DNA of 64,000 bases, from contig NC_008571.1 in NCBI RefSeq assembly GCF_000060345.1, forward strand, positions 2,418,001-2,482,000, in the 5' to 3' direction. Shown here piece after piece: positions 1 to 64,000 of this stretch (positions are counted from its first letter, which is position 1; every line of letters starts with the position of its first letter). The notes below the pieces were generated by a model, which did no database searches, was not told the DNA's origin, and saw only the letters and a list, made by a program, of their open reading frames with translations. Both the position numbers and the translations under genes were made by a program. The stretch is from Christiangramia forsetii KT0803 (GTDB taxonomy: Bacteria; Bacteroidota; Bacteroidia; Flavobacteriales; Flavobacteriaceae).

Positions 1-43
1 GCTTTTATATTTGGGTTGAAATTCTAGTCCTATTAACCCTAAC

Positions 44-516
44 TGTCATTTCGATACAAAGCGCAGCGAAGTGAGAAATCTCAACTTACTTTAAGAACTG
101 AAATTGTCATCGAACGGAGCATAGTGGAGTGAGAAACCTCTAAAGTAATGTGATTCCAAAAGAGATCTCTCCCTTTGGTCGAGATGACAACCTACAGTTT
201 TGACAACTATAATTTGATAATATTCACGCAAAGTGAGAAATCCAAACTCACGTTAAGAACTGCGTTTGGCATTTCGAACGAAGCACAGCGTAGGAGAAAT
301 CTCTAAAGTGATGCGATTTCCAAAGAGATCTCTCCCTTTGGTCGAGATGACAATGTAAAGTTTTGACAACTATAATTTGATGATATTCATACAAAGTGAA
401 AAATCTCAACTTATGTTGAAAAATGGATTTGTCTTTTCGAACGAAGCACAGCGGAGGGAGAAATCTCTAAAGTGATGCGATTCCAAAAGAGATCTCTCCC
501 TTTGGTCGAGATGACA
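44..516. repeat. Tandem ~162-bp repeat, three hairpin units
   Basis: Three copies of an imperfect palindrome lie at 105-189, 267-352 and 430-516, so the period is about 162 bp. Each starts with a TGTCAT-like end followed by CGAACG and closes with CTCCCTTTGGTCGAGATGACA-like sequence; the core arms pair as GGGAGAAATCTCT with AGAGATCTCTCCC. The linkers also repeat (TTTTGACAACTATAATTTGAT, then a degraded AAGTGAGAAATC segment). A partial copy of the linker end begins at 44. The unit resembles the dispersed hairpin repeats common in Flavobacteriaceae intergenic DNA. No reading frame of note is present. Confidence 0.85.
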
Positions 517-571
517 AAAAATCTTGAAATCAATTCAGGGTGATGAATTCCATTTATATAGACATAAAAAA

Positions 572-600
572 AGCTGAAATTCCAAATTTCAGCTATTTTT
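572..600 (-). terminator. Bidirectional rho-independent terminator
   Basis: A 10-bp perfect stem (AGCTGAAATT at 572-581 pairing with 585-594) has a 3-nt loop, with an A-run on the left and a T-run on the right. Read on the minus strand it ends the ruvX-def-DUF5606 transcript 22 bp after the last stop codon. Confidence 0.8.
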
Positions 601-621
601 ATTCAGCAACAAATCAGAATT

Positions 622-1059
622 CTATTCTTCTTCGTCCTTTTTATTTTCAGTATTTTCTACTTTCTCTTCTTCCTTTGAAAAATCAGTAAAACCATTATTG
701 ATCAACATATTATACCACTGGAAGATTTTCTTCATATCACTGGCATACACCCTATCTTCATCATAATCTGGAAGGACTTCAGAAAAATAATTTTCTAGTT
801 CCTTTTTAGATGATTTATGGTTTATCGCTTCCCCTCCATCTTCTTTTTCCTGAATCTTTTGAAAAACTTCGCCAAGCGGAATCTCTTCAGTATACGTATA
901 AATCGCGATCTCGCTCAAAATACTCACATTATGACGCATATTAACAGCTATCTTCTTTCCGTCAAGCATAGATTTTGCAACAAAGCCGCCTCTGGTTTGG
1001 GCCGTTAGCTCAAATAAACCGGGTTTTCCAGAAATTGCAAGAATTTTATCTAATCCCAT
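622..1059 (-). CDS. DUF5606 domain protein
   Basis: 145 aa. The N-terminal two thirds (starting MGLDKILAISGKPGLFEL) match the DUF5606 family, a small Bacteroidota family of unknown biochemical role that typically sits next to peptide deformylase. The N-terminal part has a small beta-rich look (LFEL, GGFVAKSML, IAVNM), while the last ~25 residues are a charged, low-complexity tail rich in Glu and Lys, probably disordered. No signal peptide or membrane segment is visible, so it should be cytosolic. It is the last gene of a minus-strand group with def and ruvX and is followed by a strong terminator. The start is ATG; no better alternative is seen. Confidence 0.8.
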   Translation of the reverse strand: MGLDKILAISGKPGLFELTAQTRGGFVAKSMLDGKKIAVNMRHNVSILSEIAIYTYTEEIPLGEVFQKIQEKEDGGEAINHKSSKKELENYFSEVLPDYDEDRVYASDMKKIFQWYNMLINNGFTDFSKEEEKVENTENKKDEEE

Positions 1060-1116
1060 AGTATTTTTTTATTTAGGTTGGCAAATATCAATTCCCATAA
1101 TCAATTATCAAAGCCT

Positions 1117-1707
1117 TTAGCGGGCTTTTTTTGCATTAGGAAAACGCATTTTATATTCTACGTTAATTTTACCTTTAGAAATATTGGCTAGTTTACTTTT
1201 TATTAGTCTCTTTTTCAGGCTGGAAAGCTTATCTGTAAATAAAATTCCTTCAATATGGTCATATTCATGCTGAATCACCCTGGCCGCTAATCCGGAATAA
1301 GTTTCAGTATGTTTTTCCCAATTTTCATCGTGGTATTCAATGGTAATATCAGGTTGTCTAAAAACATCTTCTCTAACTTCAGGTATGCTTAAGCAACCTT
1401 CACTAAAGGCCCACTCCTCCCCGGTTTCCTCAATAATCTGCGGATTGATAAAAACCTTGCGAAGATCCATTAAGACTTTCTTCTCTGCTTCATCCAATTC
1501 CTCATCATCTGCAAATGGAGCAGGATCTATCATAAACATTCGTACAGGCAATCCCACCTGAGGCGCTGCTAATCCCACACCATAGGCGTTATACATGGTG
1601 TCCCACATATTATTGATCAATTCCTCAAGTTTTGGATAATCCTTATCTATATCTTTGGCTTTCTTTTTTAAAACCGGATCTCCGTATGCTATAATTGGTA
1701 ATATCAT
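1117..1707 (-). CDS. def: Peptide deformylase
   Basis: 196 aa, the usual length. It removes the formyl group from the N-terminal methionine of new proteins. All three signature motifs are present: GVGLAAPQ at residues 43-50, EGCLS at 103-107 and HEYDH at 147-151; Cys105, His147 and His151 would bind the metal and Glu148 would be catalytic. An acidic insertion (about residues 66-81, DDEELDEAEKK) separates motifs I and II, seen in other Bacteroidota enzymes. It lies 57 bp before the DUF5606 gene and 112 bp after ruvX on the same strand, most likely one operon. ATG start. Confidence 0.97.
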   Translation of the reverse strand: MILPIIAYGDPVLKKKAKDIDKDYPKLEELINNMWDTMYNAYGVGLAAPQVGLPVRMFMIDPAPFADDEELDEAEKKVLMDLRKVFINPQIIEETGEEWAFSEGCLSIPEVREDVFRQPDITIEYHDENWEKHTETYSGLAARVIQHEYDHIEGILFTDKLSSLKKRLIKSKLANISKGKINVEYKMRFPNAKKAR

Positions 1708-1819
1708 TCTTGAATGTTTTCAGCCATAAGCTATACGCTGTAAGCCTCTTTTTTATTTAAAATCTAAGTTATAAATCTGGTAAGCCCTTAAACTTGCAAC
1801 TTTTCACTTTTCACTAACC

Positions 1820-2227
1820 TTATTCGTACAGCCAGGTCTGTAATATTATAGTGGCGCTAATTTCATCTACCAAAGCTTTATCACGTCTTTTCTTTTTCTT
1901 TAGGCCTCCATCTATCATACTTTGCACGGCCATCTTACTGGTAAAACGTTCATCTACCCTTTCCATTGGCATCTCAGGAAATTTCTTTACAAACTCCTTT
2001 AAAAACTCCTGAATATGCACTTCACTTTGAGATGGTGTATCGTCCATTCTTTTCGGCTCACCGACCAAAACACGCTCTACCTTTTCATTTTTGAAATAGT
2101 CTTCCAGAAATTTAATAAGTTCAGGTGTTTGAACAGTGGTCAAACCAGAGGCGATCATCTTCAATTCATCGGTAACTGCTACTCCTGTTCTCTTTGTTCC
2201 GTAATCCAGTGCTAAAATTCTGGCCAT
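1820..2227 (-). CDS. ruvX: Putative pre-16S rRNA nuclease / Holliday junction resolvase-like
   Basis: 135 aa, full length for the YqgF/RuvX family (RNase H-like fold). The family processes the 5' end of 16S rRNA precursor in E. coli; a Holliday-junction role has also been proposed. Visible conserved elements are LALDYGTKRTGVAV at the N-terminus with Asp8, the VLVGEP strand near the middle, DERFTS around residue 93 and the C-terminal DEISATIIL helix carrying the last acidic residue. First gene of the ruvX-def-DUF5606 group; a TACCTTTG -7 box lies about 15 bp before the ATG. Confidence 0.92.
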   Translation of the reverse strand: MARILALDYGTKRTGVAVTDELKMIASGLTTVQTPELIKFLEDYFKNEKVERVLVGEPKRMDDTPSQSEVHIQEFLKEFVKKFPEMPMERVDERFTSKMAVQSMIDGGLKKKKRRDKALVDEISATIILQTWLYE

Positions 2228-2241
2228 TTAAAAAATTTATG

Positions 2242-2249
2242 CAAAGGTA
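2242..2249 (-). promoter_or_regulatory. Candidate -7 box for ruvX operon
   Basis: Minus-strand TACCTTTG matches the Bacteroidota -7 consensus TAnnTTTG exactly and lies 15 bp before the ruvX ATG. No clear -33 TTG was found at the expected spacing, so this is a half-supported promoter. Confidence 0.5.
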
Positions 2250-2313
2250 AGGTTTATATTGGTTTGTCCATAAATATTGCCTTATAGCTATTATATTTGA
2301 AAAAATTTAAAAT

Positions 2314-3129
2314 ATGGACCAGTTAAGAGCGAAAATTGAAGAGGCCTGGAACAATAGGGACCTTTTAAAAGATACCGAAACAACCGATGCAATCAGGAAA
2401 GTTGTAGACCTTTTAGATAAAGGTGAAATTCGTGTTGCAGAACCTACAGCAGATGGCTGGCAGGTAAATGAATGGGTTAAAAAAGCGGTAGTACTTTATT
2501 TTCCGATTCAAAAAATGGAAACACTGGAAGCCGGAATTTTTGAATATCATGACAAAATTCCTTTGAAAAGAGGCTATAAAGAAAAAGGAATTCGTGTAGT
2601 GCCAAATGCCGTTGCCAGACATGGTGCTTATATTTCTTCAGGAGTAATCATGATGCCGAGTTACGTAAACATAGGCGCTCACGTGGAAGAAGGGACTATG
2701 GTAGATACCTGGGCAACTGTTGGTAGCTGTGCTCAAATTGGTAAAAATGTGCATTTAAGCGGTGGTGTTGGAATTGGTGGTGTTCTAGAACCTTTGCAGG
2801 CGGCCCCTGTAATTGTTGAAGACAATGCTTTTCTTGGTTCAAGAAGTATCGTTGTGGAAGGAATCAGAATTGAGAAAGAAGCTGTACTAGGAGCTAATGT
2901 GGTATTAACTGGTTCAACAAAGATCATCGATGTAACAGGAGACGAACCAAAAGAGTTTAAAGGCTATGTTCCAGCTCGTTCTGTGGTGATCCCGGGAAGC
3001 TATACCAAGAAATTTCCTGCAGGTGAATACCAGGTTCCATGTGCTTTGATTATTGGAAAGAGAAAAGAAAGTACCAATAAAAAAACATCTTTGAACGATG
3101 CACTTAGAGAATATAGTGTAGCTGTATAA
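2314..3129 (+). CDS. dapD: 2,3,4,5-tetrahydropyridine-2,6-dicarboxylate N-succinyltransferase
   Basis: 271 aa, close to the 274 aa of E. coli DapD. It transfers succinyl from succinyl-CoA to tetrahydrodipicolinate in the lysine/meso-diaminopimelate pathway, feeding peptidoglycan. The N-terminal helical part starts MDQLRAKIEEAWNNRD; residues ~100-215 show the hexapeptide repeats of a left-handed beta-helix, including GVIMMPSYVNIGAHVEEGTM, VDTWATVGSCAQIGKNVHL and GGVGIGGVLEP. The enzyme is expected to be a cytosolic trimer. It is divergent from ruvX (86 bp apart) and followed 40 bp later by the glycan locus. A TATATTTG box at 2292-2299 could be its -7 element, though the TTG spacing is poor. 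Confidence 0.96.
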   Translation: MDQLRAKIEEAWNNRDLLKDTETTDAIRKVVDLLDKGEIRVAEPTADGWQVNEWVKKAVVLYFPIQKMETLEAGIFEYHDKIPLKRGYKEKGIRVVPNAVARHGAYISSGVIMMPSYVNIGAHVEEGTMVDTWATVGSCAQIGKNVHLSGGVGIGGVLEPLQAAPVIVEDNAFLGSRSIVVEGIRIEKEAVLGANVVLTGSTKIIDVTGDEPKEFKGYVPARSVVIPGSYTKKFPAGEYQVPCALIIGKRKESTNKKTSLNDALREYSVAV

Positions 3130-3169
3130 AAATCTTTCGTTCAAAATGATTTAGGGAGAAAAAGAAGTA

Positions 3170-4219
3170 ATGAAAATACTGGTAATACAGATGAAAATGA
3201 TTGGGGATGTACTTACGTCCTCAATTCTCTTTGAGGCACTTCGAAAAGAATTTCCAAAGGCTGAGCTGCATTACCTTATCAACGCACACACTTTTCCTGT
3301 AGTGCAAAACAATCCGAATATAGACAGGTTTGTACTCTATAATAAAGAGCAGAGTTTTAGTAAGCTTGCCAAAAAGATGAAAGCTGAAAACTATAATGTA
3401 GTTATAGATGTACTTTCAAATATTAAAACGGCTATTCTAACGGGATTATCAGGAGCAACCTATAGAATTTCCTACGATAAATTTTATACGAAGCCTGTTT
3501 CTACCCATGTCTTCAGTAGAAAAATTGAACCTAAAACGGTTGGTGGATCGGCTATCGAAAAAAGACTTCGAATGCTTACTCCTCTTTCTGCCAATTTTCC
3601 TGCTGAAATAAAGCCAAAGATCTTTTTGCAAGAGGATGAAATCATAAATGCGAAGCAAAAACTGGAAGAAGCAGGAATTGACATTTCTAGAAACCTTTAT
3701 ATGATAGGTGCTTTAGGAAGTTCCGAAAAAAAGACCTATCCTCTAAAATATCTGGCAAAATTACTGGATCAAATTGTAGAAGAAACGAACGCTCATTTGT
3801 TATTTAACTATATTCCAAATCAGAAAACACAGGTTGAAAAGCTTTTTGGCTTTTGCAGTTCTGCCACTCAAAAAAATATTCATTTAGATATCTACGGAAA
3901 TAGTTTAAGAGAATTTCTTGCAATCACCTATCATTGTGATGCGCTTATTGGCAATGAAGGTGGCGCAATTAATATGGCCAAGGCTATGGAAGTTCCTACA
4001 TTTGCGATCTTTGCTCCTCCTCTCCATAAAGAAAACTGGAATATGTATGAAGATGGGAAGAAAAACATTTCTGTACATTTAAGAGACTTCAAACCAGATA
4101 TGTTTGTAGATAAACCTGAAAAACAACTTAAAACAGAATGGGAGAATTTTTATAATGAATTTCACCCCGGAATGATTGAAGAAAAGCTAGGGAAATTTTT
4201 GAACATGAACTCCAAATGA
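3170..4219 (+). CDS. Glycosyltransferase family 9 (heptosyltransferase-like)
   Basis: 349 aa. GT9 enzymes such as WaaC/WaaF/WaaQ add heptose to the LPS inner core at the cytoplasmic face. The N-terminus (KILVIQMKMIGDVLTSSILF) is the typical GT-B opening with a GD pair, and residues 256-283 carry the sugar-nucleotide site pattern CDALIGNEGGAINMAKA followed by VPTFAIFAPP. A purine-rich GGGAGAAA lies 10 bp upstream of the ATG. The stop overlaps the start of the next gene by 4 bp (ATGA), so the two are translationally coupled. Donor and acceptor cannot be told from sequence. Confidence 0.85.
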   Translation: MKILVIQMKMIGDVLTSSILFEALRKEFPKAELHYLINAHTFPVVQNNPNIDRFVLYNKEQSFSKLAKKMKAENYNVVIDVLSNIKTAILTGLSGATYRISYDKFYTKPVSTHVFSRKIEPKTVGGSAIEKRLRMLTPLSANFPAEIKPKIFLQEDEIINAKQKLEEAGIDISRNLYMIGALGSSEKKTYPLKYLAKLLDQIVEETNAHLLFNYIPNQKTQVEKLFGFCSSATQKNIHLDIYGNSLREFLAITYHCDALIGNEGGAINMAKAMEVPTFAIFAPPLHKENWNMYEDGKKNISVHLRDFKPDMFVDKPEKQLKTEWENFYNEFHPGMIEEKLGKFLNMNSK

Positions 4220-5286
4220 AGTACCGCTTTTTAATATATATCAACCATGCTTACGCGATTCCAATAGGATTACCTTTAAAGGAAGAAATTGAAAAGCTCG
4301 GATATGAGGTAAAATGGTTTTCTGGGATGGAAGAGCCGAAAAAGCTTTTTCCTGAAAATGGCCAGCTTATTGAGAATATCAATAAGGTTTTTGAATATGA
4401 TCCACACATCGTACTAACTGTGACCGATAGTGTTCCAGATTTTTTTCCGGGACTAAAAGTGCAGGTTTTTCATGGGTTTCCAGCCAATAAAAGAAAAGGA
4501 ACCGATCAATTTACCATTCGTGGTTTTTTTGATCTCTATTGTACTCAGGGTCCTTCAAGTACCGGTCCGTTTAAAAAGCAACAAGAAGTATATAATAGTT
4601 TTGAAGTTACAGAAACCGGCTGGTCTAAAATGGATTCACTTTTTCCTTTGGAACCAACCGATAATAAGAAACCGGTTATTTTAATTTCTTCCACTTTCAC
4701 GAAACAGTACAGTCTTGCATTTAAAGATGAAGTAATTGAGGAGATCGAAAGATTATCAAAAATCGGGAAATATCATTTTATGGCGGTTTTGCATCCAAAA
4801 ATTGGAACTGAAACGGTAGCAAAATTCAAGAATTTAGAAAACGAAAACTTTAAATTTTATGATACGACTAATTTAATTCCGCTTTTTAAAAAAGCAGATA
4901 TCATGTTCTCTGATACCACCTCGGCGATCATTGAGTTTTTATTGCAACGAAAGCCCGTTGTTACTTATAAAAATAACATGCCAGGGCCATATTTAATAGA
5001 TATCAATAAAGTTTCTGAAATTGAAACTGCTTTTGAAAAAGCCTTACAAAATCCTTCAGATTTGCTTCAGGAAATTGAAAAATTTGCGCAGTTTTCACAT
5101 CCTTATTCAGACGGGAAATCAAGCGAAAGAGTTATCTCTACATGTATTGAATATCTTCATACAGATAAATCTCACCTTAAAAGTAAGCCATTAAATCTTT
5201 TGAGAAAATACAAAATTAGAAAGCATTTAAATTACTGGACTTTGAACAGCAATAACAAAGCCGATACACTTTCAAGAAATAATTAA
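4216..5286 (+). CDS. CDP-glycerol glycerophosphotransferase-family protein
   Basis: 356 aa. Matches the Glyphos_transf pattern: a central VFHGFPANKRKG segment (His near residue 92), an IL-SSTFT strand with GWSKMD before it, and the late motif SDTTSAIIEFLLQRKPVV starting at Ser232-Asp233. Known members transfer glycerol phosphate or related polyol phosphates from a CDP donor onto cell-surface polymers; Gram-negative members decorate lipooligosaccharide or capsule. No signal peptide, so it acts at the cytosolic side. Coupled to the GT9 gene by a 4-bp overlap and tail-to-tail with the kinase gene (4-bp shared end at 5283-5286). The exact donor is unknown. Confidence 0.7.
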   Translation: MKYRFLIYINHAYAIPIGLPLKEEIEKLGYEVKWFSGMEEPKKLFPENGQLIENINKVFEYDPHIVLTVTDSVPDFFPGLKVQVFHGFPANKRKGTDQFTIRGFFDLYCTQGPSSTGPFKKQQEVYNSFEVTETGWSKMDSLFPLEPTDNKKPVILISSTFTKQYSLAFKDEVIEEIERLSKIGKYHFMAVLHPKIGTETVAKFKNLENENFKFYDTTNLIPLFKKADIMFSDTTSAIIEFLLQRKPVVTYKNNMPGPYLIDINKVSEIETAFEKALQNPSDLLQEIEKFAQFSHPYSDGKSSERVISTCIEYLHTDKSHLKSKPLNLLRKYKIRKHLNYWTLNSNNKADTLSRNN

Positions 5287-6041
5287 CCCTTTTTCCAGAA
5301 TTTCAATTTTTTCTTCAATTCCTTTTTTCTTTTGAATTTTTCCTGGAATTGCCGGGTATAAAACCACATTTTTTCGAAAACCTCTGATTCATTTTTATCA
5401 ATAAGCTGCGAGTACTCGCTGGCCATTACTGCCACCATTTCCTTTTGTGGAGTTAACCTGGAAAAGTTGAGCATTCTTTCGTCAAAAGTTAATTTTTTAA
5501 AATTCATTCTGTTTAAGTCTACCAGAAAAAAACTATAAACATCTCCATGCTTCTGAATAAGCGTATTTCCGGGCGAATGATCCAGAAATTGGATTTCTTT
5601 TTCGTGCAGTTCAAAAGTAAACCTTGTAAAAGCCCTTAGAATATTCTCATGATCTGGATACTTAGGATTTGTGACAAGTTCCCTGAAGGTAAGCTCAGCA
5701 TTAATCTGTTCGCTTATGTAAAAGCTTTTTCCAAATGAAAAACTTCTGGTTTCTTCCGCATAACCTATCGGTAACGGAGTACCTACCCCTTTCTTTTCAA
5801 GGATTTGAGCGTATGTGAAAGATCGCTCTGCTTTAGATTTTCTAAAAAACTTATAGGCGATTTTATTAACTGCATTAGGAACTTTAAAAGATTTTATATT
5901 TATCGTTCTACCTCCTACTTCAAAAAGTTTAATTTTATTTCGGGATTTGAACAATATCTCGCCTTCTGCATTGAAATTATTTATCAGACGAGTGATTTCC
6001 GCCTTTTCAAATTCATATTTGCTTGAAATAATTATTCTCAC
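5283..6041 (-). CDS. Lipopolysaccharide core kinase-like protein (Kdo/WaaP family)
   Basis: 252 aa with a GTG start. A small protein-kinase-like fold is suggested by the catalytic-loop pattern LDHSPGN (Asp154, Asn159: the D-x4-N spacing of kinases) and the metal-binding VDLNRM (Asp175). An upstream IKSFKVP segment near residue 50 could supply the ATP-binding lysine. KdkA/WaaP relatives phosphorylate Kdo or heptose of the LPS inner core. The C-terminus ends in a very basic tail (KRKKELKKKLKFWKKG), suited to contact with the inner membrane. It lies 2 bp after the GT2 gene in a three-gene minus operon and shares its last 4 bp with the convergent transferase gene. Confidence 0.72.
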   Translation of the reverse strand: MRIIISSKYEFEKAEITRLINNFNAEGEILFKSRNKIKLFEVGGRTINIKSFKVPNAVNKIAYKFFRKSKAERSFTYAQILEKKGVGTPLPIGYAEETRSFSFGKSFYISEQINAELTFRELVTNPKYPDHENILRAFTRFTFELHEKEIQFLDHSPGNTLIQKHGDVYSFFLVDLNRMNFKKLTFDERMLNFSRLTPQKEMVAVMASEYSQLIDKNESEVFEKMWFYTRQFQEKFKRKKELKKKLKFWKKG

Positions 6042-6043
6042 AG

Positions 6044-6835
6044 CTATTTTTCAAAATATTGATCGACTCCGTTTTCACACCAGGTTCTTTTATCCTCTAT
6101 GGTTTTCTGCTGAATTTTAGAATTTGCAGAAACATGATCCCTGGATTTTTCTTTATGATAAATATGATACAGTATTCCGCCGTATTTAAGGCGTTTCCCC
6201 TTAACACCACTATTCAACATCCTTATAATTAATTCTGAATCTTCCCTTCCCCATCCTTCTATCTCTTCATTATATCCATTTACAGCTAAAAAATCCTTTC
6301 TCCAGTAAGAAATATTGCAACCACGCACTTTTTTGGAAAACCCTGATTTTGCTGCATATTTGTTTCGAAGATATGGCAAGTGAATATTCCTAGTTCTTTT
6401 TTTTATAAGTGATGAAAAAAAGGAAAATCTGGATAGTTCCTTTCTCATAACCATTTCAAGGCCTTTTTTATGGATATTTACACGAGAACCATAAAGAAAA
6501 ACCTGTTTTTCTCGTATTTCTATGTGATCCTTTATAAAATAAGGATGGATTATACAGTCTCCGTCAATTTGAATTATATAGTCTGAAGTACTTGCTGCAA
6601 TCGTTTTATTTAAAATTTTTGATTTTCTAAACCCTGCATCTTCATGCCAGACATGTTGAACAGGTATTGAAAATTGCTTTTTATAAAATTCTATAAGTTC
6701 TTTAGTCTCTTTATTCGAACCATCATCTGCAATTAAAATCTCATCAGGTAACCGCACCTGATTTTGTACACTTTTTAGTACCAGGTTTAAGGCGCTTACC
6801 CAATTGTAGGTAGAAATCAATAGTGCCGTTCTCAT
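6044..6835 (-). CDS. Glycosyltransferase family 2
   Basis: 263 aa GT-A enzyme. It has the opening TALLISTYNWVSALNLVL, the metal-binding DGDC motif in IIQIDGDCIIHP near residue 95, and the late GWGREDSELIIRML motif (about 190-203) typical of the galactosyltransferase-like C-terminal subdomain. It is predicted to be cytosolic with no clear membrane helix. Its ATG overlaps the stop of the upstream GT4 gene (TAATG) and it is followed by the kinase gene 2 bp later, so the three are one operon. The sugar added is unknown. Confidence 0.88.
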   Translation of the reverse strand: MRTALLISTYNWVSALNLVLKSVQNQVRLPDEILIADDGSNKETKELIEFYKKQFSIPVQHVWHEDAGFRKSKILNKTIAASTSDYIIQIDGDCIIHPYFIKDHIEIREKQVFLYGSRVNIHKKGLEMVMRKELSRFSFFSSLIKKRTRNIHLPYLRNKYAAKSGFSKKVRGCNISYWRKDFLAVNGYNEEIEGWGREDSELIIRMLNSGVKGKRLKYGGILYHIYHKEKSRDHVSANSKIQQKTIEDKRTWCENGVDQYFEK

Positions 6836-7950
6836 TATTTTTTATTTTTCAATAACATATTCTCATAGACCCTGAAAGTACTCTTTCCTAAATTTTCAGC
6901 AGTAAACTTTTTTAAAAACATTTGGTAAGATTTTTCAGCGAATTGTCTACGCAAATCCGGATTCTCACGCAGAATCATTAATTTTCCAGCTAAAGCAGAA
7001 GGATTTTTTACCTCTGTAGAAAACCCGTTCACTCCATCTTCAATGACCTCATCAACAACCCCTACCCTGGTAGAAACTACAGGGGTTTTATTATAAAAAG
7101 CTTCTACAACCGAGGATGGGCCTCCCTCCCTTTCAGAAGTCATTAGAAAAACATCAAATTGAGGAAGATATGCCGAAGCTTTAGATAAAAAGCCAGTGAG
7201 AATTATATAGCTTTCCAGATCATATTCCTTTATTTTCTTTTTCAGTTCTGGAGTTAAACCAGAATGCTCCCCAATTTGAAAGAGTTTTATTGTTTTAATT
7301 CCATGTCTGTTCACCATTTCATTTAGTACCTCAATTAAAATTGGTAAATCTTTAGCATTGGTGTGATTAGCTATATTACCAATTAAAAAAATATTTTCAG
7401 CAATATTGAACTTCTCCCGAATATCAAAGTCTCCATGCAATGGTTTTTCAGAAACTTTAACTCCATTATAAACTGTAACCAGCTTTTGTCTATTCTTTTC
7501 AGTCAGTATTTTCCTAAAATGCTTTTCTACATATTTCGAAATACATAAAATCGTATCAATATTATGATAGTTATATTTCAGCTTACTTAAAAATCCCGTC
7601 TTTCTTCGAATACCCTTTCGGGCAAACAAAGTGGGCGTTTTAAGGGCATGGAGCAAGTCTGTGAGTACATATCCAGTAACAGAATCGCTGGTATGTAGAT
7701 GAATAAGGTCAATTTTGTATTGGTTTATTATAGAAATAAGGAATTTTCTATATTCAGATGTATGGGGTTTACAATATGAAGTCGAGAGTATTTCCACCGA
7801 TCGCTTTTCCGCTTCCTTAAAAATCGGGGTATCCTGAAAGCAAAATAATTTCTGGATTACACCATATTTTGGCAATTCGTCCATTAAATACATAAGCTGC
7901 TGTTCATTCCCGCCCCAGGATCGTGCGCCAGAAATATGTAATACGGTCAT
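6835..7950 (-). CDS. Glycosyltransferase family 4
   Basis: 371 aa GT-B enzyme. It begins TVLHISGARSWGGNEQQLMY, with the glycine-rich acceptor loop, and has the C-terminal donor site REGGPSSVVEAFYNKTPVVS, where the two Glu (E-x7-E) would bind the nucleotide sugar. DVFLMTSE precedes it. It belongs to the WaaG/capsular GT4 type that elongates LPS core or surface glycan. First gene of the GT4-GT2-kinase operon. It is divergent from another GT4 gene at 8046 with a similar opening (HLSAARNWGGGENH), so the two probably arose from a common ancestor. Confidence 0.9.
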   Translation of the reverse strand: MTVLHISGARSWGGNEQQLMYLMDELPKYGVIQKLFCFQDTPIFKEAEKRSVEILSTSYCKPHTSEYRKFLISIINQYKIDLIHLHTSDSVTGYVLTDLLHALKTPTLFARKGIRRKTGFLSKLKYNYHNIDTILCISKYVEKHFRKILTEKNRQKLVTVYNGVKVSEKPLHGDFDIREKFNIAENIFLIGNIANHTNAKDLPILIEVLNEMVNRHGIKTIKLFQIGEHSGLTPELKKKIKEYDLESYIILTGFLSKASAYLPQFDVFLMTSEREGGPSSVVEAFYNKTPVVSTRVGVVDEVIEDGVNGFSTEVKNPSALAGKLMILRENPDLRRQFAEKSYQMFLKKFTAENLGKSTFRVYENMLLKNKK

Positions 7951-8045
7951 TTATCGATGTACTTTTACCGCAAAGATAATTATTACAATTTAAGGCTGAA
8001 ATTATCATTTATCATAAGTTTGTCAATTATAATTGAAAGGTAGCA

Positions 8046-9167
8046 TTGAAAGAAAAATTAAAGATCCTGCATTTATCAGCCGCCAGAAACTGGGGTGGTG
8101 GTGAAAACCATATTGAGAACCTTTGTCGTGAGTTCAACGGAGTAGATGCTTCCACGTTAAACCTTATACTCTGTGTAAAAAATGCTTCTTTCCATAAGCG
8201 ATTGGAAATTAGTGATCTTAATTTTAGCACTGCCCCGATGCTTATTAAATTTGATCTTCGGTATGTATATAAGATTTTGAAATTAGTCAGAAAATATCAT
8301 ATAAACCTTATTCACATACATGATTCTACTGCTCTAACGCTTGCAGTTATGGCTACAAAACTGGGGAAACTACCGCCATTTATTCTTTCTAAAAAAACAT
8401 CATTCCCCATAAAACAAAGACCTAGAACACTCTATAAATATAACCATCCTCAAATTCAGAAAATTTTATGTGTTTCTGAAAAAACTAAAGAGGTCACTTC
8501 CAATAGTGTAAAAGATACATCAAAATTTACCACGATTTACCATGGAACATCGATGAACAAATCTTCAAAACCTCCTTTCGATCTGAAGAATCGGTTCGAT
8601 ATTCCGAATAATAAAATAGTTGTGGGGATGATTGCAAATCACATCCGTGCGAAGAATTTGGAAACCTGGGTGCGAACTATTAATCACATTATTAATGTAA
8701 AAAACAACAAGGATTTTCATTTTGTTCAAATTGGAAGTTTTTCTGATAGATCTCAAAAATATCTGGATCTTATAAAAGAATTAAAATTAGACAAGCATAT
8801 AAGCTTACTAGGTTTTATACCAAATGCTTCTGCATTGATATCACAATTTGACATCTCTCTTCTTACCTCCCAAAGTGAAGGCATTCCGCAGTTTATTTAT
8901 GAAAGTTTCTATTATAAAGTTCCCGTAGTAAGCACAAATGTGGGCGGAATTCCTGAAATTATTGAGGATGGTGTAAACGGCATGTTAAGCAATCCTTATG
9001 AAGCCCAATCTTTAGCAGATAAATTGATAGCTTTGTCGAATGATAACAAAATGATGGAAAAGTTCGCAGAACTGTCGCATCAAAAACTCATTGAAAACTA
9101 TACCACCAGGAAAATGGCTGAGCAAACCTTAGCTGAATATAAAAAAGTGCTTTATGGAAAGAATTGA
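8046..9167 (+). CDS. Glycosyltransferase family 4, TTG start
   Basis: 373 aa. Same fold as the divergent neighbour: opening KILHLSAARNWGGGENHIEN, donor site SEGIPQFIYESFYYKVPVVS (E-x7-E) and a following GGIPEIIEDGVNG loop. The start is TTG at 8046 with no in-frame ATG before conserved sequence begins, so the TTG is preferred. A TAAGTTTG box at 8015-8022 lies 24 bp before it but lacks a good -33 partner. Its 3' end overlaps the tsaC-like gene by 14 bp, tying glycan and tRNA-modification genes into one transcript. Substrates unknown. Confidence 0.88.
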   Translation: MKEKLKILHLSAARNWGGGENHIENLCREFNGVDASTLNLILCVKNASFHKRLEISDLNFSTAPMLIKFDLRYVYKILKLVRKYHINLIHIHDSTALTLAVMATKLGKLPPFILSKKTSFPIKQRPRTLYKYNHPQIQKILCVSEKTKEVTSNSVKDTSKFTTIYHGTSMNKSSKPPFDLKNRFDIPNNKIVVGMIANHIRAKNLETWVRTINHIINVKNNKDFHFVQIGSFSDRSQKYLDLIKELKLDKHISLLGFIPNASALISQFDISLLTSQSEGIPQFIYESFYYKVPVVSTNVGGIPEIIEDGVNGMLSNPYEAQSLADKLIALSNDNKMMEKFAELSHQKLIENYTTRKMAEQTLAEYKKVLYGKN

Positions 9168-9723
9168 ACAAGAAGTTAGAAATTGCATAGATGTCCTAAA
9201 AAAAGGAGGAATTATACTCTACCCAACCGATACGGTGTGGGGAATTGGCTGTGATGCGACCAATGCAAATGCGGTAGACAAAGTATTCCAACTAAAGAAA
9301 AGAGAAGAATCTAAAGCATTGATCTGCCTGGTTTCAAATTTTAAAATGCTGGAACAGTACGTTGAAGACGTTCCTGAAACCGCTTATGATATTCTGAAGT
9401 ACGCAAAAAAACCTACTACCGTAATTTATGACAAACCTGTACATATTGCAGAAAATTTAGTCAGCGATGATGATTCCCTCGGAATTCGCGTGGTAAGGGA
9501 TACTTTTTGTTCTGACCTGATCAAAAAACTAAAACGACCGCTGGTTTCCACTTCGGCTAACGTAAGTGGGCAACCAACACCACAATCCTTTGATCAAATT
9601 ACTCCACAAATTTTAAAAGGTGTGGACTATGTAGTAAATTTGCAGCGTTCAAAAAAATCACCTCGCCCTTCCGCAATTATCAAGTTAAGCAACGACGGCC
9701 TGGTGAAAGTGATACGCAAATAA
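9154..9723 (+). CDS. tsaC: L-threonylcarbamoyladenylate synthase (TsaC/YrdC type)
   Basis: 189 aa, a single YrdC domain. It makes threonylcarbamoyl-AMP from threonine, bicarbonate and ATP for t6A37 modification of tRNAs reading ANN codons. Visible motifs: ILYPTDTVWGIGCDA (about 22-36), the basic KKREESKAL segment, the SANVSG nucleotide-site motif (STSANVSGQPTP) and RPSAIIKL near the end. It overlaps the GT4 gene by 14 bp and precedes cca by 3 bp; both downstream genes concern tRNA. A second, more divergent YrdC protein lies at 47522-48142. The SANVSG motif makes this copy the better candidate for the true t6A enzyme. Confidence 0.88.
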   Translation: MERIEQEVRNCIDVLKKGGIILYPTDTVWGIGCDATNANAVDKVFQLKKREESKALICLVSNFKMLEQYVEDVPETAYDILKYAKKPTTVIYDKPVHIAENLVSDDDSLGIRVVRDTFCSDLIKKLKRPLVSTSANVSGQPTPQSFDQITPQILKGVDYVVNLQRSKKSPRPSAIIKLSNDGLVKVIRK

Positions 9724-9726
9724 AAG

Positions 9727-11160
9727 ATGCCGAAATACCACAATTACAGTAAAGCTTTACACCATAAAATTTTCAATGTAATTTCAGAAGCTGCGGAAGA
9801 TCTTTCTGTGGATGCCTATGTAATTGGCGGGTTTGTACGGGATCATATTCTTGAGCGCGGTGAACCTAAAGATATTGATATTGTTGCCGTTGGAAGCGGG
9901 ATTGAACTGGCTAAAAAAGTTTCAGAAAAGCTTCCGAATAAACCAAAAGTACAGGTTTTTAAAAATTTCGGCACCGCCATGCTGCGTTCAGAAGATATGG
10001 AAATCGAATTCGTAGGCGCCAGAAAGGAAAGTTACCGTAAAGATAGCAGGAAACCCATTGTTGAAGATGGCACTCTGGAAGATGATCAGAATCGAAGGGA
10101 TTTTACGATCAATGCGCTTGCTCTTAAACTAAATAAAGACGGTTTTGGAGATCTTTTGGATCCGTTTAATGGATATGATGATTTAAAGAAAAAGATCATC
10201 AAAACTCCTCTGGATCCCGATATTACGTATTCTGATGATCCTCTTAGAATGTATCGCGCCATCCGGTTTGCTTCTCAGCTGAATTTTATGATTGAAGCTG
10301 AATCATTAAAAGCAATTAAAGCTAATAATGAACGGATCAAGATCATCTCGAAAGAGCGTATCGTAGATGAGCTGAATAAAATTATGCTTAGTGACAAGCC
10401 TTCCAAAGGTTTTGCACTTCTGTATAAAACCGGTTTACTTAAGAAAATAATACCTGAACTTACTGCGCTGGCCGGAATAGATGAAGTAGAAGGACAGACG
10501 CACAAGGATAATTTCTGGCATACCCTGGAAGTGGTAGATAATATTTCAGAAAATACCGATGATCTCTGGCTAAGATGGGCAGCCTTACTCCATGATATTG
10601 GAAAAGCCCCCACCAAGAAATTCCATAAAAAAATTGGCTGGACCTTCCACGGACATGAATTCGTAGGTGCTAAAATGGTCTATAAATTATTTAAGCGATT
10701 ACGATTACCACTGAATGAAAAAATGAAATTCGTTCAGAAAATGGTGTTGATGAGCTCCCGGCCTATCGCTATTGCAGATGATCACGTGACCGATTCTGCC
10801 GTCCGCAGATTGATATTTGATGCCGGAGATAATATTGAAGATTTAATGACGCTTTGCGAGGCAGATATTACCACCAAGAATCCAAAGAGATTTAAAAAGT
10901 ATCATAATAACTTTAAACTGGTAAGGCAAAAAATTCAGGAAGTTGAAGAACGGGATCATGTTAGAAATTTTCAGCCTCCGGTGAGTGGTGAGGAGATCAT
11001 GCAGACTTTCGGAATTAAACCCAGTCGGGAAGTCGGTTTGATAAAAGATGCCATTAAAGAAGCAATTCTCGAAGGTAACATTCCTAATGAATATGAAGCA
11101 GCCCGGGAGTTTATGTTGAAGAAAGGTGAGAAACTGGGGCTGGAAGTTAGCAGTGAGTAG
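9727..11160 (+). CDS. cca: CCA tRNA nucleotidyltransferase with HD domain
   Basis: 477 aa. It adds or repairs the 3' CCA of tRNAs. The class II nucleotidyltransferase head has GGFVRDHILERGEPKDIDIV (about 38-57) with the DxD metal pair, then EDDQNRRDFTINALAL and the DPLRMYRAIRFASQL region. A C-terminal HD domain is shown by HKDNFWHTLEVVDN and LLHDIGKAPTKKFH, which in other enzymes trims 2',3'-cyclic or terminal phosphates. Three bp after tsaC. The final codons and TAG stop lie inside a heptanucleotide repeat; extra units after the first TAG would not change the protein. Confidence 0.95.
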   Translation: MPKYHNYSKALHHKIFNVISEAAEDLSVDAYVIGGFVRDHILERGEPKDIDIVAVGSGIELAKKVSEKLPNKPKVQVFKNFGTAMLRSEDMEIEFVGARKESYRKDSRKPIVEDGTLEDDQNRRDFTINALALKLNKDGFGDLLDPFNGYDDLKKKIIKTPLDPDITYSDDPLRMYRAIRFASQLNFMIEAESLKAIKANNERIKIISKERIVDELNKIMLSDKPSKGFALLYKTGLLKKIIPELTALAGIDEVEGQTHKDNFWHTLEVVDNISENTDDLWLRWAALLHDIGKAPTKKFHKKIGWTFHGHEFVGAKMVYKLFKRLRLPLNEKMKFVQKMVLMSSRPIAIADDHVTDSAVRRLIFDAGDNIEDLMTLCEADITTKNPKRFKKYHNNFKLVRQKIQEVEERDHVRNFQPPVSGEEIMQTFGIKPSREVGLIKDAIKEAILEGNIPNEYEAAREFMLKKGEKLGLEVSSE

Positions 11161-11184
11161 TGAGTAGTGAGTAGTGAGTAGTGA
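11153..11184 (+). repeat. Heptanucleotide tandem repeat GTGAGTA
   Basis: Four perfect GTGAGTA units (11153-11180) and a partial fifth (GTGA) run across the cca stop codon. The first unit carries the stop TAG at 11158-11160. Seven is not a multiple of three, so length changes upstream of the stop would shift frame. Confidence 0.9.
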
Positions 11185-11199
11185 AAATTATATAATCCA

Positions 11200-11268
11200 G
11201 AATTGTCAGCCTGAATGCAGCCCAAGGATAAAATCTTGAATTGTCTCCCTGAGCGCAGTCGAAGGGCT
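11200..11268. repeat. Dispersed intergenic repeat remnant
   Basis: The cca-ctaA gap carries two similar pieces (TTGTCAGCCTGAATGCAG and TTGTCTCCCTGAGCGCAGTC followed by GAAGGGCT). The CCTGAGCGCAGTCGAAGGG string is a widely dispersed intergenic repeat in Bacteroidota. No hairpin partner is complete here, so it is a remnant. Confidence 0.5.
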
Positions 11269-11292
11269 AATCTTTGAACTCTGAACCTTGAA

Positions 11293-12327
11293 ATGTATCG
11301 TAAATCAGTAAAAATATCGCTCATTCTAGTCTACCTCGTCATTATTGCCGGGGCGGTAGTAAGAATGACGGGCTCCGGAATGGGCTGCCCGGACTGGCCT
11401 AAGTGTTTTGGGTACTACATCCCTCCTACTGAAGTTTCAGAAATTAAATTTCAGCCAAATAGAGAATATAAAAAGGGACAGGTGATCATCATGGATGAAA
11501 GCCTGAAAGTCGCTGCGGGAGATTTCATTTCAGGAACTTCATATCAGCCTTCAAACTGGGAGAATTACGAAAAACATGACTATGCGATCTTCAATCCCAC
11601 ACATACCTGGGTGGAATATATTAACAGACTCGCCGGTGCTTTAGCAGGGTTTGCTGTTTTAATCATGGCATTTTTATCTTTCAGAAAGTATAGATTAAAA
11701 AAAAGAATTACCCTGCTTTCCTGGCTTTGCGTTTTTATGATGGGATTCCAGGCGTGGCTTGGAGCGACCGTGGTTTATTCAGTTTTATCACCGGTAAAGA
11801 TCACGATTCATATGGTCATGGCGTTGGTAATCGTAGCAGTCTTGATCTATCTTTTAAAAATATCTTCAGAGAAAGAAGCTGATCAGTTTAAAACAAAATC
11901 ATTTCAAACTTTACTGATCATTGCTGTAGTTATGACTTTGATTCAGGTGGTACTGGGCACGCAGGTGAGACAATTTGTAGATGAACAGGTTCGCAGTTTA
12001 GGATATGATGCTGAAAATCTGTGGCTAGTTAATCCTGACCTCACTTTCTATATTCATAGATCATTCTCCATATTAGTCCTTGGAATCAATGCTTTTTTGT
12101 GGTGGAAAAACAGAAAACTCAATCTTAACCTCAATAGGATCAATACCGTTATTTCCCTTATTATCTTGGAAGTAGCAACCGGGATTGCGATGTATAATTT
12201 TGATTTTCCCTTTCTTTCACAACCGCTTCATTTAGTGATTGCCACGCTCTTATTCGGATTTCAGTTTTATCTTTTAATGGAAACTATGAATGCACCACAA
12301 GCCAAACTACGAAAAAGCAGTTCTTAA
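11293..12327 (+). CDS. ctaA: Heme A synthase (COX15/CtaA family)
   Basis: 344 aa integral membrane protein with about eight helices. It oxidises the C8 methyl of heme O to make heme A for aa3-type cytochrome oxidase. The first helix runs into GAVVRMTGSGMGCPDWPKCF, the family hallmark, and heme-ligand histidines are visible in FNPTHTWVEYINRLAG, ITIHMVMAL, FYIHRSFSI and QPLHLVIA. An ~80-residue periplasmic loop follows helix 1, as in COX15-type proteins. It stands alone between cca and the 12557 gene, with repeats on both sides, and is not beside other oxidase genes in this window. Confidence 0.93.
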   Translation: MYRKSVKISLILVYLVIIAGAVVRMTGSGMGCPDWPKCFGYYIPPTEVSEIKFQPNREYKKGQVIIMDESLKVAAGDFISGTSYQPSNWENYEKHDYAIFNPTHTWVEYINRLAGALAGFAVLIMAFLSFRKYRLKKRITLLSWLCVFMMGFQAWLGATVVYSVLSPVKITIHMVMALVIVAVLIYLLKISSEKEADQFKTKSFQTLLIIAVVMTLIQVVLGTQVRQFVDEQVRSLGYDAENLWLVNPDLTFYIHRSFSILVLGINAFLWWKNRKLNLNLNRINTVISLIILEVATGIAMYNFDFPFLSQPLHLVIATLLFGFQFYLLMETMNAPQAKLRKSSS

Positions 12328-12453
12328 GCTTATTTAAGAGTATTTTTTCTTCAAGCTGAACTTGCTTCAGCTTCGAATATACATTGATTTTCAACCTGTT
12401 TAGATCCTGAAACAAGTTCAGGATGATATTTGGTCCATTTTTTAGACAGGCTC
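12326..12453 (-). repeat. MITE-like ~130-bp repeat, copy A (inverted)
   Basis: Homologous to the repeats at 46425 and 62771 but in reverse orientation. Shared blocks are AAGCTGAACTTG, TTTTCAACCTGTTTAGATCCTGAA-like sequence (as AAGATCCTGAA at 46425) and a terminal TTTAGACAGGCTC (12441-12453). It begins at the ctaA stop codon. The ends are the most degraded of the three copies. Confidence 0.7.
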
Positions 12454-12529
12454 AAAAAGAAAACATTCATACATGAAGTCCTGGACAATTTTCAGCAGGA
12501 AACCAGGAAATATTTAGTTTAAAAAATTG

Positions 12530-12537
12530 TAACTTTG
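12530..12537 (+). promoter_or_regulatory. Candidate -7 box TAACTTTG
   Basis: TAACTTTG followed by CCCTCC matches the Bacteroidota -7 consensus and lies 20 bp before the ATG at 12557. A -33 TTG at the usual spacing is not evident. Confidence 0.6.
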
Positions 12538-12556
12538 CCCTCCAAATTTTTTAGAT

Positions 12557-13069
12557 ATGGTTTATAGATTCCGAGTAATTCTCGATGCTGACGAAGATGT
12601 TTTTAGAGATATAGAAATGCTACAGGAAAGCACCCTGGAAGACCTGCACAACACTATTGTTCAGTCATTTGGATTTGATGGGACTGAAATGGCTTCGTTC
12701 TATGTTAGTGATGAAGAATGGAATCAGGGTGAGGAGATCCACCAATTTGATATGAGTGGCCATGATACTTCGATTAAATTAATGAATGAAACTTCATTAG
12801 ATAGTATCCTTTCAGAGAAGCAAACCAAACTTATCTATGTGTATGATTTTCTAAAAATGTGGACGTTCTTCGTTGAACTGGGACAAATTGCTGAAATTGA
12901 AGAAGGACGTGATTACCCTAATTTGATGTTCGTACACGGCCAGATCCCGGAAAATGCTCCTGAAACCAAATTCAAAGGAGAAGACGACGGGATGTTGAAC
13001 GGAGATTATGAAGACGATTTAGAGGACGATGATTATGACGATCTTTTTTTCAATGAAAATTGGAATTAA
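12557..13069 (+). CDS. Plasmid pRiA4b ORF-3-like protein
   Basis: 170 aa. The N-terminal ~120 residues (MVYRFRVILDADEDVFRDIE, then LHNTIVQSFGFDG and FYVSDEEWNQG) match the pRiA4b ORF-3-like family, which is found on plasmids, near transposons and also as an orphan chromosomal gene in Bacteroidota. Function is unknown. The last ~28 residues are extremely acidic (about 15 Asp/Glu, for example YEDDLEDDDYDDLFF), likely disordered and possibly DNA-mimicking. No transposase is nearby. It has its own -7 box 20 bp upstream and is 85 bp before the nucleoid-associated protein gene. Confidence 0.78.
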   Translation: MVYRFRVILDADEDVFRDIEMLQESTLEDLHNTIVQSFGFDGTEMASFYVSDEEWNQGEEIHQFDMSGHDTSIKLMNETSLDSILSEKQTKLIYVYDFLKMWTFFVELGQIAEIEEGRDYPNLMFVHGQIPENAPETKFKGEDDGMLNGDYEDDLEDDDYDDLFFNENWN

Positions 13070-13154
13070 AAAATTTTCTCAAGTCTTTTATTCTGAAAAA
13101 CTTCTTTCAGAATTCACATTTTTCAACTTTATTTAGTCAAAATTTCAGATATCA

Positions 13155-14213
13155 ATGATCAATCTTTTTAATGCTCAAATTGAATCACTTTCCATACATC
13201 GCGTAGGAAATAAGAATCGTGGCGAAAACATATTTATTTCAGCATCCACTTTTCATTTAAATGATGAAATTAAACCATTGATCAAGGAGTATTTTCTGAA
13301 ACCTTTCCGTGAGAAAGAAGAAACCTATTATCGTTTTCAGCATGAAACCGACTTAGAGTTTAATGAGCTTTATAATTTATCAAATCAGATCTTTGACGAT
13401 GCATTTAATACGCACGAATATTCGAAAAAAATCGCGACTTTACTTTACGAGCAGTCCACGCATCCGCATATTAAAAGCGGAGAAGTATATATCGTATATT
13501 TTGAAGGAATGCAGCTTGATAATGAAAAGGTTTCCGCCATCGGTATCTTTAAATCTGAATTAAAACACGATTTTCTTCAGTTTGAACAAAAACAAAGCAA
13601 CCTTGAAATGGTTGTAGAACAAGGTGTTAATCTTCAAAAACTGGATAAAGGAGCGATTATTTTCAACAAAAATCGAGAAGAAGGTTATAAAATTTTATCG
13701 GTAGATTCTAATCGATATGACACAAAATACTGGCTGGAGAATTTTCTGGGAGTTGATGTACTTGCCGACGAAAATTACTTCACAAAAAACTACCTTAATT
13801 TCGCCAAGAACTTTGCGAAAGATGTGGTATTGCCTGCGGAAGATAAAAAGCAGGAAGTAATGTTCATGAATAGAAGTATGGACTACTTTGCGAAAAATGA
13901 CGATTTTGAGGAGTCTAATTATATCAATTCAGTCATTGATAATCCTGCATTAATTCCTGAATTTCAGAATTACAAGGTTGAAAAAGCACCAAAATATAAG
14001 GTAGAAGATCTTACCAATTTCCCCATTGCCAATAAGGCTGTTACCGATGCCCGAAAAAAGATCAAAAATGTGATCACGCTGGATACGAATATTCAGATTA
14101 AAATGGATTTTGTAAATGCAGATTCCGCCGAAAAATTCGTGGAAAAAGGCTGGGATGAAGAAAAGCAGATGTATTACTACCTGGTTTATTTTAATAAGGA
14201 GGAGAAGAAGTAA
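13155..14213 (+). CDS. Nucleoid-associated protein, NdpA/YejK family
   Basis: 352 aa, near the usual ~335-350 aa of the 37-kDa nucleoid-associated family. E. coli YejK is found in the nucleoid and binds topoisomerase IV. Features that fit are the start INLFNAQIESLSIHRVGNK, the GEVYIVYFEGMQLDNEKVSAIGIFKSE strand pair near 110-135 and a late ENFLGV/ADENYFTKNYLNF segment. No signal peptide or membrane segment. It follows the acidic pRiA4b-like protein and converges on the minus-strand gene at 14340. Confidence 0.78.
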   Translation: MINLFNAQIESLSIHRVGNKNRGENIFISASTFHLNDEIKPLIKEYFLKPFREKEETYYRFQHETDLEFNELYNLSNQIFDDAFNTHEYSKKIATLLYEQSTHPHIKSGEVYIVYFEGMQLDNEKVSAIGIFKSELKHDFLQFEQKQSNLEMVVEQGVNLQKLDKGAIIFNKNREEGYKILSVDSNRYDTKYWLENFLGVDVLADENYFTKNYLNFAKNFAKDVVLPAEDKKQEVMFMNRSMDYFAKNDDFEESNYINSVIDNPALIPEFQNYKVEKAPKYKVEDLTNFPIANKAVTDARKKIKNVITLDTNIQIKMDFVNADSAEKFVEKGWDEEKQMYYYLVYFNKEEKK

Positions 14214-14294
14214 TTATAGTAGCGTTAAGCTGTAAGTTTTAAGCAATATGTAATTTGTTATTCACTGCGAATTAAGTGAAGTAGTCTCTATCAT

Positions 14295-14323
14295 GAGATT
14301 CCTTCACTTCGTTCGGAATGACA
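14295..14323. repeat. Short dispersed repeat fragment
   Basis: GAGATTCCTTCACTTCGTTC followed by GGAATGACA resembles the GAGATTTCTC...GAAATGACA ends of the tandem hairpins at 105-516. It lies in the 126-bp gap between two convergent genes. No terminator-like stem was found there. Confidence 0.45.
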
Positions 14324-14339
14324 ATCCATAAGATTGTAC

Positions 14340-15425
14340 TTACTCCAACAATCGCTGCATATTCACATTGTCATAATTACGCTTCACAAAATCAAGGGCT
14401 GTTCTAAGAATCTGTCCCATGGTGCTGGCCCGTTTGAACTTCATATCTTTTGAAAAAGCATAAAGATCATTCCGAAGCTGCTTTACATTATCCTTAGTAG
14501 AAACATGATCGTTGATCATACAGCGTATAAGCTCTTTATATCTACTCTGAGTATTGATCATCCTTTTTGCCAGTAACGAACGTTCTTCTTTTCTATATTG
14601 CTCTATAGACGAGTTCTCTAATTTATCTGACACCAGTTGAACCATCTGAAAATTTTCCTTAAAAAACTGTGGCCGATAGACCTTCAGATTTCCTTCAAAA
14701 CATTGCTGATCAAAGTCAATAGCGCGTATCTGATATTCCACATGATCAAAATCATGGGTAGGAATTACTACATAATTATAAGAACGCATATCCCCTAAAA
14801 GCCTTACCGTACACCGCTCATTAAATTTTACAAATTGTTTTGCGATCTGGGTTTGCGCTCTGAGATCGCATAAAGGCAAATGATCTTCAATAAAAACATC
14901 GCCGGGAATTCCCGCAATATGCTCCTCAACTAAAGTATCCTTATAAACCAGAAAATTAATTCGGTGCGGAGAAAGTAAATGTTCAAATTCGAGTCCGTAC
15001 AAACGGGATGCATCTGCTTTTTTTACATAAAAATAGGTGAAACTATCATTCAGAATATTTCGAACTTTTACTCTGAAAGGTTTTGAATTTCCGAAGGTAC
15101 AGTAGTCAATAGCGTCTACGTTAAGATACTCCAGAGAATCGTCACTACCATCAGAATGAAGGATAGTATATACTTTTTTCAGACTTTTATCAATCTCCAC
15201 TCTTTCAAACTCAGGATAATAACAACGTACCCAGAAAGTATCTTCATCATGCTGATCATAAACCACTATAGAGCCTGAAAATCGTAAAAGATCATCATAA
15301 AAAACGGGAATCTTTGTATTACGATTATATTTCGCAAGATATCTGTTGAAGCGTTCATTGATAGGAAATGCCGGCTTCTTCTTGGACATCAGTTTTTCTT
15401 CCATAATTTTCCTCGTTTTGCTCAA
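14340..15425 (-). CDS. Conserved hypothetical protein with kinase-like active-site residues
   Basis: 361 aa, no named family recognised with certainty. Residues 211-217 read GDMRSYN (Asp212, Asn217: the catalytic D-x4-N spacing of protein-kinase-like folds) and 236-239 read IDFD (Asp237, the position of the DFG metal-binding Asp), 20 residues later. This pattern recalls aminoglycoside phosphotransferase/choline kinase-like proteins, but the sequence upstream (about 40-140, PVFYDDLLRFSGSIVVYDQH) does not show an obvious glycine loop. Last ~90 residues are helical and basic. No signal or membrane segment. ATG at 15425 is used; in-frame ATGs at 15404 and 15389 are alternatives. Divergent from the ABC ATPase gene. 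Confidence 0.6.
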   Translation of the reverse strand: MSKTRKIMEEKLMSKKKPAFPINERFNRYLAKYNRNTKIPVFYDDLLRFSGSIVVYDQHDEDTFWVRCYYPEFERVEIDKSLKKVYTILHSDGSDDSLEYLNVDAIDYCTFGNSKPFRVKVRNILNDSFTYFYVKKADASRLYGLEFEHLLSPHRINFLVYKDTLVEEHIAGIPGDVFIEDHLPLCDLRAQTQIAKQFVKFNERCTVRLLGDMRSYNYVVIPTHDFDHVEYQIRAIDFDQQCFEGNLKVYRPQFFKENFQMVQLVSDKLENSSIEQYRKEERSLLAKRMINTQSRYKELIRCMINDHVSTKDNVKQLRNDLYAFSKDMKFKRASTMGQILRTALDFVKRNYDNVNMQRLLE

Positions 15426-15498
15426 AATTAAGCTTATTATAGAGAAACCTGTAACAAATTCCTATTTTAGGCGTCGTATTTTAAACACTTCATCAATC

Positions 15499-16398
15499 TT
15501 GGAAACAATTTTAAGTTTAAATAACCTAACAAAAAGATTCGGCAGGATTACCGCTGTCGATAATTTAAGTTTTAGCATAGAAAAAGGAAATGTTTATGGC
15601 ATTCTGGGCCCAAATGGTAGTGGAAAATCTACTACCCTTGGTATGGTTCTAAATGTAGTTAACAAGACTTCCGGAGACTTTAAATGGTTTAACGGCAATT
15701 TATCTACCCATGAGGCTCTTAAAAAAGTTGGAGCTATTATAGAGCATCCAAACTTTTACCCATACATGACTGCCGAGCAGAATCTAGCCTTGGTTTGCAA
15801 AATTAAAGGCACCGGTAAAAACAAAATCCATGAAAAACTGGAAATTGTAGGTCTTCTGGATAGAAAAGACAGTAAGTTCAAGACTTTCTCACTGGGAATG
15901 AAACAAAGACTTGCCATCGCTTCTGCCCTGCTAAACGATCCTGAAATCCTGATTCTTGACGAACCTACCAACGGACTGGATCCCCAGGGAATTCATCAAA
16001 TTAGAGAAATCATAAGAAAGATCGCTTCAGGAGGAACCACGATCCTTCTGGCTTCTCACCTTTTAGATGAAGTGGAAAAAGTATGTTCTCATGTGGTAAT
16101 TATTAGAAAAGGAGTTAAATTATATAGCGGTCCCGTAGATGAAATAATCAATAGCCACGGCTTTTTTGAACTGAAAGCTGGCGATATGAACAAGCTGGAA
16201 CAACTATTACAGGAACATCCGAAAATCGGGAAGATCACTGATAAGGAAGGTATGCTTACCGCCTTTTTAGAGGATCCTATGGATGCTGAAGAGATCAATC
16301 GTTATCTTTTTGAAAAAGGCCTTTCCCTTTCCTATTTAATAAAGCGAAAAGAGAGCCTGGAAGAACAATTCCTTCAATTAACCAACCAAACCTCCTAA
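15499..16398 (+). CDS. ABC transporter ATP-binding protein, TTG start
   Basis: 299 aa from the TTG at 15499. A longer frame begins at an ATG at 15346, but its first 51 residues lie over the divergent neighbour's start and are not ABC-like, while ETILSLNNLTKRFG is the usual domain opening. Walker A GPNGSGKST is at 37-45, signature FSLGMKQRL, Walker B ILILDEPTNGLDP and the switch His in LLASHLLDEVEKVC. The last ~80 residues form the extension seen in ABC-2 drug or lantibiotic-type exporters. The permease starts 6 bp after the stop, so the pair makes one exporter. Substrate unknown. Confidence 0.9.
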   Translation: METILSLNNLTKRFGRITAVDNLSFSIEKGNVYGILGPNGSGKSTTLGMVLNVVNKTSGDFKWFNGNLSTHEALKKVGAIIEHPNFYPYMTAEQNLALVCKIKGTGKNKIHEKLEIVGLLDRKDSKFKTFSLGMKQRLAIASALLNDPEILILDEPTNGLDPQGIHQIREIIRKIASGGTTILLASHLLDEVEKVCSHVVIIRKGVKLYSGPVDEIINSHGFFELKAGDMNKLEQLLQEHPKIGKITDKEGMLTAFLEDPMDAEEINRYLFEKGLSLSYLIKRKESLEEQFLQLTNQTS

Positions 16399-16403
16399 AG
16401 CGA

Positions 16404-17240
16404 ATGTTACGTTTACTCGAAATAGAATACAACAAACTACGGTATAGCCGATCAGCTAAAATATTGATCATTACCTATTTTATACTCATCACATTTATAG
16501 CATTAATAGCCTCCATAGAATTCAATATTGGAACTATTGAATTCCGCGTTGCAGACCAGGGAATATTTAACTTCCCATATATCTGGCATTTTAACAGCTA
16601 TATCGCGGCGATCTTGAAGTTGTTCCTTGCTATTGTGATTGTATCCATGATGTCTAATGAATACAGCAACCGTACGATAAAGCAGAACCTGATTGACGGC
16701 TTAAGTAAGAAAGAGTTCATTTTATCAAAATTCCTTACGGTTTTAGTATTTGCAGGAGTTTCTACCTTATTTCTCTTTATAGTGACTATAATTCTAGGAT
16801 ACTCTTTTTCTGATTTTACCGAACTTTCTATTGTTTTCTCAGATCTTGAATATTTGCTGGCCTATTTTGTGAAATTAACAGGCTTCTTTGCTTTTTGCAT
16901 GTTCCTGGGGATTTTAGTGAAACGATCAGCTTTTGCTTTAGGCTTCCTGGTAGTATGGTTCATTTTTGAGGGAATTCTCTACGCGATTTTAAATTTCCAG
17001 GTTTTTAAAGGAACAGATATCGCTACGAATATCATGCAGTTCTTCCCATTGGAATCCATGAGCAACCTGGTGGTAGAACCATTTTCGAGATTAAATGCAG
17101 TACAAACCGCCGCCAGTCAGATTGGCGGAGAGCTAACCAAAGATTACGGCATTCACTGGTATCAGCTTTTGATAGTTATTGCATGGATTGCTATTTTCAT
17201 ATATCTAAGTCTTATGCTTTTAAAAAAGAGGGATTTATAA
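16404..17240 (+). CDS. ABC-2 type transporter permease
   Basis: 278 aa with six predicted membrane helices: about residues 20-40, 60-80, 100-125, 140-165, 170-195 and 250-270. The first cytosolic stretch LRLLEIEYNKLRYSRSAKI and the VSMMSNEYSNRTIKQNLIDG segment after helix 2 are standard for ABC-2 permeases. It pairs with the ATPase 6 bp upstream; the complex sits in the inner membrane. Ends 24 bp before the large T9SS cargo gene, though no functional link is known. Confidence 0.88.
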   Translation: MLRLLEIEYNKLRYSRSAKILIITYFILITFIALIASIEFNIGTIEFRVADQGIFNFPYIWHFNSYIAAILKLFLAIVIVSMMSNEYSNRTIKQNLIDGLSKKEFILSKFLTVLVFAGVSTLFLFIVTIILGYSFSDFTELSIVFSDLEYLLAYFVKLTGFFAFCMFLGILVKRSAFALGFLVVWFIFEGILYAILNFQVFKGTDIATNIMQFFPLESMSNLVVEPFSRLNAVQTAASQIGGELTKDYGIHWYQLLIVIAWIAIFIYLSLMLLKKRDL

Positions 17241-17264
17241 TACCTTGGGTTTTTAGCGTTTTTT

Positions 17265-20027
17265 ATGAAACTTCGTTATTGCCTGTTTTTCTTTTTACTA
17301 TTGATCTTCACTACAAAATCCAGTGCGCAAAAAGAAGCTGGTACTTGGTATTTTGGAGATAGAGCTGGTTTAAATTTTTCTTCAGGTTCACCGGTACCTC
17401 TTACCAATGGACAGTTACAAACTATAGAAGGATCTGCCACAATTTCTGATAGAGATGGAAACCTTTTATTCTATACTCAGGGTAATACTGTTTTTACAAG
17501 GCAACATAATATAATGCCCAATGGAGAAGAATTAAAAGGAAACGTTTCAAGCACCCAATCTGCGATTATAGTCCCCAGACCAGGAAACCCACTTAAATAT
17601 TTCATTTTTACGGTTGATAAACCAGATTATTTCAGGATACAGAACGATCCAATAGAAGGGGTACATTATTCTGAAGTAGACATGACCCTTAATAGTGGAA
17701 GAGGTGCTATTATACCGAATCGAAAAAATATTCATTTGGTTACTTATGATCCAAATGATCCTCTAGAGAATGAGTATAAAAGTTCTGAAAAAATTTCTTC
17801 CGTCATTAGTGGAAATTGTATTTCATATTGGGTGGTAACTCAGCTTTCCAATAAATTCTATGCGTTTAATGTTAGTTCAGAAGGAGTAAATTCAACACCG
17901 GTTATTTCCACTATTCCAACTAGTTTCCCTCCTCTAATAACCGATAATAATCTAAATCTTACTGCGCCCGGTTACATGAAAATTTCTCCCGACGGAAAAA
18001 AAATAGCTATAGCTTTTACAGGAACTTCTTTAGGAAATTCTTCTAATGGAACTAAAAGTAGCGGTAAAGTTTACCTGTATGATTTTAACGATGTCACCGG
18101 AAAAGTAACCAATGAAAATTTAATACTTAATAATACATATCCATATGGTGTCGAATTTTCAGCGGATAGCAAGAAATTGTACACAACAGCAAATACCTAT
18201 AATAACCGTGATCAATTACAAAGCGGTGAATTATATCAATTTGACCTGGAAAGAATTAATATTGGTGCATCGAAATCCTTAATTAATACATCAAATAATG
18301 TCGCTGGTGCTTTGCAACTGGCAATTGATGGGAAAATTTACCGGGCAGGTTATCCACAAAGTAGTGGAGCTGTACACCATAATTTTTTATCGGTCATAAA
18401 TAATCCTGAAGCCAATGCAAGCTCGGTAGATTATGATCATAATTCAGTCGATATTTCTCCCAGGGATGTTAAATTGGGTTTACCCCCTTTTGTGCAGTCA
18501 CTCTTGAATAATAATTTTGATGCTGAAAATTTCTGTCTTGGGGAAGCTACCAAATTCACTATAAACGGAGGTGTGAATTATGATTCTATTAAATGGGAAT
18601 TTGGAGATGGTACTACATCTTCAGAAGAATCACCTTCCCATACTTATTCTGAACCAGGGACTTACGTAGTGAGTCTAACTAAGTTCATAAATAATATCCC
18701 ACAAGATCCAGTTTGTGAGGAGGTCACTATTATAGGTTTTGATCAGGCTGCCCAAAATTACACTTTAACCCAATGTGATATATCCGACGATGATCCTGAT
18801 GATGGATTAACAGATTTCAATCTTCAAATTGCAAGGGACAACTTCACTGGTGGAGATAATAATATAAAAGTCTTATTTTATGAGGATACTCAGAGTGCCC
18901 AGTTAGATGACCTCAACCAGGGCGGCCTACCAGACATTTATAGAAATACAAGCGCAGGTCAAACGCTGGTAGCGAAAGTAACGGATTATGATAACGAATG
19001 TGCCAGTTATTCAGAATTTGATCTGGCAACCAGTAGTTCAGTAGAACCAATAAAGGTTCAAACGCTCATAGGCTGTAGTACCAATTCTGAAGAAGCCGAA
19101 TTTAATTTTGTTTCTATAACTGAAGAAGTAAGGATCGAACTCAATTTGAATCAGAATACAATTATCACATTTCATGAAGATAAGAATGAAGCATTACTGG
19201 GCGAAAATCCTCTATCAAATAATTATTTTTCTGAAGAAAAAACGATTTACTTACGCGTGAATAGTGATCAGGCCTGTTATAGTCTTGGAATCCTTAATCT
19301 TGAGATTGTTGAATTCCCTGAAATTCAACAAGAATATAACCTACAATCATGTAGTGATAATTTTCCTCTGGATTTAGGAAATGAAATTGGCCTGGCAACT
19401 CCCGGAGACTTTTTATATGAATGGAGCACCGGGCAGAATTCTCCCACAATCCAGGTAAATGAGTCTGGTACTTTTATTTTAAACTTAATCAGGAAAAATA
19501 GTGGTTGCTCAATTGAAATTGAATTTCAGGTTGAAAAAATCGAAGCTCCAGAAATTAGTGAAATTGAAATTACGAATGAAGGTAGCAATAATACGCTGAA
19601 TGTATTGACCAATTCTATAGATCAAAATACTGTTTTTGCATTAGACGATATTGAAGGTCCGTACCAATCGAGCCCTATCTTTCAAAATGTACCCGGCGGA
19701 AGCCATAAAATTTATATCAAGAACGACCAGGCTTGTGAAATTGGAGCGCAGGAAATTTCACTATATGGTCATCCGGCCTTCTTTACACCCAATAATGATG
19801 GTTATCATGATCTATGGCGACCGTTTGATATTCCCGATCCTGATTATGCTCTAGCGGGTATATTTATCTTTGATAGATATGGCAAATTATTGATTCAGTT
19901 ACCACCAAATACTAAAGGCTGGGACGGAACTTCCAATGGAAAACCAATGCCCTCTGATGATTATTGGTTTGAAGTTAGATTGCAGAATGGTAAAGTCTTT
20001 AATGGTCACTTCTCACTTGTTAGATGA
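17265..20027 (+). CDS. Secreted PKD/gliding-motility C-terminal domain protein (T9SS cargo)
   Basis: 920 aa. A signal peptide (LRYCLFFFLLLIFTTKSSA, cleaved before QKEAG) leads to a large beta-propeller-like region to about residue 400 (for example GTWYFGDRAGLNFSSG, SPDGKKIAIAF, FSADSKKLYTT). A PKD domain follows at about 420-490 (WEFGDGTTSSEESPSHTYSE). Several Ig-like beta repeats with cysteine pairs come next. The last ~85 residues are a CHU_C/type B T9SS signal: FTPNNDGYHDLWRP, IFDRYGKLL, GWDGTSNGKPMPSDDYWF. It should be exported by Sec, then the type IX system, and stay on the surface or be released. Such proteins often bind or degrade glycans, but no catalytic domain is seen. Confidence 0.88.
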   Translation: MKLRYCLFFFLLLIFTTKSSAQKEAGTWYFGDRAGLNFSSGSPVPLTNGQLQTIEGSATISDRDGNLLFYTQGNTVFTRQHNIMPNGEELKGNVSSTQSAIIVPRPGNPLKYFIFTVDKPDYFRIQNDPIEGVHYSEVDMTLNSGRGAIIPNRKNIHLVTYDPNDPLENEYKSSEKISSVISGNCISYWVVTQLSNKFYAFNVSSEGVNSTPVISTIPTSFPPLITDNNLNLTAPGYMKISPDGKKIAIAFTGTSLGNSSNGTKSSGKVYLYDFNDVTGKVTNENLILNNTYPYGVEFSADSKKLYTTANTYNNRDQLQSGELYQFDLERINIGASKSLINTSNNVAGALQLAIDGKIYRAGYPQSSGAVHHNFLSVINNPEANASSVDYDHNSVDISPRDVKLGLPPFVQSLLNNNFDAENFCLGEATKFTINGGVNYDSIKWEFGDGTTSSEESPSHTYSEPGTYVVSLTKFINNIPQDPVCEEVTIIGFDQAAQNYTLTQCDISDDDPDDGLTDFNLQIARDNFTGGDNNIKVLFYEDTQSAQLDDLNQGGLPDIYRNTSAGQTLVAKVTDYDNECASYSEFDLATSSSVEPIKVQTLIGCSTNSEEAEFNFVSITEEVRIELNLNQNTIITFHEDKNEALLGENPLSNNYFSEEKTIYLRVNSDQACYSLGILNLEIVEFPEIQQEYNLQSCSDNFPLDLGNEIGLATPGDFLYEWSTGQNSPTIQVNESGTFILNLIRKNSGCSIEIEFQVEKIEAPEISEIEITNEGSNNTLNVLTNSIDQNTVFALDDIEGPYQSSPIFQNVPGGSHKIYIKNDQACEIGAQEISLYGHPAFFTPNNDGYHDLWRPFDIPDPDYALAGIFIFDRYGKLLIQLPPNTKGWDGTSNGKPMPSDDYWFEVRLQNGKVFNGHFSLVR

Positions 20028-20184
20028 ATCCTAAAAAATTGATTTAAGCTTAATAATTGTTTAATTTCGTGAGGCTATGAAATAGGTCATAAAAAATCCT
20101 GAAAGCTTTTGGGTTAATCTATGACAAACTTCATCTGATCGCTTAAAAGCGCTTTCTAATTAGATGAAAAAGAAAATAAACTGA

Positions 20185-22188
20185 ATGAAATTCAATATAA
20201 AATCAGATTATAAACCAACCGGAGATCAGCCAAACGCCATAAAGCAACTGGTCACCGGAATAGATAAAAACGAGCAATATCAAACCCTGTTGGGTGTTAC
20301 CGGTTCTGGTAAAACTTTTACCGTTGCCAACGTGATTGAAGATGTTCAGAAGCCTACGCTTGTTTTGGCTCATAATAAAACACTGGCTGCTCAGCTTTAT
20401 TCAGAATTCAAGGAGTTTTTTCCGGAAAATGCCGTGGAATATTTTGTAAGCTATTACGATTATTACCAGCCTGAAGCTTTTATTCCTTCTTCCGGGACTT
20501 ATATAGAGAAGGACCTTTCCATAAATGAAGAAATCGAAAAATTACGTTTAAGCACCACATCTTCTCTTCTAAGCGGAAGAAGGGATGTGATAGTGATCGC
20601 ATCGGTTTCCTGCCTTTATGGTATTGGTAATCCGGTTGAATTCAGAAAAAACGTCGTTTCTATTGAAAGAGATATGGAGATATCCAGAACCAAATTTCTA
20701 CATAGACTGGTTCAAAGTCTCTATTCCAGAACTGAAGCGGAATTTAACCATGGTAATTTCAGAATTAAAGGGGATACCGTTGATGTCTTTCCAAGTTATG
20801 CGGACAATGCTTTCAGAATTCACTTTTTTGGAGATGAAATTGAAGATATTGAGGCATTTGATCCGGGAACCAATGATGTTATTGAAAAATATGAACGTCT
20901 TAATATTTATCCCGCCAATATGTTCGTAACCTCTCCTGATGTACTTCAGGGAGCAATCCGTGAAATTCAAGACGATCTTGTAAAACAGGTTGATTATTTT
21001 CAGGATATCGGTAAAAATCTGGAAGCGAAAAGACTGGATGAAAGAACCAATTTCGATCTTGAAATGATTCGGGAGCTTGGGTATTGTTCAGGAATTGAGA
21101 ATTACTCACGCTATCTTGACGGTAGAATGCCGGGAACCCGCCCTTTCTGTTTACTAGATTATTTTCCGGAAGACTATTTAATGGTGGTGGATGAAAGTCA
21201 CGTAACCATTCCGCAAGTACACGCCATGTTTGGCGGTGACCGTTCCCGAAAAGAAAACCTGGTAGATTATGGCTTTAGACTACCCGCAGCTATGGATAAC
21301 CGGCCTCTAAAATTTGAAGAATTTGAAGCGCTTCAAAACCAGGTGATCTATGTGAGTGCGACTCCGGCAGATTATGAACTTCAGAAAAGTGAAGGGGTGT
21401 ATGTAGAGCAGGTTATAAGACCAACGGGCTTGTTGGATCCGATAGTTGAAGTTAGGCCTAGTTTGAATCAAATAGATGATCTCATTGAGGAGATTCAGAT
21501 TCGAGTGGATAAGGATGAGCGTATTCTGGTCACTACACTTACAAAACGTATGGCTGAAGAATTAACAAAATACCTGACGAGAATCGATATTCGTTGTCGC
21601 TATATTCATTCAGATGTAGACACATTGGAACGAGTTGAGATCATGCAGGATCTACGAAAAGGAATTTTTGATGTTCTGGTAGGCGTCAACCTTTTACGAG
21701 AAGGCCTGGATCTTCCGGAAGTTTCCCTGGTAGCAATTATAGATGCCGATAAAGAAGGTTTTCTTCGAAGCAATCGTTCCCTGACTCAAACTATAGGTCG
21801 TGCCGCAAGACATGTTGATGGGAGAGCAATATTATATGCTGATAAAATCACTAATAGTATGCAAAAAACGATTGATCAAACAGAATATAGACGTCAAAAG
21901 CAGATTGATTATAATACCGAAAATAACATTACTCCCACTAAACTTGTCAAAAAATTCAATAATGCTTTGATCAAAGAAAAGCTGGACATTTACGATCATG
22001 AAACACGTCCTGATCTTAAAGCGGCCGAAGAAGAAGCTGAATATCTGTCCAAACCACAAATGGAGAAAAAGGTGAGAGAAAAGCGTAAAGCAATGGAAAC
22101 TGCGGCAAAAGAGTTGGATTTCATGCAGGCGGCAAGGCTTCGGGATGAAATTAAAATGCTTCAGGAAAAAATTAGTGAAATGGTGTAA
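20185..22188 (+). CDS. uvrB: Excinuclease ABC subunit B
   Basis: 667 aa, full length. UvrB is the damage-verifying helicase-like subunit of nucleotide excision repair, loaded by UvrA and cut-partner of UvrC. Walker A GVTGSGKT is at 37-44; the beta-hairpin region YYDYYQPEAFIPSSGTYIEK is around 92-111; the helicase motif DESHVTIPQ, the ILVTTLTKRMAEELT and the QTIGRAARHVDGRAILYAD motif VI follow. A C-terminal UVR domain ends the protein (MEKKVREKRKAMETAAKELD). It is monocistronic by spacing, with a 157-bp leader region upstream and 89 bp before the next gene. Confidence 0.98.
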   Translation: MKFNIKSDYKPTGDQPNAIKQLVTGIDKNEQYQTLLGVTGSGKTFTVANVIEDVQKPTLVLAHNKTLAAQLYSEFKEFFPENAVEYFVSYYDYYQPEAFIPSSGTYIEKDLSINEEIEKLRLSTTSSLLSGRRDVIVIASVSCLYGIGNPVEFRKNVVSIERDMEISRTKFLHRLVQSLYSRTEAEFNHGNFRIKGDTVDVFPSYADNAFRIHFFGDEIEDIEAFDPGTNDVIEKYERLNIYPANMFVTSPDVLQGAIREIQDDLVKQVDYFQDIGKNLEAKRLDERTNFDLEMIRELGYCSGIENYSRYLDGRMPGTRPFCLLDYFPEDYLMVVDESHVTIPQVHAMFGGDRSRKENLVDYGFRLPAAMDNRPLKFEEFEALQNQVIYVSATPADYELQKSEGVYVEQVIRPTGLLDPIVEVRPSLNQIDDLIEEIQIRVDKDERILVTTLTKRMAEELTKYLTRIDIRCRYIHSDVDTLERVEIMQDLRKGIFDVLVGVNLLREGLDLPEVSLVAIIDADKEGFLRSNRSLTQTIGRAARHVDGRAILYADKITNSMQKTIDQTEYRRQKQIDYNTENNITPTKLVKKFNNALIKEKLDIYDHETRPDLKAAEEEAEYLSKPQMEKKVREKRKAMETAAKELDFMQAARLRDEIKMLQEKISEMV

Positions 22189-22258
22189 ATAAATGTTCTG
22201 GATATTAATATTTAATATATATTTATCTCATCCTAAAGCAATTAAGCACACTATAATG

Positions 22259-22276
22259 ACAAACAAATTTGTTTGT
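22259..22276. promoter_or_regulatory. Perfect 18-bp palindrome next to a start codon
   Basis: ACAAACAAATTTGTTTGT is a perfect palindrome ending 1 bp before the ATG at 22278. In RNA it could fold over the translation start; in DNA it could be an operator. Which applies cannot be told from sequence. Confidence 0.55.
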
Positions 22277-22277
22277 T

Positions 22278-23495
22278 ATGAGAAATTTTTATGTTTTTAT
22301 TTTATTCCATTTCTGTGTTTTTGGTTATTCTCAGGTAGGAATTGGCACTTCAGACCCGAAGGCGCAGTTAGATATTATTGCTACGAACAGTGATAACCCA
22401 GCCAATATTGACGGTATCCTGGTTCCTAGAATTGAAAAATTCTCCATGGAAAACCCTGGAAAAGACCAACATGGAATGCTGGTTTTTTTAAACAAAAGCG
22501 TTACGGGATACTCTTCCGGATTTTATTTCTGGAATGCTCTGGAAGTGAAATGGAAATCTATTGCGTCTGATGCAGGAGGTGCAAACTTTCATAAACCGGG
22601 AACTACACAGAGTCCTAATAATATTTCAGATCCAATTTATCGTGAATCGAGTATTGGGTTGGGTACCGATCAAATTACATCTAGATTACAAATCGCAATT
22701 CCTGCCGGAAAAGATCTTAGTTTAAAGAAAGGACTGGAAGTAGACAATGCCAATTCAGCTACCGATAATCTTACTACTTACGGAATAGTAAATGATAACA
22801 GAAGTACAACTAATGGCAATAAATATGGAATCAAGAACAATGTTGGCGGGATAGGAACCGGAATTCACTATGGAATTTTTAATGAAACCTATCAGAATAC
22901 AGGTACCAATGATATCTACGGAATTTTTAATCGCATAGGACGAACTTTTGGTGCGAGAAGTAATAATTACGGTATCTACAATGAAATAGGCAGTATCCAG
23001 GGAGTCGGAAATATATACGGGATCTATAGTATCGCTCTTGGAGACTCAAATAGTAATGTGTATGCTGGTTATTTTGCCGGAAGGGTAGGAATAGGAAATA
23101 CTCCTGAAACAGATTATACATTACCAACCGCAAGAGGACTTGAAGGACAAACGATGATTTTAAATTCTACCGGACAGGCATCCTGGGCTAATCCGGGGTA
23201 TCAAAATTATTCTTCGACCACAAGCGCTACTGGGGATTTTGTAATTTCTGATGAAATTGGAACCCTTAGAATAAATAATCAGGTTTCCGGATTAGTAATC
23301 CCGGCATCTTCTACCAATAAAGGGCGCATTATCAGATTAATAAACTGGCCGGCTAATTCTGAAAAAATACTTGTTTTTCTGGGAAGCGATGATCTTTTTG
23401 ATCCCCGAAGCAACACAAAGATCTTAAGTATAAAACCTCAGCAGATCTTTACCATACAAAGTGCAGGAAATAGATGGATTCTTTTAGACCAGTAA
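22278..23495 (+). CDS. Secreted protein with ~16-residue YGI repeats
   Basis: 405 aa from the ATG at 22278; an in-frame TTG at 22269 would add three residues but lies inside the palindrome. A signal peptide (RNFYVFILFHFCVFGYSQ) is followed by VGIGTSDPKAQLDI, the start of the tail-fibre-like N-terminal segment common in secreted Bacteroidota proteins. YGI[VKFYN]-type motifs begin at residues 168, 183, 198, 214, 231 and 247, a spacing of 15-17 that suggests a beta-helix or trimeric fibre. A second VGIGNTPETDY motif and a beta-rich C-terminal domain follow. No T9SS terminal signal was recognised. Function unknown; surface adhesin or fibre is an inference. Confidence 0.7.
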   Translation: MRNFYVFILFHFCVFGYSQVGIGTSDPKAQLDIIATNSDNPANIDGILVPRIEKFSMENPGKDQHGMLVFLNKSVTGYSSGFYFWNALEVKWKSIASDAGGANFHKPGTTQSPNNISDPIYRESSIGLGTDQITSRLQIAIPAGKDLSLKKGLEVDNANSATDNLTTYGIVNDNRSTTNGNKYGIKNNVGGIGTGIHYGIFNETYQNTGTNDIYGIFNRIGRTFGARSNNYGIYNEIGSIQGVGNIYGIYSIALGDSNSNVYAGYFAGRVGIGNTPETDYTLPTARGLEGQTMILNSTGQASWANPGYQNYSSTTSATGDFVISDEIGTLRINNQVSGLVIPASSTNKGRIIRLINWPANSEKILVFLGSDDLFDPRSNTKILSIKPQQIFTIQSAGNRWILLDQ

Positions 23496-23540
23496 ATTTC
23501 TTCAGGGTAAGCCTCGGAGTATTTACCCTCCTAGAATAAA

Positions 23541-23567
23541 AAAAGCGCTCTAATTGAGCGCTCTTTC
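23541..23567. terminator. Bidirectional terminator between convergent genes
   Basis: AGCGCTC (23544-23550) pairs with GAGCGCT (23556-23562) across a 5-nt loop; an A-run precedes and CTTTCT follows. It can stop both the 22278 gene and the convergent hsp20 gene. Confidence 0.75.
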
Positions 23568-23598
23568 TCCTCTAACTAACTAACCAAACTAATTCAGT

Positions 23599-24042
23599 TT
23601 ACGAAATATCAATTAATCTTTTCGCCTGAACTTTTGCTTCTTCTTTTTTAGGAAGAGCAATCTCCAAAACCCCATTATTATAAGAGGCAGAGATCTTACC
23701 GTTATCTACCGAATCTGGTAAACTAAACGCACGTTTAAAGGTGCTATAGCTAAATTCTTTTCTGGTAAACTTTCCTTTTTCAACTGCAGTTTCACTCTCT
23801 TTATTATCTTCAGAAGAGATCGTTAAAACATTCTTATCAAGTTCAATATTAAAATCATCTTTAGATTTGCCAGGAGCGGCAACCTCTACAGAAAAACTCT
23901 CTTCAGTTTCCCTAATATTAACTGCAGGTATGCTAGTTCCAATACTATTTACATTTGTAGTACCTCCTAACCAGTCTGTTTTGAACATATCGTCAAAAAC
24001 TGAGGGTAACCAACCCGTTTCATTGTGCTTTATAAGACTCAT
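23599..24042 (-). CDS. Hsp20/alpha-crystallin small heat-shock protein
   Basis: 147 aa from the ATG at 24042 (MSLIKHNETGWLPSVFDDMF); an upstream ATG at 24081 adds 13 unlike residues (LKLIIKLKNK) and is less likely. The alpha-crystallin domain spans about 45-145, with VNIRETEESFSVEVAAPG, the FTRKEFSYSTFKRAFSLPDSV segment and the closing NGVLEIALPKKEE. It is an ATP-independent chaperone forming oligomers that hold unfolded proteins. Transcribed alone, ending at a shared terminator, with a pair of repeated TGTC-type sites upstream (24120-24165) that may be heat-shock control elements. Confidence 0.93.
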   Translation of the reverse strand: MSLIKHNETGWLPSVFDDMFKTDWLGGTTNVNSIGTSIPAVNIRETEESFSVEVAAPGKSKDDFNIELDKNVLTISSEDNKESETAVEKGKFTRKEFSYSTFKRAFSLPDSVDNGKISASYNNGVLEIALPKKEEAKVQAKRLIDIS

Positions 24043-24119
24043 AGTTTTATTTTTTAATTTAATAATCAATTTTAAAGTCACTTAACTGAATAGCAATTGA
24101 AGTACCAATTGATAAATAC

Positions 24120-24165
24120 TGTCTTTTTGTCTTATTTAATCAAGTAAATAATGACATTTTGTCTA
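24120..24165. promoter_or_regulatory. Pair of TGtC-TTTTGTCT sites upstream of hsp20
   Basis: TGTCTTTTTGTCTTAT at 24120 and TGACATTTTGTCTATT at 24152 are near-copies 32 bp apart (three helix turns). The second contains the palindrome GACATTTTGTC. They lie 78-125 bp upstream of the hsp20 start and also upstream of the divergent DUF2254 gene. A regulator-binding role is inferred. Confidence 0.5.
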
Positions 24166-24239
24166 TTTTTTATAAATTATTATTAAAACCTTTCCCCAAT
24201 CGCAGGTTTGAGTAACTTTAAAAGCTAACTAACCAAAGT

Positions 24240-25556
24240 ATGAAGCAACTTTTTAATCGAACAATCTCCTTTTTTAATGTTATTGAAAGTAAAATTGCTT
24301 TTTATCCTACGGTATTAGCAGTTTTCGGATTTATTTTTGCACTGGTGATGACTTATTTGGAGAACCTGGGGATTTCCAAATATTTAGTAGAACATGCTCC
24401 CAGCCTTGTTGTAAATAATGGAGATACAGCAAAGACTATATTAAGTTCTTTTATTTCCGGGTTAATTTCTGTAGTGGTATTCAGTTTTTCGATGGTGATG
24501 CTTTTGCTTAGCCAGGCTTCCAGTAATTACTCTCCTAGATTACTTCCTGGTCTGATATCCGATAAAAAACACCAGATCATCCTTGGGGTATACCTGTTTA
24601 CTATACTGTATTGTATTTTTATATTATTTACGATACAGCCAACCGGAAATAAATACCAGGTACCGGGATTTGCCGTGTTGATTGGTATTGTTTCTACCGT
24701 AGTATCTATTTATGCCTTTATTTATTTTATCCATAACATTTCTCAAAGTATCCAGATAAGTAACATCCTTCAAAATATTTTTAAGACCGCAAAGACAAGA
24801 CTTGATCAGCTTATTGAAAAAGAAAAGGAAAATAACAGAGACTTTGAAAATACTGATGGTTGGTACGAGTATTCTTCAGAAAAAAGCGGCTATCTTCAGA
24901 ATATCTCCTATTCAAACCTGATTGATATTTGTAGAAAAAAAGAGACTAAGTTCCATATATTACCGGTCAAAGGAATTTTCGTTTTAAATGGGATCCCCTT
25001 ATTTAAATCTAAAAAGGAATTAGATGAAGATACTGTTAAACAGATTCTCTTTAATTTCAATTTTGCACGGGAAGAACTGGTGGAAGACAATTATACCCTG
25101 GCTTTCAAACAAATCACAGAAATTATTCTTAAAGCGATGTCACCTGGTATCAACGACCCGGGGACGGCAATTAATGGTATAGACTATCTTACCGAACTTT
25201 TTGCCTTACGCATGCGGAAATTAGATACGAATATGATAAGCAGGGATGAAACTGTGTTCATTAAAATGAATACGATAGATTTCGCTGACTTGCTGTACAA
25301 TATTATGGCAGCAATACGCACTTATTGTAAACATGACATCATTTTAGTTCAAAAATTACTGATGATGCTGCATTATCTAAAAAAGCAACAGGCAGCAAAT
25401 GACTCTTATTACGAGTCTTTAGATCAGGAATCTATTTATCTTCTAAACGATGCGGAAGAAGCTATTTCTAATAAAAAAGATATTGAAACAGCAAAAAGAC
25501 TAGCCTCTAAACTCAATTTGAATTTTAACTATAACGCAAATGGCACTAACCAATAA
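24240..25556 (+). CDS. DUF2254 family membrane protein
   Basis: 438 aa. Four predicted membrane helices in the first ~190 residues (about 20-42, 72-97, 112-133, 145-170), including ILSSFISGLISVVVFSFSMV and the LLLSQASSNYSPRLLPGL segment that is conserved in DUF2254. The C-terminal ~240 residues are cytosolic and mostly helical, with the conserved AMSPGINDPGTAINGIDYL stretch near 300. Function of the family is not established. It is divergent from hsp20 and its end overlaps the small DUF1456 gene by 17 bp, suggesting co-translation. Confidence 0.88.
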   Translation: MKQLFNRTISFFNVIESKIAFYPTVLAVFGFIFALVMTYLENLGISKYLVEHAPSLVVNNGDTAKTILSSFISGLISVVVFSFSMVMLLLSQASSNYSPRLLPGLISDKKHQIILGVYLFTILYCIFILFTIQPTGNKYQVPGFAVLIGIVSTVVSIYAFIYFIHNISQSIQISNILQNIFKTAKTRLDQLIEKEKENNRDFENTDGWYEYSSEKSGYLQNISYSNLIDICRKKETKFHILPVKGIFVLNGIPLFKSKKELDEDTVKQILFNFNFAREELVEDNYTLAFKQITEIILKAMSPGINDPGTAINGIDYLTELFALRMRKLDTNMISRDETVFIKMNTIDFADLLYNIMAAIRTYCKHDIILVQKLLMMLHYLKKQQAANDSYYESLDQESIYLLNDAEEAISNKKDIETAKRLASKLNLNFNYNANGTNQ

Positions 25557-25776
25557 TGATGTTTTTAAAAAGCTAAGAGTAGCTCATAAATTAACGAATG
25601 ATGATATTGTAAAAATCTGCGAGCTGGTAGATTTTAAGGTTTCCAAAAGTGAACTTGGAGCAATATTCAGAAGGGAAGATCATGAAAAATATATGGAATG
25701 TGGCGATCAATTTCTTAGAAATTTTCTTGACGGACTCATCATTCATCTAAGAGGGCCTATGCCGAAGAAAAAATGA
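25540..25776 (+). CDS. DUF1456 (YehS-like) protein
   Basis: 78 aa. One DUF1456 unit: MALTNNDVFKKLRVAHKLTN, then DIVKICELVDFKVSKSEL and a FRREDHEKYMECGDQFLRNF block. E. coli YehS has two such units, so this is a single-domain, half-length version as in many Bacteroidota. It is helical, soluble and of unknown function. Overlap with the DUF2254 gene (17 bp) and the terminator 25 bp downstream show it is the last gene of a two-gene unit. Confidence 0.85.
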   Translation: MALTNNDVFKKLRVAHKLTNDDIVKICELVDFKVSKSELGAIFRREDHEKYMECGDQFLRNFLDGLIIHLRGPMPKKK

Positions 25777-25800
25777 CTTTAGACTTTGAACAAAATTAAA

Positions 25801-25839
25801 AAAGGAGTTGAACCTAAAATTTCAACTCCTTTTATTTTT
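25801..25839. terminator. Bidirectional terminator
   Basis: A 12-bp perfect stem, AAAGGAGTTGAA (25801-25812) with TTCAACTCCTTT (25821-25832), has an 8-nt loop and T-rich tail on both strands. It separates the DUF1456 gene from the convergent ettA. Confidence 0.9.
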
Positions 25840-25854
25840 TCCAAAATTTGATTC

Positions 25855-27546
25855 TTAGCGAACCAGTTTCTTGTATTTAATTCGTTTCGGCATTATATCT
25901 CCACCTAAACGTTTTTTCTTGTTTTCTTCATAATCTGAAAAACTTCCCTCAAAGAAATACACCTGAGAGTCTCCTTCAAAAGCAAGAATATGTGTACAAA
26001 CCCTATCCAGGAACCAACGGTCGTGAGAAATAACTACAGCACAGCCGGCAAAATTATCCAGACCTTCCTCAAGTGCTCTTAATGTGTTTACATCAAGGTC
26101 GTTTGTTGGCTCATCCAGCAAAAGAACATTCCCTTCTTCTTTAAGGGTCATTGCAAGATGTAAACGGTTTCGTTCACCACCAGAAAGCATATTCACTTTC
26201 TTATTTTGTTCGCTTCCACTAAAATTAAATCTACTCAAATAAGCTCTTGAATTTACCTGTCGGCCTCCCATCATGATCAATTCCTGCTCATCACTAAAGT
26301 TTTGCCAGATCGTTTTTTCAGGATCTATATTCGAGTGACTTTGATCCACATATGAGATTTTGGCAGTTTCTCCAACTTTGAAATTCCCTTTATCAGGATC
26401 TTCCTCTCCCATGATCATCTTGAAAATCGTGGTTTTACCAGCACCGTTTGGCCCGATAATTCCTACAATTCCTGCCTGAGGAAGATTAAACTTAAGATCT
26501 TCATAAAGTAATTTATCTCCAAATGCTTTACTCACCCCTTCAGCATCGATCACATTGGTACCTAAACGAGGTCCATTCGGAATATAAATTTCCAGCTTCT
26601 CGTCCATCTGCTTCTGATCCTGACTCATTAATTTATCATAATTCTTAAGCCTGGCTTTCTGCTTACTTTGTCTACCTTTTGGACTCATTCTGGACCATTC
26701 AAGCTCTCGCTCCAACGTTTTTTGACGTTTGCTGGCCTGTTTTTGTTCTTGCGCAAGACGCTTAGATTTCTGGTCTAACCAAGAAGAATAGTTTCCTTTC
26801 CATGGAATCCCTTCTCCTCTATCCAGTTCAAGAATCCAACCAGCTACATTATCCAGGAAATAACGGTCGTGAGTTACAGCGATCACCGTTCCTTTATATT
26901 GAGCCAAATGATGCTCTAACCAATGGACAGATTCTGCATCCAGGTGGTTGGTAGGCTCATCCAGCAATAATACATCAGGCTCTTGAAGTAGAAGTCGGCA
27001 AAGCGCTACTCTTCTTCTCTCTCCTCCTGAAAGTACCGAAATCTTCTTATCTGAATCTGGAGTTCTTAAAGCATCCATGGCTATCTCCAATTTGGTATCA
27101 AGTTCCCATGCATTACTGGCATCAATCTTATCCTGAAGTTCAGCCTGCTTATCCATAAGCTTTTGCATTTTATCTGCATCTTCATAAACTTCCGGAAGCC
27201 CGAACATATCGTTGATCTTATTGTATTCATCCAGAATTCCAACTGTTTCGGCCACTCCTTCTTTTACTACATCCAATACAGTCTTTTCTTCATCGAGATC
27301 TGGTTCCTGTTCTAACATTCCGACGCTATAATTAGGAGAAAAAACCACATCTCCCTGATAATTTTGATCGCGTCCAGCTATGATATTCAGCAAAGTAGAT
27401 TTACCAGAACCATTAAGTCCCAGAATTCCAATTTTAGCGCCATAAAAAAAACTGAGGTAAATATTCTTTAGAACCGGCGTATTTGCATTTTTAAAAGTTT
27501 TGGTAACTCCAGACATGGAGAAAATTACCTTATTATCGTCTGCCAT
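25855..27546 (-). CDS. ettA: Energy-dependent translational throttle protein EttA (ABC-F)
   Basis: 563 aa, matching EttA length (~555). Two ABC domains without membrane part: first Walker A GLNGSGKST at 43-51 and LSGGERRRVALCRLLLQEPD; second GPNGAGKTT, LSGGERNRLHLAMTLKEEGN and LLLDEPTNDLDVN. The inter-domain region SRMSPKGRQSKQKARLKNYD is the P-site tRNA interaction motif of EttA. In E. coli EttA binds the ribosomal E site and gates the first elongation step according to ATP/ADP ratio. It is transcribed alone, upstream gap 68 bp, and converges on the DUF1456 gene with a shared terminator. Confidence 0.95.
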   Translation of the reverse strand: MADDNKVIFSMSGVTKTFKNANTPVLKNIYLSFFYGAKIGILGLNGSGKSTLLNIIAGRDQNYQGDVVFSPNYSVGMLEQEPDLDEEKTVLDVVKEGVAETVGILDEYNKINDMFGLPEVYEDADKMQKLMDKQAELQDKIDASNAWELDTKLEIAMDALRTPDSDKKISVLSGGERRRVALCRLLLQEPDVLLLDEPTNHLDAESVHWLEHHLAQYKGTVIAVTHDRYFLDNVAGWILELDRGEGIPWKGNYSSWLDQKSKRLAQEQKQASKRQKTLERELEWSRMSPKGRQSKQKARLKNYDKLMSQDQKQMDEKLEIYIPNGPRLGTNVIDAEGVSKAFGDKLLYEDLKFNLPQAGIVGIIGPNGAGKTTIFKMIMGEEDPDKGNFKVGETAKISYVDQSHSNIDPEKTIWQNFSDEQELIMMGGRQVNSRAYLSRFNFSGSEQNKKVNMLSGGERNRLHLAMTLKEEGNVLLLDEPTNDLDVNTLRALEEGLDNFAGCAVVISHDRWFLDRVCTHILAFEGDSQVYFFEGSFSDYEENKKKRLGGDIMPKRIKYKKLVR

Positions 27547-27614
27547 ATATTTTTAAAATTTAAATTTTTAAATCTATCTAAGAAGATGCAAATATCCTGA
27601 ATTTTTCAGAGAAA

Positions 27615-28094
27615 TCAATTGTCATAAACACTCAATAATCGTTCAATAATCAGCAATTGTCCCGTATGATAGGCTGTATGTTCCACAACAAGGATTATTT
27701 CTCTTAAAAGACTGTGTTCATTTGAGTTTTGCACCGGTTTATTTAGATCGTTATTACTATCAAGAATGTATTCTTTAAACAACCTTCTATCTTCAAAATA
27801 CTCGGCTTTTAAGTCTTCCCAATCCTCTTCATTAGCAGGTGCCGGTCGTCCCGGCCAGTAATCATCCGGCCAGTTTCGAGTATTATAATCACCGGAAATG
27901 CTATATTCAAGAATATCTTTTTGAGCAAAAGCAATATGAAAGAAGATCTCGTAAAATGAATATGGCAAACCGGACGGCCTTACTCCAATTTTTTCGAAAG
28001 GAATTCCATCTAAAAAACTATCTATAGAAGCATATGCAAGTCCTCCCTCAAGATGTTTTACCAATTGATTTCGCTGTGTTACATCTACATTCAT
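27615..28094 (-). CDS. DinB-like metal-binding protein
   Basis: 159 aa four-helix bundle of the DinB/YfiT type. The likely metal histidines are in the IFFHIAFAQKDIL helix (about residue 52) and in VVEHTAYHTGQLLII (about 137-142), the usual H...HxxxH arrangement. A WPDDYWPGRPAPANEEDW insert links helices. Members include thiol-dependent transferases and many uncharacterised proteins; the specific reaction is unknown. It is 10 bp downstream of the small membrane protein gene on the same strand. Confidence 0.8.
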   Translation of the reverse strand: MNVDVTQRNQLVKHLEGGLAYASIDSFLDGIPFEKIGVRPSGLPYSFYEIFFHIAFAQKDILEYSISGDYNTRNWPDDYWPGRPAPANEEDWEDLKAEYFEDRRLFKEYILDSNNDLNKPVQNSNEHSLLREIILVVEHTAYHTGQLLIIERLLSVYDN

Positions 28095-28104
28095 AGTCTT
28101 AATT

Positions 28105-28284
28105 TTAAACCCGGCCCTTTAGAGCATTAAAAACCCAGGATATAAAGAAAAATCCTATTCCAGTTACAGAAAAACCAATTGCATAATCCCTATATTTTAA
28201 AACCCCTAAAAGTACAAGAGCCGTTCCCACAAGAAACATTAAAAAAGAGGCCCATCCAAAAATAGTATTTTTATTCATTGCCAT
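28105..28284 (-). CDS. Small two-helix membrane protein
   Basis: 59 aa from the ATG at 28284; an ATG at 28278 and a TTG at 28287 are possible. It has two membrane helices, NTIFGWASFLMFLVGTALVL and about residues 32-52 (YAIGFSVTGIGFFFISWVF), and a short basic C-terminus. It resembles the small flavobacterial membrane family that NCBI names after a Gramella protein (CAL67264 family), from memory. Function unknown. It likely forms an operon with the DinB-like gene 10 bp downstream. Confidence 0.75.
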   Translation of the reverse strand: MAMNKNTIFGWASFLMFLVGTALVLLGVLKYRDYAIGFSVTGIGFFFISWVFNALKGRV

Positions 28285-28411
28285 CAATCCGGTTTTATTA
28301 CAAATATCGGCTAATTTTTAATGATTGTTTTAAACCATAGAATTCAAGTGATTTTGTATTTTAGCAAAAAGTCATTTCTGAATAAAAATTCACAATATTT
28401 CTTCAGAAATT

Positions 28412-28432
28412 AGATTAATTTCGAATTAATCT
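28412..28432. promoter_or_regulatory. Inverted repeat, candidate operator
   Basis: AGATTAATT-TCG-AATTAATCT is a perfect 9-bp inverted repeat with a 3-bp centre, 38 bp before the acyl-CoA carboxylase start. Size and position fit a dimeric repressor or activator site. No regulator gene is adjacent. Confidence 0.5.
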
Positions 28433-28470
28433 TAGCGAAATAGTCGAATTCTTGTAAATAGTTCAAAATA

Positions 28471-30099
28471 ATGGATATCAATTTCAATAAAAATGAAGAT
28501 TACAACAAGCTTTTAGTTTCTTCTTTGAGACAGAGGCTTGCCAAAGTAAAACTTGGTGGTGGTGAAAAAAAAATAGAAAAACATCATTCCAAAGGAAAAA
28601 TGACCGCCAGGGAGCGAATCGATTTTCTTTTAGATGATAAATCGAACTCCATCGAAATTGGTGCGTTTGCAGGAGAAGGAATGTACAAAGAGCATGGCGG
28701 ATGCCCCAGCGGAGGTGTTGTAGTTAAAATGGGATATGTATCTGGCAAGCAATGTATCGTGGTTGCCAATGACGCAACTGTGAAAGCGGGAGCCTGGTTT
28801 CCAATAACCGGGAAAAAGAATCTTCGTGCTCAGGAAATTGCTATAGAAAACAGGTTACCTATTATTTATCTGGTAGACAGTGCAGGTGTTTATTTACCTA
28901 TGCAGGATGAAATATTTCCTGATAAAGAACATTTTGGAAGAATATTTCGCAACAATGCAGTAATGAGCAGTATGGGAATCACTCAAATCGCAGCAGTAAT
29001 GGGAAGCTGTGTAGCCGGAGGAGCCTATTTACCTATTATGAGTGATGAAGCCATTATTGTTGAAAAGACCGGAAGTATATTTTTAGCAGGTAGCTACCTT
29101 GTAAAAGCTGCCATTGGTGAGTCTATAGATAATGAAACGCTTGGAGGAGCTACTACGCATTCTGAGATAAGCGGAGTAACAGATTATAAAGCAAAAGATG
29201 ATAAAGATGCGCTAACCCGTATTCAAAACATCATGGATAAAATTGGCGATTATGACAAAGCGGGATATAGTCATAAGAAGTCCGTTAAACCAAAGGAAAA
29301 CCCGGAAGATATCTACGGAATTCTACCTAAGAAAAGAAGTGACCAGTATGATATGCACAAGATTATTGAAAGACTTGTGGATGGTTCAGAATTTGAAGAA
29401 TATAAAGAAGGATATGGGCAAACAATTATCACTGGTTATGCCCGTATAGACGGTTGGGCAGTTGGAATTGTTGCCAATCAGCGAAAGATTGTAAAAACCA
29501 AGAAAGGTGAAATGCAGTTTGGGGGAGTGATCTATTCAGATTCTGCCGATAAGGCTACTCGTTTCATTGCAAACTGCAATCAGAAGAAAATTCCATTGGT
29601 TTTTCTTCAGGATGTCACCGGATTTATGGTGGGAAGTAAAAGCGAACATGGCGGAATCATTAAAGATGGTGCCAAAATGGTAAATGCCGTAAGTAATTCT
29701 GTAGTTCCGAAATTTACCATAATTATAGGAAATTCTTATGGTGCAGGAAATTACGCTATGTGCGGAAAGGCTTATGATCCAAGACTAATCGCTGCCTGGC
29801 CAAGTGCTGAACTTGCCGTAATGGGAGGAACTCAGGCTGCTAAAGTACTCGCTCAAATCGAAACGGCCTCAATGGCCAAAAAAGGTGAAAAAGTAGATGA
29901 GGAAAAAGAGAAAGAAGTATTTGAAAAACTGAAAGCTAAATACGATGAGCAGACTTCTGCTTATTATGCCGCAGCCAGAATCTGGACAGATGCTATCATA
30001 GATCCTTTAGATACCAGAAAGTGGATCTCCATGGGGATAGAAGCTGCCAATCATGCTCCTATCGAGAAAGATTTTAATATGGGGGTAATTCAAACCTGA
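28471..30099 (+). CDS. Acyl-CoA carboxylase, carboxyltransferase (beta) subunit
   Basis: 542 aa, the size of methylcrotonyl-/propionyl-CoA carboxylase beta subunits. It transfers the carboxyl from carboxybiotin to an acyl-CoA. The N-terminal domain has KMTARERIDFLLD and YLVDSAGVYLPMQDEIFP; the C-terminal carboxyltransferase domain has FLQDVTGFMVGSKSEHGGI, the oxyanion region GNSYGAGNYAMCGKAYDPR and WPSAELAVMGGTQAAKVL. The pattern is nearest to the methylcrotonyl (leucine breakdown) or geranyl type, but substrate cannot be fixed; no biotin carboxylase subunit is in the window. Preceded by an inverted repeat and followed 3 bp later by a secreted-protein gene. Confidence 0.85.
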   Translation: MDINFNKNEDYNKLLVSSLRQRLAKVKLGGGEKKIEKHHSKGKMTARERIDFLLDDKSNSIEIGAFAGEGMYKEHGGCPSGGVVVKMGYVSGKQCIVVANDATVKAGAWFPITGKKNLRAQEIAIENRLPIIYLVDSAGVYLPMQDEIFPDKEHFGRIFRNNAVMSSMGITQIAAVMGSCVAGGAYLPIMSDEAIIVEKTGSIFLAGSYLVKAAIGESIDNETLGGATTHSEISGVTDYKAKDDKDALTRIQNIMDKIGDYDKAGYSHKKSVKPKENPEDIYGILPKKRSDQYDMHKIIERLVDGSEFEEYKEGYGQTIITGYARIDGWAVGIVANQRKIVKTKKGEMQFGGVIYSDSADKATRFIANCNQKKIPLVFLQDVTGFMVGSKSEHGGIIKDGAKMVNAVSNSVVPKFTIIIGNSYGAGNYAMCGKAYDPRLIAAWPSAELAVMGGTQAAKVLAQIETASMAKKGEKVDEEKEKEVFEKLKAKYDEQTSAYYAAARIWTDAIIDPLDTRKWISMGIEAANHAPIEKDFNMGVIQT

Positions 30100-30102
30100 T
30101 TT

Positions 30103-30987
30103 ATGAAACACACATTTTTTCTATTTATCACCGTATTTATAAGTCTACAAGCATTTTCTCAGGATACAATTAAAAGACAGGCTGCAAGGAAGTTTATTTC
30201 CCTGAAATTTTACGAAGAAACATTTGGGAAACCTGTAGACACCACGGAATTTAGTTATAGAGATAATGATACCCTGGTAAGAGTACCACTTGATTTCGAT
30301 CCCTATGCCGGAAAAGACTACGTGAGAGTGGAATATGTTCCAAAAGATTCAACATTTCTGGATATCTATAAGGATGTTGTGTACAATACCGATGTGAAGA
30401 TAGATTCAACCGAAAGGATGAAATACTGGAAAGAAGAAATCAGGATATTTTTTGATGAAAGCGTACCTGTATCGCATACCAAAGATCTCATGCAATTTGC
30501 GAAAACGATCTCCAGGGATATAGACTCACTAAAGATTACTCGAAATTTTGATAGAGAGAAATCAAATTATCTGGTGTATTATCTAAACAGAGAAAACATC
30601 AGTGATTATGAACCCAGAATAACCAATAATACTGGTGGTTATTATGTTAGCTGGAACGGACGGCAACAGATTTATGACGGAAAACTGAAGATTAATACAG
30701 AAAAAGCAAAGTCGGAAGAACTTCAGCTAAATCTATTAAAATTTCACTTTTTTAAATCTTTAGGATATTTCAGATCATCAAAAGATTTGGTTTGCAAAAG
30801 TATTTTATCGGCCTGTAGAACCTTAAGAGAGCTCACAGAAAGAGATTTGGAAATCTTAAATTATCATTACTCTTACGGTGTTTGTAAAGGGGAAACATTG
30901 AAAAATTTCTCAGAACAAACTCAGAGAATGCAAGAAGTCTTAGATAAAGATCCAAACGCCAAATTATATATAATGCATCATGAATAG
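30103..30987 (+). CDS. Secreted protein, possibly DUF2927-like
   Basis: 294 aa with a signal peptide (KHTFFLFITVFISLQAFS, then QDTIK). The central part (about 110-270) has EIRIFFDESVPVSHTKDLM, YLVYYLNRENISDYEP and LLKFHFFKSLGYFRSS, then a late LTERDLEILNYHYSYGVCKG. This order resembles DUF2927, a family related to zinc peptidases, but a complete zinc motif is missing (FHFFKSLG rather than HExxH), so it would be inactive. The assignment is tentative. It is 3 bp after the carboxylase gene and overlaps the M1 peptidase gene by 8 bp, so it is co-translated with an exported peptidase. Confidence 0.6.
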   Translation: MKHTFFLFITVFISLQAFSQDTIKRQAARKFISLKFYEETFGKPVDTTEFSYRDNDTLVRVPLDFDPYAGKDYVRVEYVPKDSTFLDIYKDVVYNTDVKIDSTERMKYWKEEIRIFFDESVPVSHTKDLMQFAKTISRDIDSLKITRNFDREKSNYLVYYLNRENISDYEPRITNNTGGYYVSWNGRQQIYDGKLKINTEKAKSEELQLNLLKFHFFKSLGYFRSSKDLVCKSILSACRTLRELTERDLEILNYHYSYGVCKGETLKNFSEQTQRMQEVLDKDPNAKLYIMHHE

Positions 30988-32614
30988 ATTATTCACCATA
31001 CTTTTCCTTTTTACGTGGGCGCTCTCCGGAGCCCAGGTTGTTGGAGAAAATCACACCGATTACACACAAGCTGACAGCCTTAGGGGATCTTTAAGACCTG
31101 AAAGAACAGGTTTTGATGTTCAGAAATATCATCTAAAGCTAAAAATAGAGCCTGAAAAGAAATTTATTTCAGGATCCAACACCATAAGTTTTCAGGTAAT
31201 GAACAGCTTACCAAGCATGCAGTTAGACCTCTTTGAGAATATGAAAATTGACTCTATCATGCATGGAAATAAAAGTCTGGATTACCAACGAAAGTTCAAT
31301 GCTGTATTTATCAATTTTGAGAAACCTTTAAAGCAGGGAACGCTTGATTCTATTCAATTTTACTATCATGGAAACCCTATTGTGGCAGAAAATGCTCCCT
31401 GGGATGGCGGATTCGTTTGGTCTGAAGATAAGAATGGAAATCCGTGGATAGGTGTTGCCGCTCAAGGAACAGGTGCTAGTTTGTGGTATCCAAATAAAGA
31501 TCATCAAAGCGATGAACCTGAAGAAGCCAGAATGGATATTAGCGTACCCACCGGACTTACTAATGTTTCTAACGGTAGATTTATTAAGAAAACGGATCTT
31601 GAAAATGGATTTACTGAATGGAGCTGGAAAGTAGTCAACCCAATCAATAACTACAATATCATGATCAATATCGGGAAGTATGCTCACTTTTCAGATAAAT
31701 ACAAAGACCTTGATCTTGATTATTATGTTTTAGAATACAATCTTGATAAAGCGAAGAAACAGTTCGAGGAAGTAAAAGACATGATGGAATGTTTCTATGA
31801 AAAAATGGGACCTTATCCTTTTGAAAAAGATGGTTTTAAACTCGTGGAAACTCCCTATCTCGGGATGGAGCATCAAAGTGCCGTAGCCTATGGTAATAAC
31901 TATAAAAATGGTTATCTGGGAAGAGATCTTTCTGGTACCGGAATTGGACTAAAATGGGATTATATCATCATCCATGAATCTGGACATGAGTGGTATGGAA
32001 ATAGTATTACTGCCAAGGATATTGCAGATATGTGGATCCAGGAAGGTTTTACCAGTTATACAGAAAGTATTTATGTAGAATGCCGTTGGGGAAAACAGGA
32101 AGCCCTGGAATATCTTAAAGGAACGAGACGAGGTGTGGGCAATAAGCAAAAAATTATAGGTGATTATGGTGTAAATGCTGAAGGTTCTGGCGATATGTAC
32201 TTTAAAGGAGCGAACCTTTTAAATACCATTAGAAGTATTTACGATAATGATGAATTATGGTGGGATACTTTCAGGAATTATACTAAAACATTTAAGCATC
32301 AAACGATCACTACCAATGATACGGAAGCATTCTTTAATGAGGCTATCAATATAGATCTAAAACCTGTATTTAATCAATATCTGAGACAGGCTGCTTTACC
32401 GGTTCTTCAACTTAAACAAGGAGATGACCAGATACTATACCGCTGGAAAGCCGATGTGATAAATTTTAAAATGCCCGTAGATGTAATTATTGATGAAGAA
32501 GAAATAAGATTAATGGGAACCTCTGAATGGCAATCTTATGAAACCGGGGAAGGATTAGATGAGTTGAAGGTCAATGAATTAGAATTCTACATTACCACAA
32601 AAATAGTGGAGTAA
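30980..32614 (+). CDS. M1 family metallopeptidase (exported)
   Basis: 544 aa. Signal peptide NRLFTILFLFTWALSGAQ; then the beta-saddle N-terminal domain (FDVQKYHLKLKIEPEKKFIS). Zinc motif HESGH at 332-336 with the third ligand Glu355 (WIQEGFTSYTE), exactly the M1 spacing. The exopeptidase-type substrate loop reads GMEHQS rather than GAMEN, as in several M1 peptidases of Bacteroidota. It is shorter than the usual ~850-aa enzymes and lacks the large C-terminal helical domain. Probably periplasmic. Co-transcribed with the upstream secreted protein by an 8-bp overlap. Confidence 0.9.
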   Translation: MNRLFTILFLFTWALSGAQVVGENHTDYTQADSLRGSLRPERTGFDVQKYHLKLKIEPEKKFISGSNTISFQVMNSLPSMQLDLFENMKIDSIMHGNKSLDYQRKFNAVFINFEKPLKQGTLDSIQFYYHGNPIVAENAPWDGGFVWSEDKNGNPWIGVAAQGTGASLWYPNKDHQSDEPEEARMDISVPTGLTNVSNGRFIKKTDLENGFTEWSWKVVNPINNYNIMINIGKYAHFSDKYKDLDLDYYVLEYNLDKAKKQFEEVKDMMECFYEKMGPYPFEKDGFKLVETPYLGMEHQSAVAYGNNYKNGYLGRDLSGTGIGLKWDYIIIHESGHEWYGNSITAKDIADMWIQEGFTSYTESIYVECRWGKQEALEYLKGTRRGVGNKQKIIGDYGVNAEGSGDMYFKGANLLNTIRSIYDNDELWWDTFRNYTKTFKHQTITTNDTEAFFNEAINIDLKPVFNQYLRQAALPVLQLKQGDDQILYRWKADVINFKMPVDVIIDEEEIRLMGTSEWQSYETGEGLDELKVNELEFYITTKIVE

Positions 32615-32700
32615 TAAAAATAACGATTAGAAACTATATTTTCAGACTTAATACAGGCGTATTACATTGATTTTTAGTAATTTAATGTAAATTTTCCATT

Positions 32701-33123
32701 ATGTTAAGTATCAAATCACTTAATAAATGGGCCAATGCACATACTTACTACTGGTTGGATGTATTGAGAGTAGCTCTGGGTGTTCTCTTTTTTATTAAAG
32801 GAGTCAATTTTATTTCTCAGACTGAAACCCTGGTAACCTTGATTGAACCTCTTAGAGGTTTTGGAGGGACTATGTTAGTTGTTCACTATGTAGCTTCGGC
32901 ACATCTCGTAGGCGGAATCCTAATTGCTTTTGGACTGCTTACCAGATGGGCATTAATCGCGCAATTACCAATTTTGTTTGGAGCGATCCTTATTAATTTC
33001 GTAGGCGTAATGAGCGCTTCCAACTTAATCCTGGCACTCGTAGTATTTGTATTTACCGCTTTCTTTATCTTTTATGGCTCCGGAAAACATTCCGCAGATT
33101 ATTTGATGAAGATGGGTTATTAG
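32701..33123 (+). CDS. DoxX family membrane protein
   Basis: 140 aa with four membrane helices (about 17-37, 60-80, 85-105 and 110-130). The DoxX pattern LDVLRVALGVLFFIKGVNFI and the HLVGGILIAFGLLTRWALIA helix-hairpin are clear. DoxX proteins are small inner-membrane proteins linked to redox or thiosulfate-quinone oxidation in some organisms; here the role is unknown. A weak inverted repeat (TTACATT 32662-32668 with AATGTAA 32684-32690) lies in the leader. It converges on the M24 peptidase gene with only 11 bp between stops. Confidence 0.88.
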   Translation: MLSIKSLNKWANAHTYYWLDVLRVALGVLFFIKGVNFISQTETLVTLIEPLRGFGGTMLVVHYVASAHLVGGILIAFGLLTRWALIAQLPILFGAILINFVGVMSASNLILALVVFVFTAFFIFYGSGKHSADYLMKMGY

Positions 33124-33134
33124 GCCTAAATCAT

Positions 33135-34466
33135 TCAGTTTTCAGCTTCTTCCGAAGGAATTAGCATAAGATTTCTTTGTCTTTTATTTACGTATCTAAA
33201 TCCGTCTTCTCCCCAGAATCCTGCCTCTTCCAGCATAATTCTGATACTTTTATTCCATTCTGGAACTTCAACTTCGGTATTCAGTTCAATTGCGTAGACA
33301 GTATTCTCGTATAATTTGTAATCTCCAGTTCCGGGCACCCCACCCTGTTGATCCCACATTCCGATCGTTGGTCCCGCAGAATGTCCATACAGACCTAGTG
33401 GATGCGTATAGATGGAAGCTTTTAAGTCTCTTTCTTTCGCCTCTTCAAGACTTTGTCTTAATATTTCATTTCCGCTAAGTCCTGTCTCAAAATTTGAGAT
33501 TAGAATATCCTGAAGCTCGTTTCCTTTATTAAAAGCCTGCTGAAGAAAATCAGGGGCTGCTGTCTCACCATCCTTAAGCACGTATGCCATTTGCTGGCAA
33601 TCTGTATTCAAGCGCAGGTAAGTAATTCCGAAATCGCAATGTAACAGATCGCCGGGAAGTATAACACTGCTCCCATTTTTATCTGAAAAAGCGGTGACTT
33701 GATCTACCAGCTTTTCTTTATTTCTTTGGATGTCCACAGTTGGGTGAAACCAGGTCTCCATTCCCATATCGGTAACTTTTTGGCGCATCCACCAAACAAC
33801 ATCCTCTGTAGTGGTAACTCCGGGTTCAATTAGTTTTGAACTAAAGGCCTCCGCTATTATATCGTGAGTTATTTCCACCAAAGAACTGTAAACTATCATC
33901 TCCCTAATTGTTCTTGTCTCGATCCAGCCTACTGCAAGATCTTCTGCAGAAACTATTCTCTTCACATATTCCTCAGGTAAAGCTTCCTTAAATTCATCAA
34001 AATCGGTTTTTACCAATCCATCTGCAATTCCAAAGTTTTCAGAAAAATTTAGCCCAATTTTTTCCGGATTACGATCTTTTATAATATCAATTAAAGCTTT
34101 CCACTGGTCAGGTTGTTTTTCCTTATCCCAGGCTGAATCTATATTCTCCCCGATATTATATCTGGCAATTGCAAGTTTTTCAATCGTATCCTGATATTTT
34201 TTCCTATTAAACACCAGAACTGTTCTTCTCCTGGCATTTAACCAGGTACTGGGAAGCATCGTTCTTAAAACAGGATCTTCATTATATTCACGCGAAATCA
34301 ATATCCACATATCTATACCGGTCCTGTCCATGAGCATGGGTAAAACTTCATTAAATCTTTCTGCAAGAATCTGATCTATAATTTCAGATCTTTCACGTTC
34401 AGCAAGAATCTGACTTTGGGATACTGTAGTGAATAGCAATAAGCCTAAAAGAAATATTTTTTTCAT
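33135..34466 (-). CDS. M24 family metallopeptidase, exported (Xaa-Pro aminopeptidase-like)
   Basis: 443 aa. Signal peptide KKIFLLGLLLFTTVSQSQ, so unlike cytosolic PepP it is exported. The creatinase-type N-terminal domain (about 20-190) holds DMWILISREYNEDP. The C-terminal pita-bread domain has the five metal ligands: Asp in LLHCDFGITY, Asp in LNTDCQQ, His in LYGHSAGPTIG, Glu in YAIELNTEV and Glu in IRIMLEEAG. Probably releases N-terminal residues before proline in the periplasm. It is 42 bp after the CIA30 gene in the same direction. Confidence 0.88.
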   Translation of the reverse strand: MKKIFLLGLLLFTTVSQSQILAERERSEIIDQILAERFNEVLPMLMDRTGIDMWILISREYNEDPVLRTMLPSTWLNARRRTVLVFNRKKYQDTIEKLAIARYNIGENIDSAWDKEKQPDQWKALIDIIKDRNPEKIGLNFSENFGIADGLVKTDFDEFKEALPEEYVKRIVSAEDLAVGWIETRTIREMIVYSSLVEITHDIIAEAFSSKLIEPGVTTTEDVVWWMRQKVTDMGMETWFHPTVDIQRNKEKLVDQVTAFSDKNGSSVILPGDLLHCDFGITYLRLNTDCQQMAYVLKDGETAAPDFLQQAFNKGNELQDILISNFETGLSGNEILRQSLEEAKERDLKASIYTHPLGLYGHSAGPTIGMWDQQGGVPGTGDYKLYENTVYAIELNTEVEVPEWNKSIRIMLEEAGFWGEDGFRYVNKRQRNLMLIPSEEAEN

Positions 34467-34508
34467 GAATTGGTTTTGATTAAATAAGCTATCTAAAGAA
34501 ATTCCGAA

Positions 34509-35039
34509 TTATTCTAATTCAATTTTATCTATCAAAAGCTGAAATTTTTCATTCTTTTTGTTTCCTATCAAAATACCAATCTCATCTATATGCTGATGCG
34601 CAAAATTGGCTAGATTCAACTTCCGACCTCTAAAATAAGGATACATTTCTTTTAAAGGAATTTTTATATTCTGCCATTCTCCATTGGTAGAAAATTCAGT
34701 GATATATGAATAATAATTTTGGTCTCTATTCTTTATTCTGAATTGATATTTTTTTCCATGTCCTTTAAGTTTGATTGAAATCATTTGATGATTTTCAAGA
34801 TCAATTTTTTGCATATCATATCTTACAGACACAAATCCGTCATTGTTCTCCAAGGAAACATTTCCTTCAAACTGCGCATGGCCGTCTGCATTCAAGAAAA
34901 ATGTTCCGTTCGAGTTTCCTCCCATCACCCGGTCTTCTACGATATTCCAGTTTGAAATATCGCTATTCTTCTGAAAATCAAAAATTGTATTCAAATTAAA
35001 AATAATTAGTCCCAGAATAGAAAGTGAGAGATTTTTCAT
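34509..35039 (-). CDS. CIA30 family protein
   Basis: 176 aa. A short leader (KNLSLSILGLIIFNLNTIFD) could be a signal or anchor. The rest matches CIA30, with WNIVEDRVMGGNSNGTF near the start, the jelly-roll strands FVSVRYDM and KYQFRIKNRDQNYYSYITEF, and DEIGILIGNKKNEKFQLLID at the end. In mitochondria CIA30 helps complex I assembly; bacterial members are of unknown role and are related to carbohydrate-binding folds. It lies 4 bp after menE in the same operon, so a link to respiration is possible but unproved. Confidence 0.85.
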   Translation of the reverse strand: MKNLSLSILGLIIFNLNTIFDFQKNSDISNWNIVEDRVMGGNSNGTFFLNADGHAQFEGNVSLENNDGFVSVRYDMQKIDLENHQMISIKLKGHGKKYQFRIKNRDQNYYSYITEFSTNGEWQNIKIPLKEMYPYFRGRKLNLANFAHQHIDEIGILIGNKKNEKFQLLIDKIELE

Positions 35040-35043
35040 AAAA

Positions 35044-36141
35044 CTATGACACTTTACTTTTTAAAGTATTCTCACGATGGATCTTACCGTTAGGGGTTTC
35101 TTCAAATTTCTCTATAAGATAGATCTTCTTTGGCTTTTCATATTTATCTAAAGATTTGATATTATCGATCTGCTCTTTAAGCTGATCGATGGTTTCTTCT
35201 GAAAAGTCATCTTCTACAAAAAGAATTAATTTCTCTCCCAGAGAATCATCAGGCATTGAAGTAACAAAAAATCTACGATCAAGCACTTTGTTTAATTTTT
35301 GCTCTATCTGTTCTGGAAATAACTTGATACCTCCAGAATTTATAATATTATCATACCTGCCTTTCCAAAGAAATCGCTTGTAAGTGATAATTTCTACTAC
35401 ATCATTTGTCACAATCTCCTCATCCAGAATATTTGGCGCTTTAATTATTAAGCATCCTCGCTCATCCTGAGTGATACCAACGTTCGGCATTAATTTGAAG
35501 GGACGCTCACCCTTTTTCTTTTTTCTTGGATTAAGCCTTTTTGCTGCGATGTGACTGCAAGTCTCGGTCATCCCATAAGTTTCAAACAGAATTGAATCTA
35601 CCTCCTTAAGCATATTTCTTAAACGTGGAGAAACAGCGCCCCCACCAATAATCATCTTCTTAACCAAATGTAAACGTGCTATGGAATTATCTAATTGGAA
35701 AGGAGTCATTGCCGAAAAATCATAGACTTTAAAAACCTGGTCCAGTGGATTTGATGAAGGTGGTACAGTATCTATATTCCAGCCAAGAAACATCGCCCTA
35801 ACCAGCATCATTTTACCTGCAATATATTCAGCAGGAAGACACATTAAAGCTTTAGTATGCGCCGGCAATTTAAAAAATTTTGAAGTCGCTAAAGCCGAAT
35901 TTACCATGTGTTGCTTTTGCAGACGTATCTTCTTAGGTTCCCCCGTAGATCCAGAAGTTTTCACTTCTATATACGACGTTGGCTTTAACCAGTCTAATAG
36001 AAAGCTCCCTATTTGTTGTTCAAAAGGTTCTCCCTCCTTAATATAACTATAGGCGACTTGTTTAAGGTCGGCATTTGTAAAATGCAGTTTATTCAGTTTA
36101 AAATCAGGATGAGTTTCTGGTATTTTGTACTTATTTGTCAT
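35044..36141 (-). CDS. menE: o-succinylbenzoate-CoA ligase (MenE-like)
   Basis: 365 aa from the ATG at 36141 (MTNKYKIPETHPDFKLN); a longer frame from 36186 adds 15 unlike residues. ANL-superfamily adenylate-forming enzyme: phosphate-binding loop KTSGSTGEPKKI at about 78-89, FETYGMTETCSHIA, the WKGRYDN hinge and a C-terminal lysine in ETPNGKIHRENTL. It is short, as Bacteroidota MenE usually are (N-terminal subdomain reduced). MenE makes o-succinylbenzoyl-CoA for menaquinone; the presence of menC and menA in the same block supports this over another acyl-CoA ligase. Confidence 0.82.
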   Translation of the reverse strand: MTNKYKIPETHPDFKLNKLHFTNADLKQVAYSYIKEGEPFEQQIGSFLLDWLKPTSYIEVKTSGSTGEPKKIRLQKQHMVNSALATSKFFKLPAHTKALMCLPAEYIAGKMMLVRAMFLGWNIDTVPPSSNPLDQVFKVYDFSAMTPFQLDNSIARLHLVKKMIIGGGAVSPRLRNMLKEVDSILFETYGMTETCSHIAAKRLNPRKKKKGERPFKLMPNVGITQDERGCLIIKAPNILDEEIVTNDVVEIITYKRFLWKGRYDNIINSGGIKLFPEQIEQKLNKVLDRRFFVTSMPDDSLGEKLILFVEDDFSEETIDQLKEQIDNIKSLDKYEKPKKIYLIEKFEETPNGKIHRENTLKSKVS

Positions 36142-36264
36142 GTTCCAAACTAAGTTGCTAAATAACTTATTATTGAAAGTTAACAAATTGCAATGAAATT
36201 CTTAAATATCTTCTGAAACATTTAGGATATAGGCACTCCGAAAGCTTTCGATTATGTTGACAAC

Positions 36265-37005
36265 TTAAAAAATGAATGTGCTAAGATTTTCATATTCTGC
36301 AGCATTATCGGCGTTTAGGGTGTATTGATAAAGCGCTTCTGAACCTATTACATACAAATGGTCCTGTTTAATAATCACATCAAAACCATCTACCGGAATT
36401 CCTCCAATTAAATCAGGCATGGCAGGATCGGTGACATCAAAAACTCTAACCACTCCTTGATCTGTCACCAATAAATTATCACCATATAATCCCAATCCAA
36501 TTGGCCTATCCATATTAATAATGTTCAGCAATTGTGGTGCCATGGGATTTGCTACATTGTAGATTTCCAGCTGGTTTACATTACCTTCACATGAAACATT
36601 GGTATGTAATGTCACATAAGCAAAAGAACCATCAGAAACCACCGGATCGCAACTTCTCACATGCTCTACTTTAGATAATTGCAATGGAAATCTAGGATCT
36701 GATATATCATAAATATACATTCCCAACCTACTACCTACAAATAGATTTTCTCCCAGGCTGTAAAGCGTTTCAATGTCAAAACCAATATGTTTTTCATTGA
36801 CAAATTCCGGTTTATCCCGATTGCTGATATCGAAAATTCTCAAAGATTGCTCATCCACAGTATATAAATAATCTCCGGCCAGCGTAAATCTTGCCAGGGA
36901 GCCTCCAACTCCATCTCCTTTTGCATTGCCATTAGGTAAAGTTGAATTGTCTGTACTACAAGCCATCAAAAGTACGTACGGAATAAGTAGAAGTAATTTT
37001 TTCAT
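36265..37005 (-). CDS. LVIVD-repeat lipoprotein
   Basis: 246 aa. Lipobox LMAC (cut before Cys16) marks a lipoprotein. Residues 40-240 contain LVIVD-type beta-propeller repeats: LRIFDISNRDKPEFV, MYIYDISDPRFPLQL, LEIYNVANPMAPQLL and VRVFDVTDPAMPDLI, about 45 residues apart. With only four clear repeats it may form an open or dimeric propeller. Function unknown; such proteins are common on the Bacteroidota surface. It is 6 bp after a related shorter lipoprotein gene. Confidence 0.8.
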   Translation of the reverse strand: MKKLLLLIPYVLLMACSTDNSTLPNGNAKGDGVGGSLARFTLAGDYLYTVDEQSLRIFDISNRDKPEFVNEKHIGFDIETLYSLGENLFVGSRLGMYIYDISDPRFPLQLSKVEHVRSCDPVVSDGSFAYVTLHTNVSCEGNVNQLEIYNVANPMAPQLLNIINMDRPIGLGLYGDNLLVTDQGVVRVFDVTDPAMPDLIGGIPVDGFDVIIKQDHLYVIGSEALYQYTLNADNAAEYENLSTFIF

Positions 37006-37011
37006 ATCGTT

Positions 37012-37518
37012 CTAGTTTAAGGATTGATAGCCTATTATTATCTGATTCTCGCCCAGGTCAAAATCTTCCGCCAGAAAACCATCCGGAGAATTAAGCCTTG
37101 GGAAAACGTTTCTAACCCTATGTAAAATCTCTATAGAATTGGCATCAAGTCGCATTGCAACGAGGTCTACGGCATGATGAACATAAATGGTGTTATTTCT
37201 AATGGCAAGGTCCGTAGCCAGCGGAATCTCTATAAATAAAATGTTAGCGGGATTTTTTGGGTCGTGATTATCCAGCACATGGAAACCTTTATTGAGTTCA
37301 TTAATAAAGACAATGTCTCCATTAACATAGATTTTTCCTGCTTCCTCAATCTCCCTCGGGGCACCTATGGCTATAGTACTTTCAAAAATTTCACGATCTA
37401 TTGTAAGTGGCTCGAAAGAACTTGTAACAGGATTTATATCCCCCCGCTCATCATTGCGATGAAGCCAGCACGACTGTAAAAAAAGACAGGCAATGATTAT
37501 AAGAAGTGGTTTTTTCAT
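37012..37518 (-). CDS. Short LVIVD-like lipoprotein
   Basis: 168 aa. Lipobox LQSC (Cys17) after KKPLLIIIACLF. The body has at least one propeller-like repeat (FHVLDNHDPKNPANILFIEI) and VAMRLDANSIEILHRV. It is about 70% of its neighbour's length and has only one or two repeats, so it may be a worn duplicate or a stand-alone small lipoprotein. The frame is intact with its own ATG. It is 6 bp upstream of the 246-aa lipoprotein gene, so they are co-transcribed. Confidence 0.68.
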   Translation of the reverse strand: MKKPLLIIIACLFLQSCWLHRNDERGDINPVTSSFEPLTIDREIFESTIAIGAPREIEEAGKIYVNGDIVFINELNKGFHVLDNHDPKNPANILFIEIPLATDLAIRNNTIYVHHAVDLVAMRLDANSIEILHRVRNVFPRLNSPDGFLAEDFDLGENQIIIGYQSLN

Positions 37519-37609
37519 GTTGGTTAGTTTCTAAATAGATACAAATATCTACAAATGGTTGCGTGCCAGGCATTACCATTCTTCACTTCCAACTGAACAA
37601 TTAGAGCTC

Positions 37610-38548
37610 TTATTGCTGATTTTCAATAACAACAGGTTTCTCTACACTCCCAAATAATTTTTCTTTCCAATTAGTCCATTTGTACTTCCGGGCCATAATA
37701 AAAAGAAATAAAGGATAAATTAATAATACCGGAATTAACACATCCCACCCGGCAGAAGGTTCAGAAATATCTTTAAATATAGAATTTGTTTGAAATGCAG
37801 TCCAATCGGCAGTAACCAAAAGAGCGGTCAGGAGATTATTAGCGGCATGAAAGCCTAAAGAAAGCTCAATTCCTTCATCCATCAAAGCCATAATACCTAA
37901 CATAAAACCAGTTCCTATATAATAGATCATGATAATATTGCCCAATTTAGTGACCTCGGGATTAAAAAAATGGAGTCCTCCAAATATCACAGAGGTAATA
38001 ATCAGGGGTAACCAACGATTACGGCTTAGTACACCAATTCCCTGCATTAAATATGCTCTGAAAAAATATTCTTCAAAACTGGTTTGAAGCGGGACAAAGA
38101 TCACCGCTATAACCAACAAAATAAGAAAAGGGATCAACTCAAAATTCCACTGATAGTCTTGCGGATTGCTATAATAATCTCCTATTGTAGTAATTAAAAT
38201 GAAAACACCAACAAGTCCAAATGCAAACCAAAACCGGCTCCAGTCAATTTTATTCCTGGATGTGGTAAGAGAACGTAAAGTTTGACCATGAATTTTCTTT
38301 ACTGCGATAAAAAGAAAAACCAGCCCTATGGCAAATGAAAGTAACATGAGAAACAGGAAGTAATTAGAATCTAGAGCCGTCATCATCTCGCTCTCGGTAA
38401 GCGTTGCAGTCTCTGCCACTCCAAGCTCCAAAAGAAGCGCTGCCATCAAAGGAATTTGCCCTATAAAAATACCAGCAACCACCATCAATACACCAATAAT
38501 ATACCTCCAAAAATCGTATTTGTACTTAAAGGCCTGTGCTATAAACAT
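37610..38548 (-). CDS. CPBP family intramembrane metalloprotease
   Basis: 312 aa with about eight membrane helices. The CPBP (CAAX/bacteriocin-processing) motifs are present: FEEYFFRAYLMQGI (EExxxR), then FGGLHFFNP and FHAANNL with the two other zinc ligands. Members include Rce1-like proteases and bacteriocin-immunity proteins; most in Bacteroidota are uncharacterised. Its position 8 bp after menC suggests co-transcription with menaquinone genes, but a link in function is not known. Confidence 0.87.
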   Translation of the reverse strand: MFIAQAFKYKYDFWRYIIGVLMVVAGIFIGQIPLMAALLLELGVAETATLTESEMMTALDSNYFLFLMLLSFAIGLVFLFIAVKKIHGQTLRSLTTSRNKIDWSRFWFAFGLVGVFILITTIGDYYSNPQDYQWNFELIPFLILLVIAVIFVPLQTSFEEYFFRAYLMQGIGVLSRNRWLPLIITSVIFGGLHFFNPEVTKLGNIIMIYYIGTGFMLGIMALMDEGIELSLGFHAANNLLTALLVTADWTAFQTNSIFKDISEPSAGWDVLIPVLLIYPLFLFIMARKYKWTNWKEKLFGSVEKPVVIENQQ

Positions 38549-38556
38549 ATTTCTTT

Positions 38557-39591
38557 TTATAAATTAAACTCCCAATTTTTAGAAGGATTGTATTTAATAT
38601 TCCCATTTTCAACCTTTAGCGGACTCTCAAAATTATTGGTATATAACCCGCCCGTCCCAAGGCCTTGTGGCAGCTTTGAATCTAAAGTGAACGTATATTG
38701 AGAAATTGCATTCAATCCAATATTACTTTCTAAAGCGCTGGTGATCCACCATTTTATTTCATTTGTTTCACAAACTTTTTTCCACTCCTCGGTTCCCCGA
38801 ATCCCCCCGATTAAGCTGGGTTTAAAAATAGCATACTGTGGTTTTAATGTTTGTATAAGATTTTCTTTTTCCGTTACATCTGTAATGCCAATGAGTTCTT
38901 CATCTAAAGCAATTGGAATTGGGGTATTTCTGCAGAGCGCTGCCATTTCATCAATTTGCCCCTGCTTTATAGGCTGTTCAATACTATGCAATTGATAATT
39001 AGATAATAATTCTAATTTTCTTAATGCCTTCTTTGGATCAAACGCTCCATTTGCGTCTACTCTTAATTCAATATCCTTTTCAGAAAAATTACTTCTAATA
39101 GATTTTAACAGATCAAGCTCCGTTTCAAAATCTATTGCTCCAATCTTCAGTTTAATGCAACTAAAACCGGCTTTAATCTTTTCTGAAATCTGCTCTTTCA
39201 TATATTGCTTATCGCCCATCCAGATAAGTCCGTTTATGGGAATCGCTTTTTTTCCGGAAGTAAATTCTGAAGGAAACAATACAAAGGGATCTTCTGCTTT
39301 TAAACTTTTGAAAGCCATCTCCACACCAAACTGAATGCTTGGAAATTCCCGAAGTTCTTCCCATAGCATTTTTTCACCAAGATTGATATTATTACAAGCC
39401 CATTTTAATTTGTCTTCATAATCTGGGCGATCATCATAACTAAGGCTTCTTAAAATCCCGCATTCTCCAATTCCGAAACTATTCCCGTCAGAAATTTTCA
39501 AAAACCAGGTTTCTTTTTCAGTAAGAACGCCCCGCGATGTTCCGCTAGGGCGTTTAAATTTGAGTGTGTACTTTTTGTAATCTGCCGTCAT
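38557..39591 (-). CDS. menC: o-succinylbenzoate synthase
   Basis: 344 aa, enolase superfamily, converting SHCHC to o-succinylbenzoate in menaquinone synthesis. The barrel motifs are in order: KLKIGAIDFE (catalytic Lys), RVDANGAF (metal Asp), SIEQPI (Glu), ALDEELIG (Asp) and IFKPSLIGG (Lys). The capping N-terminal domain opens with KKYTLKFKRPSGTSRGVL. It lies in a minus-strand block with menA and menE, which favours MenC over a dipeptide epimerase. Confidence 0.93.
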   Translation of the reverse strand: MTADYKKYTLKFKRPSGTSRGVLTEKETWFLKISDGNSFGIGECGILRSLSYDDRPDYEDKLKWACNNINLGEKMLWEELREFPSIQFGVEMAFKSLKAEDPFVLFPSEFTSGKKAIPINGLIWMGDKQYMKEQISEKIKAGFSCIKLKIGAIDFETELDLLKSIRSNFSEKDIELRVDANGAFDPKKALRKLELLSNYQLHSIEQPIKQGQIDEMAALCRNTPIPIALDEELIGITDVTEKENLIQTLKPQYAIFKPSLIGGIRGTEEWKKVCETNEIKWWITSALESNIGLNAISQYTFTLDSKLPQGLGTGGLYTNNFESPLKVENGNIKYNPSKNWEFNL

Positions 39592-39635
39592 ATTAGACCA
39601 TTAGATTTCTTGAAATTTGGATTATTAGATTTTCT

Positions 39636-40001
39636 TTAATTTTTAATTCTTGCATTGATTGTTGATCTAAACTTCGATATCATTTTTATAATTGAAGTCA
39701 ATTTTTCTTGCAGAGCTATCAACTCAGTATCTTTTAAAAAACCCAAATCATTCGAAAGTAAAATCTGAGTTTCTACCTCATAACAAGAACCCATTGCCAT
39801 TTCTAAATATCTACTAAAGTCTTTTGAAGAAATTCTCGATGTCCCTTCAGAAATATTGGAAGGTATAGAGACACTTGCCCTTCTTAGTTGACTAATCAAA
39901 CCAAACTTTTCAGATTTAGGAAAATTGGCAATTACTATATAAATATCCTTGCAAAAGACCCTGCTTTGTTTCCATATTTCCAATTCTTTGAATCTGTGCA
40001 T
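39636..40001 (-). CDS. Four-helix bundle protein (23S rRNA intervening-sequence family)
   Basis: 121 aa, matching the S23/four-helix-bundle family: LEIWKQSRVFCKDIYIVI, FGLISQLRRASVSIPSNISE, then GTSRISSKDFSRYLEMAMGS and a long final helix. The family is encoded inside 23S rRNA intervening sequences in some bacteria and as scattered orphan genes in Bacteroidota; it forms a pentamer in solved structures. Here no rRNA is near; it sits between menC (44 bp) and the UPF0173 gene (40 bp), probably a recent mobile arrival into the operon. Function unknown. Confidence 0.9.
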   Translation of the reverse strand: MHRFKELEIWKQSRVFCKDIYIVIANFPKSEKFGLISQLRRASVSIPSNISEGTSRISSKDFSRYLEMAMGSCYEVETQILLSNDLGFLKDTELIALQEKLTSIIKMISKFRSTINARIKN

Positions 40002-40041
40002 TGCTAACTATCCAATATTCTAACTAATCTAAAAATCCTCT

Positions 40042-40722
40042 TTACAATTCTATTGATTCTCCAATATCCAATAACATCAGGTCTTTTCCTTTTTCATAGA
40101 ATTTCTTTTTAGCCTCTTCATGATCAATCTCGATATAACCGAAAGTGTCATAATGGCAACCAATAATCTTATCACATTCAATAAAATCGCTTGCTATAAT
40201 AGCATCATTAATCCCCATCGTGAAATTATCTCCAATTGGCAGCACCGCAATATCAAGTTTTGTGTGCATAGGGATTAATTTCATATCCATAGTTAAGGCC
40301 GTATCTCCGGCAATATAGATATTCTTGTGTTCCCCTTCAATCACAAAACCGCCGGGTTGACCACCGTAACTTCCGTCAGGAAATGAACTTGTGTGAATTG
40401 CATTTACATATTTCACTTTTCCGAATTCAAAATCCCAGCTGCCACCATGATTCATGGGGTGTACTTCAAAACCTTTTTCTTCATAATGATTCGCAATTTC
40501 GAAATTACTTACAATTACGGCACCGGTATTTTTAGCGATGGCTTCAGCATCTAAAATATGATCCTGATGCGCATGAGTGAGCAAAATATAATCGGCCTTT
40601 AGATCATTGATATCCACTTTATCTTTAGAAAGATCATTTCCGGTAATAAAGGGATCAACAAGTACATGTATATCTCCAATTTTCAGTGCCAGGGTATTCT
40701 GACCGTAAAATGTAATTTTCAT
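40042..40722 (-). CDS. UPF0173 metal-dependent hydrolase
   Basis: 226 aa metallo-beta-lactamase fold. Metal motif LTHAHQDHILDAEAI at about 49-63 (HxHxDH), then IHTSSFPDGS, IAGDTALTMDMKLI and the GCHYDTFG histidine near the end. The family hydrolyses small esters or lactones in tests but its true substrate is unknown. It lies between menA (92-bp gap upstream) and the four-helix-bundle gene; the gap suggests it may have its own promoter. Confidence 0.88.
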   Translation of the reverse strand: MKITFYGQNTLALKIGDIHVLVDPFITGNDLSKDKVDINDLKADYILLTHAHQDHILDAEAIAKNTGAVIVSNFEIANHYEEKGFEVHPMNHGGSWDFEFGKVKYVNAIHTSSFPDGSYGGQPGGFVIEGEHKNIYIAGDTALTMDMKLIPMHTKLDIAVLPIGDNFTMGINDAIIASDFIECDKIIGCHYDTFGYIEIDHEEAKKKFYEKGKDLMLLDIGESIEL

Positions 40723-40814
40723 AATCTTATATTTCGGTTCTCAATAAAAATAGGGATTCAGTCAAAGATCCCAGAAGTCTACACTATATAATTTTGTTAA
40801 ACTTAGCCTGAAAT

Positions 40815-41717
40815 TTACCAAATCAATCCAAGTGCAAAAAGAAGTGCTATACCAAATGTGGAAAGGGCTACAATTTTAAGTTCTGGATCCAGCGCTTTAG
40901 GATCGTTATTCAGAACCACTCTCTTTAAATGAAAAATAAGCGGGATAAAAGCTAGTAGATAAATAAAATCATTTAGTTCTGACGCATTGATCGCAGAATA
41001 AATAAGGAGACAGAATAATGCACCTAAAATAATCGCATAGTGATAATCCTTCCCTTTTTTTTCTCCCATTTTCACCACCAGGGTGATCTTACCTGCCTTC
41101 TCATCAGAGATTCGATCCCTTAAATTATTGAGATTGAGCACTGCCACACTTAAAAGCCCCATAGAAATAGCCGGAAAAACACTTACCACTTCATGATCAT
41201 GACTATATAAATAGTAAGAACCGTAAACAGCTACCAAACCAAAGAATATAAAAACGAAAATATCTCCCATCCCCTTATAGCCGTAAGCTGTATTTCCTAC
41301 CGTGTATTTAATTGCTGCAATTATTGCAGCGATACCTAGAAGAAAAAATATTAATGCTGAAAAAAGCTTATCCACTCCGAATGAAGCATATATTAAAAGT
41401 ACTGCCAGAAGTAATGTGGCAGCAGCGGTAATCACTATTGCCCGAAGCATATCTTTTTGGGTAATTAGCCCGCTCTGGATAGCACGGATAGGGCCTATTC
41501 TATCATCATTATCTGTTCCCTTAACGCCATCACCATAATCGTTAGCAAAATTAGAAAGAATCTGTAATCCTAATGTGGTTCCTAATGCAAGACTAAAAAT
41601 TGCCACGTCAAAATACCCATCGTAGGCAGCGATACTACTTCCCACAAGTATTCCGGAAATAGAAAGAGGTAGCGTTCTAAGCCTTGCTGCATTGATCCAG
41701 GGTGAAATTCTGCTCAT
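40815..41717 (-). CDS. menA: 1,4-dihydroxy-2-naphthoate polyprenyltransferase
   Basis: 300 aa membrane prenyltransferase (UbiA superfamily) with about nine helices. It joins DHNA to a polyprenyl diphosphate to make demethylmenaquinone. The first Asp-rich motif is NFANDYGDGVKGTDNDDR (about 56-73) and the second is NNLRDRISDEKAGK (about 197-210). SPWINAARLRTLPLSISGIL is the typical N-terminus. It begins 2 bp after holA and is the first men gene of the block. Confidence 0.94.
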   Translation of the reverse strand: MSRISPWINAARLRTLPLSISGILVGSSIAAYDGYFDVAIFSLALGTTLGLQILSNFANDYGDGVKGTDNDDRIGPIRAIQSGLITQKDMLRAIVITAAATLLLAVLLIYASFGVDKLFSALIFFLLGIAAIIAAIKYTVGNTAYGYKGMGDIFVFIFFGLVAVYGSYYLYSHDHEVVSVFPAISMGLLSVAVLNLNNLRDRISDEKAGKITLVVKMGEKKGKDYHYAIILGALFCLLIYSAINASELNDFIYLLAFIPLIFHLKRVVLNNDPKALDPELKIVALSTFGIALLFALGLIW

Positions 41718-41719
41718 TC

Positions 41720-42724
41720 TTAATTCATAATTTTTACAATAAGCTCTTTTAAAAGATCTCCCTGTGCAATATTAGTTGCACCTACACCCTTGCTTTTCAC
41801 GTCTGTCTCCTGGAGCAAACTAATAGCATGGCTTACTTTTTTCATGGGGTAGTTTCTAGCTGCAGAAACATAATCACTAACAAAATAAGGGCTTACCTTT
41901 AACTGCTTGGCCACAACGCCCTTAGATTTATCATTTAAACCGTGATATTGAAGAATTTGTGAAAAGTATGAAAACAGTAGAGAAATAGTGACTACCATAG
42001 GATTGTCCTTGGGATTCTGAGAAAAATAATTCACAATTCTATGAGCCTTTAAAGAATCTTTTTCCCCTATTGCCTTTCTAAGTTCAAAATTATTGAAATC
42101 TTTGCTTATACCTATATTTTCTTCAATGATCTCTGGAGTTATCGTAGTTCCAGGCTTGCAAATTAGCTGTAGTTTCTCGAGTTCATTATCAATCTTACCC
42201 AAATCTGTCCCTAAAAATTCTACCAGCATTTGAGAAGCTTTTGGTGAAATTGAATACCCCCTACTTTTTAAATTTCTGGTGATCCAGTCGCCTACCTGAT
42301 TTTCATACAGCCGTTTTCCTTCAAAAATTACTCCCGATTTATCAATGGACTTATATAGCTTTTTACGCTTGTCTATTTTTTTATACTTATAGCAAATTAC
42401 AAGAACAGTGGTTGGCTGAGGATTTTCAGCATAATCAACAAGCTTTTCAATGCTTCTGGAAAGATCCTGGGCTTCCTTCAGGATCACAACCTGTCGCTCG
42501 GCCATCATCGGATACCGCTTGGCATTGCTCACTACCTCATCGATACTGGTATCCCTTCCGTAGATCAACATCTGGTTAAAACCCCGCTCTTCTTCAGACA
42601 GAATATTTTCTTCAATAAAGTCTGAAATCTTATCGATGTAATAAGCTTCTTCACCCATCAGGAAATAAATAGGCTTTATATTTCCTTTTTGAATATCATT
42701 TACAATCTGTCTGGCTTCGTCCAT
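41720..42724 (-). CDS. holA: DNA polymerase III subunit delta
   Basis: 334 aa, typical length. HolA is the clamp-loader wrench that opens the beta clamp. Sequence fits: N-terminal NIKPIYFLMGEEAYYIDKIS, the MAERQVVILKEAQDLSRSIE core, a collar domain with LQLICKPGTTITPEIIEENI, and the C-terminal GVGATNIAQGDLLKELIVKI. Two bp before menA on the same strand. It is divergent from the HsdR-N-like gene with 83 bp between them. Confidence 0.92.
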   Translation of the reverse strand: MDEARQIVNDIQKGNIKPIYFLMGEEAYYIDKISDFIEENILSEEERGFNQMLIYGRDTSIDEVVSNAKRYPMMAERQVVILKEAQDLSRSIEKLVDYAENPQPTTVLVICYKYKKIDKRKKLYKSIDKSGVIFEGKRLYENQVGDWITRNLKSRGYSISPKASQMLVEFLGTDLGKIDNELEKLQLICKPGTTITPEIIEENIGISKDFNNFELRKAIGEKDSLKAHRIVNYFSQNPKDNPMVVTISLLFSYFSQILQYHGLNDKSKGVVAKQLKVSPYFVSDYVSAARNYPMKKVSHAISLLQETDVKSKGVGATNIAQGDLLKELIVKIMN

Positions 42725-42771
42725 ACGGAATTATGCGGAGGTTTACATTGAAAGAAATCTAAAAAAGTAAC

Positions 42772-42803
42772 TTGCGAGCCTGTAATATTGTTTATTACTT
42801 TTG
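42772..42803 (+). promoter_or_regulatory. Bacteroidota promoter, possibly leaderless
   Basis: TTG at 42772-42774, a 21-bp spacer and TACTTTTG at 42796-42803 fit the -33/-7 consensus. The -7 box ends 4 bp before the ATG at 42808, so transcription may start at or next to the start codon. Confidence 0.6.
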
Positions 42804-42807
42804 GAAC

Positions 42808-43257
42808 ATGCAAAAATTGAATTTCCCTCAATATTCATTTCGGTTCAAAAATAATCAAAATAAAGTAGCTGTTTTTGATGATTTAAGGAAAAAATTTGTG
42901 ATCCTTACACCGGAAGAATGGGTGCGGCAACATTGCGTCAAATTTTTGCAAACCGAAAAGAACTACCCGTTAAGCCTTATCAATGTGGAGAAACAACTCA
43001 AAATTGCAGGACTTACAAAGCGATATGACATTGTTGTTTTCGAACCAGACGGAAATATTCAGATAATTGTGGAGTGCAAGGCGCCGAAGATTAAAATCAC
43101 CCAGGAAACATTTGATCAAATCGCTCGATACAATTTAACCTTAAAAGCTAATTTTCTCATGGTCACGAATGGGAAAGACCATTATTTCTGTAAAATGGAT
43201 TACGAAAATGAAAACTATATCTTCCTGAAAGATATCCCTGAATATTCCAGAGCATGA
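42808..43257 (+). CDS. HsdR N-terminal-type nuclease domain protein
   Basis: 149 aa from the ATG at 42808; the upstream in-frame TTG (42772) is the -33 promoter element and is not a start. A single type I restriction HsdR N-terminal-like PD-(D/E)xK domain: Asp74 in KRYDIVVFE and Glu89-x-Lys91 in VECKAPK, with ILTPEEWVRQHCVKFLQ before it. It has no methylase, specificity or helicase partner here, and orthologues beside holA are common in Bacteroidota, so a housekeeping role is more likely than restriction. Overlaps the following GT2 gene by 4 bp. Confidence 0.82.
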   Translation: MQKLNFPQYSFRFKNNQNKVAVFDDLRKKFVILTPEEWVRQHCVKFLQTEKNYPLSLINVEKQLKIAGLTKRYDIVVFEPDGNIQIIVECKAPKIKITQETFDQIARYNLTLKANFLMVTNGKDHYFCKMDYENENYIFLKDIPEYSRA

Positions 43258-44246
43258 AAATAGCAGTAGTCATCTTAAATTGGAATGGAAAATATTTGTT
43301 GGAAGAATTTCTTCCATCGGTCATTTCACATTCTAAAGAAGCAACTATTTATGTTGCAGATAATGCATCAAGCGATGGTTCTATCGAATTTCTAAAGGCT
43401 CATTTTCCTGAAATTAATATTATTCAGAATAAAATTAATGCCGGCTATGCTGGAGGATATAACCTGGCATTAAAATCTGTGCCGGAAGAAATACACATTT
43501 TATTAAATAGTGACGTAGAGGTCACTGAAAATTGGTTGGGGCCAATACTTGAGGCTTTTGAAAATGAACCGGAAACTGTTGCTATTCAACCAAAAATTCT
43601 GGATTACAAGAAAAAAGACCATTTTGAATATGCCGGGGCGGCAGGAGGATATATAGATAAATTTGGATATCCGTTCTGCAGAGGTAGAATTTTCCAGGAA
43701 TTAGAAGAAGATTACGGTCAATATAACGAAGACAAATATATATTCTGGGCAAGCGGTGCATGTCTGGCAATAAGAAAAAAAAGTTTTTATGAAATTGGAG
43801 GTCTGGATGAGGATTTTTTCGCTCATCAGGAGGAAATAGACCTTTGCTGGAGGCTTTTAAATAGTGGTTATAAAATTAAATATGTGAGTTCTTCCAGAGT
43901 TTACCATGTTGGCGGGGCAACTTTAGGCGATATAAATCCTAAAAAAACATTCTATAATTTTAGAAATAGTCTTTTTTTACTTTTAAAAAATGTTGAATCT
44001 TCCTGGCTTTTTTACGTCCTGTTTATAAGAATGCTGCTCGATGGGATCGCGGCTTTTAAGTTTATTTTCGAAGGAAAATTGAATCATTTTTTCGCAATTT
44101 TAAAAGCACATGCCAGCTTCTACAGGCATTACGGTAAAATCCGAAAAAAAAGACCAAAAGAATTCATTTTCAGGAAATACTATTTGATTTCTTCCGTTGT
44201 CTATTCACATTTTATACTGAAAAAAAATAAGTTCAATGAACTTTAA
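43254..44246 (+). CDS. Glycosyltransferase family 2 (rhamnosyltransferase-like)
   Basis: 330 aa. GT-A fold with VVILNWNGKYLLEEFLPSV, VADNASSDGS (about 34-43), the LLNSDVEV metal motif near 82, and ASGACLAIRKKSFYEIGGLD before FFAHQEEIDLCWRLL, all typical of dTDP-rhamnosyl-type transferases. Two hydrophobic C-terminal segments (about 245-270 and near 310) suggest membrane association. The start overlaps the nuclease-domain gene by 4 bp. The glycan and sugar are unknown. Confidence 0.88.
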   Translation: MKIAVVILNWNGKYLLEEFLPSVISHSKEATIYVADNASSDGSIEFLKAHFPEINIIQNKINAGYAGGYNLALKSVPEEIHILLNSDVEVTENWLGPILEAFENEPETVAIQPKILDYKKKDHFEYAGAAGGYIDKFGYPFCRGRIFQELEEDYGQYNEDKYIFWASGACLAIRKKSFYEIGGLDEDFFAHQEEIDLCWRLLNSGYKIKYVSSSRVYHVGGATLGDINPKKTFYNFRNSLFLLLKNVESSWLFYVLFIRMLLDGIAAFKFIFEGKLNHFFAILKAHASFYRHYGKIRKKRPKEFIFRKYYLISSVVYSHFILKKNKFNEL

Positions 44247-44300
44247 AAATAAATAAAAAAGGAAATGTTAAAATACCTTTCCAGCTTACTATTTTTTTGA

Positions 44301-44308
44301 TATTTTTG
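44301..44308 (+). promoter_or_regulatory. Candidate -7 box for OmpA gene
   Basis: TATTTTTG matches TAnnTTTG and lies 35 bp before the ATG of the OmpA-family gene. The -33 partner is not clear. Confidence 0.4.
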
Positions 44309-44343
44309 GTTCATCTAACAATTTAAAATTTAAGAAACGAGTT

Positions 44344-45189
44344 ATGAAAAAAATCATGCTTTTGTCGGCAACAGCTGCCATTTTGCTATCTTCATGTGTT
44401 TCACAGAAAAAATACAATGAACTGGAAACCAAGCAAAGAGAAACACAGGATCAATTAAATACCGCTACGGTTAAATTGAATTCCTGTCTCGACGAAAAAG
44501 AAAGTCTGAACGGTCAAATTAAAAACCTGAACAATACAAATGCGGCTCTTCTAAATAACGTAGGAGATTTAGCTACACTTTCTAAGAAAGAAGCTGAAAA
44601 CATGGAACGTTCTTTAGAGAGTATTAAAGAAAAGGATCTGGCTATCCGTTCTATGCAGGATGCAATGAACAAGAAAGATTCTGTAACTCTTGCCCTTGTA
44701 ACAAGTCTTAAAGGAGCTTTAGGAGATCTAAGCGATGAAGATATCGAGATCAACGTAGAAAAAGGTGTGGTTTATGTATCTATCTCAGATAAATTATTAT
44801 TTGATAGCGGACGTTACAACATCAAACCTCGTGCGAAAGAAGTACTTGGTAAAGTAGCAACTGTTGTAAAAAACAAACCAAATATCGAATTTATGGTAGA
44901 GGGTCACACAGATGATCAGGCTATTAGTACTTCAATGTTTGAAGACAACTGGGATCTTAGTGTAAAACGTGCTACTTCTGTAGTAAGAGTTCTACAGGAC
45001 GATTTTGGTATTGAACCGGCTCGTATGACTGCTGCAGGTAGAAGTTACTACATCCCTGTTGCTTCTAACGAAACTGCAGAAGGTCGTGCTAAGAACAGAA
45101 GAACAAGAATTGTTGTTCTTCCTAAGTTAGACCAATTCTACAGTATGATTGAAGAAGGAATGGAAAAAGCAAGTTCTGGAGAAGAGTAA
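44344..45189 (+). CDS. OmpA family lipoprotein
   Basis: 281 aa. Lipobox LSSC (Cys18). Residues ~22-120 are a coiled coil (KKYNELETKQRETQDQLN, then many Asn/Leu/Glu heptads). The C-terminal OmpA/MotB domain spans about 135-260: VYVSISDKLLFDSGRYNI, the peptidoglycan-binding EGHTDDQ and NWDLSVKRATSVVRVL, RNRRTRIVVLP. It tethers the outer membrane to peptidoglycan. Resembles PorE/PorF-like and gliding-associated OmpA proteins but no specific match is claimed. Monocistronic with a strong terminator. Confidence 0.9.
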   Translation: MKKIMLLSATAAILLSSCVSQKKYNELETKQRETQDQLNTATVKLNSCLDEKESLNGQIKNLNNTNAALLNNVGDLATLSKKEAENMERSLESIKEKDLAIRSMQDAMNKKDSVTLALVTSLKGALGDLSDEDIEINVEKGVVYVSISDKLLFDSGRYNIKPRAKEVLGKVATVVKNKPNIEFMVEGHTDDQAISTSMFEDNWDLSVKRATSVVRVLQDDFGIEPARMTAAGRSYYIPVASNETAEGRAKNRRTRIVVLPKLDQFYSMIEEGMEKASSGEE

Positions 45190-45211
45190 GCTCTAAATTT
45201 CATACATATAT

Positions 45212-45240
45212 AAAAAGCCCTGCAATTGCGGGGCTTTTTT
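45212..45240 (+). terminator. Rho-independent terminator
   Basis: GCCC...GGGGC stem around TGCAATTGC (AAAAAGCCCTGC then GCGGGGCTTTTTT) followed by a T-run, 23 bp after the OmpA stop codon. Confidence 0.9.
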
Positions 45241-45253
45241 ATTTTTAACAGTT

Positions 45254-45286
45254 AAAATACTATAAAACAGTATTTTATAGTATTTT
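45254..45286. promoter_or_regulatory. Perfect 14-bp inverted repeat upstream of peptidase gene
   Basis: AAAATACTATAAAA (45254-45267) is the exact complement of TTTTATAGTATTTT (45273-45286) with a CAGTA spacer. It ends 31 bp before the ATG at 45318 and could be an operator; as AT-rich DNA it may also be a weak hairpin. Confidence 0.55.
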
Positions 45287-45317
45287 TAGACATACCAAAC
45301 TCCTAAATTTTGAGATT

Positions 45318-46415
45318 ATGAAAAGGAAAGATGTTTGCATCTTGGGTCTGGGTATTCTATTTTTTTCGATTACCGTTCTCTCCTGCTCCAGGGATCAATT
45401 AACCTATGAAAATAACCAGCCTGGTTTAAGTGATCCCAAAGTTCCATTACACAAGAAAAAAAACAATTCTTATGTAAATGAAGATATCACTTACTCCATT
45501 CTCAATGTGGTGAATGATGAACTATATATGGATGCCTCCTGCGAATCCACAGACTTCTCCCAGGTTCTATCAGGCTATTTGACCGAAATACTCAATGATC
45601 CTTTTTTTGACTTTAATCTATTAGACTACTATTTAGAACTAAACAGAAAGTATGTTACTTTCTACCGTGGAGACAACTATTACGGTGAGAATGGCGAATT
45701 TAATCATCTTGCCAAAAAAAGAATAAGAGAACTTACCAAATTCTGGAGCCTTGACCGTGAAATTTACCTAAACGGGCAGCATACTGCTTTTTTAGATGAT
45801 CGGGAAATTCTTACAGATATGATAGAAAGTTTTGACCGCTCTGTTAGAAATAGAATGGAAGCTTACGAAAAGGCAGATTCATTATTAGCGATCAACGCAC
45901 AATCTTCGGTCTTTCCAGAAAATCCCTATTTTGCCTTTGATGCATTCACCAAACCTAGTGGGCTTTTGGTAATTGGTGACGGAATACTCCAAAGTTTAAC
46001 TGAAACTGGAATTGATGGAGACATTGCTTTTTCTACCATGCTTGCACATGAATGGTGGCACCAGGCTCAATTTGAATACGATGAGGAATGGGATTTTATA
46101 GATCAACTTGCCAATCCCTCAGAGAGAACAAGATTCTCAGAATTAGAAGCAGATTTTGCTGCTTCTTACTTTCTATCCCATAAAAGGGGTGCTACCTACA
46201 ACTGGAAGAGAATTGAAGAGTATTTTTCATTATCATTCAATGTTGGAGATTGTTTCGTTCAGTCAAATGATCATCATGGCACTCCCAAACAGAGACTTGC
46301 TGCCGCCAAATTTGGATATAAACTGGCTGCTTCCGCACAGAAAAAAGGCTTTATCTTAAGCCCTACAGAAGTTCATGAAGCATTCTTAAAAGTATATGAA
46401 CTATTGATCTTATAA
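45318..46415 (+). CDS. Zinc metallopeptidase lipoprotein (M48-like)
   Basis: 365 aa. Lipobox LSC near residue 23 (VLSCSRD). The zincin site is AHEWWHQ (HEWWH at 244-248) with a third ligand in ELEAD at 275-279, the HExxH...E-x3-D form of gluzincin M48-like peptidases. A long N-terminal region (30-230) has no family I recognise. The sequence ends with HHGTPKQRLAAAKFGYKLA, also seen in M48 proteins of Bacteroidota. It should act in the periplasm or on the outer membrane. Preceded by an inverted repeat and followed by a MITE-like repeat. Confidence 0.78.
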   Translation: MKRKDVCILGLGILFFSITVLSCSRDQLTYENNQPGLSDPKVPLHKKKNNSYVNEDITYSILNVVNDELYMDASCESTDFSQVLSGYLTEILNDPFFDFNLLDYYLELNRKYVTFYRGDNYYGENGEFNHLAKKRIRELTKFWSLDREIYLNGQHTAFLDDREILTDMIESFDRSVRNRMEAYEKADSLLAINAQSSVFPENPYFAFDAFTKPSGLLVIGDGILQSLTETGIDGDIAFSTMLAHEWWHQAQFEYDEEWDFIDQLANPSERTRFSELEADFAASYFLSHKRGATYNWKRIEEYFSLSFNVGDCFVQSNDHHGTPKQRLAAAKFGYKLAASAQKKGFILSPTEVHEAFLKVYELLIL

Positions 46416-46424
46416 AATGAAAAG

Positions 46425-46555
46425 GAAGCTGTCTTAAAAGTAGTAATAACCGTCATCCTGAATTTATTTCAGGATCTTAACAAATTGATAATCAATACTT
46501 TTCAGAAGCTAAATCAAGTTCAGCTTCTAGAAAAAGTCACTTTTAAGACAACTTC
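46425..46555 (+). repeat. MITE-like ~130-bp repeat, copy B
   Basis: Terminal inverted repeats GAAGCTGTCTTAAAAGT (46425-46441) and ACTTTTAAGACAACTTC (46539-46555) match at 16 of 17 positions. The inner palindrome TCCTGAATTTATTTCAGGA is shared with the copy at 12326. A T-run follows the right end, so it may also work as a terminator for the 45318 gene, whose stop is 9 bp upstream. Confidence 0.82.
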
Positions 46556-46578
46556 TTTTTTCTTATTTCTTCAAAGTT

Positions 46579-47415
46579 TTAAGACTTTAAAAAGTCTGTA
46601 AATATTTTATTAAATTCTGCGGTGTGAGTAAGAACCAGCCCGTGAGGAGCTTCTTCGATTACATGGTATTCACTTTTAGAGATCATCTCTGCGCTTTTCT
46701 TTCCAGAAATTTTTATAGGCACAATTTGATCTGCATCTCCATGAACTACCAATGTTGGAACATCGAATTTTTCAAGATCCTTTCTAAAATCGGTTAAACC
46801 GAAGGAATCAATACATTCCAGAGTGGCGTTCGGTGAGCCCTTGCATGCAATAGACCAGTAATAGTCTGCCATTTCCTCACTGATTCTATCACCCACCTTC
46901 TCAAAATTTACAAACTGTTTCCCAAAACCTTTCAAAAATGCAGGTCGGTCTTTTTTGATTTCTTCCTTGAAACCTTCAAAAACATCTTTCTCCAGTCCGT
47001 CAGGGTTATCATCTGTTTTCAACATGAATGGGGGAACTGCAGAAATTAGTGCAGCTTTAGAAAGTTTCGAGGTTCCATAATTACCAATATACCTGGCGAC
47101 TTCTCCTCCACCCATAGAGAATCCAACAATAGTAACTTCTGAAAGGCTTAGATTGGTGATAATATCATTAAGGTCTTTGGCCAGGCTATCATAATCATAA
47201 TTGCTCCATGGTTTATCGCTTTCACCAAATCCTCTTCGATCATAGGCAATACATCTAAATCCTGCGTCTACAACCGCATTAACCTGGTATTCCCACATTC
47301 TATGACTTAAAGGCCACCCATGGATTAAAATAACAGGTTTTCCTTCCCCATAATCCTCATAAAACAAATTAATATTTTTGCCTTTTTCTTTACTTGTAGT
47401 TTCAATAAAACTCAT
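46579..47415 (-). CDS. Alpha/beta hydrolase (cofactor-free haloperoxidase-like)
   Basis: 278 aa. HGWPLSHRMWEYQ oxyanion region near 31, nucleophile GFSMGGGEVARYIG (Ser near 99), acid in VVHGDADQIVPI and His in EEAPHGLVLTHTAEF. This is the pattern of non-heme chloroperoxidase/arylesterase. Cytosolic, no signal. It has its own upstream region with a palindrome at 47471-47486. Real substrates of this family are mostly esters or lactones and unknown here. Confidence 0.88.
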   Translation of the reverse strand: MSFIETTSKEKGKNINLFYEDYGEGKPVILIHGWPLSHRMWEYQVNAVVDAGFRCIAYDRRGFGESDKPWSNYDYDSLAKDLNDIITNLSLSEVTIVGFSMGGGEVARYIGNYGTSKLSKAALISAVPPFMLKTDDNPDGLEKDVFEGFKEEIKKDRPAFLKGFGKQFVNFEKVGDRISEEMADYYWSIACKGSPNATLECIDSFGLTDFRKDLEKFDVPTLVVHGDADQIVPIKISGKKSAEMISKSEYHVIEEAPHGLVLTHTAEFNKIFTDFLKS

Positions 47416-47470
47416 AACAATTCAATTTTCAATTAAAATAGGAATGTTCCGTTCTATTAAAAAATGTAAA

Positions 47471-47486
47471 ACATACTTTAGTATGT
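47471..47486. promoter_or_regulatory. Palindrome ACATACT-TT-AGTATGT, candidate operator
   Basis: A perfect 7-bp inverted repeat with a 2-bp centre, 56 bp upstream of the hydrolase ATG (47415). Size fits a HxlR/TetR/MarR-type operator. No regulator gene is adjacent. Confidence 0.5.
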
Positions 47487-47521
47487 AATTAACTACAAAT
47501 TCAAAAATTTTCAGAAGACTT

Positions 47522-48142
47522 TTACATTATATCAATGCGACCCTTTCCTTCCCGGATCACTTCAGGTTCGCCAGTAGTTAGGTCTATTACAGTTGAAGCA
47601 ATATTATCTCCAAAGCCACCGTCAATAACAATATCTACCAGATGATCCCACTTTTCCTTGATAAGTTCGGGATCTGTACTGTATTCTAAAACCTCATCTT
47701 CGTCTCTAATAGAAGTAGAAACAATGGGATTCCCAAGACCATTTACGATAGCTCTACAAATATTATTATCAGGCACACGTATACCTACGGTTTTTTTCTT
47801 TTTGAAAACATTCGGCAGGCTATTCCCACCAGGAAGAATAAAGGTATAGGGTCCCGGAAGAGAACGTTTTAAGATTTTAAACGTAGAAGAATCAATCTGC
47901 TTCACATAGTCTGAGAGATTACTAAGGTCTTCGCAAACAAAGGAAAAGTTCGCTTTTTCAAGCTTCACATTTTTTATCTGGGCTATTTTTTCCAGGGCTG
48001 AAACATTGGTGATGTCGCATCCTAATCCATAAATAGTGTCGGTTGGGTAGATTATGAGGCCTCCTTTTCGCAAGGTCTCCACAACTTTATTAATATGTTT
48101 AGGAGCAGGATTTTCGTCATATATTCGAAGTAATTCAGCCAT
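47522..48142 (-). CDS. YciO-like protein (Sua5/YrdC family)
   Basis: 206 aa single YrdC domain, second in the window. It has IIYPTDTIYGLGCDITN and SLPGPYTFILPGG, but the SAN-SG nucleotide motif of TsaC is replaced by VSTSIRDEDEVLEY, and the tail (GDNIASTVIDLTTGEPEVIR) is YciO-like. E. coli YciO has weak or no threonylcarbamoyl-AMP activity in vivo, so this is probably not the main t6A enzyme; that is the 9154 gene. ATG start. Followed by 60 bp and the DUF2945 gene. Confidence 0.88.
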   Translation of the reverse strand: MAELLRIYDENPAPKHINKVVETLRKGGLIIYPTDTIYGLGCDITNVSALEKIAQIKNVKLEKANFSFVCEDLSNLSDYVKQIDSSTFKILKRSLPGPYTFILPGGNSLPNVFKKKKTVGIRVPDNNICRAIVNGLGNPIVSTSIRDEDEVLEYSTDPELIKEKWDHLVDIVIDGGFGDNIASTVIDLTTGEPEVIREGKGRIDIM

Positions 48143-48202
48143 AATAATATTTTTTAGTCCTTTTAAAGTTACAGGTTTAATATAATTTTTTTGAATAGAT
48201 AC

Positions 48203-48415
48203 TCAGTCTAATTTTTCTACTTCACTTTCAAGCTTTAAAACCTTGCTTCCGTCTTCCTGTTCTATAAATAAAGCCTTATCTCCTTCTTCTCCATTACGGG
48301 TAATTTCACTTCCCTGAATTTTTTTAGTGATTTTTTTAGAATATGTTTCTATTACTTTTCCTTCTGCCGTTCCATTACCCCATTCCCATTTTACGTTGCT
48401 TCCTTCTCTTATCAT
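48203..48415 (-). CDS. DUF2945 / HVA1 Tudor-like protein
   Basis: 70 aa. Matches the hypervirulence-associated HVA1 Tudor-like family (DUF2945): MIREGSNVKWEWGNGTAEG then KVIETYSKKITKKIQGSEI, and GDKALFIEQEDGSKVLKLES. It is a small beta-barrel-like protein of unknown role, found in many bacteria and fungi. It is upstream of the YciO-like gene by 60 bp on the same strand, possibly co-transcribed. Confidence 0.85.
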   Translation of the reverse strand: MIREGSNVKWEWGNGTAEGKVIETYSKKITKKIQGSEITRNGEEGDKALFIEQEDGSKVLKLESEVEKLD

Positions 48416-48834
48416 TTTTTATTTTCAAGATAAAAAATATTCCGCTTTCTATTTTATACTTAGGTTACTTGAAGGCTTTTTTAAAGGAGTTTTAACATAT
48501 ATGGAAGTATAACTAATGTATATCCTTTTCTGTCTTATAGTAATTTCGTTTCCCCAGAATTTATTTCGTGGCCCCAGGTTACTGTAATAATTATCGGTGT
48601 TCTGCGATTCTGAAACAGGTTCAGAATGAACGCCCTTTATCAATTTAGGGTAATTTACAGGTATGCCATAAAACAATTAATTCGTTTTTTTCTGAATATA
48701 TGGCAAAAAAAAGAGACCCGTAAGGTCTCTTAAAAACATTGTTTTTGTTTGGTTTTGAGATTATAATAAAGGTAGGGCTCTATTCCACTCTCTATGCGAA
48801 TATATGTAAAAAATACATGTTTGCAAATAACTGA
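48416..48834. other. Non-coding gap with repeat remnant
   Basis: A 419-bp gap. It holds ATTCTGAA...TTCAGAAT (48607-48627), the inner palindrome of the MITE-like family without its ends, and a terminator for the helicase gene. A 75-codon frame across the remnant is considered spurious. Confidence 0.6.
48711..48731 (-). terminator. Terminator of the UvrD-like gene
   Basis: AAGAGACC (48711-48718) pairs with GGTCTCTT (48724-48731) and the minus strand continues in a T-run. It lies about 104 bp beyond the helicase stop. Confidence 0.75.
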
Positions 48835-51156
48835 CTATGAAAGTACTTTTAACTTGGCAAAACGTAACAATAATTTCTTAATACCCCCCTGATCAAACTC
48901 TATCTCTGCTTTTCTGTCCTGCCCTACTCCTTCTAATTTCATCACCGTTCCTCTTCCAAAGCGCATATGTTCCACTTCATTTCCTTCAGCAAGGTCTAAT
49001 GTATTTCTAGCTTTTGAAGGTTCAGTGGCTGCTGGTTTTAATTTTCTCAGTTTCCGAAGTTGCTCTTCGGAAGGTTTATGTGCTGGTGGCGGAGTTCCAC
49101 TTTTAGGTTTCGTTTGACGTAATTTGCTTTTATCTACCGCATCACCAAAAATATCGGTGTCTATCAGAGGTTTATATTTATAATCATCCTGCGGCACCAT
49201 TAAGTCGAGATATTGATCGTCTATTTCTTCAATAAAACGGCTGGGTTCTGCATCCACAAGTTTTCCCCAGCGATACCTGGATAACGTATACGTTAAATAA
49301 GCCTGTTTCTCTGCCCTGGTTATAGCCACATAAAAAAGTCGTCGCTCCTCTTCCAGCTCACTTCGTGTATTCATACTCATCCCTGATGGAAAAAGGTCTT
49401 CCTCCATCCCTACAATATATACGTAAGGAAATTCCAGACCTTTAGCTAAGTGAATGGTCATCAAGGCTACTCTATCATCATCTCCGGTATCATTATCAAG
49501 ATCTGTGGCTAGCGCAACATCTTCCAGAAATTCAGAAAGTGATCCGGTTGCATCTGCCAGTTCTTTCTGTCCCTCAACAAAATCCCGCATTCCGTTAAGT
49601 AACTCTTCAATATTTTCAATTCTGGCAATACCTTCCGGAGTACCATCTTTTTTAAGTTCCTGAACTAATCCTGTTTTTTTTGTGACAGTTTCGGCAATTT
49701 GAAAAGCATCGCTGGTTTCATTCATGATCGCAAAACTGCGTATCATATTTACGAAATTCACCAGTTTAGTTTGAGTTCCCCGATTAATTTTAAGTTCCAG
49801 CTTATCAATGTTCTTAATAACTTCAAACATGGATATCTTATGCTGATTGGCTGCAATTGCCAACCTATCCATTGTGGTTTGTCCGATTCCGCGGGAAGGA
49901 TAATTTATGACTCTTTTTAGGGCTTCCTCGTCTTTTGGATTTAAGATCAACCGTAAATAGGCAAGCACATCTTTGATCTCTTTTCTTTGGTAAAAAGAAA
50001 GTCCGCCATAAATTCTATAAGGAATATCTTTTTTCCGAAGCGCATCTTCCATCGCCCTACTCTGGGCATTGGTTCTATAAAGAATCGCAAAATCACCATT
50101 ATCCATCTGATTTTGCATTTTGTTCTCAAAAATAGAACTCGCTACATATCTTCCTTCTTCACCATCTGTAAGCAATCTATTTACAATGATCTTTGGACCA
50201 TCTTCATTTGCCGTCCAAACTATTTTATCCAGTTTCGTCTGGTTCTTGTCAATAATGGAGTTCGCAGCCTCTACGATATTTTTAGAAGAACGATAATTCT
50301 GTTCCAGTCGGTACATCTGTACATTATCATAATCCTTCTGGAAATTCAGAATGTTATTAATATTCGCTCCGCGGAAAGCATAAATACTTTGCGCATCATC
50401 TCCAACCACGCATATATTCTGAAACTTATCTGAAAGTGCTCTTACAATTAAATACTGGGAATGATTGGTATCCTGATACTCATCCACCAGAATATATTTA
50501 AACCTGCTTTGATATTTATGCAGTACTTCCGGAAAACGATTTAAAAGTTCATTGGTTTTCAGAAGAAGATCATCAAAATCCATCGCTCCGGCTTTAAAAC
50601 ATCTATCTACATATGCTTTATAAATTTCTCCTAAACGTGGTTTTTTAGACATCGCATCGGCTTCCTGAAGTTCAGGATTCTGAAAATAGGCTTTTACGGT
50701 AATAAGACTGTTCTTATAAGAAGAGATGCGGTTATAAACCTGCTTATATTTATAAACATCCTTATCCAGCCTCATTTCTTTTATAATCGCCCTGATCACA
50801 CTATGCGAATCCTGCGTATCATAAATGGTGAAATTTGAAGGATATCCCATCTTATCTGCTTCAAACCTTAAGATCTTGGCAAAAACCGAATGGAAAGTTC
50901 CCATCCATAAATTTTTAGCCTCACTACTCCCAACGATCTTGGAAATACGCTGCTTCATTTCCCGTGCTGCCTTATTGGTAAAGGTTAGCGAAAGGATATT
51001 GAAGGCATCTACCCCCTGATTCATTAGATAAGCGATTCTGTAAGTAAGCACCCTCGTTTTACCGGAACCTGCTCCGGCAATTACGATCATAGGGCCATCT
51101 TTTTGCAGCACCGGAGCCCTCTGTGCATCATTCAATTCAGCTAAATAAGCTTCCAA
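48835..51156 (-). CDS. ATP-dependent DNA helicase UvrD/PcrA, TTG start
   Basis: 773 aa from the TTG at 51156, preceded by GGAG at 51162-51165 with a 5-bp gap. A longer frame from an ATG at 51198 is rejected: the likely -7 box is at 51179-51186, downstream of that ATG. Superfamily 1A motifs: Walker A GAGSGKT at 28-34, LVDEYQDTNHSQYLIV, VVGDDAQSIYAFRGA, the 2B domain and VALMTIHLAKGLEFPYVYIV, and the VAITRAEKQAYLT motif VI. The last ~60 residues are the PcrA-type Tudor-like end (NEVEHMRFGRGTVMKLEG). It acts in mismatch and excision repair and replication restart. Confidence 0.94.
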   Translation of the reverse strand: MEAYLAELNDAQRAPVLQKDGPMIVIAGAGSGKTRVLTYRIAYLMNQGVDAFNILSLTFTNKAAREMKQRISKIVGSSEAKNLWMGTFHSVFAKILRFEADKMGYPSNFTIYDTQDSHSVIRAIIKEMRLDKDVYKYKQVYNRISSYKNSLITVKAYFQNPELQEADAMSKKPRLGEIYKAYVDRCFKAGAMDFDDLLLKTNELLNRFPEVLHKYQSRFKYILVDEYQDTNHSQYLIVRALSDKFQNICVVGDDAQSIYAFRGANINNILNFQKDYDNVQMYRLEQNYRSSKNIVEAANSIIDKNQTKLDKIVWTANEDGPKIIVNRLLTDGEEGRYVASSIFENKMQNQMDNGDFAILYRTNAQSRAMEDALRKKDIPYRIYGGLSFYQRKEIKDVLAYLRLILNPKDEEALKRVINYPSRGIGQTTMDRLAIAANQHKISMFEVIKNIDKLELKINRGTQTKLVNFVNMIRSFAIMNETSDAFQIAETVTKKTGLVQELKKDGTPEGIARIENIEELLNGMRDFVEGQKELADATGSLSEFLEDVALATDLDNDTGDDDRVALMTIHLAKGLEFPYVYIVGMEEDLFPSGMSMNTRSELEEERRLFYVAITRAEKQAYLTYTLSRYRWGKLVDAEPSRFIEEIDDQYLDLMVPQDDYKYKPLIDTDIFGDAVDKSKLRQTKPKSGTPPPAHKPSEEQLRKLRKLKPAATEPSKARNTLDLAEGNEVEHMRFGRGTVMKLEGVGQDRKAEIEFDQGGIKKLLLRFAKLKVLS

Positions 51157-51178
51157 ATTTTCTCCGTTTTTAAAAACT

Positions 51179-51186
51179 GAAAGGTA
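51179..51186 (-). promoter_or_regulatory. Candidate -7 box for helicase gene
   Basis: Minus-strand TACCTTTC (consensus TAnnTTTG with one mismatch). Transcription from here would place a ~17-nt leader with a GGAG site before the TTG start at 51156. Confidence 0.5.
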
Positions 51187-51312
51187 ACTAAAATGCACAA
51201 AAAAGGAAACCAGACTGCAAGCGTTTTTTAAACAATTAAGTTTATTGGCGGGCGCAAAGGATTATAATTTAATATCTTTAAAATCCTAAATCTAAAGATT
51301 CTAAAAACATTC

Positions 51313-51849
51313 ATGAAAAAAGCACTTTTTCTCCTTTTCATTTTATTCTCAACAACTTCGAATTCTCAGGAATTAGAACCCGGGAATGTGATTCCTCATT
51401 TTGGTAAAACTTTTAACGTTGAATCTCCAGAGTTTAAAACTGATACCACGTCGGTTTTAAAAGTGGTTTTTGATGTAGATAGAAATTTTAAAGCATCAGA
51501 ACCGAATGCGCTTATTGAAACTGCTGCCAGGTTTCTAAATATGCATGAAAAAGCCGGCGTTGACCCTAAAAATATGAAAGTCGCTTTAGTGCTTCACGGC
51601 AAAGCTGTGCATGATGTTTTGAAAGATGAATTTTACGCAGAGATAAATCCCGAAATTTCACAAAATCCAAATCTTCCTCTAATAGAAGCTCTTACAAATA
51701 AAGGAGTACAAATTATTCTTTGCGGGCAAAGTGCTACCTACCATAAAGTTTCAAAAGAGAAGGCCAGCAAAAATGTAAAATTTGCATTATCGGCTATGAC
51801 GGCATTGGTTCAATTACAAAATAATGCTTACCAACTTATTAAATTTTAA
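51313..51849 (+). CDS. Exported DsrE-like protein
   Basis: 178 aa. Signal peptide KKALFLLFILFSTTSNSQ. The DsrE fold is shown by LKVVFDVDRNFKASEPNAL, then MKVALVLHGKAVHDVL and the typical LTNKGVQIILCGQSATYHKV loop with one Cys (about 142). DsrE/DsrF proteins move sulfur or are redox-related; an exported version is common in Bacteroidota but of unknown role. It starts an apparent four-gene plus-strand unit with the M20 amidohydrolase 3 bp later. Confidence 0.82.
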   Translation: MKKALFLLFILFSTTSNSQELEPGNVIPHFGKTFNVESPEFKTDTTSVLKVVFDVDRNFKASEPNALIETAARFLNMHEKAGVDPKNMKVALVLHGKAVHDVLKDEFYAEINPEISQNPNLPLIEALTNKGVQIILCGQSATYHKVSKEKASKNVKFALSAMTALVQLQNNAYQLIKF

Positions 51850-51852
51850 ATT

Positions 51853-53133
51853 ATGATTTTAAAAAAATACTTATTGATCTGTGGAATACTATTTACCTGT
51901 ATTTCTCAAGCTCAGAAAAATATTCCTGCGGAAGCATTTAAGAATATTGAAGATAAAGTAATTGAATGGCGAAGAGATTTTCATGAGCATCCTGAACTTT
52001 CAAATAGAGAATTCAAGACTGCGGAAAAGATCGCAGCTCATTTAAATGCCCTGGGAATTGAAACCCAGACTGGAGTTGCAAAAACCGGAGTAGTAGGAAT
52101 CTTAAAAGGTGATAATCCAGGAAAAACTCTGGCACTAAGAGCCGATATTGATGCTTTACCGGTAACTGAAAATAATGACCTCCCCTTCAAATCTAAAGTG
52201 AAAACAGAATTTCTGAATGCTAAAACCGGAGTGATGCATGCCTGTGGTCATGATACTCACACGGCAATTTTAATGGGTGTTGCAGAAATTCTTTCAGAAA
52301 ATAAAGATAAGATCAATGGCACTGTGAAGTTTATTTTTCAACCTGCGGAAGAGGGACCACCACCGGGAGAAAAAGGTGGTGCTTCATTAATGATAGAGGA
52401 AGGTGTTCTTAAAAATCCGGATGTTGATGCCATATTTGGTTTGCATATAAATGCTGCCACTCCCGTAGGAACCATCAAATACAAACCGGAAGGGACTATG
52501 GCCGCCGTAGAAAGATTTGTGATCAATGTAAAAGGAATGCAAGCGCATGGTTCAGCTCCCTGGAGCGGTGTAGACCCAATTCTAATTTCAGCTAAAATCA
52601 TCGACGGACTACAAACAATTATTAGCCGAAATGCGGAACTTACGGAGTCGGCTTCGGTAATCACCGTAGGAAAAATCACCAGCGGAGTTCGATTCAATAT
52701 CATTCCTGAAACTGCTGAAATGATTGGAACGGTAAGAACATTAGATCCAAAAAACAAAGAATTAATTCTAAAGAGGATGCGGGAAATGGTTCCGGCAATC
52801 GCCGCTGCTTATGGTGGGGAAGCCACCATCGAAATTCAGAATAATACAGCGATAACTTATAACGATCCTGAATTGACTATTAAAATGCTTCCAACTTTAA
52901 AGAATGTGGCAGGGGCAGAGAATGTGAATCTCATGAAAGCGACAACCGGTGGAGAAGATTTCTCTTTTTTCCAGGAAGAAGTTCCCGGTTTCTATTTTTT
53001 CCTTGGAGGTATGCCTAAAAACGGAGAACCTACCAGGCACCATACTCCAGATTTCTTTATTGATGAAAGCGGATTATTACTGGGAGTACAAACAATGACA
53101 CAACTTACCTTAGACTATTTAAGTAACGAGTAA
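51853..53133 (+). CDS. Exported M20 family amidohydrolase
   Basis: 426 aa. Signal peptide ILKKYLLICGILFTCISQAQ. The M20D (hippurate hydrolase/IAA-amino-acid hydrolase-like) motifs are WRRDFHEHPELSN near 40, MHACGHDTHTAILMGVAE, FIFQPAEEGPPPGEKGG and TTGGEDFSFFQEEVPGFYFF. A dimerisation domain lies in the middle (RFVINVKGMQAHGSAPW). It probably cleaves N-acyl amino acids in the periplasm. It overlaps the following gene by 1 bp (TAATG). Confidence 0.9.
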   Translation: MILKKYLLICGILFTCISQAQKNIPAEAFKNIEDKVIEWRRDFHEHPELSNREFKTAEKIAAHLNALGIETQTGVAKTGVVGILKGDNPGKTLALRADIDALPVTENNDLPFKSKVKTEFLNAKTGVMHACGHDTHTAILMGVAEILSENKDKINGTVKFIFQPAEEGPPPGEKGGASLMIEEGVLKNPDVDAIFGLHINAATPVGTIKYKPEGTMAAVERFVINVKGMQAHGSAPWSGVDPILISAKIIDGLQTIISRNAELTESASVITVGKITSGVRFNIIPETAEMIGTVRTLDPKNKELILKRMREMVPAIAAAYGGEATIEIQNNTAITYNDPELTIKMLPTLKNVAGAENVNLMKATTGGEDFSFFQEEVPGFYFFLGGMPKNGEPTRHHTPDFFIDESGLLLGVQTMTQLTLDYLSNE

Positions 53134-54728
53134 TGCAGGAATTTTTAAGTTTTATAGCTATCATTCCATGGTGGGGATGGCTTTTGATATTTCTAATTTT
53201 GGTGGGGATTTCAGATATCTTTCTGAATAAGAAACACACTATTATGCACAATTTTCCGGTGGTTGGGCATATGAGGTATTTTCTGGAAAGCATTGGTCCT
53301 GAATTAAGGCAATACATTGTGGCCAATAACAGGGAAGAGCTGCCTTTTAATCGTAGAGAACGTGGCTGGATCTACGCTTCTGCCAAAAATGAAAATAATT
53401 ATGAGGGTTTTGGTACCGATCAGGATATATTTTCAACACATTATATCTTCATTAATAATGCGCTTTTACCTTACAAACTTCCGCAAGGCCATCCTAACAT
53501 ACAAAATTCAGGATTAATCCCCTGCGCTAAGGTTATGGGTGCCTGGAATAAACGAGAAAGGCCTTACCGCCCGGCATCCATTATTAATATTTCTGCGATG
53601 AGCTACGGTTCACTTTCAGCTAAAGCGATAGAATCGCTAAATGAAGGTTGCAAACTTGCCGGGGCTTTCCATAATACCGGCGAAGGCGGACTTTCTCCAT
53701 ATCACAAAAAAGGAGCCGATGTTGTCTTTCAGATAGGTACCGGCTACTTTGGGGTTCGGGATGAAAACGGCATTTTTTCTATGGAAAAACTGGTGCAACT
53801 TGTAAAAGACAATCCACAGGTTAGGGCTATTGAACTTAAGTTATCTCAAGGTGCCAAACCGGGTAAAGGGGGAGTTTTGCCAGCTGCAAAAATTTCAAAA
53901 GAAATTTCAGAAATTAGAGGGGTTCCTATGGGCAAAGATGTAATCTCTCCGGCATATCACCACACTTTTGATACCATTGAAGGAATGGTTGAATTTGTAG
54001 AAAAGATTGCAAAAGCAACAGGCTTGCCCACGGGAATCAAATCGGCTGTAGGGCAATTAAAAGACTGGGAAACACTTGCCAGGATCATGCAGGAAAAAGA
54101 TCTTGGTCCCGATTTTATTTCTATAGATGGCGGAGAAGGTGGAACGGGCGCAGCGCCCCCTAGCTTTGCTGATCATGTTTCACTGCCCTGGATCTATGCA
54201 TTTACAGATGTTTATAAGATTTTTCAGAAATATAAATTAACCAATCGCATCGTTTTTATAGCTTCCGGTAAACTTGGGTTTCCTGCAAAAGCGGCCATGG
54301 CATTTGCTCTTGGGGCAGATTGCATCAATGTAGCCCGCGAAGCGATGATGAGTGTTGGTTGTATTCAGGCACAAAGTTGCCATACCAATACCTGCCCAAC
54401 CGGCGTTGCTACCCAAAATAAATGGTTACAATCCGGTATTAATGTAAAGGATAAGGCAATGCGTACAAATTTCTATTTTGTGAAATTTAGAAAAGAGCTT
54501 TTACAAATAAGTCATGCCTGTGGCTACGAGCACCCCTGCCAGTTTAATACCGATGATGTAGATATCAACCTCAGCGATAAGAATCTTGCAAAAACTCTGG
54601 CTACCACTTTTTCATACCATAAAGATGCAGTAAATTTCGGATCTGTTAAGGAGTTGGTGGAATGTGCTCATTTAGGCGGAAACCTTAATCTTGAGCATTT
54701 ACAAAAAACAGAAAAAGCAATAGACTAA
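53133..54728 (+). CDS. FMN-binding glutamate synthase family protein
   Basis: 531 aa. An N-terminal membrane helix (about 7-27, AIIPWWGWLLIFLILVGISD) is followed by the glutamate-synthase-type barrel. NISAMSYGSLSAKAIESL, NTGEGGLSPYH, LKLSQGAKPGKGG, SIDGGEGGTGAAP and FALGADCINVAREAM are clear. Cys410, Cys416 and Cys421 have the C-x5-C-x4-C spacing of the 3Fe-4S cluster in GltB. The glutaminase domain and the GXGXG C-terminal domain are missing, so it is a stand-alone synthase-like barrel of unknown reaction. It is coupled to the M20 gene by TAATG. Confidence 0.88.
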   Translation: MQEFLSFIAIIPWWGWLLIFLILVGISDIFLNKKHTIMHNFPVVGHMRYFLESIGPELRQYIVANNREELPFNRRERGWIYASAKNENNYEGFGTDQDIFSTHYIFINNALLPYKLPQGHPNIQNSGLIPCAKVMGAWNKRERPYRPASIINISAMSYGSLSAKAIESLNEGCKLAGAFHNTGEGGLSPYHKKGADVVFQIGTGYFGVRDENGIFSMEKLVQLVKDNPQVRAIELKLSQGAKPGKGGVLPAAKISKEISEIRGVPMGKDVISPAYHHTFDTIEGMVEFVEKIAKATGLPTGIKSAVGQLKDWETLARIMQEKDLGPDFISIDGGEGGTGAAPPSFADHVSLPWIYAFTDVYKIFQKYKLTNRIVFIASGKLGFPAKAAMAFALGADCINVAREAMMSVGCIQAQSCHTNTCPTGVATQNKWLQSGINVKDKAMRTNFYFVKFRKELLQISHACGYEHPCQFNTDDVDINLSDKNLAKTLATTFSYHKDAVNFGSVKELVECAHLGGNLNLEHLQKTEKAID

Positions 54729-54741
54729 ATTTTATTACCTA

Positions 54742-55263
54742 ATGAACGAATCTGAAATTCTTGATCTTTTATTTGCCATTTTGCCGGCGATTATTGTTGG
54801 ATTGGTTTCTTTTTATTTTTTTCATTCTTACTCAAAAAATGAGGAAAACAGAAGGAGATTTCTCCTGCTAAGAGAAAAACAGAAAACTGCTTTACCCATA
54901 CGTTTGCAGGCCTATGAAAGGCTGGCTCTTTTTCTGGAAAGAATCTCACCAGGAAAAATTTTATTTAGGGTTCAGGCCACTTCAGAAGAAGCTGAAGCTT
55001 ATGCAAACCTTCTTATTGCTAATATTGAACAGGAATTTGAGCATAATCTTGCGCAACAAATCTATGTAAGCAATGAATGCTGGGATTATATAAAGACCGC
55101 AAAAAATTCGATTATTACAAGTCTTAGAAAAGCAGCCGCAAAGGAAGATATTTCTACTGCTGATGAACTTCGTGAAATAGTTCTAAAAAGTCTAATGGAT
55201 AAACAACCTCCTACAGATGCTGCTTTATCTTATATTAAGAAAGAAGTTAGAAGCCTAGCTTAA
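54742..55263 (+). CDS. Conserved hypothetical protein with one membrane helix
   Basis: 173 aa. One membrane helix at about 8-29 (LLFAILPAIIVGLVSFYFFH), then a mainly helical cytosolic part: LPIRLQAYERLALFLERISP and FEHNLAQQIYVSNECWDYI. It is a Bacteroidota family I do not recognise by function. It is 13 bp after the glutamate-synthase-like gene and could be its membrane partner, both carrying an N-terminal anchor. The end overlaps the convergent patatin gene by 17 bp. Confidence 0.7.
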   Translation: MNESEILDLLFAILPAIIVGLVSFYFFHSYSKNEENRRRFLLLREKQKTALPIRLQAYERLALFLERISPGKILFRVQATSEEAEAYANLLIANIEQEFEHNLAQQIYVSNECWDYIKTAKNSIITSLRKAAAKEDISTADELREIVLKSLMDKQPPTDAALSYIKKEVRSLA

Positions 55264-56173
55264 ACCAGGAAGATTTAGCCGCAGCTTTTTTTTCCATTTC
55301 TTTCTTCTCTGCATATTCGTAGCCTTGTTGCCACCACTCGGTCATGGCTTTTTTATTAAATACCAGTGAATTTTCGGTAAGTTTTGTGGGTGTATAATAG
55401 ATATTCAGCTTTACCTTTTTATTCATTGCGGCTAACTTACCCTCTACTATATCATGATACTCTACCTGGTCCAGCAAAAACCCAAAAAGGTTCACCATTA
55501 AGGAAAATGGATTTTTCCCTAAAACCTTATTATATTCCATATTCTCGGCTTCAAGAATAATCGCATCTACTTCTGTTGCTCCTCTCTTTATAGCTTCCCT
55601 AATAGGAACTACACAACCAAGTCCGCCATCAGCATACTCAAATCCATCTTTTTTTGCAAGGCTCATAAACGGGATATAGTTACAACTTATCCAGATCCAT
55701 TCACAGAAATCATCATATTCAAAATCATGAATTGACTTATATTCCACTCTGTTTTTAGAAAGATTGGACACAGTTACCACAACATCTTTCACCTTACTTT
55801 TAAGTTGATTGAAATCCTGATGTGAAAAATTCTTCCGAATATTTCTCTTTAAAGCTTTACTCTCCCCAAATGTTCTTCGTTGCCTAACGAATTGCCAGAA
55901 CATATTGAAATAATTAATAGTTACATACTGCCGACCATCCTTCTTTTTTACCACAAATGGGTTGATGCTAAAAATCTTTCGCTGATTAACGTTTGTATAT
56001 ATATCGTAAACCTTTTGAATATTCCCGGCTGCCAGATGAGGAATTAACAGGCTCCCGGTAGAAGTTCCTAGAAAAAGATCATAGTTGCGATTTTGTTCCT
56101 GAATAAGATACTGAGCAACGCCACCCGCAAAGGCTCCTTTGCTCCCACCTCCAGATATCACTAATGCACGCAT
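55247..56173 (-). CDS. Patatin-like phospholipase, copy 1
   Basis: 308 aa. Patatin lipase/acyl hydrolase with oxyanion GGGSKGAFAGG at 8-18, nucleophile GTSTG (Ser38) and catalytic Asp182 in ADGGLG. No signal peptide or T5 beta-barrel, so it is a cytosolic single domain, unlike PlpD-type exporters. It shares its 5' end with the stop of the second copy (TAATG) and is very similar to it along the whole length (identical first 23 residues apart from none). Its 3' end overlaps the convergent gene by 17 bp. Confidence 0.9.
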   Translation of the reverse strand: MRALVISGGGSKGAFAGGVAQYLIQEQNRNYDLFLGTSTGSLLIPHLAAGNIQKVYDIYTNVNQRKIFSINPFVVKKKDGRQYVTINYFNMFWQFVRQRRTFGESKALKRNIRKNFSHQDFNQLKSKVKDVVVTVSNLSKNRVEYKSIHDFEYDDFCEWIWISCNYIPFMSLAKKDGFEYADGGLGCVVPIREAIKRGATEVDAIILEAENMEYNKVLGKNPFSLMVNLFGFLLDQVEYHDIVEGKLAAMNKKVKLNIYYTPTKLTENSLVFNKKAMTEWWQQGYEYAEKKEMEKKAAAKSSWFKLGF

Positions 56174-57075
56174 TAAGGTTCGATTTGGTTTAACTCTTTA
56201 TTTCTATGTTTTGCGAATTCATAACCGCTCTCCCACCAGATTTTCATTTTCTCTTCATCAAAAATAAGGGAATTGGTAGTCAAAACACTTGGAGTATAAT
56301 AAAAATTAAGGATCGCATCTTTATTAGCTGCTGAAAATTTTCCAATCTTAATATTCTGCGATTCTATTCGGTCTAACATAAACGCAAACAAGTTCGTAAT
56401 CAAGGAAAATACGTTTTTTGATGGCATTCTATTGAAGTAGGTTACCTCGGTTTGTAAGATAATCGCATCAATTTCAGTAGCTTCCCTTTTAATCGCTTCC
56501 TCTATGGGAACCATGGAACCCAGCCCACCATCTGCATATTCACATCCATTTTTTTTAACTAAACTCATGAAGGGGGTATAGTTACAGGAGATCCATATCC
56601 ATTCAATAAAATCTTCATATTCGTAATCCCTGATAGATTTATACTCTACTTCATTCAGTGACAGGTTGGATACCGTCACAACAATTTCTTTGGGTCCGGC
56701 CTTTAATTCTTCAAATTCTTCTTTTGTAAAGGTTTTCTTAATCAGCTTCTTGAGATTGAGACTCTCTCCAAAGGTCTTTTTTCCTTTTAAAAAATTCAGC
56801 AGTACTTTAAAGTGATTGATAGTAATATTTTCATAACCGTGTTTCTTTTTTATCAAAAATGGACGGTTACTGAATATACTGGATTGGTTTACGGAAGTAA
56901 AAATTTTCTTCACTTTATCGGCTTTTCCCAAGGCCATATGAGCTATTAAAAGACTTCCGGTAGAAGTTCCAATAAAAAGGTCGTAATCCTTTTTAAGTTC
57001 CTCAGTTAGATATTGGGCCACACCTCCTGCAAATGCGCCCTTACTACCACCTCCTGAAATCACAAGTGCGCGCAT
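56173..57075 (-). CDS. Patatin-like phospholipase, copy 2
   Basis: 300 aa, paralogue of the downstream gene. The same residues are present: GGGSKGAFAGG at 8-18, Ser38 in GTSTGS and Asp182 in ADGGLGS. Differences cluster in the lid-like region (about 85-130) and after 200. Both end with a helical tail, and LTTNSLIFDEEKMKIWWESG parallels LTENSLVFNKKAMTEWWQQG in copy 1, showing tandem duplication. Two bp after the M1 aminopeptidase gene's stop. Substrate is unknown; likely a lysophospholipid or acyl-glycerol. Confidence 0.9.
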   Translation of the reverse strand: MRALVISGGGSKGAFAGGVAQYLTEELKKDYDLFIGTSTGSLLIAHMALGKADKVKKIFTSVNQSSIFSNRPFLIKKKHGYENITINHFKVLLNFLKGKKTFGESLNLKKLIKKTFTKEEFEELKAGPKEIVVTVSNLSLNEVEYKSIRDYEYEDFIEWIWISCNYTPFMSLVKKNGCEYADGGLGSMVPIEEAIKREATEIDAIILQTEVTYFNRMPSKNVFSLITNLFAFMLDRIESQNIKIGKFSAANKDAILNFYYTPSVLTTNSLIFDEEKMKIWWESGYEFAKHRNKELNQIEP

Positions 57076-57076
57076 A

Positions 57077-59191
57077 TTATCCGTTAATTTTAGATCTTAA
57101 ATAAGAAGTATCATTTTCAGCCATATTTTCTGATATTTCTACCAATTTAAGCCTGTATTCTTCATTTTTCAGAAGCTCATTTAGCAATTGCCTGCAATAA
57201 TCCCTGAAACCGTAGGTATGATGCTTAGTTCCTTTAATCAGGCTTTCAAGGCTTGGAGTATTGAATGCTCCAATTTGATATAAATAACTGAAGGCATTTT
57301 CCCGTACCTGAAATGGCCGCCAGGTTGCCGTATAACCCGCTAACTCTTCATAATAATCTTCAGTAAGTTTCGGCTCAAACTCAGGAGTCACCAGGTTTAA
57401 AGTTAACCAAAGCATTCTGATATTCTTATTATAAAAGCCATCCAAATTTCGGGTTTGTTCCAGATATTTTGCTCTATCTTCCGGAAACTGTTCCCATAAT
57501 TTAAACAAAGCTGCTTCTATAGTTAAATAAGATTCGTCTTTCAGCAAAGATTCAAATTCAGATTTTAGAGATTCTGGAATTGGTTGCATGGTTCTGGCAA
57601 TTGCCTGTCGCACAAATATATTATTGGTTTCAAATGCTTTTTTATAAAGAGCTGTAGCCTGTTGCGTTTGAAAACCGGCGAGTTGATTTACCGCTTCCTG
57701 GCCAATATAATCGTTTACCGGAAAATCCAGAACATCCTCTAAATATTCAAATTTTTGATCTAAAGCGGTCTCTCTTAATGCCGCCATATTTAAATAATTA
57801 GTTATAAAATCTGATTTCTTCAAAGACTCCAAAGACTGAGTTGCTTTAAATGCAGACTGCTCCAACCAGTCTTTTACAAACTGTGAAAGATCCATCCCAG
57901 AAGCCATTTCCATCTCGGCGATGAAATTATTGGTCTCTACATTTTTAAAACTATAGAGCTCCAAATAACTTTTCATTCCTTTGCGGAAAGCTTCATCTCC
58001 TACTCTTTTCCTTAAAATATGTAGCGCCCAGGCTCCTTTTTGATAGAATGTCATCGAACTGGCCCTGGGATTTAAAAGCGATTGTCCTTTTCCTGAATCG
58101 CTAAGTTCTTTGAGACCTTCTGCTGTTTCGTATAATTTCCAATAATAATAGTCTTCCCCGAAAATTTTCTTTTCAGCAAGCAAAGCATAATAGGTTGCGA
58201 AACCTTCATGCAGCCAGTGATGCTGACCATTTTTTTCGGTTACCAAATTACCAAACCATTGATGGGCCAACTCATGAGCATTTACATTCACATAATTCCT
58301 ATCCTTAAATCCGATGGAATCTGTTAAGAAAGATGAAGAAAAAATGGTGGTTCCTGTATTTTCCATACCTCCGTGTAAAAAATCCTGAACCGGTACCTGC
58401 TTATAATTTTGCCAGGGATAGGGCAATCCGATTTCGCTTTCCAGAAAATCAAATATTTCTGCAGAGTGCCTGTAAGTAGCTTCAAACAGCAATGAATCTT
58501 CCGGTGTGTAAAAAAGCTGAATTTCATCCCCACTTCCCGAAGTTATAGTTTGAGAATTATACGCACCGGCCGCCACTCCAACCAGATAGCTGCTCATAGG
58601 TCTGTCCATATCAAAGCTCCATACTCGAGTACTATCATTAACCCGCTCTACACTTTTTTGAATTCCGTTTGAAATAAGTTGATATTGACCCGGAAATTCA
58701 AAACTCAAGTCAAATTCTACCTTTTCTGTCATATCATCAAAACTGGGTAACCAGGTAGAAGTGTATTTGCCCTGTCCCTGAGTCCAAACCTGTCTTTTAG
58801 ATCTATCAATTTCAGATGAATCCCAATTAATGAAATACATTCCGGCTTGCGGATTCACCGTATATTTAAGATTGAGTTTATTGTTTTTTGAAGGAAGAAA
58901 ATTAGAAATAATATAAATTCCATTTTCATCGGAATGGTAGTTTGCAGTATTTCCGTTCAGGAGCACGTCTGTAAACCGCATCTTTTTTCCGTTTATAAAA
59001 AGTGTGTCTTCCTGTGCCAGAATATCAAAAGTATAAGTAACCTCACCATCAACTTTTGCTTCTGATGGTACTATCTTGATATAAGCATCAATATTCTTAA
59101 AGTCAAAATATTCGGTTTGGGAAAGTCCAAAATCCTGAGCCATTAAAGTAACTGACCAGAATAGGAACAAAAAAGCAAGTGTTTTTCGCAT
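57077..59191 (-). CDS. M1 family aminopeptidase (exported)
   Basis: 704 aa from the ATG at 59191 (MRKTLAFLFLFWSVTLMAQ); an upstream ATG at 59224 adds 11 residues before the signal peptide. M1 features: the GGMENTG loop near 270 (GxMEN), zinc motif HELAH at 306-310 with third ligand Glu329, then a conserved YQKGAWALHILRKRVGDEAF segment around 395. Its C-terminal helical domain of ~250 residues is present, unlike the 544-aa M1 at 30980. It is likely periplasmic. First gene of a minus operon with two patatins, by 1-2-bp junctions. Confidence 0.92.
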   Translation of the reverse strand: MRKTLAFLFLFWSVTLMAQDFGLSQTEYFDFKNIDAYIKIVPSEAKVDGEVTYTFDILAQEDTLFINGKKMRFTDVLLNGNTANYHSDENGIYIISNFLPSKNNKLNLKYTVNPQAGMYFINWDSSEIDRSKRQVWTQGQGKYTSTWLPSFDDMTEKVEFDLSFEFPGQYQLISNGIQKSVERVNDSTRVWSFDMDRPMSSYLVGVAAGAYNSQTITSGSGDEIQLFYTPEDSLLFEATYRHSAEIFDFLESEIGLPYPWQNYKQVPVQDFLHGGMENTGTTIFSSSFLTDSIGFKDRNYVNVNAHELAHQWFGNLVTEKNGQHHWLHEGFATYYALLAEKKIFGEDYYYWKLYETAEGLKELSDSGKGQSLLNPRASSMTFYQKGAWALHILRKRVGDEAFRKGMKSYLELYSFKNVETNNFIAEMEMASGMDLSQFVKDWLEQSAFKATQSLESLKKSDFITNYLNMAALRETALDQKFEYLEDVLDFPVNDYIGQEAVNQLAGFQTQQATALYKKAFETNNIFVRQAIARTMQPIPESLKSEFESLLKDESYLTIEAALFKLWEQFPEDRAKYLEQTRNLDGFYNKNIRMLWLTLNLVTPEFEPKLTEDYYEELAGYTATWRPFQVRENAFSYLYQIGAFNTPSLESLIKGTKHHTYGFRDYCRQLLNELLKNEEYRLKLVEISENMAENDTSYLRSKING

Positions 59192-59317
59192 GTAAATTTG
59201 AAGAATAACTTCCGCAAAATACAAAATTGGGGTTTTAATACATAAATTTTACAGTTTAAACATCTTCTGGCTGAAGCAGCGGTTCAAAAATCAAACTGTT
59301 TTAATATCTTCGTTTTT

Positions 59318-61417
59318 ATGATCCAAAATCTGTTGCAAACCCCTATTGAGTATTTAAAAGGCGTTGGACCAAATAGGTCTGAAGTGCTTAAAAAGGAACT
59401 TAATATTCAATATTACAGGGATCTAATCAATTTTTTTCCGAATCGATATATAGATAAAACAGGTTTTTATAAGATCAATCAGCTTCAGAGAAATTCTTCT
59501 GAGGTCCAGATCGTTGGAAAAATAACCCACCTTAAAATGGTGGAACAAAAAAGGGGAAAACGCCTGGTTGCAGATTTTATAGATGATACCGGTAAGATGG
59601 AGCTTATCTGGTTTCGGGGTCATAAATGGATTCGTGAAAACCTAAAACTGAACACTCCTTATGTGATCTTCGGAAAAACCAACTCGTACAATGGTGCTTT
59701 TAGTATGCCTCATCCAGAAATGGAACTGGTCGCAGATTACAAAAAAAACCTGAGACCTGCCATGCAGCCGATATATCCTTCTACTGAAATGCTTGGAAAG
59801 AAAGGGATTACCAACCGGGTAATCATGAAATTGATGCAGGAGGTATTACAGCAAACAGGTTTGAAATTTTCCGAAAGTTTAAATGCAGATCTCATTGATG
59901 AGCTAAAACTGATCTCTAAGGCTGAGGCGCTTTTCAATATCCACTTTCCAAAAAATCAGGAATTACTTGCTAAAGCTCAATTCAGATTAAAATTTGAGGA
60001 ATTATTCTTTATTCAGCTTCAGCTACTTCGGAAGAATATGCTGCATAAGCAGAAGATCAAAGGTTTCAACTTTGACCAGATAGGTGAGTATTTTAATAAT
60101 TTTTACCAGGAACATTTACCATTCGATCTCACCGGTGCTCAAAAACGAGTAATTAAGGAAATACGTGCAGATATGGGTAGCGGTGCCCAAATGAACCGAC
60201 TGTTACAGGGAGATGTTGGTTCAGGAAAAACGATCGTAGCATTAATGTCTATGCTTATTGCTTTAGATAATGGGTTTCAGGCATGTTTAATGGCGCCAAC
60301 CGAGATACTTTCTATTCAGCATTATCATGGTCTTGCAGAACTCTGCAAAGATCTTAATATTGAGATCTTCCTTTTAACGGGTTCAACTAAAACCGCTAAA
60401 AGAAGAGAGATCCACGAAAAACTGGAAAACGGCGAAATAGATATTTTAATAGGTACGCACGCACTTCTGGAAGACAAAGTGAAATTTAAGAATCTGGGGC
60501 TTGCGGTAATTGATGAACAACACAGGTTTGGTGTTGCCCAACGAGCAAAATTATGGAAGAAAAATCATATTCCGCCTCATGTTCTGGTAATGACAGCAAC
60601 CCCAATTCCAAGAACATTGGCGATGAGTTTATACGGCGATCTGGATATTTCTGTAATAGATGAATTGCCTCCGGGCAGAAAACCCGTAAAAACGGTACAT
60701 AGATTTGACAGCAACCGGCTTAAAGTTTTCAGGTTTATTAAAGAAGAGGTTCAAAAAGGAAGACAGGTGTATGTAGTATATCCTCTTATTCAGGAATCTG
60801 AAAAAATGGATTATAAAGATCTTATGGATGGCTATGAAAGTATTGCCCGCGAATTTCCAGAATTTCAGATCTCTATAGTTCACGGCCAAATGAAACCGGC
60901 AGATAAAGATTATGAAATGGATCGCTTTGTGAGAGCAGAGACCCAAATCATGGTAGCCACTACAGTTATTGAAGTTGGGGTAAATATTCCCAATGCCAGC
61001 GTTATGATTATTGAAAGTGCCGAAAGATTTGGTCTTTCTCAACTCCACCAGTTACGAGGAAGAGTTGGGCGCGGTGCAGAACAAAGTTTTTGTATTTTGA
61101 TGACGGGACATAAGCTATCTAACGATAGTAAAACCAGGCTGGAAACCATGACCTCTACCAATGATGGTTTTGAAATAGCCGAAGTTGACCTTAAACTCCG
61201 AGGCCCGGGGGATCTTATGGGCACCCAGCAAAGTGGAGTACTTAATCTAAAAATTGCTGATATTGTAAAAGACAATTCTATCTTACAATTAGCCAGAAAT
61301 TATGCTTCCCGACTGCTTAAAGCCGATCCCAACCTTTCACAGGAAAAGCATGTTATGGTAAAGAACGCTTTCGCCAGATTGGTAAAAAATAAAACTATAT
61401 GGAATTATATCAGCTAA
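59318..61417 (+). CDS. recG: ATP-dependent DNA helicase RecG
   Basis: 699 aa. RecG reverses stalled forks and processes recombination intermediates. The wedge OB domain is in the first ~200 residues (VGPNRSEVLKKELNIQY). Walker A GDVGSGKT is at 298-305, DEQH at 399-402 and the ATATPIPRTLAMSLYGD motif III follows. Later motifs are TTVIEVGVNIPNASVMIIES and QLRGRVGRGAEQSFCILMT. The C-terminal TRG region has DGFEIAEVDLKLRGPGDLMG. Divergent from the aminopeptidase gene, 126 bp apart. Usual length is ~690 aa, so it is complete. Confidence 0.97.
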   Translation: MIQNLLQTPIEYLKGVGPNRSEVLKKELNIQYYRDLINFFPNRYIDKTGFYKINQLQRNSSEVQIVGKITHLKMVEQKRGKRLVADFIDDTGKMELIWFRGHKWIRENLKLNTPYVIFGKTNSYNGAFSMPHPEMELVADYKKNLRPAMQPIYPSTEMLGKKGITNRVIMKLMQEVLQQTGLKFSESLNADLIDELKLISKAEALFNIHFPKNQELLAKAQFRLKFEELFFIQLQLLRKNMLHKQKIKGFNFDQIGEYFNNFYQEHLPFDLTGAQKRVIKEIRADMGSGAQMNRLLQGDVGSGKTIVALMSMLIALDNGFQACLMAPTEILSIQHYHGLAELCKDLNIEIFLLTGSTKTAKRREIHEKLENGEIDILIGTHALLEDKVKFKNLGLAVIDEQHRFGVAQRAKLWKKNHIPPHVLVMTATPIPRTLAMSLYGDLDISVIDELPPGRKPVKTVHRFDSNRLKVFRFIKEEVQKGRQVYVVYPLIQESEKMDYKDLMDGYESIAREFPEFQISIVHGQMKPADKDYEMDRFVRAETQIMVATTVIEVGVNIPNASVMIIESAERFGLSQLHQLRGRVGRGAEQSFCILMTGHKLSNDSKTRLETMTSTNDGFEIAEVDLKLRGPGDLMGTQQSGVLNLKIADIVKDNSILQLARNYASRLLKADPNLSQEKHVMVKNAFARLVKNKTIWNYIS

Positions 61418-61833
61418 ATAAGTCTCAATAAACTCGTTCGAACTTTTTCGAAAACTAATTTTTAGACAATTGAAATAGTTTAAGCAAGTTCAATAAAAAA
61501 TCTTGCCAGGCAAAGGACCTATATTTTTTAAACATTCATTATCAAACAATTACTATTTTCCGTATATTTAAAGTATCCGAAAAAATTCTTACCAATACTT
61601 ACTGCTACTTAAAAAGCATTTGGATTTTCTTTTATTAACCGAAATAACAATCAGTTTAGCTACTGATTTTCAATCTCAAAAGATGCTTTTTAAAAGATCT
61701 TTGAATTATCACTGAAGAAAATAAGGGTCTCCTACAATCCTTAAAATTTTAGCTCCGCCTTTTTATACCTGCGAAATTTTATCCCCATAAAATTCTGGAA
61801 TCAATTTTTTAAAATCACATAAAAATAGAAATC
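61418..61833. other. Intergenic, nothing recognised
   Basis: A 416-bp gap between recG and the TPR gene. No reading frame, strong hairpin terminator, RNA gene or repeat seen in other gaps was recognised. It is AT-rich. Confidence 0.5.
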
Positions 61834-62742
61834 ATGAGTACAACTAGTAAAATTAAATTAGGCATTGGCTTACTGTTGATATGTTTCACTACATCACTGT
61901 TTGCTCAAACCGTACCTAAAGACGATATGGCTTCCAGCCTTTATGAAGTTTATAAAGAAAAAGGAGTAAAAGAAGCTCTAAAGAGCTATGAAAAGAATAA
62001 CGTTAATAAGAATTATGAAGGACTGGCAGAGCCTCTAAATGTACTTGCCTACCGCTTAATGCAGGAGGACAACGATCTTAAAGGAGCAGAAACATTATTT
62101 CTGGCTCAAATAGAAGAATATCCGGAAGAAGCAAACCCATACGATTCTTATTCTGATGTACTTTTAGAGATGGACAAAAAGGACGAAGCTGTGAAATATA
62201 TTGAAAAATCACTGGCAATCGCTGAAAAAACGAACCACGAGGAGAATGACCTAATCATAGAAGCAGGAAAAGCTAAAAAAGCTATTCTGCAAAACAAGGA
62301 CAAACAGCTCAACTTTTTAGTAGGAAACTGGGATAATGAAACTAAAATCTTTCAAAACGGAGAGGAAGTTAATAATTCAAAAAGCTCAAATAACATTTCG
62401 TTTGATACCGGAGGTTCTATAATGATTGTGGATCATGATGATGGAAACGACAAACCATGTTGTAAACGAGTGATGGTCTATAATCCTGTTGATGATAATT
62501 TCGATGTGGCCTTTATGAATAGAAATCAGCCAAACGGCATAAATAATTCAACAATGTCTTTAAAAGAAATCGAGCCTGATCATTATGAAATGATCGAGAG
62601 ATATACCAACAATGAAGATGAAATGGTTGAAGTGAAGCATGATATTATGAAAAAAGCAGATCAGGTTGAATGGATAACTTATAACTCCAGCGATTCGGGA
62701 TGGGAAAAAGTAAGAACTATGAATTTAAAAAAGAAAGAATAA
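61834..62742 (+). CDS. Exported TPR-domain protein with C-terminal lipocalin-like region
   Basis: 302 aa. Signal peptide GIGLLLICFTTSLFAQ. Residues ~40-130 have TPR-like helices, including GAETLFLAQIEEYPEEANPY and DSYSDVLLEMDKKDEAVKYI. From ~155, LNFLVGNWDNETKIF resembles the VGxW opening of DUF1579-like/lipocalin-type domains, with beta strands CCKRVMVYNPVDDNFDVAF and HYEMIERYTNN. Function unknown. It stands alone between recG and a MITE-like repeat. Confidence 0.65.
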   Translation: MSTTSKIKLGIGLLLICFTTSLFAQTVPKDDMASSLYEVYKEKGVKEALKSYEKNNVNKNYEGLAEPLNVLAYRLMQEDNDLKGAETLFLAQIEEYPEEANPYDSYSDVLLEMDKKDEAVKYIEKSLAIAEKTNHEENDLIIEAGKAKKAILQNKDKQLNFLVGNWDNETKIFQNGEEVNNSKSSNNISFDTGGSIMIVDHDDGNDKPCCKRVMVYNPVDDNFDVAFMNRNQPNGINNSTMSLKEIEPDHYEMIERYTNNEDEMVEVKHDIMKKADQVEWITYNSSDSGWEKVRTMNLKKKE

Positions 62743-62770
62743 AATTTAAATTTTCAGTATAGAAAAGAAG

Positions 62771-62903
62771 AAGAGACTGTCTAAAAGGCGAAAGAACTTC
62801 ATCCTAATCTTGTTTCAGAATTTTAACAAATTGCTATTCACTACATGTTAGAAGCCTGAAACAAGTTCAGTTTGACGAAAAAGGGGCTTTTAGACAGTCC
62901 CTT
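62771..62903 (+). repeat. MITE-like ~130-bp repeat, copy C
   Basis: GACTGTCTAAAAG (62775-62787) and CTTTTAGACAGTC (62887-62899) are perfect 13-bp terminal inverted repeats, extended to ~17 bp with one mismatch, followed by CCCTTTTTT. The interior (TTCATCCTAATCTTGTTTCAG, TTTTAACAAATTG and ACAAGTTCAG) is homologous to the copy at 46425. The T-run at the end may make it a terminator for the TPR gene. Confidence 0.82.
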
Positions 62904-62965
62904 TTTTATGAAAATAGTTTAGAACAAAATTATTTTTCAGATTATGACAAAACCATTCGTAATAC

Positions 62966-62973
62966 TATCTTTG
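62966..62973 (+). promoter_or_regulatory. -7 box of pheT
   Basis: TATCTTTG fits the -7 consensus exactly and ends 20 bp before the ATG. A -33 TTG is not evident. Confidence 0.6.
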
Positions 62974-62993
62974 CTGCCTGAAAAAGATTATCC

Positions 62994-64000
62994 ATGAAGA
63001 TTTCATATAACTGGCTAAAACAGTTCATTAAACTACCTGAAGAATCAGAGAAAACCGGAGAATTGTTAACCGACCTTGGGCTTGAAGTTGAGGGAATCTC
63101 AAGTTTTCAAAGTGTTAAGGGAGGCCTTGAAGGGATTGTAGTTGGCCACGTGCTTAGTTGTGAAGCACACCCTAATGCTGACAGATTAAAGCTTACAAAG
63201 CTGAATATTGGCAATGGCGAAGAGGTTCAAATAGTTTGTGGAGCACCAAATATTGGAGCTGGACAAAAAGTTCCTGTAGCTACTATAGGCACTGTACTTT
63301 ATGATGAAAAAGGAGAATCCTGGGAGATAAAAAAAGGGAAGATTCGTGGAGAAGCTAGCTATGGAATGATATGTTCAGAAAAAGAACTGGGCTTAGGCCA
63401 AAGCCATGAAGGTATTATGGTGATGGATAATGAACTGGTTCCGGGAACCCAGGTAGCAGATATTTTTGAAGTAGAGAATGATGAGGTTTTTGAAATTGGC
63501 TTAACTCCAAACCGGGCAGATGCCATGAGCCACTGGGGCGTTGCCAGAGATCTTAAAGCAGGTTATCAGCAAATGGGTAAACATTTGGAATTAATCACTC
63601 CTTCGGTGAGTAGCTTTCATGTGGATAGCCGTAGTCTGAAAATTCAGATAAAAGTAGATGATTCAAATTTAGCGCCCAGATATTGCGGCGTTACCTTATC
63701 TGAGGTTAAAGTAGGGGAATCTCCAAAATGGCTTCAAAACAGGCTCAAGGCAATTGGTCTCACTCCAAAGAATAACGTGGTGGATGCTACTAATTTTGTA
63801 ATGCATGAACTGGGACAGCCACTGCACGCTTTTGATGCAGGTAAAATAGCCGGAAACGAGATCAATGTAAAAACTCTAAAAGGTGGAACTAAATTTACCA
63901 CTCTTGATGAGGTGGAAAGAGAATTGCACGAAGAGGACCTTATGATCTGTGATGCAGAAAAACCTCTTTGTATTGCTGGTGTTTTTGGAGGAATAGGAAG
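62994..64000 (+). CDS. pheT: Phenylalanine-tRNA ligase beta subunit (partial, 3' end beyond window)
   Basis: The first 335 codons are visible and open at the right edge; the full protein is ~800 aa. It forms the alpha2beta2 PheRS. The start MKISYNWLKQFIKLPEES is conserved. The tRNA-binding (EMAP/OB) domain follows with GIVVGHVLSCEAHPNADRLK and VQIVCGAPNIGAGQKVPVAT; then the YGMICSEKELGLGQSHEGI and LTPNRADAMSHWGVARDL regions and the start of the B3/B4 editing domain (APRYCGVTL, LTPKNNVVDATNFVMHELGQ). A -7 box is 21 bp upstream. pheS is not in the window, so the two subunits are unlinked here. Confidence 0.96.
   Translation, partial: MKISYNWLKQFIKLPEESEKTGELLTDLGLEVEGISSFQSVKGGLEGIVVGHVLSCEAHPNADRLKLTKLNIGNGEEVQIVCGAPNIGAGQKVPVATIGTVLYDEKGESWEIKKGKIRGEASYGMICSEKELGLGQSHEGIMVMDNELVPGTQVADIFEVENDEVFEIGLTPNRADAMSHWGVARDLKAGYQQMGKHLELITPSVSSFHVDSRSLKIQIKVDDSNLAPRYCGVTLSEVKVGESPKWLQNRLKAIGLTPKNNVVDATNFVMHELGQPLHAFDAGKIAGNEINVKTLKGGTKFTTLDEVERELHEEDLMICDAEKPLCIAGVFGGIG

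Follow-up and report, generated by a model that had tools for sequence, protein, structure and literature searches.

The XD1 domain of CBA120 TSP4, T4 gp9, a domain of T4 gp10 and domains of the metalloproteases CpaA (6O38) and StcE are treated as one fold in PMC8825819. The same paper describes the phage versions (TSP4 XD1, gp9 and gp10) as trimeric spacers and calls those of CpaA and StcE glycan-binding (PMC8825819). Residues 308-405 of the protein described here have a predicted fold like that of the XD1-type domains of TSP4, gp9 and gp10, but they have no sequence match to them and are located at the C-terminus of a secreted bacterial protein, behind a shaft of YGI repeats. The CpaA and StcE domains are alike in fold class; they are, however, parts of metalloproteases, whereas no protease domain was detected in this protein with Pfam or NCBIfam.

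Fibres with a Peptidase_S74 domain (PF13884), annotated as 'tail fiber domain-containing protein', have a VGIGT head and YGI-type repeats in common with the protein, although the latter lacks the S74 domain, is shorter and has a fixed length. The YadA-head trimeric adhesins likewise have a repetitive shaft of short period, but the unit here consists of 15-17 residues and neither YadA_head nor the YadA anchor was matched. Bacterial genomes often carry many tail-fibre-like proteins, long and variable ones. Within the modular tail-fibre-like class of Bacteroidota, which is already known, this protein is a compact variant. It is encoded in the window analyzed, a stretch of 64,000 nucleotides of the Christiangramia forsetii KT0803 genome (3.80 Mb, single contig), whose closest named relatives are Christiangramia. 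We propose, with a probability of about 0.6, that the protein is secreted and forms a compact trimeric fibre, its shaft made of YGI repeats and its tip of the XD1 type; the trimer, the stacked shaft, the outer-surface location and the binding activity are the elements that we infer. A literature search, not exhaustive and so not establishing absence from print, found no publication naming either the protein or the YGI repeat.

Layout of the gene and the YGI repeat

The features of the gene and its product are as follows.

22278..23495 (including the stop codon), + strand: whole gene, coding for a secreted fibre-like protein of 405 amino acids with an ATG start (ORF and 34-row orthologue alignment)
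22278..22331, + strand: putative Sec signal peptide, residues 1-18, cut before Q19, without lipobox (sequence inspection)
22332..22451, + strand: N-terminal module QVGIGTS-P-AQLDI...DGILxPRI, residues 19-58, common to many otherwise unlike Flavobacteriaceae proteins
22452..22568, + strand: FYFWN...KW module, residues 59-97 (pLDDT about 65-81)
22650..22700, + strand: second VGIGT-type segment, residues 125-141 (sequence)
22770..23063, + strand: block of six YGI repeats, each unit 15-17 residues long, residues 165-262, evolving more slowly than any other part
23064..23204, + strand: linker module AGYFxGrVGIG...YxLP..RG..GQ....GQxSW, residues 263-309, common to relatives
23199..23492, + strand: C-terminal domain with a predicted XD1/gp9-type fold, residues 308-405, about 98 residues (AlphaFold2 model and fold comparison)
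23544..23562, + strand: terminator-like stem-loop between the gene and a convergent hsp20-like gene (2 such stem-loops in the region, where shuffles give 1.6)

The presumed mature end, Q19, is invariant in 34/34 aligned orthologues while Cys12 is not conserved, and neither inspection nor the 34-row alignment showed a lipobox Cys at the cleavage site. Pfam returned 0 families at E<=10 for the whole protein, hence no Peptidase_S74, YadA_head or YadA anchor, and no PDB sequence matched it. Judged by its sequence, the protein convincingly fits no family model among the libraries searched.

The original prediction placed YGI motifs at residues 168, 183, 198, 214, 231 and 247, between two VGIGT-type segments. 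The six motifs were found exactly there, at intervals of 15, 15, 16, 17 and 16 residues, and VGIG-type segments do flank them, occurring at residues 20, 126 (IGLG) and 270. Shuffling the mature protein 20,000 times gave a mean of 0.23 YGI and a maximum of 3, and the frequency of random placements as evenly spaced was about 1e-5. No tandem repeat was detected at the DNA level in the gene, which indicates that the repeat is an old one, at the protein level. An aromatic-G pair is present at all six homologous positions in 34/34 aligned orthologues; a narrow motif search found six YGI in 33 of them, one copy being YGM in the remaining one. The block has 98 residues in 31 of the 34 and 96-97 in the other three. 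The consensus of 108 distinct 15-residue units is Y-G-x-Y-N-x-I/L-x-G-S/T-G-x-G-x-H/K, and the repeat profile had no sequence relatives in PDB.

A profile of the block found the repeat in many ORFs of Flavobacteriaceae. The expectation that repeat number would vary held only among the more distant relatives, where 18 chosen proteins have 2 to 21 units by a loose motif count and 15 residues is the commonest spacing in most; among orthologues the number is six throughout. The strict YGI profile matched 4/296 genomes phylum-wide, a figure unfit for a census because the profile is too narrow.

The C-terminal domain and the fibre proposal

The AlphaFold2 model of a single chain, built from 34 rows, had a mean pLDDT of 58 overall and values of 84-95 over residues 311-405. 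When this tip was compared with known structures, the C-terminal domain of the phage Solidus tailspike was matched with Z 11.3 (rmsd 2.5, 87 aligned residues), followed by 6o38 chain F (Z 10.0), TSP4 residues 79-177 (Z 9.7), a T4 baseplate chain (Z 8.4), StcE (Z 7.3) and T4 gp9 (Z 7.1), with the matches between Z 11.3 and 7.1 spanning 85-94 residues. According to the model, residues 308-405 adopt an XD1/gp9-type fold. A profile of the domain found nothing below E 0.37 among PDB sequences, Pfam gave nothing convincing for it, and 9/296 genomes of the phylum sample, our own included, were matched. Its homologues close collagen-like proteins (L118 and L121) as well as other repetitive proteins (L116, L119 and L120); the ends of L118, L121 and L119 weakly match PHROG 15797, of unknown function (E 3e-4 to 1.6e-3).

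The shaft was modelled with much lower confidence. In the full single-chain model the YGI repeats had a pLDDT of 32-42, and a segment model from 49 diverse rows gave 40-54 for repeats one to four and 54-79 for the last two. The segment model reached Z values of only 2.1-2.5, none above, among the 40 PDB chains compared. A globular, non-repeating fold, which the original prediction took as its counter-case, is absent from models whose confidence over the repeats is too low to exclude one. Low pLDDT is often seen for one chain of an intertwined trimer and equally results from a thin alignment. As modelled, the repeat pLDDT is evidence neither for nor against a trimer. The original prediction read the period as that of a beta-helix or trimeric fibre, and the models show neither.

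Seventeen relatives sharing the head and/or YGI block, hand-picked from the strong matches and not random, were scanned with Pfam (L029 is one more, outside the scan): Peptidase_S74 was above the cut-off in 9/17, C1q was found below it in 2/17, and 6/17 had neither. L012 has an additional collagen stretch, and a YadA_head protein adjoins the YGI protein in L067. Ends with S74, C1q, collagen or YadA_head belong to trimeric proteins. The likening of the N-terminus to phage-tail-like secreted Bacteroidota proteins was borne out, as the head and YGI recur in Flavobacteriaceae proteins that end in tail-fibre modules. The head and C-terminal domain are also present without the YGI block in L065, L115 and L122; the three parts, head, shaft and tip, therefore seem to be interchangeable. 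Two other Flavobacteriaceae genomes, L069 and L068, have clusters of several VGIG-type fibre-like genes, and in L069 a YGI protein adjoins another S74 protein. Peptidase_S74 was found in 0/24 genomes of the genus at E<=0.001, though family members elsewhere carry such fibres, so the protein must fold and assemble without an S74 chaperone.

Removal of the Sec signal peptide would leave Q19 as the new N-terminus. The chain would then consist of a VGIGT/FWN head, a six-turn YGI shaft with each unit of 15-17 residues stacked on the next, and the linker, with the XD1/gp9-type tip helping to hold three chains together. The tip probably binds a partner, which we infer to be a glycan or another envelope protein. 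The XD1-type domain would take the place of the S74 chaperone or C1q-like end of other Flavobacteriaceae proteins, and with such an end no S74 self-cleavage would be needed. A threefold fibre is suggested because modules are common to S74 fibres, the tip fold is trimeric in phages and the period is short and even. Trimer and shaft fold are probable on these grounds, from single-chain models with most repeats poorly modelled.

A trimer cannot be read from the tip alone, because the XD1-type fold is also carried as a glycan-binding domain by the metalloproteases CpaA and StcE (PMC8825819). That precedent fits another arrangement, in which the protein is a monomeric or periplasmic component of the envelope, YGI forms a single-chain solenoid and the XD1-type module holds periplasmic or outer-membrane glycans. 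In NCBIfam, which includes models of type IX sorting domains, no type IX C-terminal sorting domain (0 families at E<=10) or other outer-membrane export signal was found; a lipobox is also missing by inspection. The C-terminal membrane anchor of trimeric autotransporters (type Vc) had no Pfam match, the C-terminus being the XD1-type domain. However, relatives that share this head and shaft carry S74 modules at their ends, and S74 modules act on trimeric fibres. The XD1-type domain is also trimeric in gp9, gp10 and TSP4 (PMC8825819). We consider the monomeric arrangement unlikely and favor the secreted trimeric fibre.

The fold of the tip, common to tailspike and baseplate proteins, and the matches of relatives to PHROG tail-fibre families, mostly via the S74 end, also bring to mind a domesticated tail fibre of a phage, tailocin or contractile injection system. 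This is very improbable: there were 0 matches in 50,697 phage records and none in viral contigs, the lone plasmid match was weak (Aureispira, residues 1-139, 31.7%), a signal peptide was recognized by inspection, the gene occupies a core position on the chromosome, flanked by uvrB and the hsp20-like gene, and no further tail gene was recognized by eye among the surrounding ORFs. With no phage match and a single weak plasmid match, a prophage or tailocin origin was rejected.

Conservation and genomic setting

The gene was present as a single copy in 24/24 Christiangramia genomes searched, split over two contigs in one incomplete draft, and our own genome has one copy even at E<=10. The top orthologue among the matches listed was from C. 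sediminis (82% identity), and a few neighboring genera also have orthologues. In a family sample of 299 genomes, 111 gave a match of some kind at E<=1e-5. In only eight of them, our own included, did it cover essentially the whole protein; the others matched the N-terminal part or the repeats. Of eleven loci from named genomes, ten encode full or nearly full-length relatives, in Christiangramia, Gillisia and an unclassified Flavobacteriaceae MAG, with L004 truncated where its contig ends; the eleventh, L012, encodes a distant protein.

Thirty-four orthologues were aligned after leaving out five duplicate fetches and two partial sequences. Their mean pairwise identity was 0.78 in the YGI block, 0.77 in the N-terminal VGIGT segment, 0.64 in the C-terminal domain, 0.52 in the FWN module, 0.26 in the signal peptide and 0.64 in the whole protein. 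Within the genus (23 sequences, 253 pairs) dN/dS was 0.023 for the YGI block, 0.058 for the tip, 0.129 for the FWN part and 0.056 overall, ratios that are rough because dS is near saturation. By these sequence comparisons, the YGI block is the most conserved part and the one under the strongest purifying selection.

In 39 of the 40 orthologous loci (five of the 40 are duplicate fetches), uvrB lies directly upstream in the same orientation, at a distance of about 70-175 bp; the 40th is a contig end. A small heat-shock-like (hsp20-like) gene is convergent downstream in 30/40. Among 30 family uvrB loci examined, out of 59 genomes with uvrB, the gene lies within 1500 bp downstream of uvrB in three, our own genome and two others. 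The neighbor genes do not indicate a shared pathway. Two genes upstream, 17265-20027 encodes a 920-residue protein without a match at that place in L003, while L004 and L011 each have two matching ORFs in this region, a variable spot between conserved genes. The C-terminus of that protein resembles a gliding-motility-type sorting domain.

Christiangramia is a marine genus. A fibre like the one we favor could mediate adhesion to algal polysaccharides or surfaces, with the XD1-type tip as lectin, a reading compatible with the trimer and different only on the role. The fibre-like architecture and the glycan-binding precedents of the fold (PMC8825819) agree with it. No polysaccharide-utilization genes were recognized by eye among the adjoining ORFs (14340-32614), however; the fixed copy number and very low shaft dN/dS are unlike those of diversifying adhesins, and the conservation of the tip is ordinary (dN/dS 0.058). 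An algal adhesin is possible but doubtful. With copy number, place and repeat number all invariable and the strongest selection on the shaft, a constant housekeeping-like role in the envelope appears likelier than that of a fast-evolving host adhesin; the constancy of place, copy number and shaft sequence makes a structural or constant-partner role the more likely one.

A predicted hairpin at the start codon

Two further features precede the coding region.

22256..22279, + strand: predicted hairpin of 6-7 bp that immediately precedes the start codon and touches it, with core arms at 22259-22265 and 22270-22276 (RNA folding)
22218..22255, + strand: conserved block of the leader, 5' of the hairpin, containing TATATTTA at 22218-22225 (alignment)

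The leader block reads TATTTA..CTCATCCTAAAGCATTTA across the genus, and we take TATATTTA to resemble the Bacteroidota -7 promoter box. At the foot of the hairpin is a conserved ATG, which pairs with the region of the start codon in several of the species.

The hairpin was predicted in 24/24 genus members with energies of -4.3 to -10.7 kcal/mol; its z against shuffles was <= -3 in 17/24, with a median of -3.9. Among the window's 50 ORF starts this one alone reached z -3, and none of the control starts did (hsp20 0/21 in the same genus loci, uvrB 0/5, two other genes 0/4 each). The arms vary between species, yet pairing was kept in 91% of cells, as compared with 35-48% when the partner was slid 1-3 columns. 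Only 3 pairs and 4 cells were changed on both sides, numbers that lie within the range of shuffles (72 and 39 of 500); realignment to a covariance model, which leans towards structure and adds two weak matches, gave 4 pairs and 5 cells. An arm-swap test (0/20,000) was inflated since each stem was picked as the best pairing, and it was not relied on. RNAalifold predicted no pairs on the leader alignment, which counts against the hairpin. Greater weight is given here to the folds of single sequences, the controls and the test with slid partners, because the sequence-based alignment shifts the arms in several rows.

Rfam gave no match over threshold for the leader. The covariance model found one place in our own genome at E<=1 and, over 35 loci, its 24 source loci and two weak matches, one at 13231-13293 (E 0.094) and one that precedes the gene in L010 (E 0.29). 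According to the model the element is absent from 10/11 non-genus orthologous loci searched; when ten non-genus leaders were folded, L009 (z -2.7) and L015 (z -2.5) had hairpins of their own and most had none. The hairpin probably controls translation of the gene. The inverted repeat may instead be an operator, but many departures from pairing are G-U pairs and the loop varies from 4 to 9 bases, which suits RNA better than an operator of fixed spacing. Tentatively, and with less assurance than the trimeric fibre itself, the YGI unit could be the building unit of a new class of trimeric fibre shaft that occurs widely in Flavobacteriaceae; its six-unit Christiangramia version would then be a core envelope component, with an RNA hairpin gating translation by sequestering the start codon.

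The Bacteroidota phylum does not use Shine-Dalgarno sequences. A gene-specific start-codon hairpin in such a phylum would be a simple system for studies of regulated initiation, and this side finding may merit more attention. No Pfam model matched the YGI shaft, and a short, single and strictly kept protein provides a tractable minimal case for solving it. The same single short fibre is an opening to ask what such fibres do in the envelopes of Bacteroidota.
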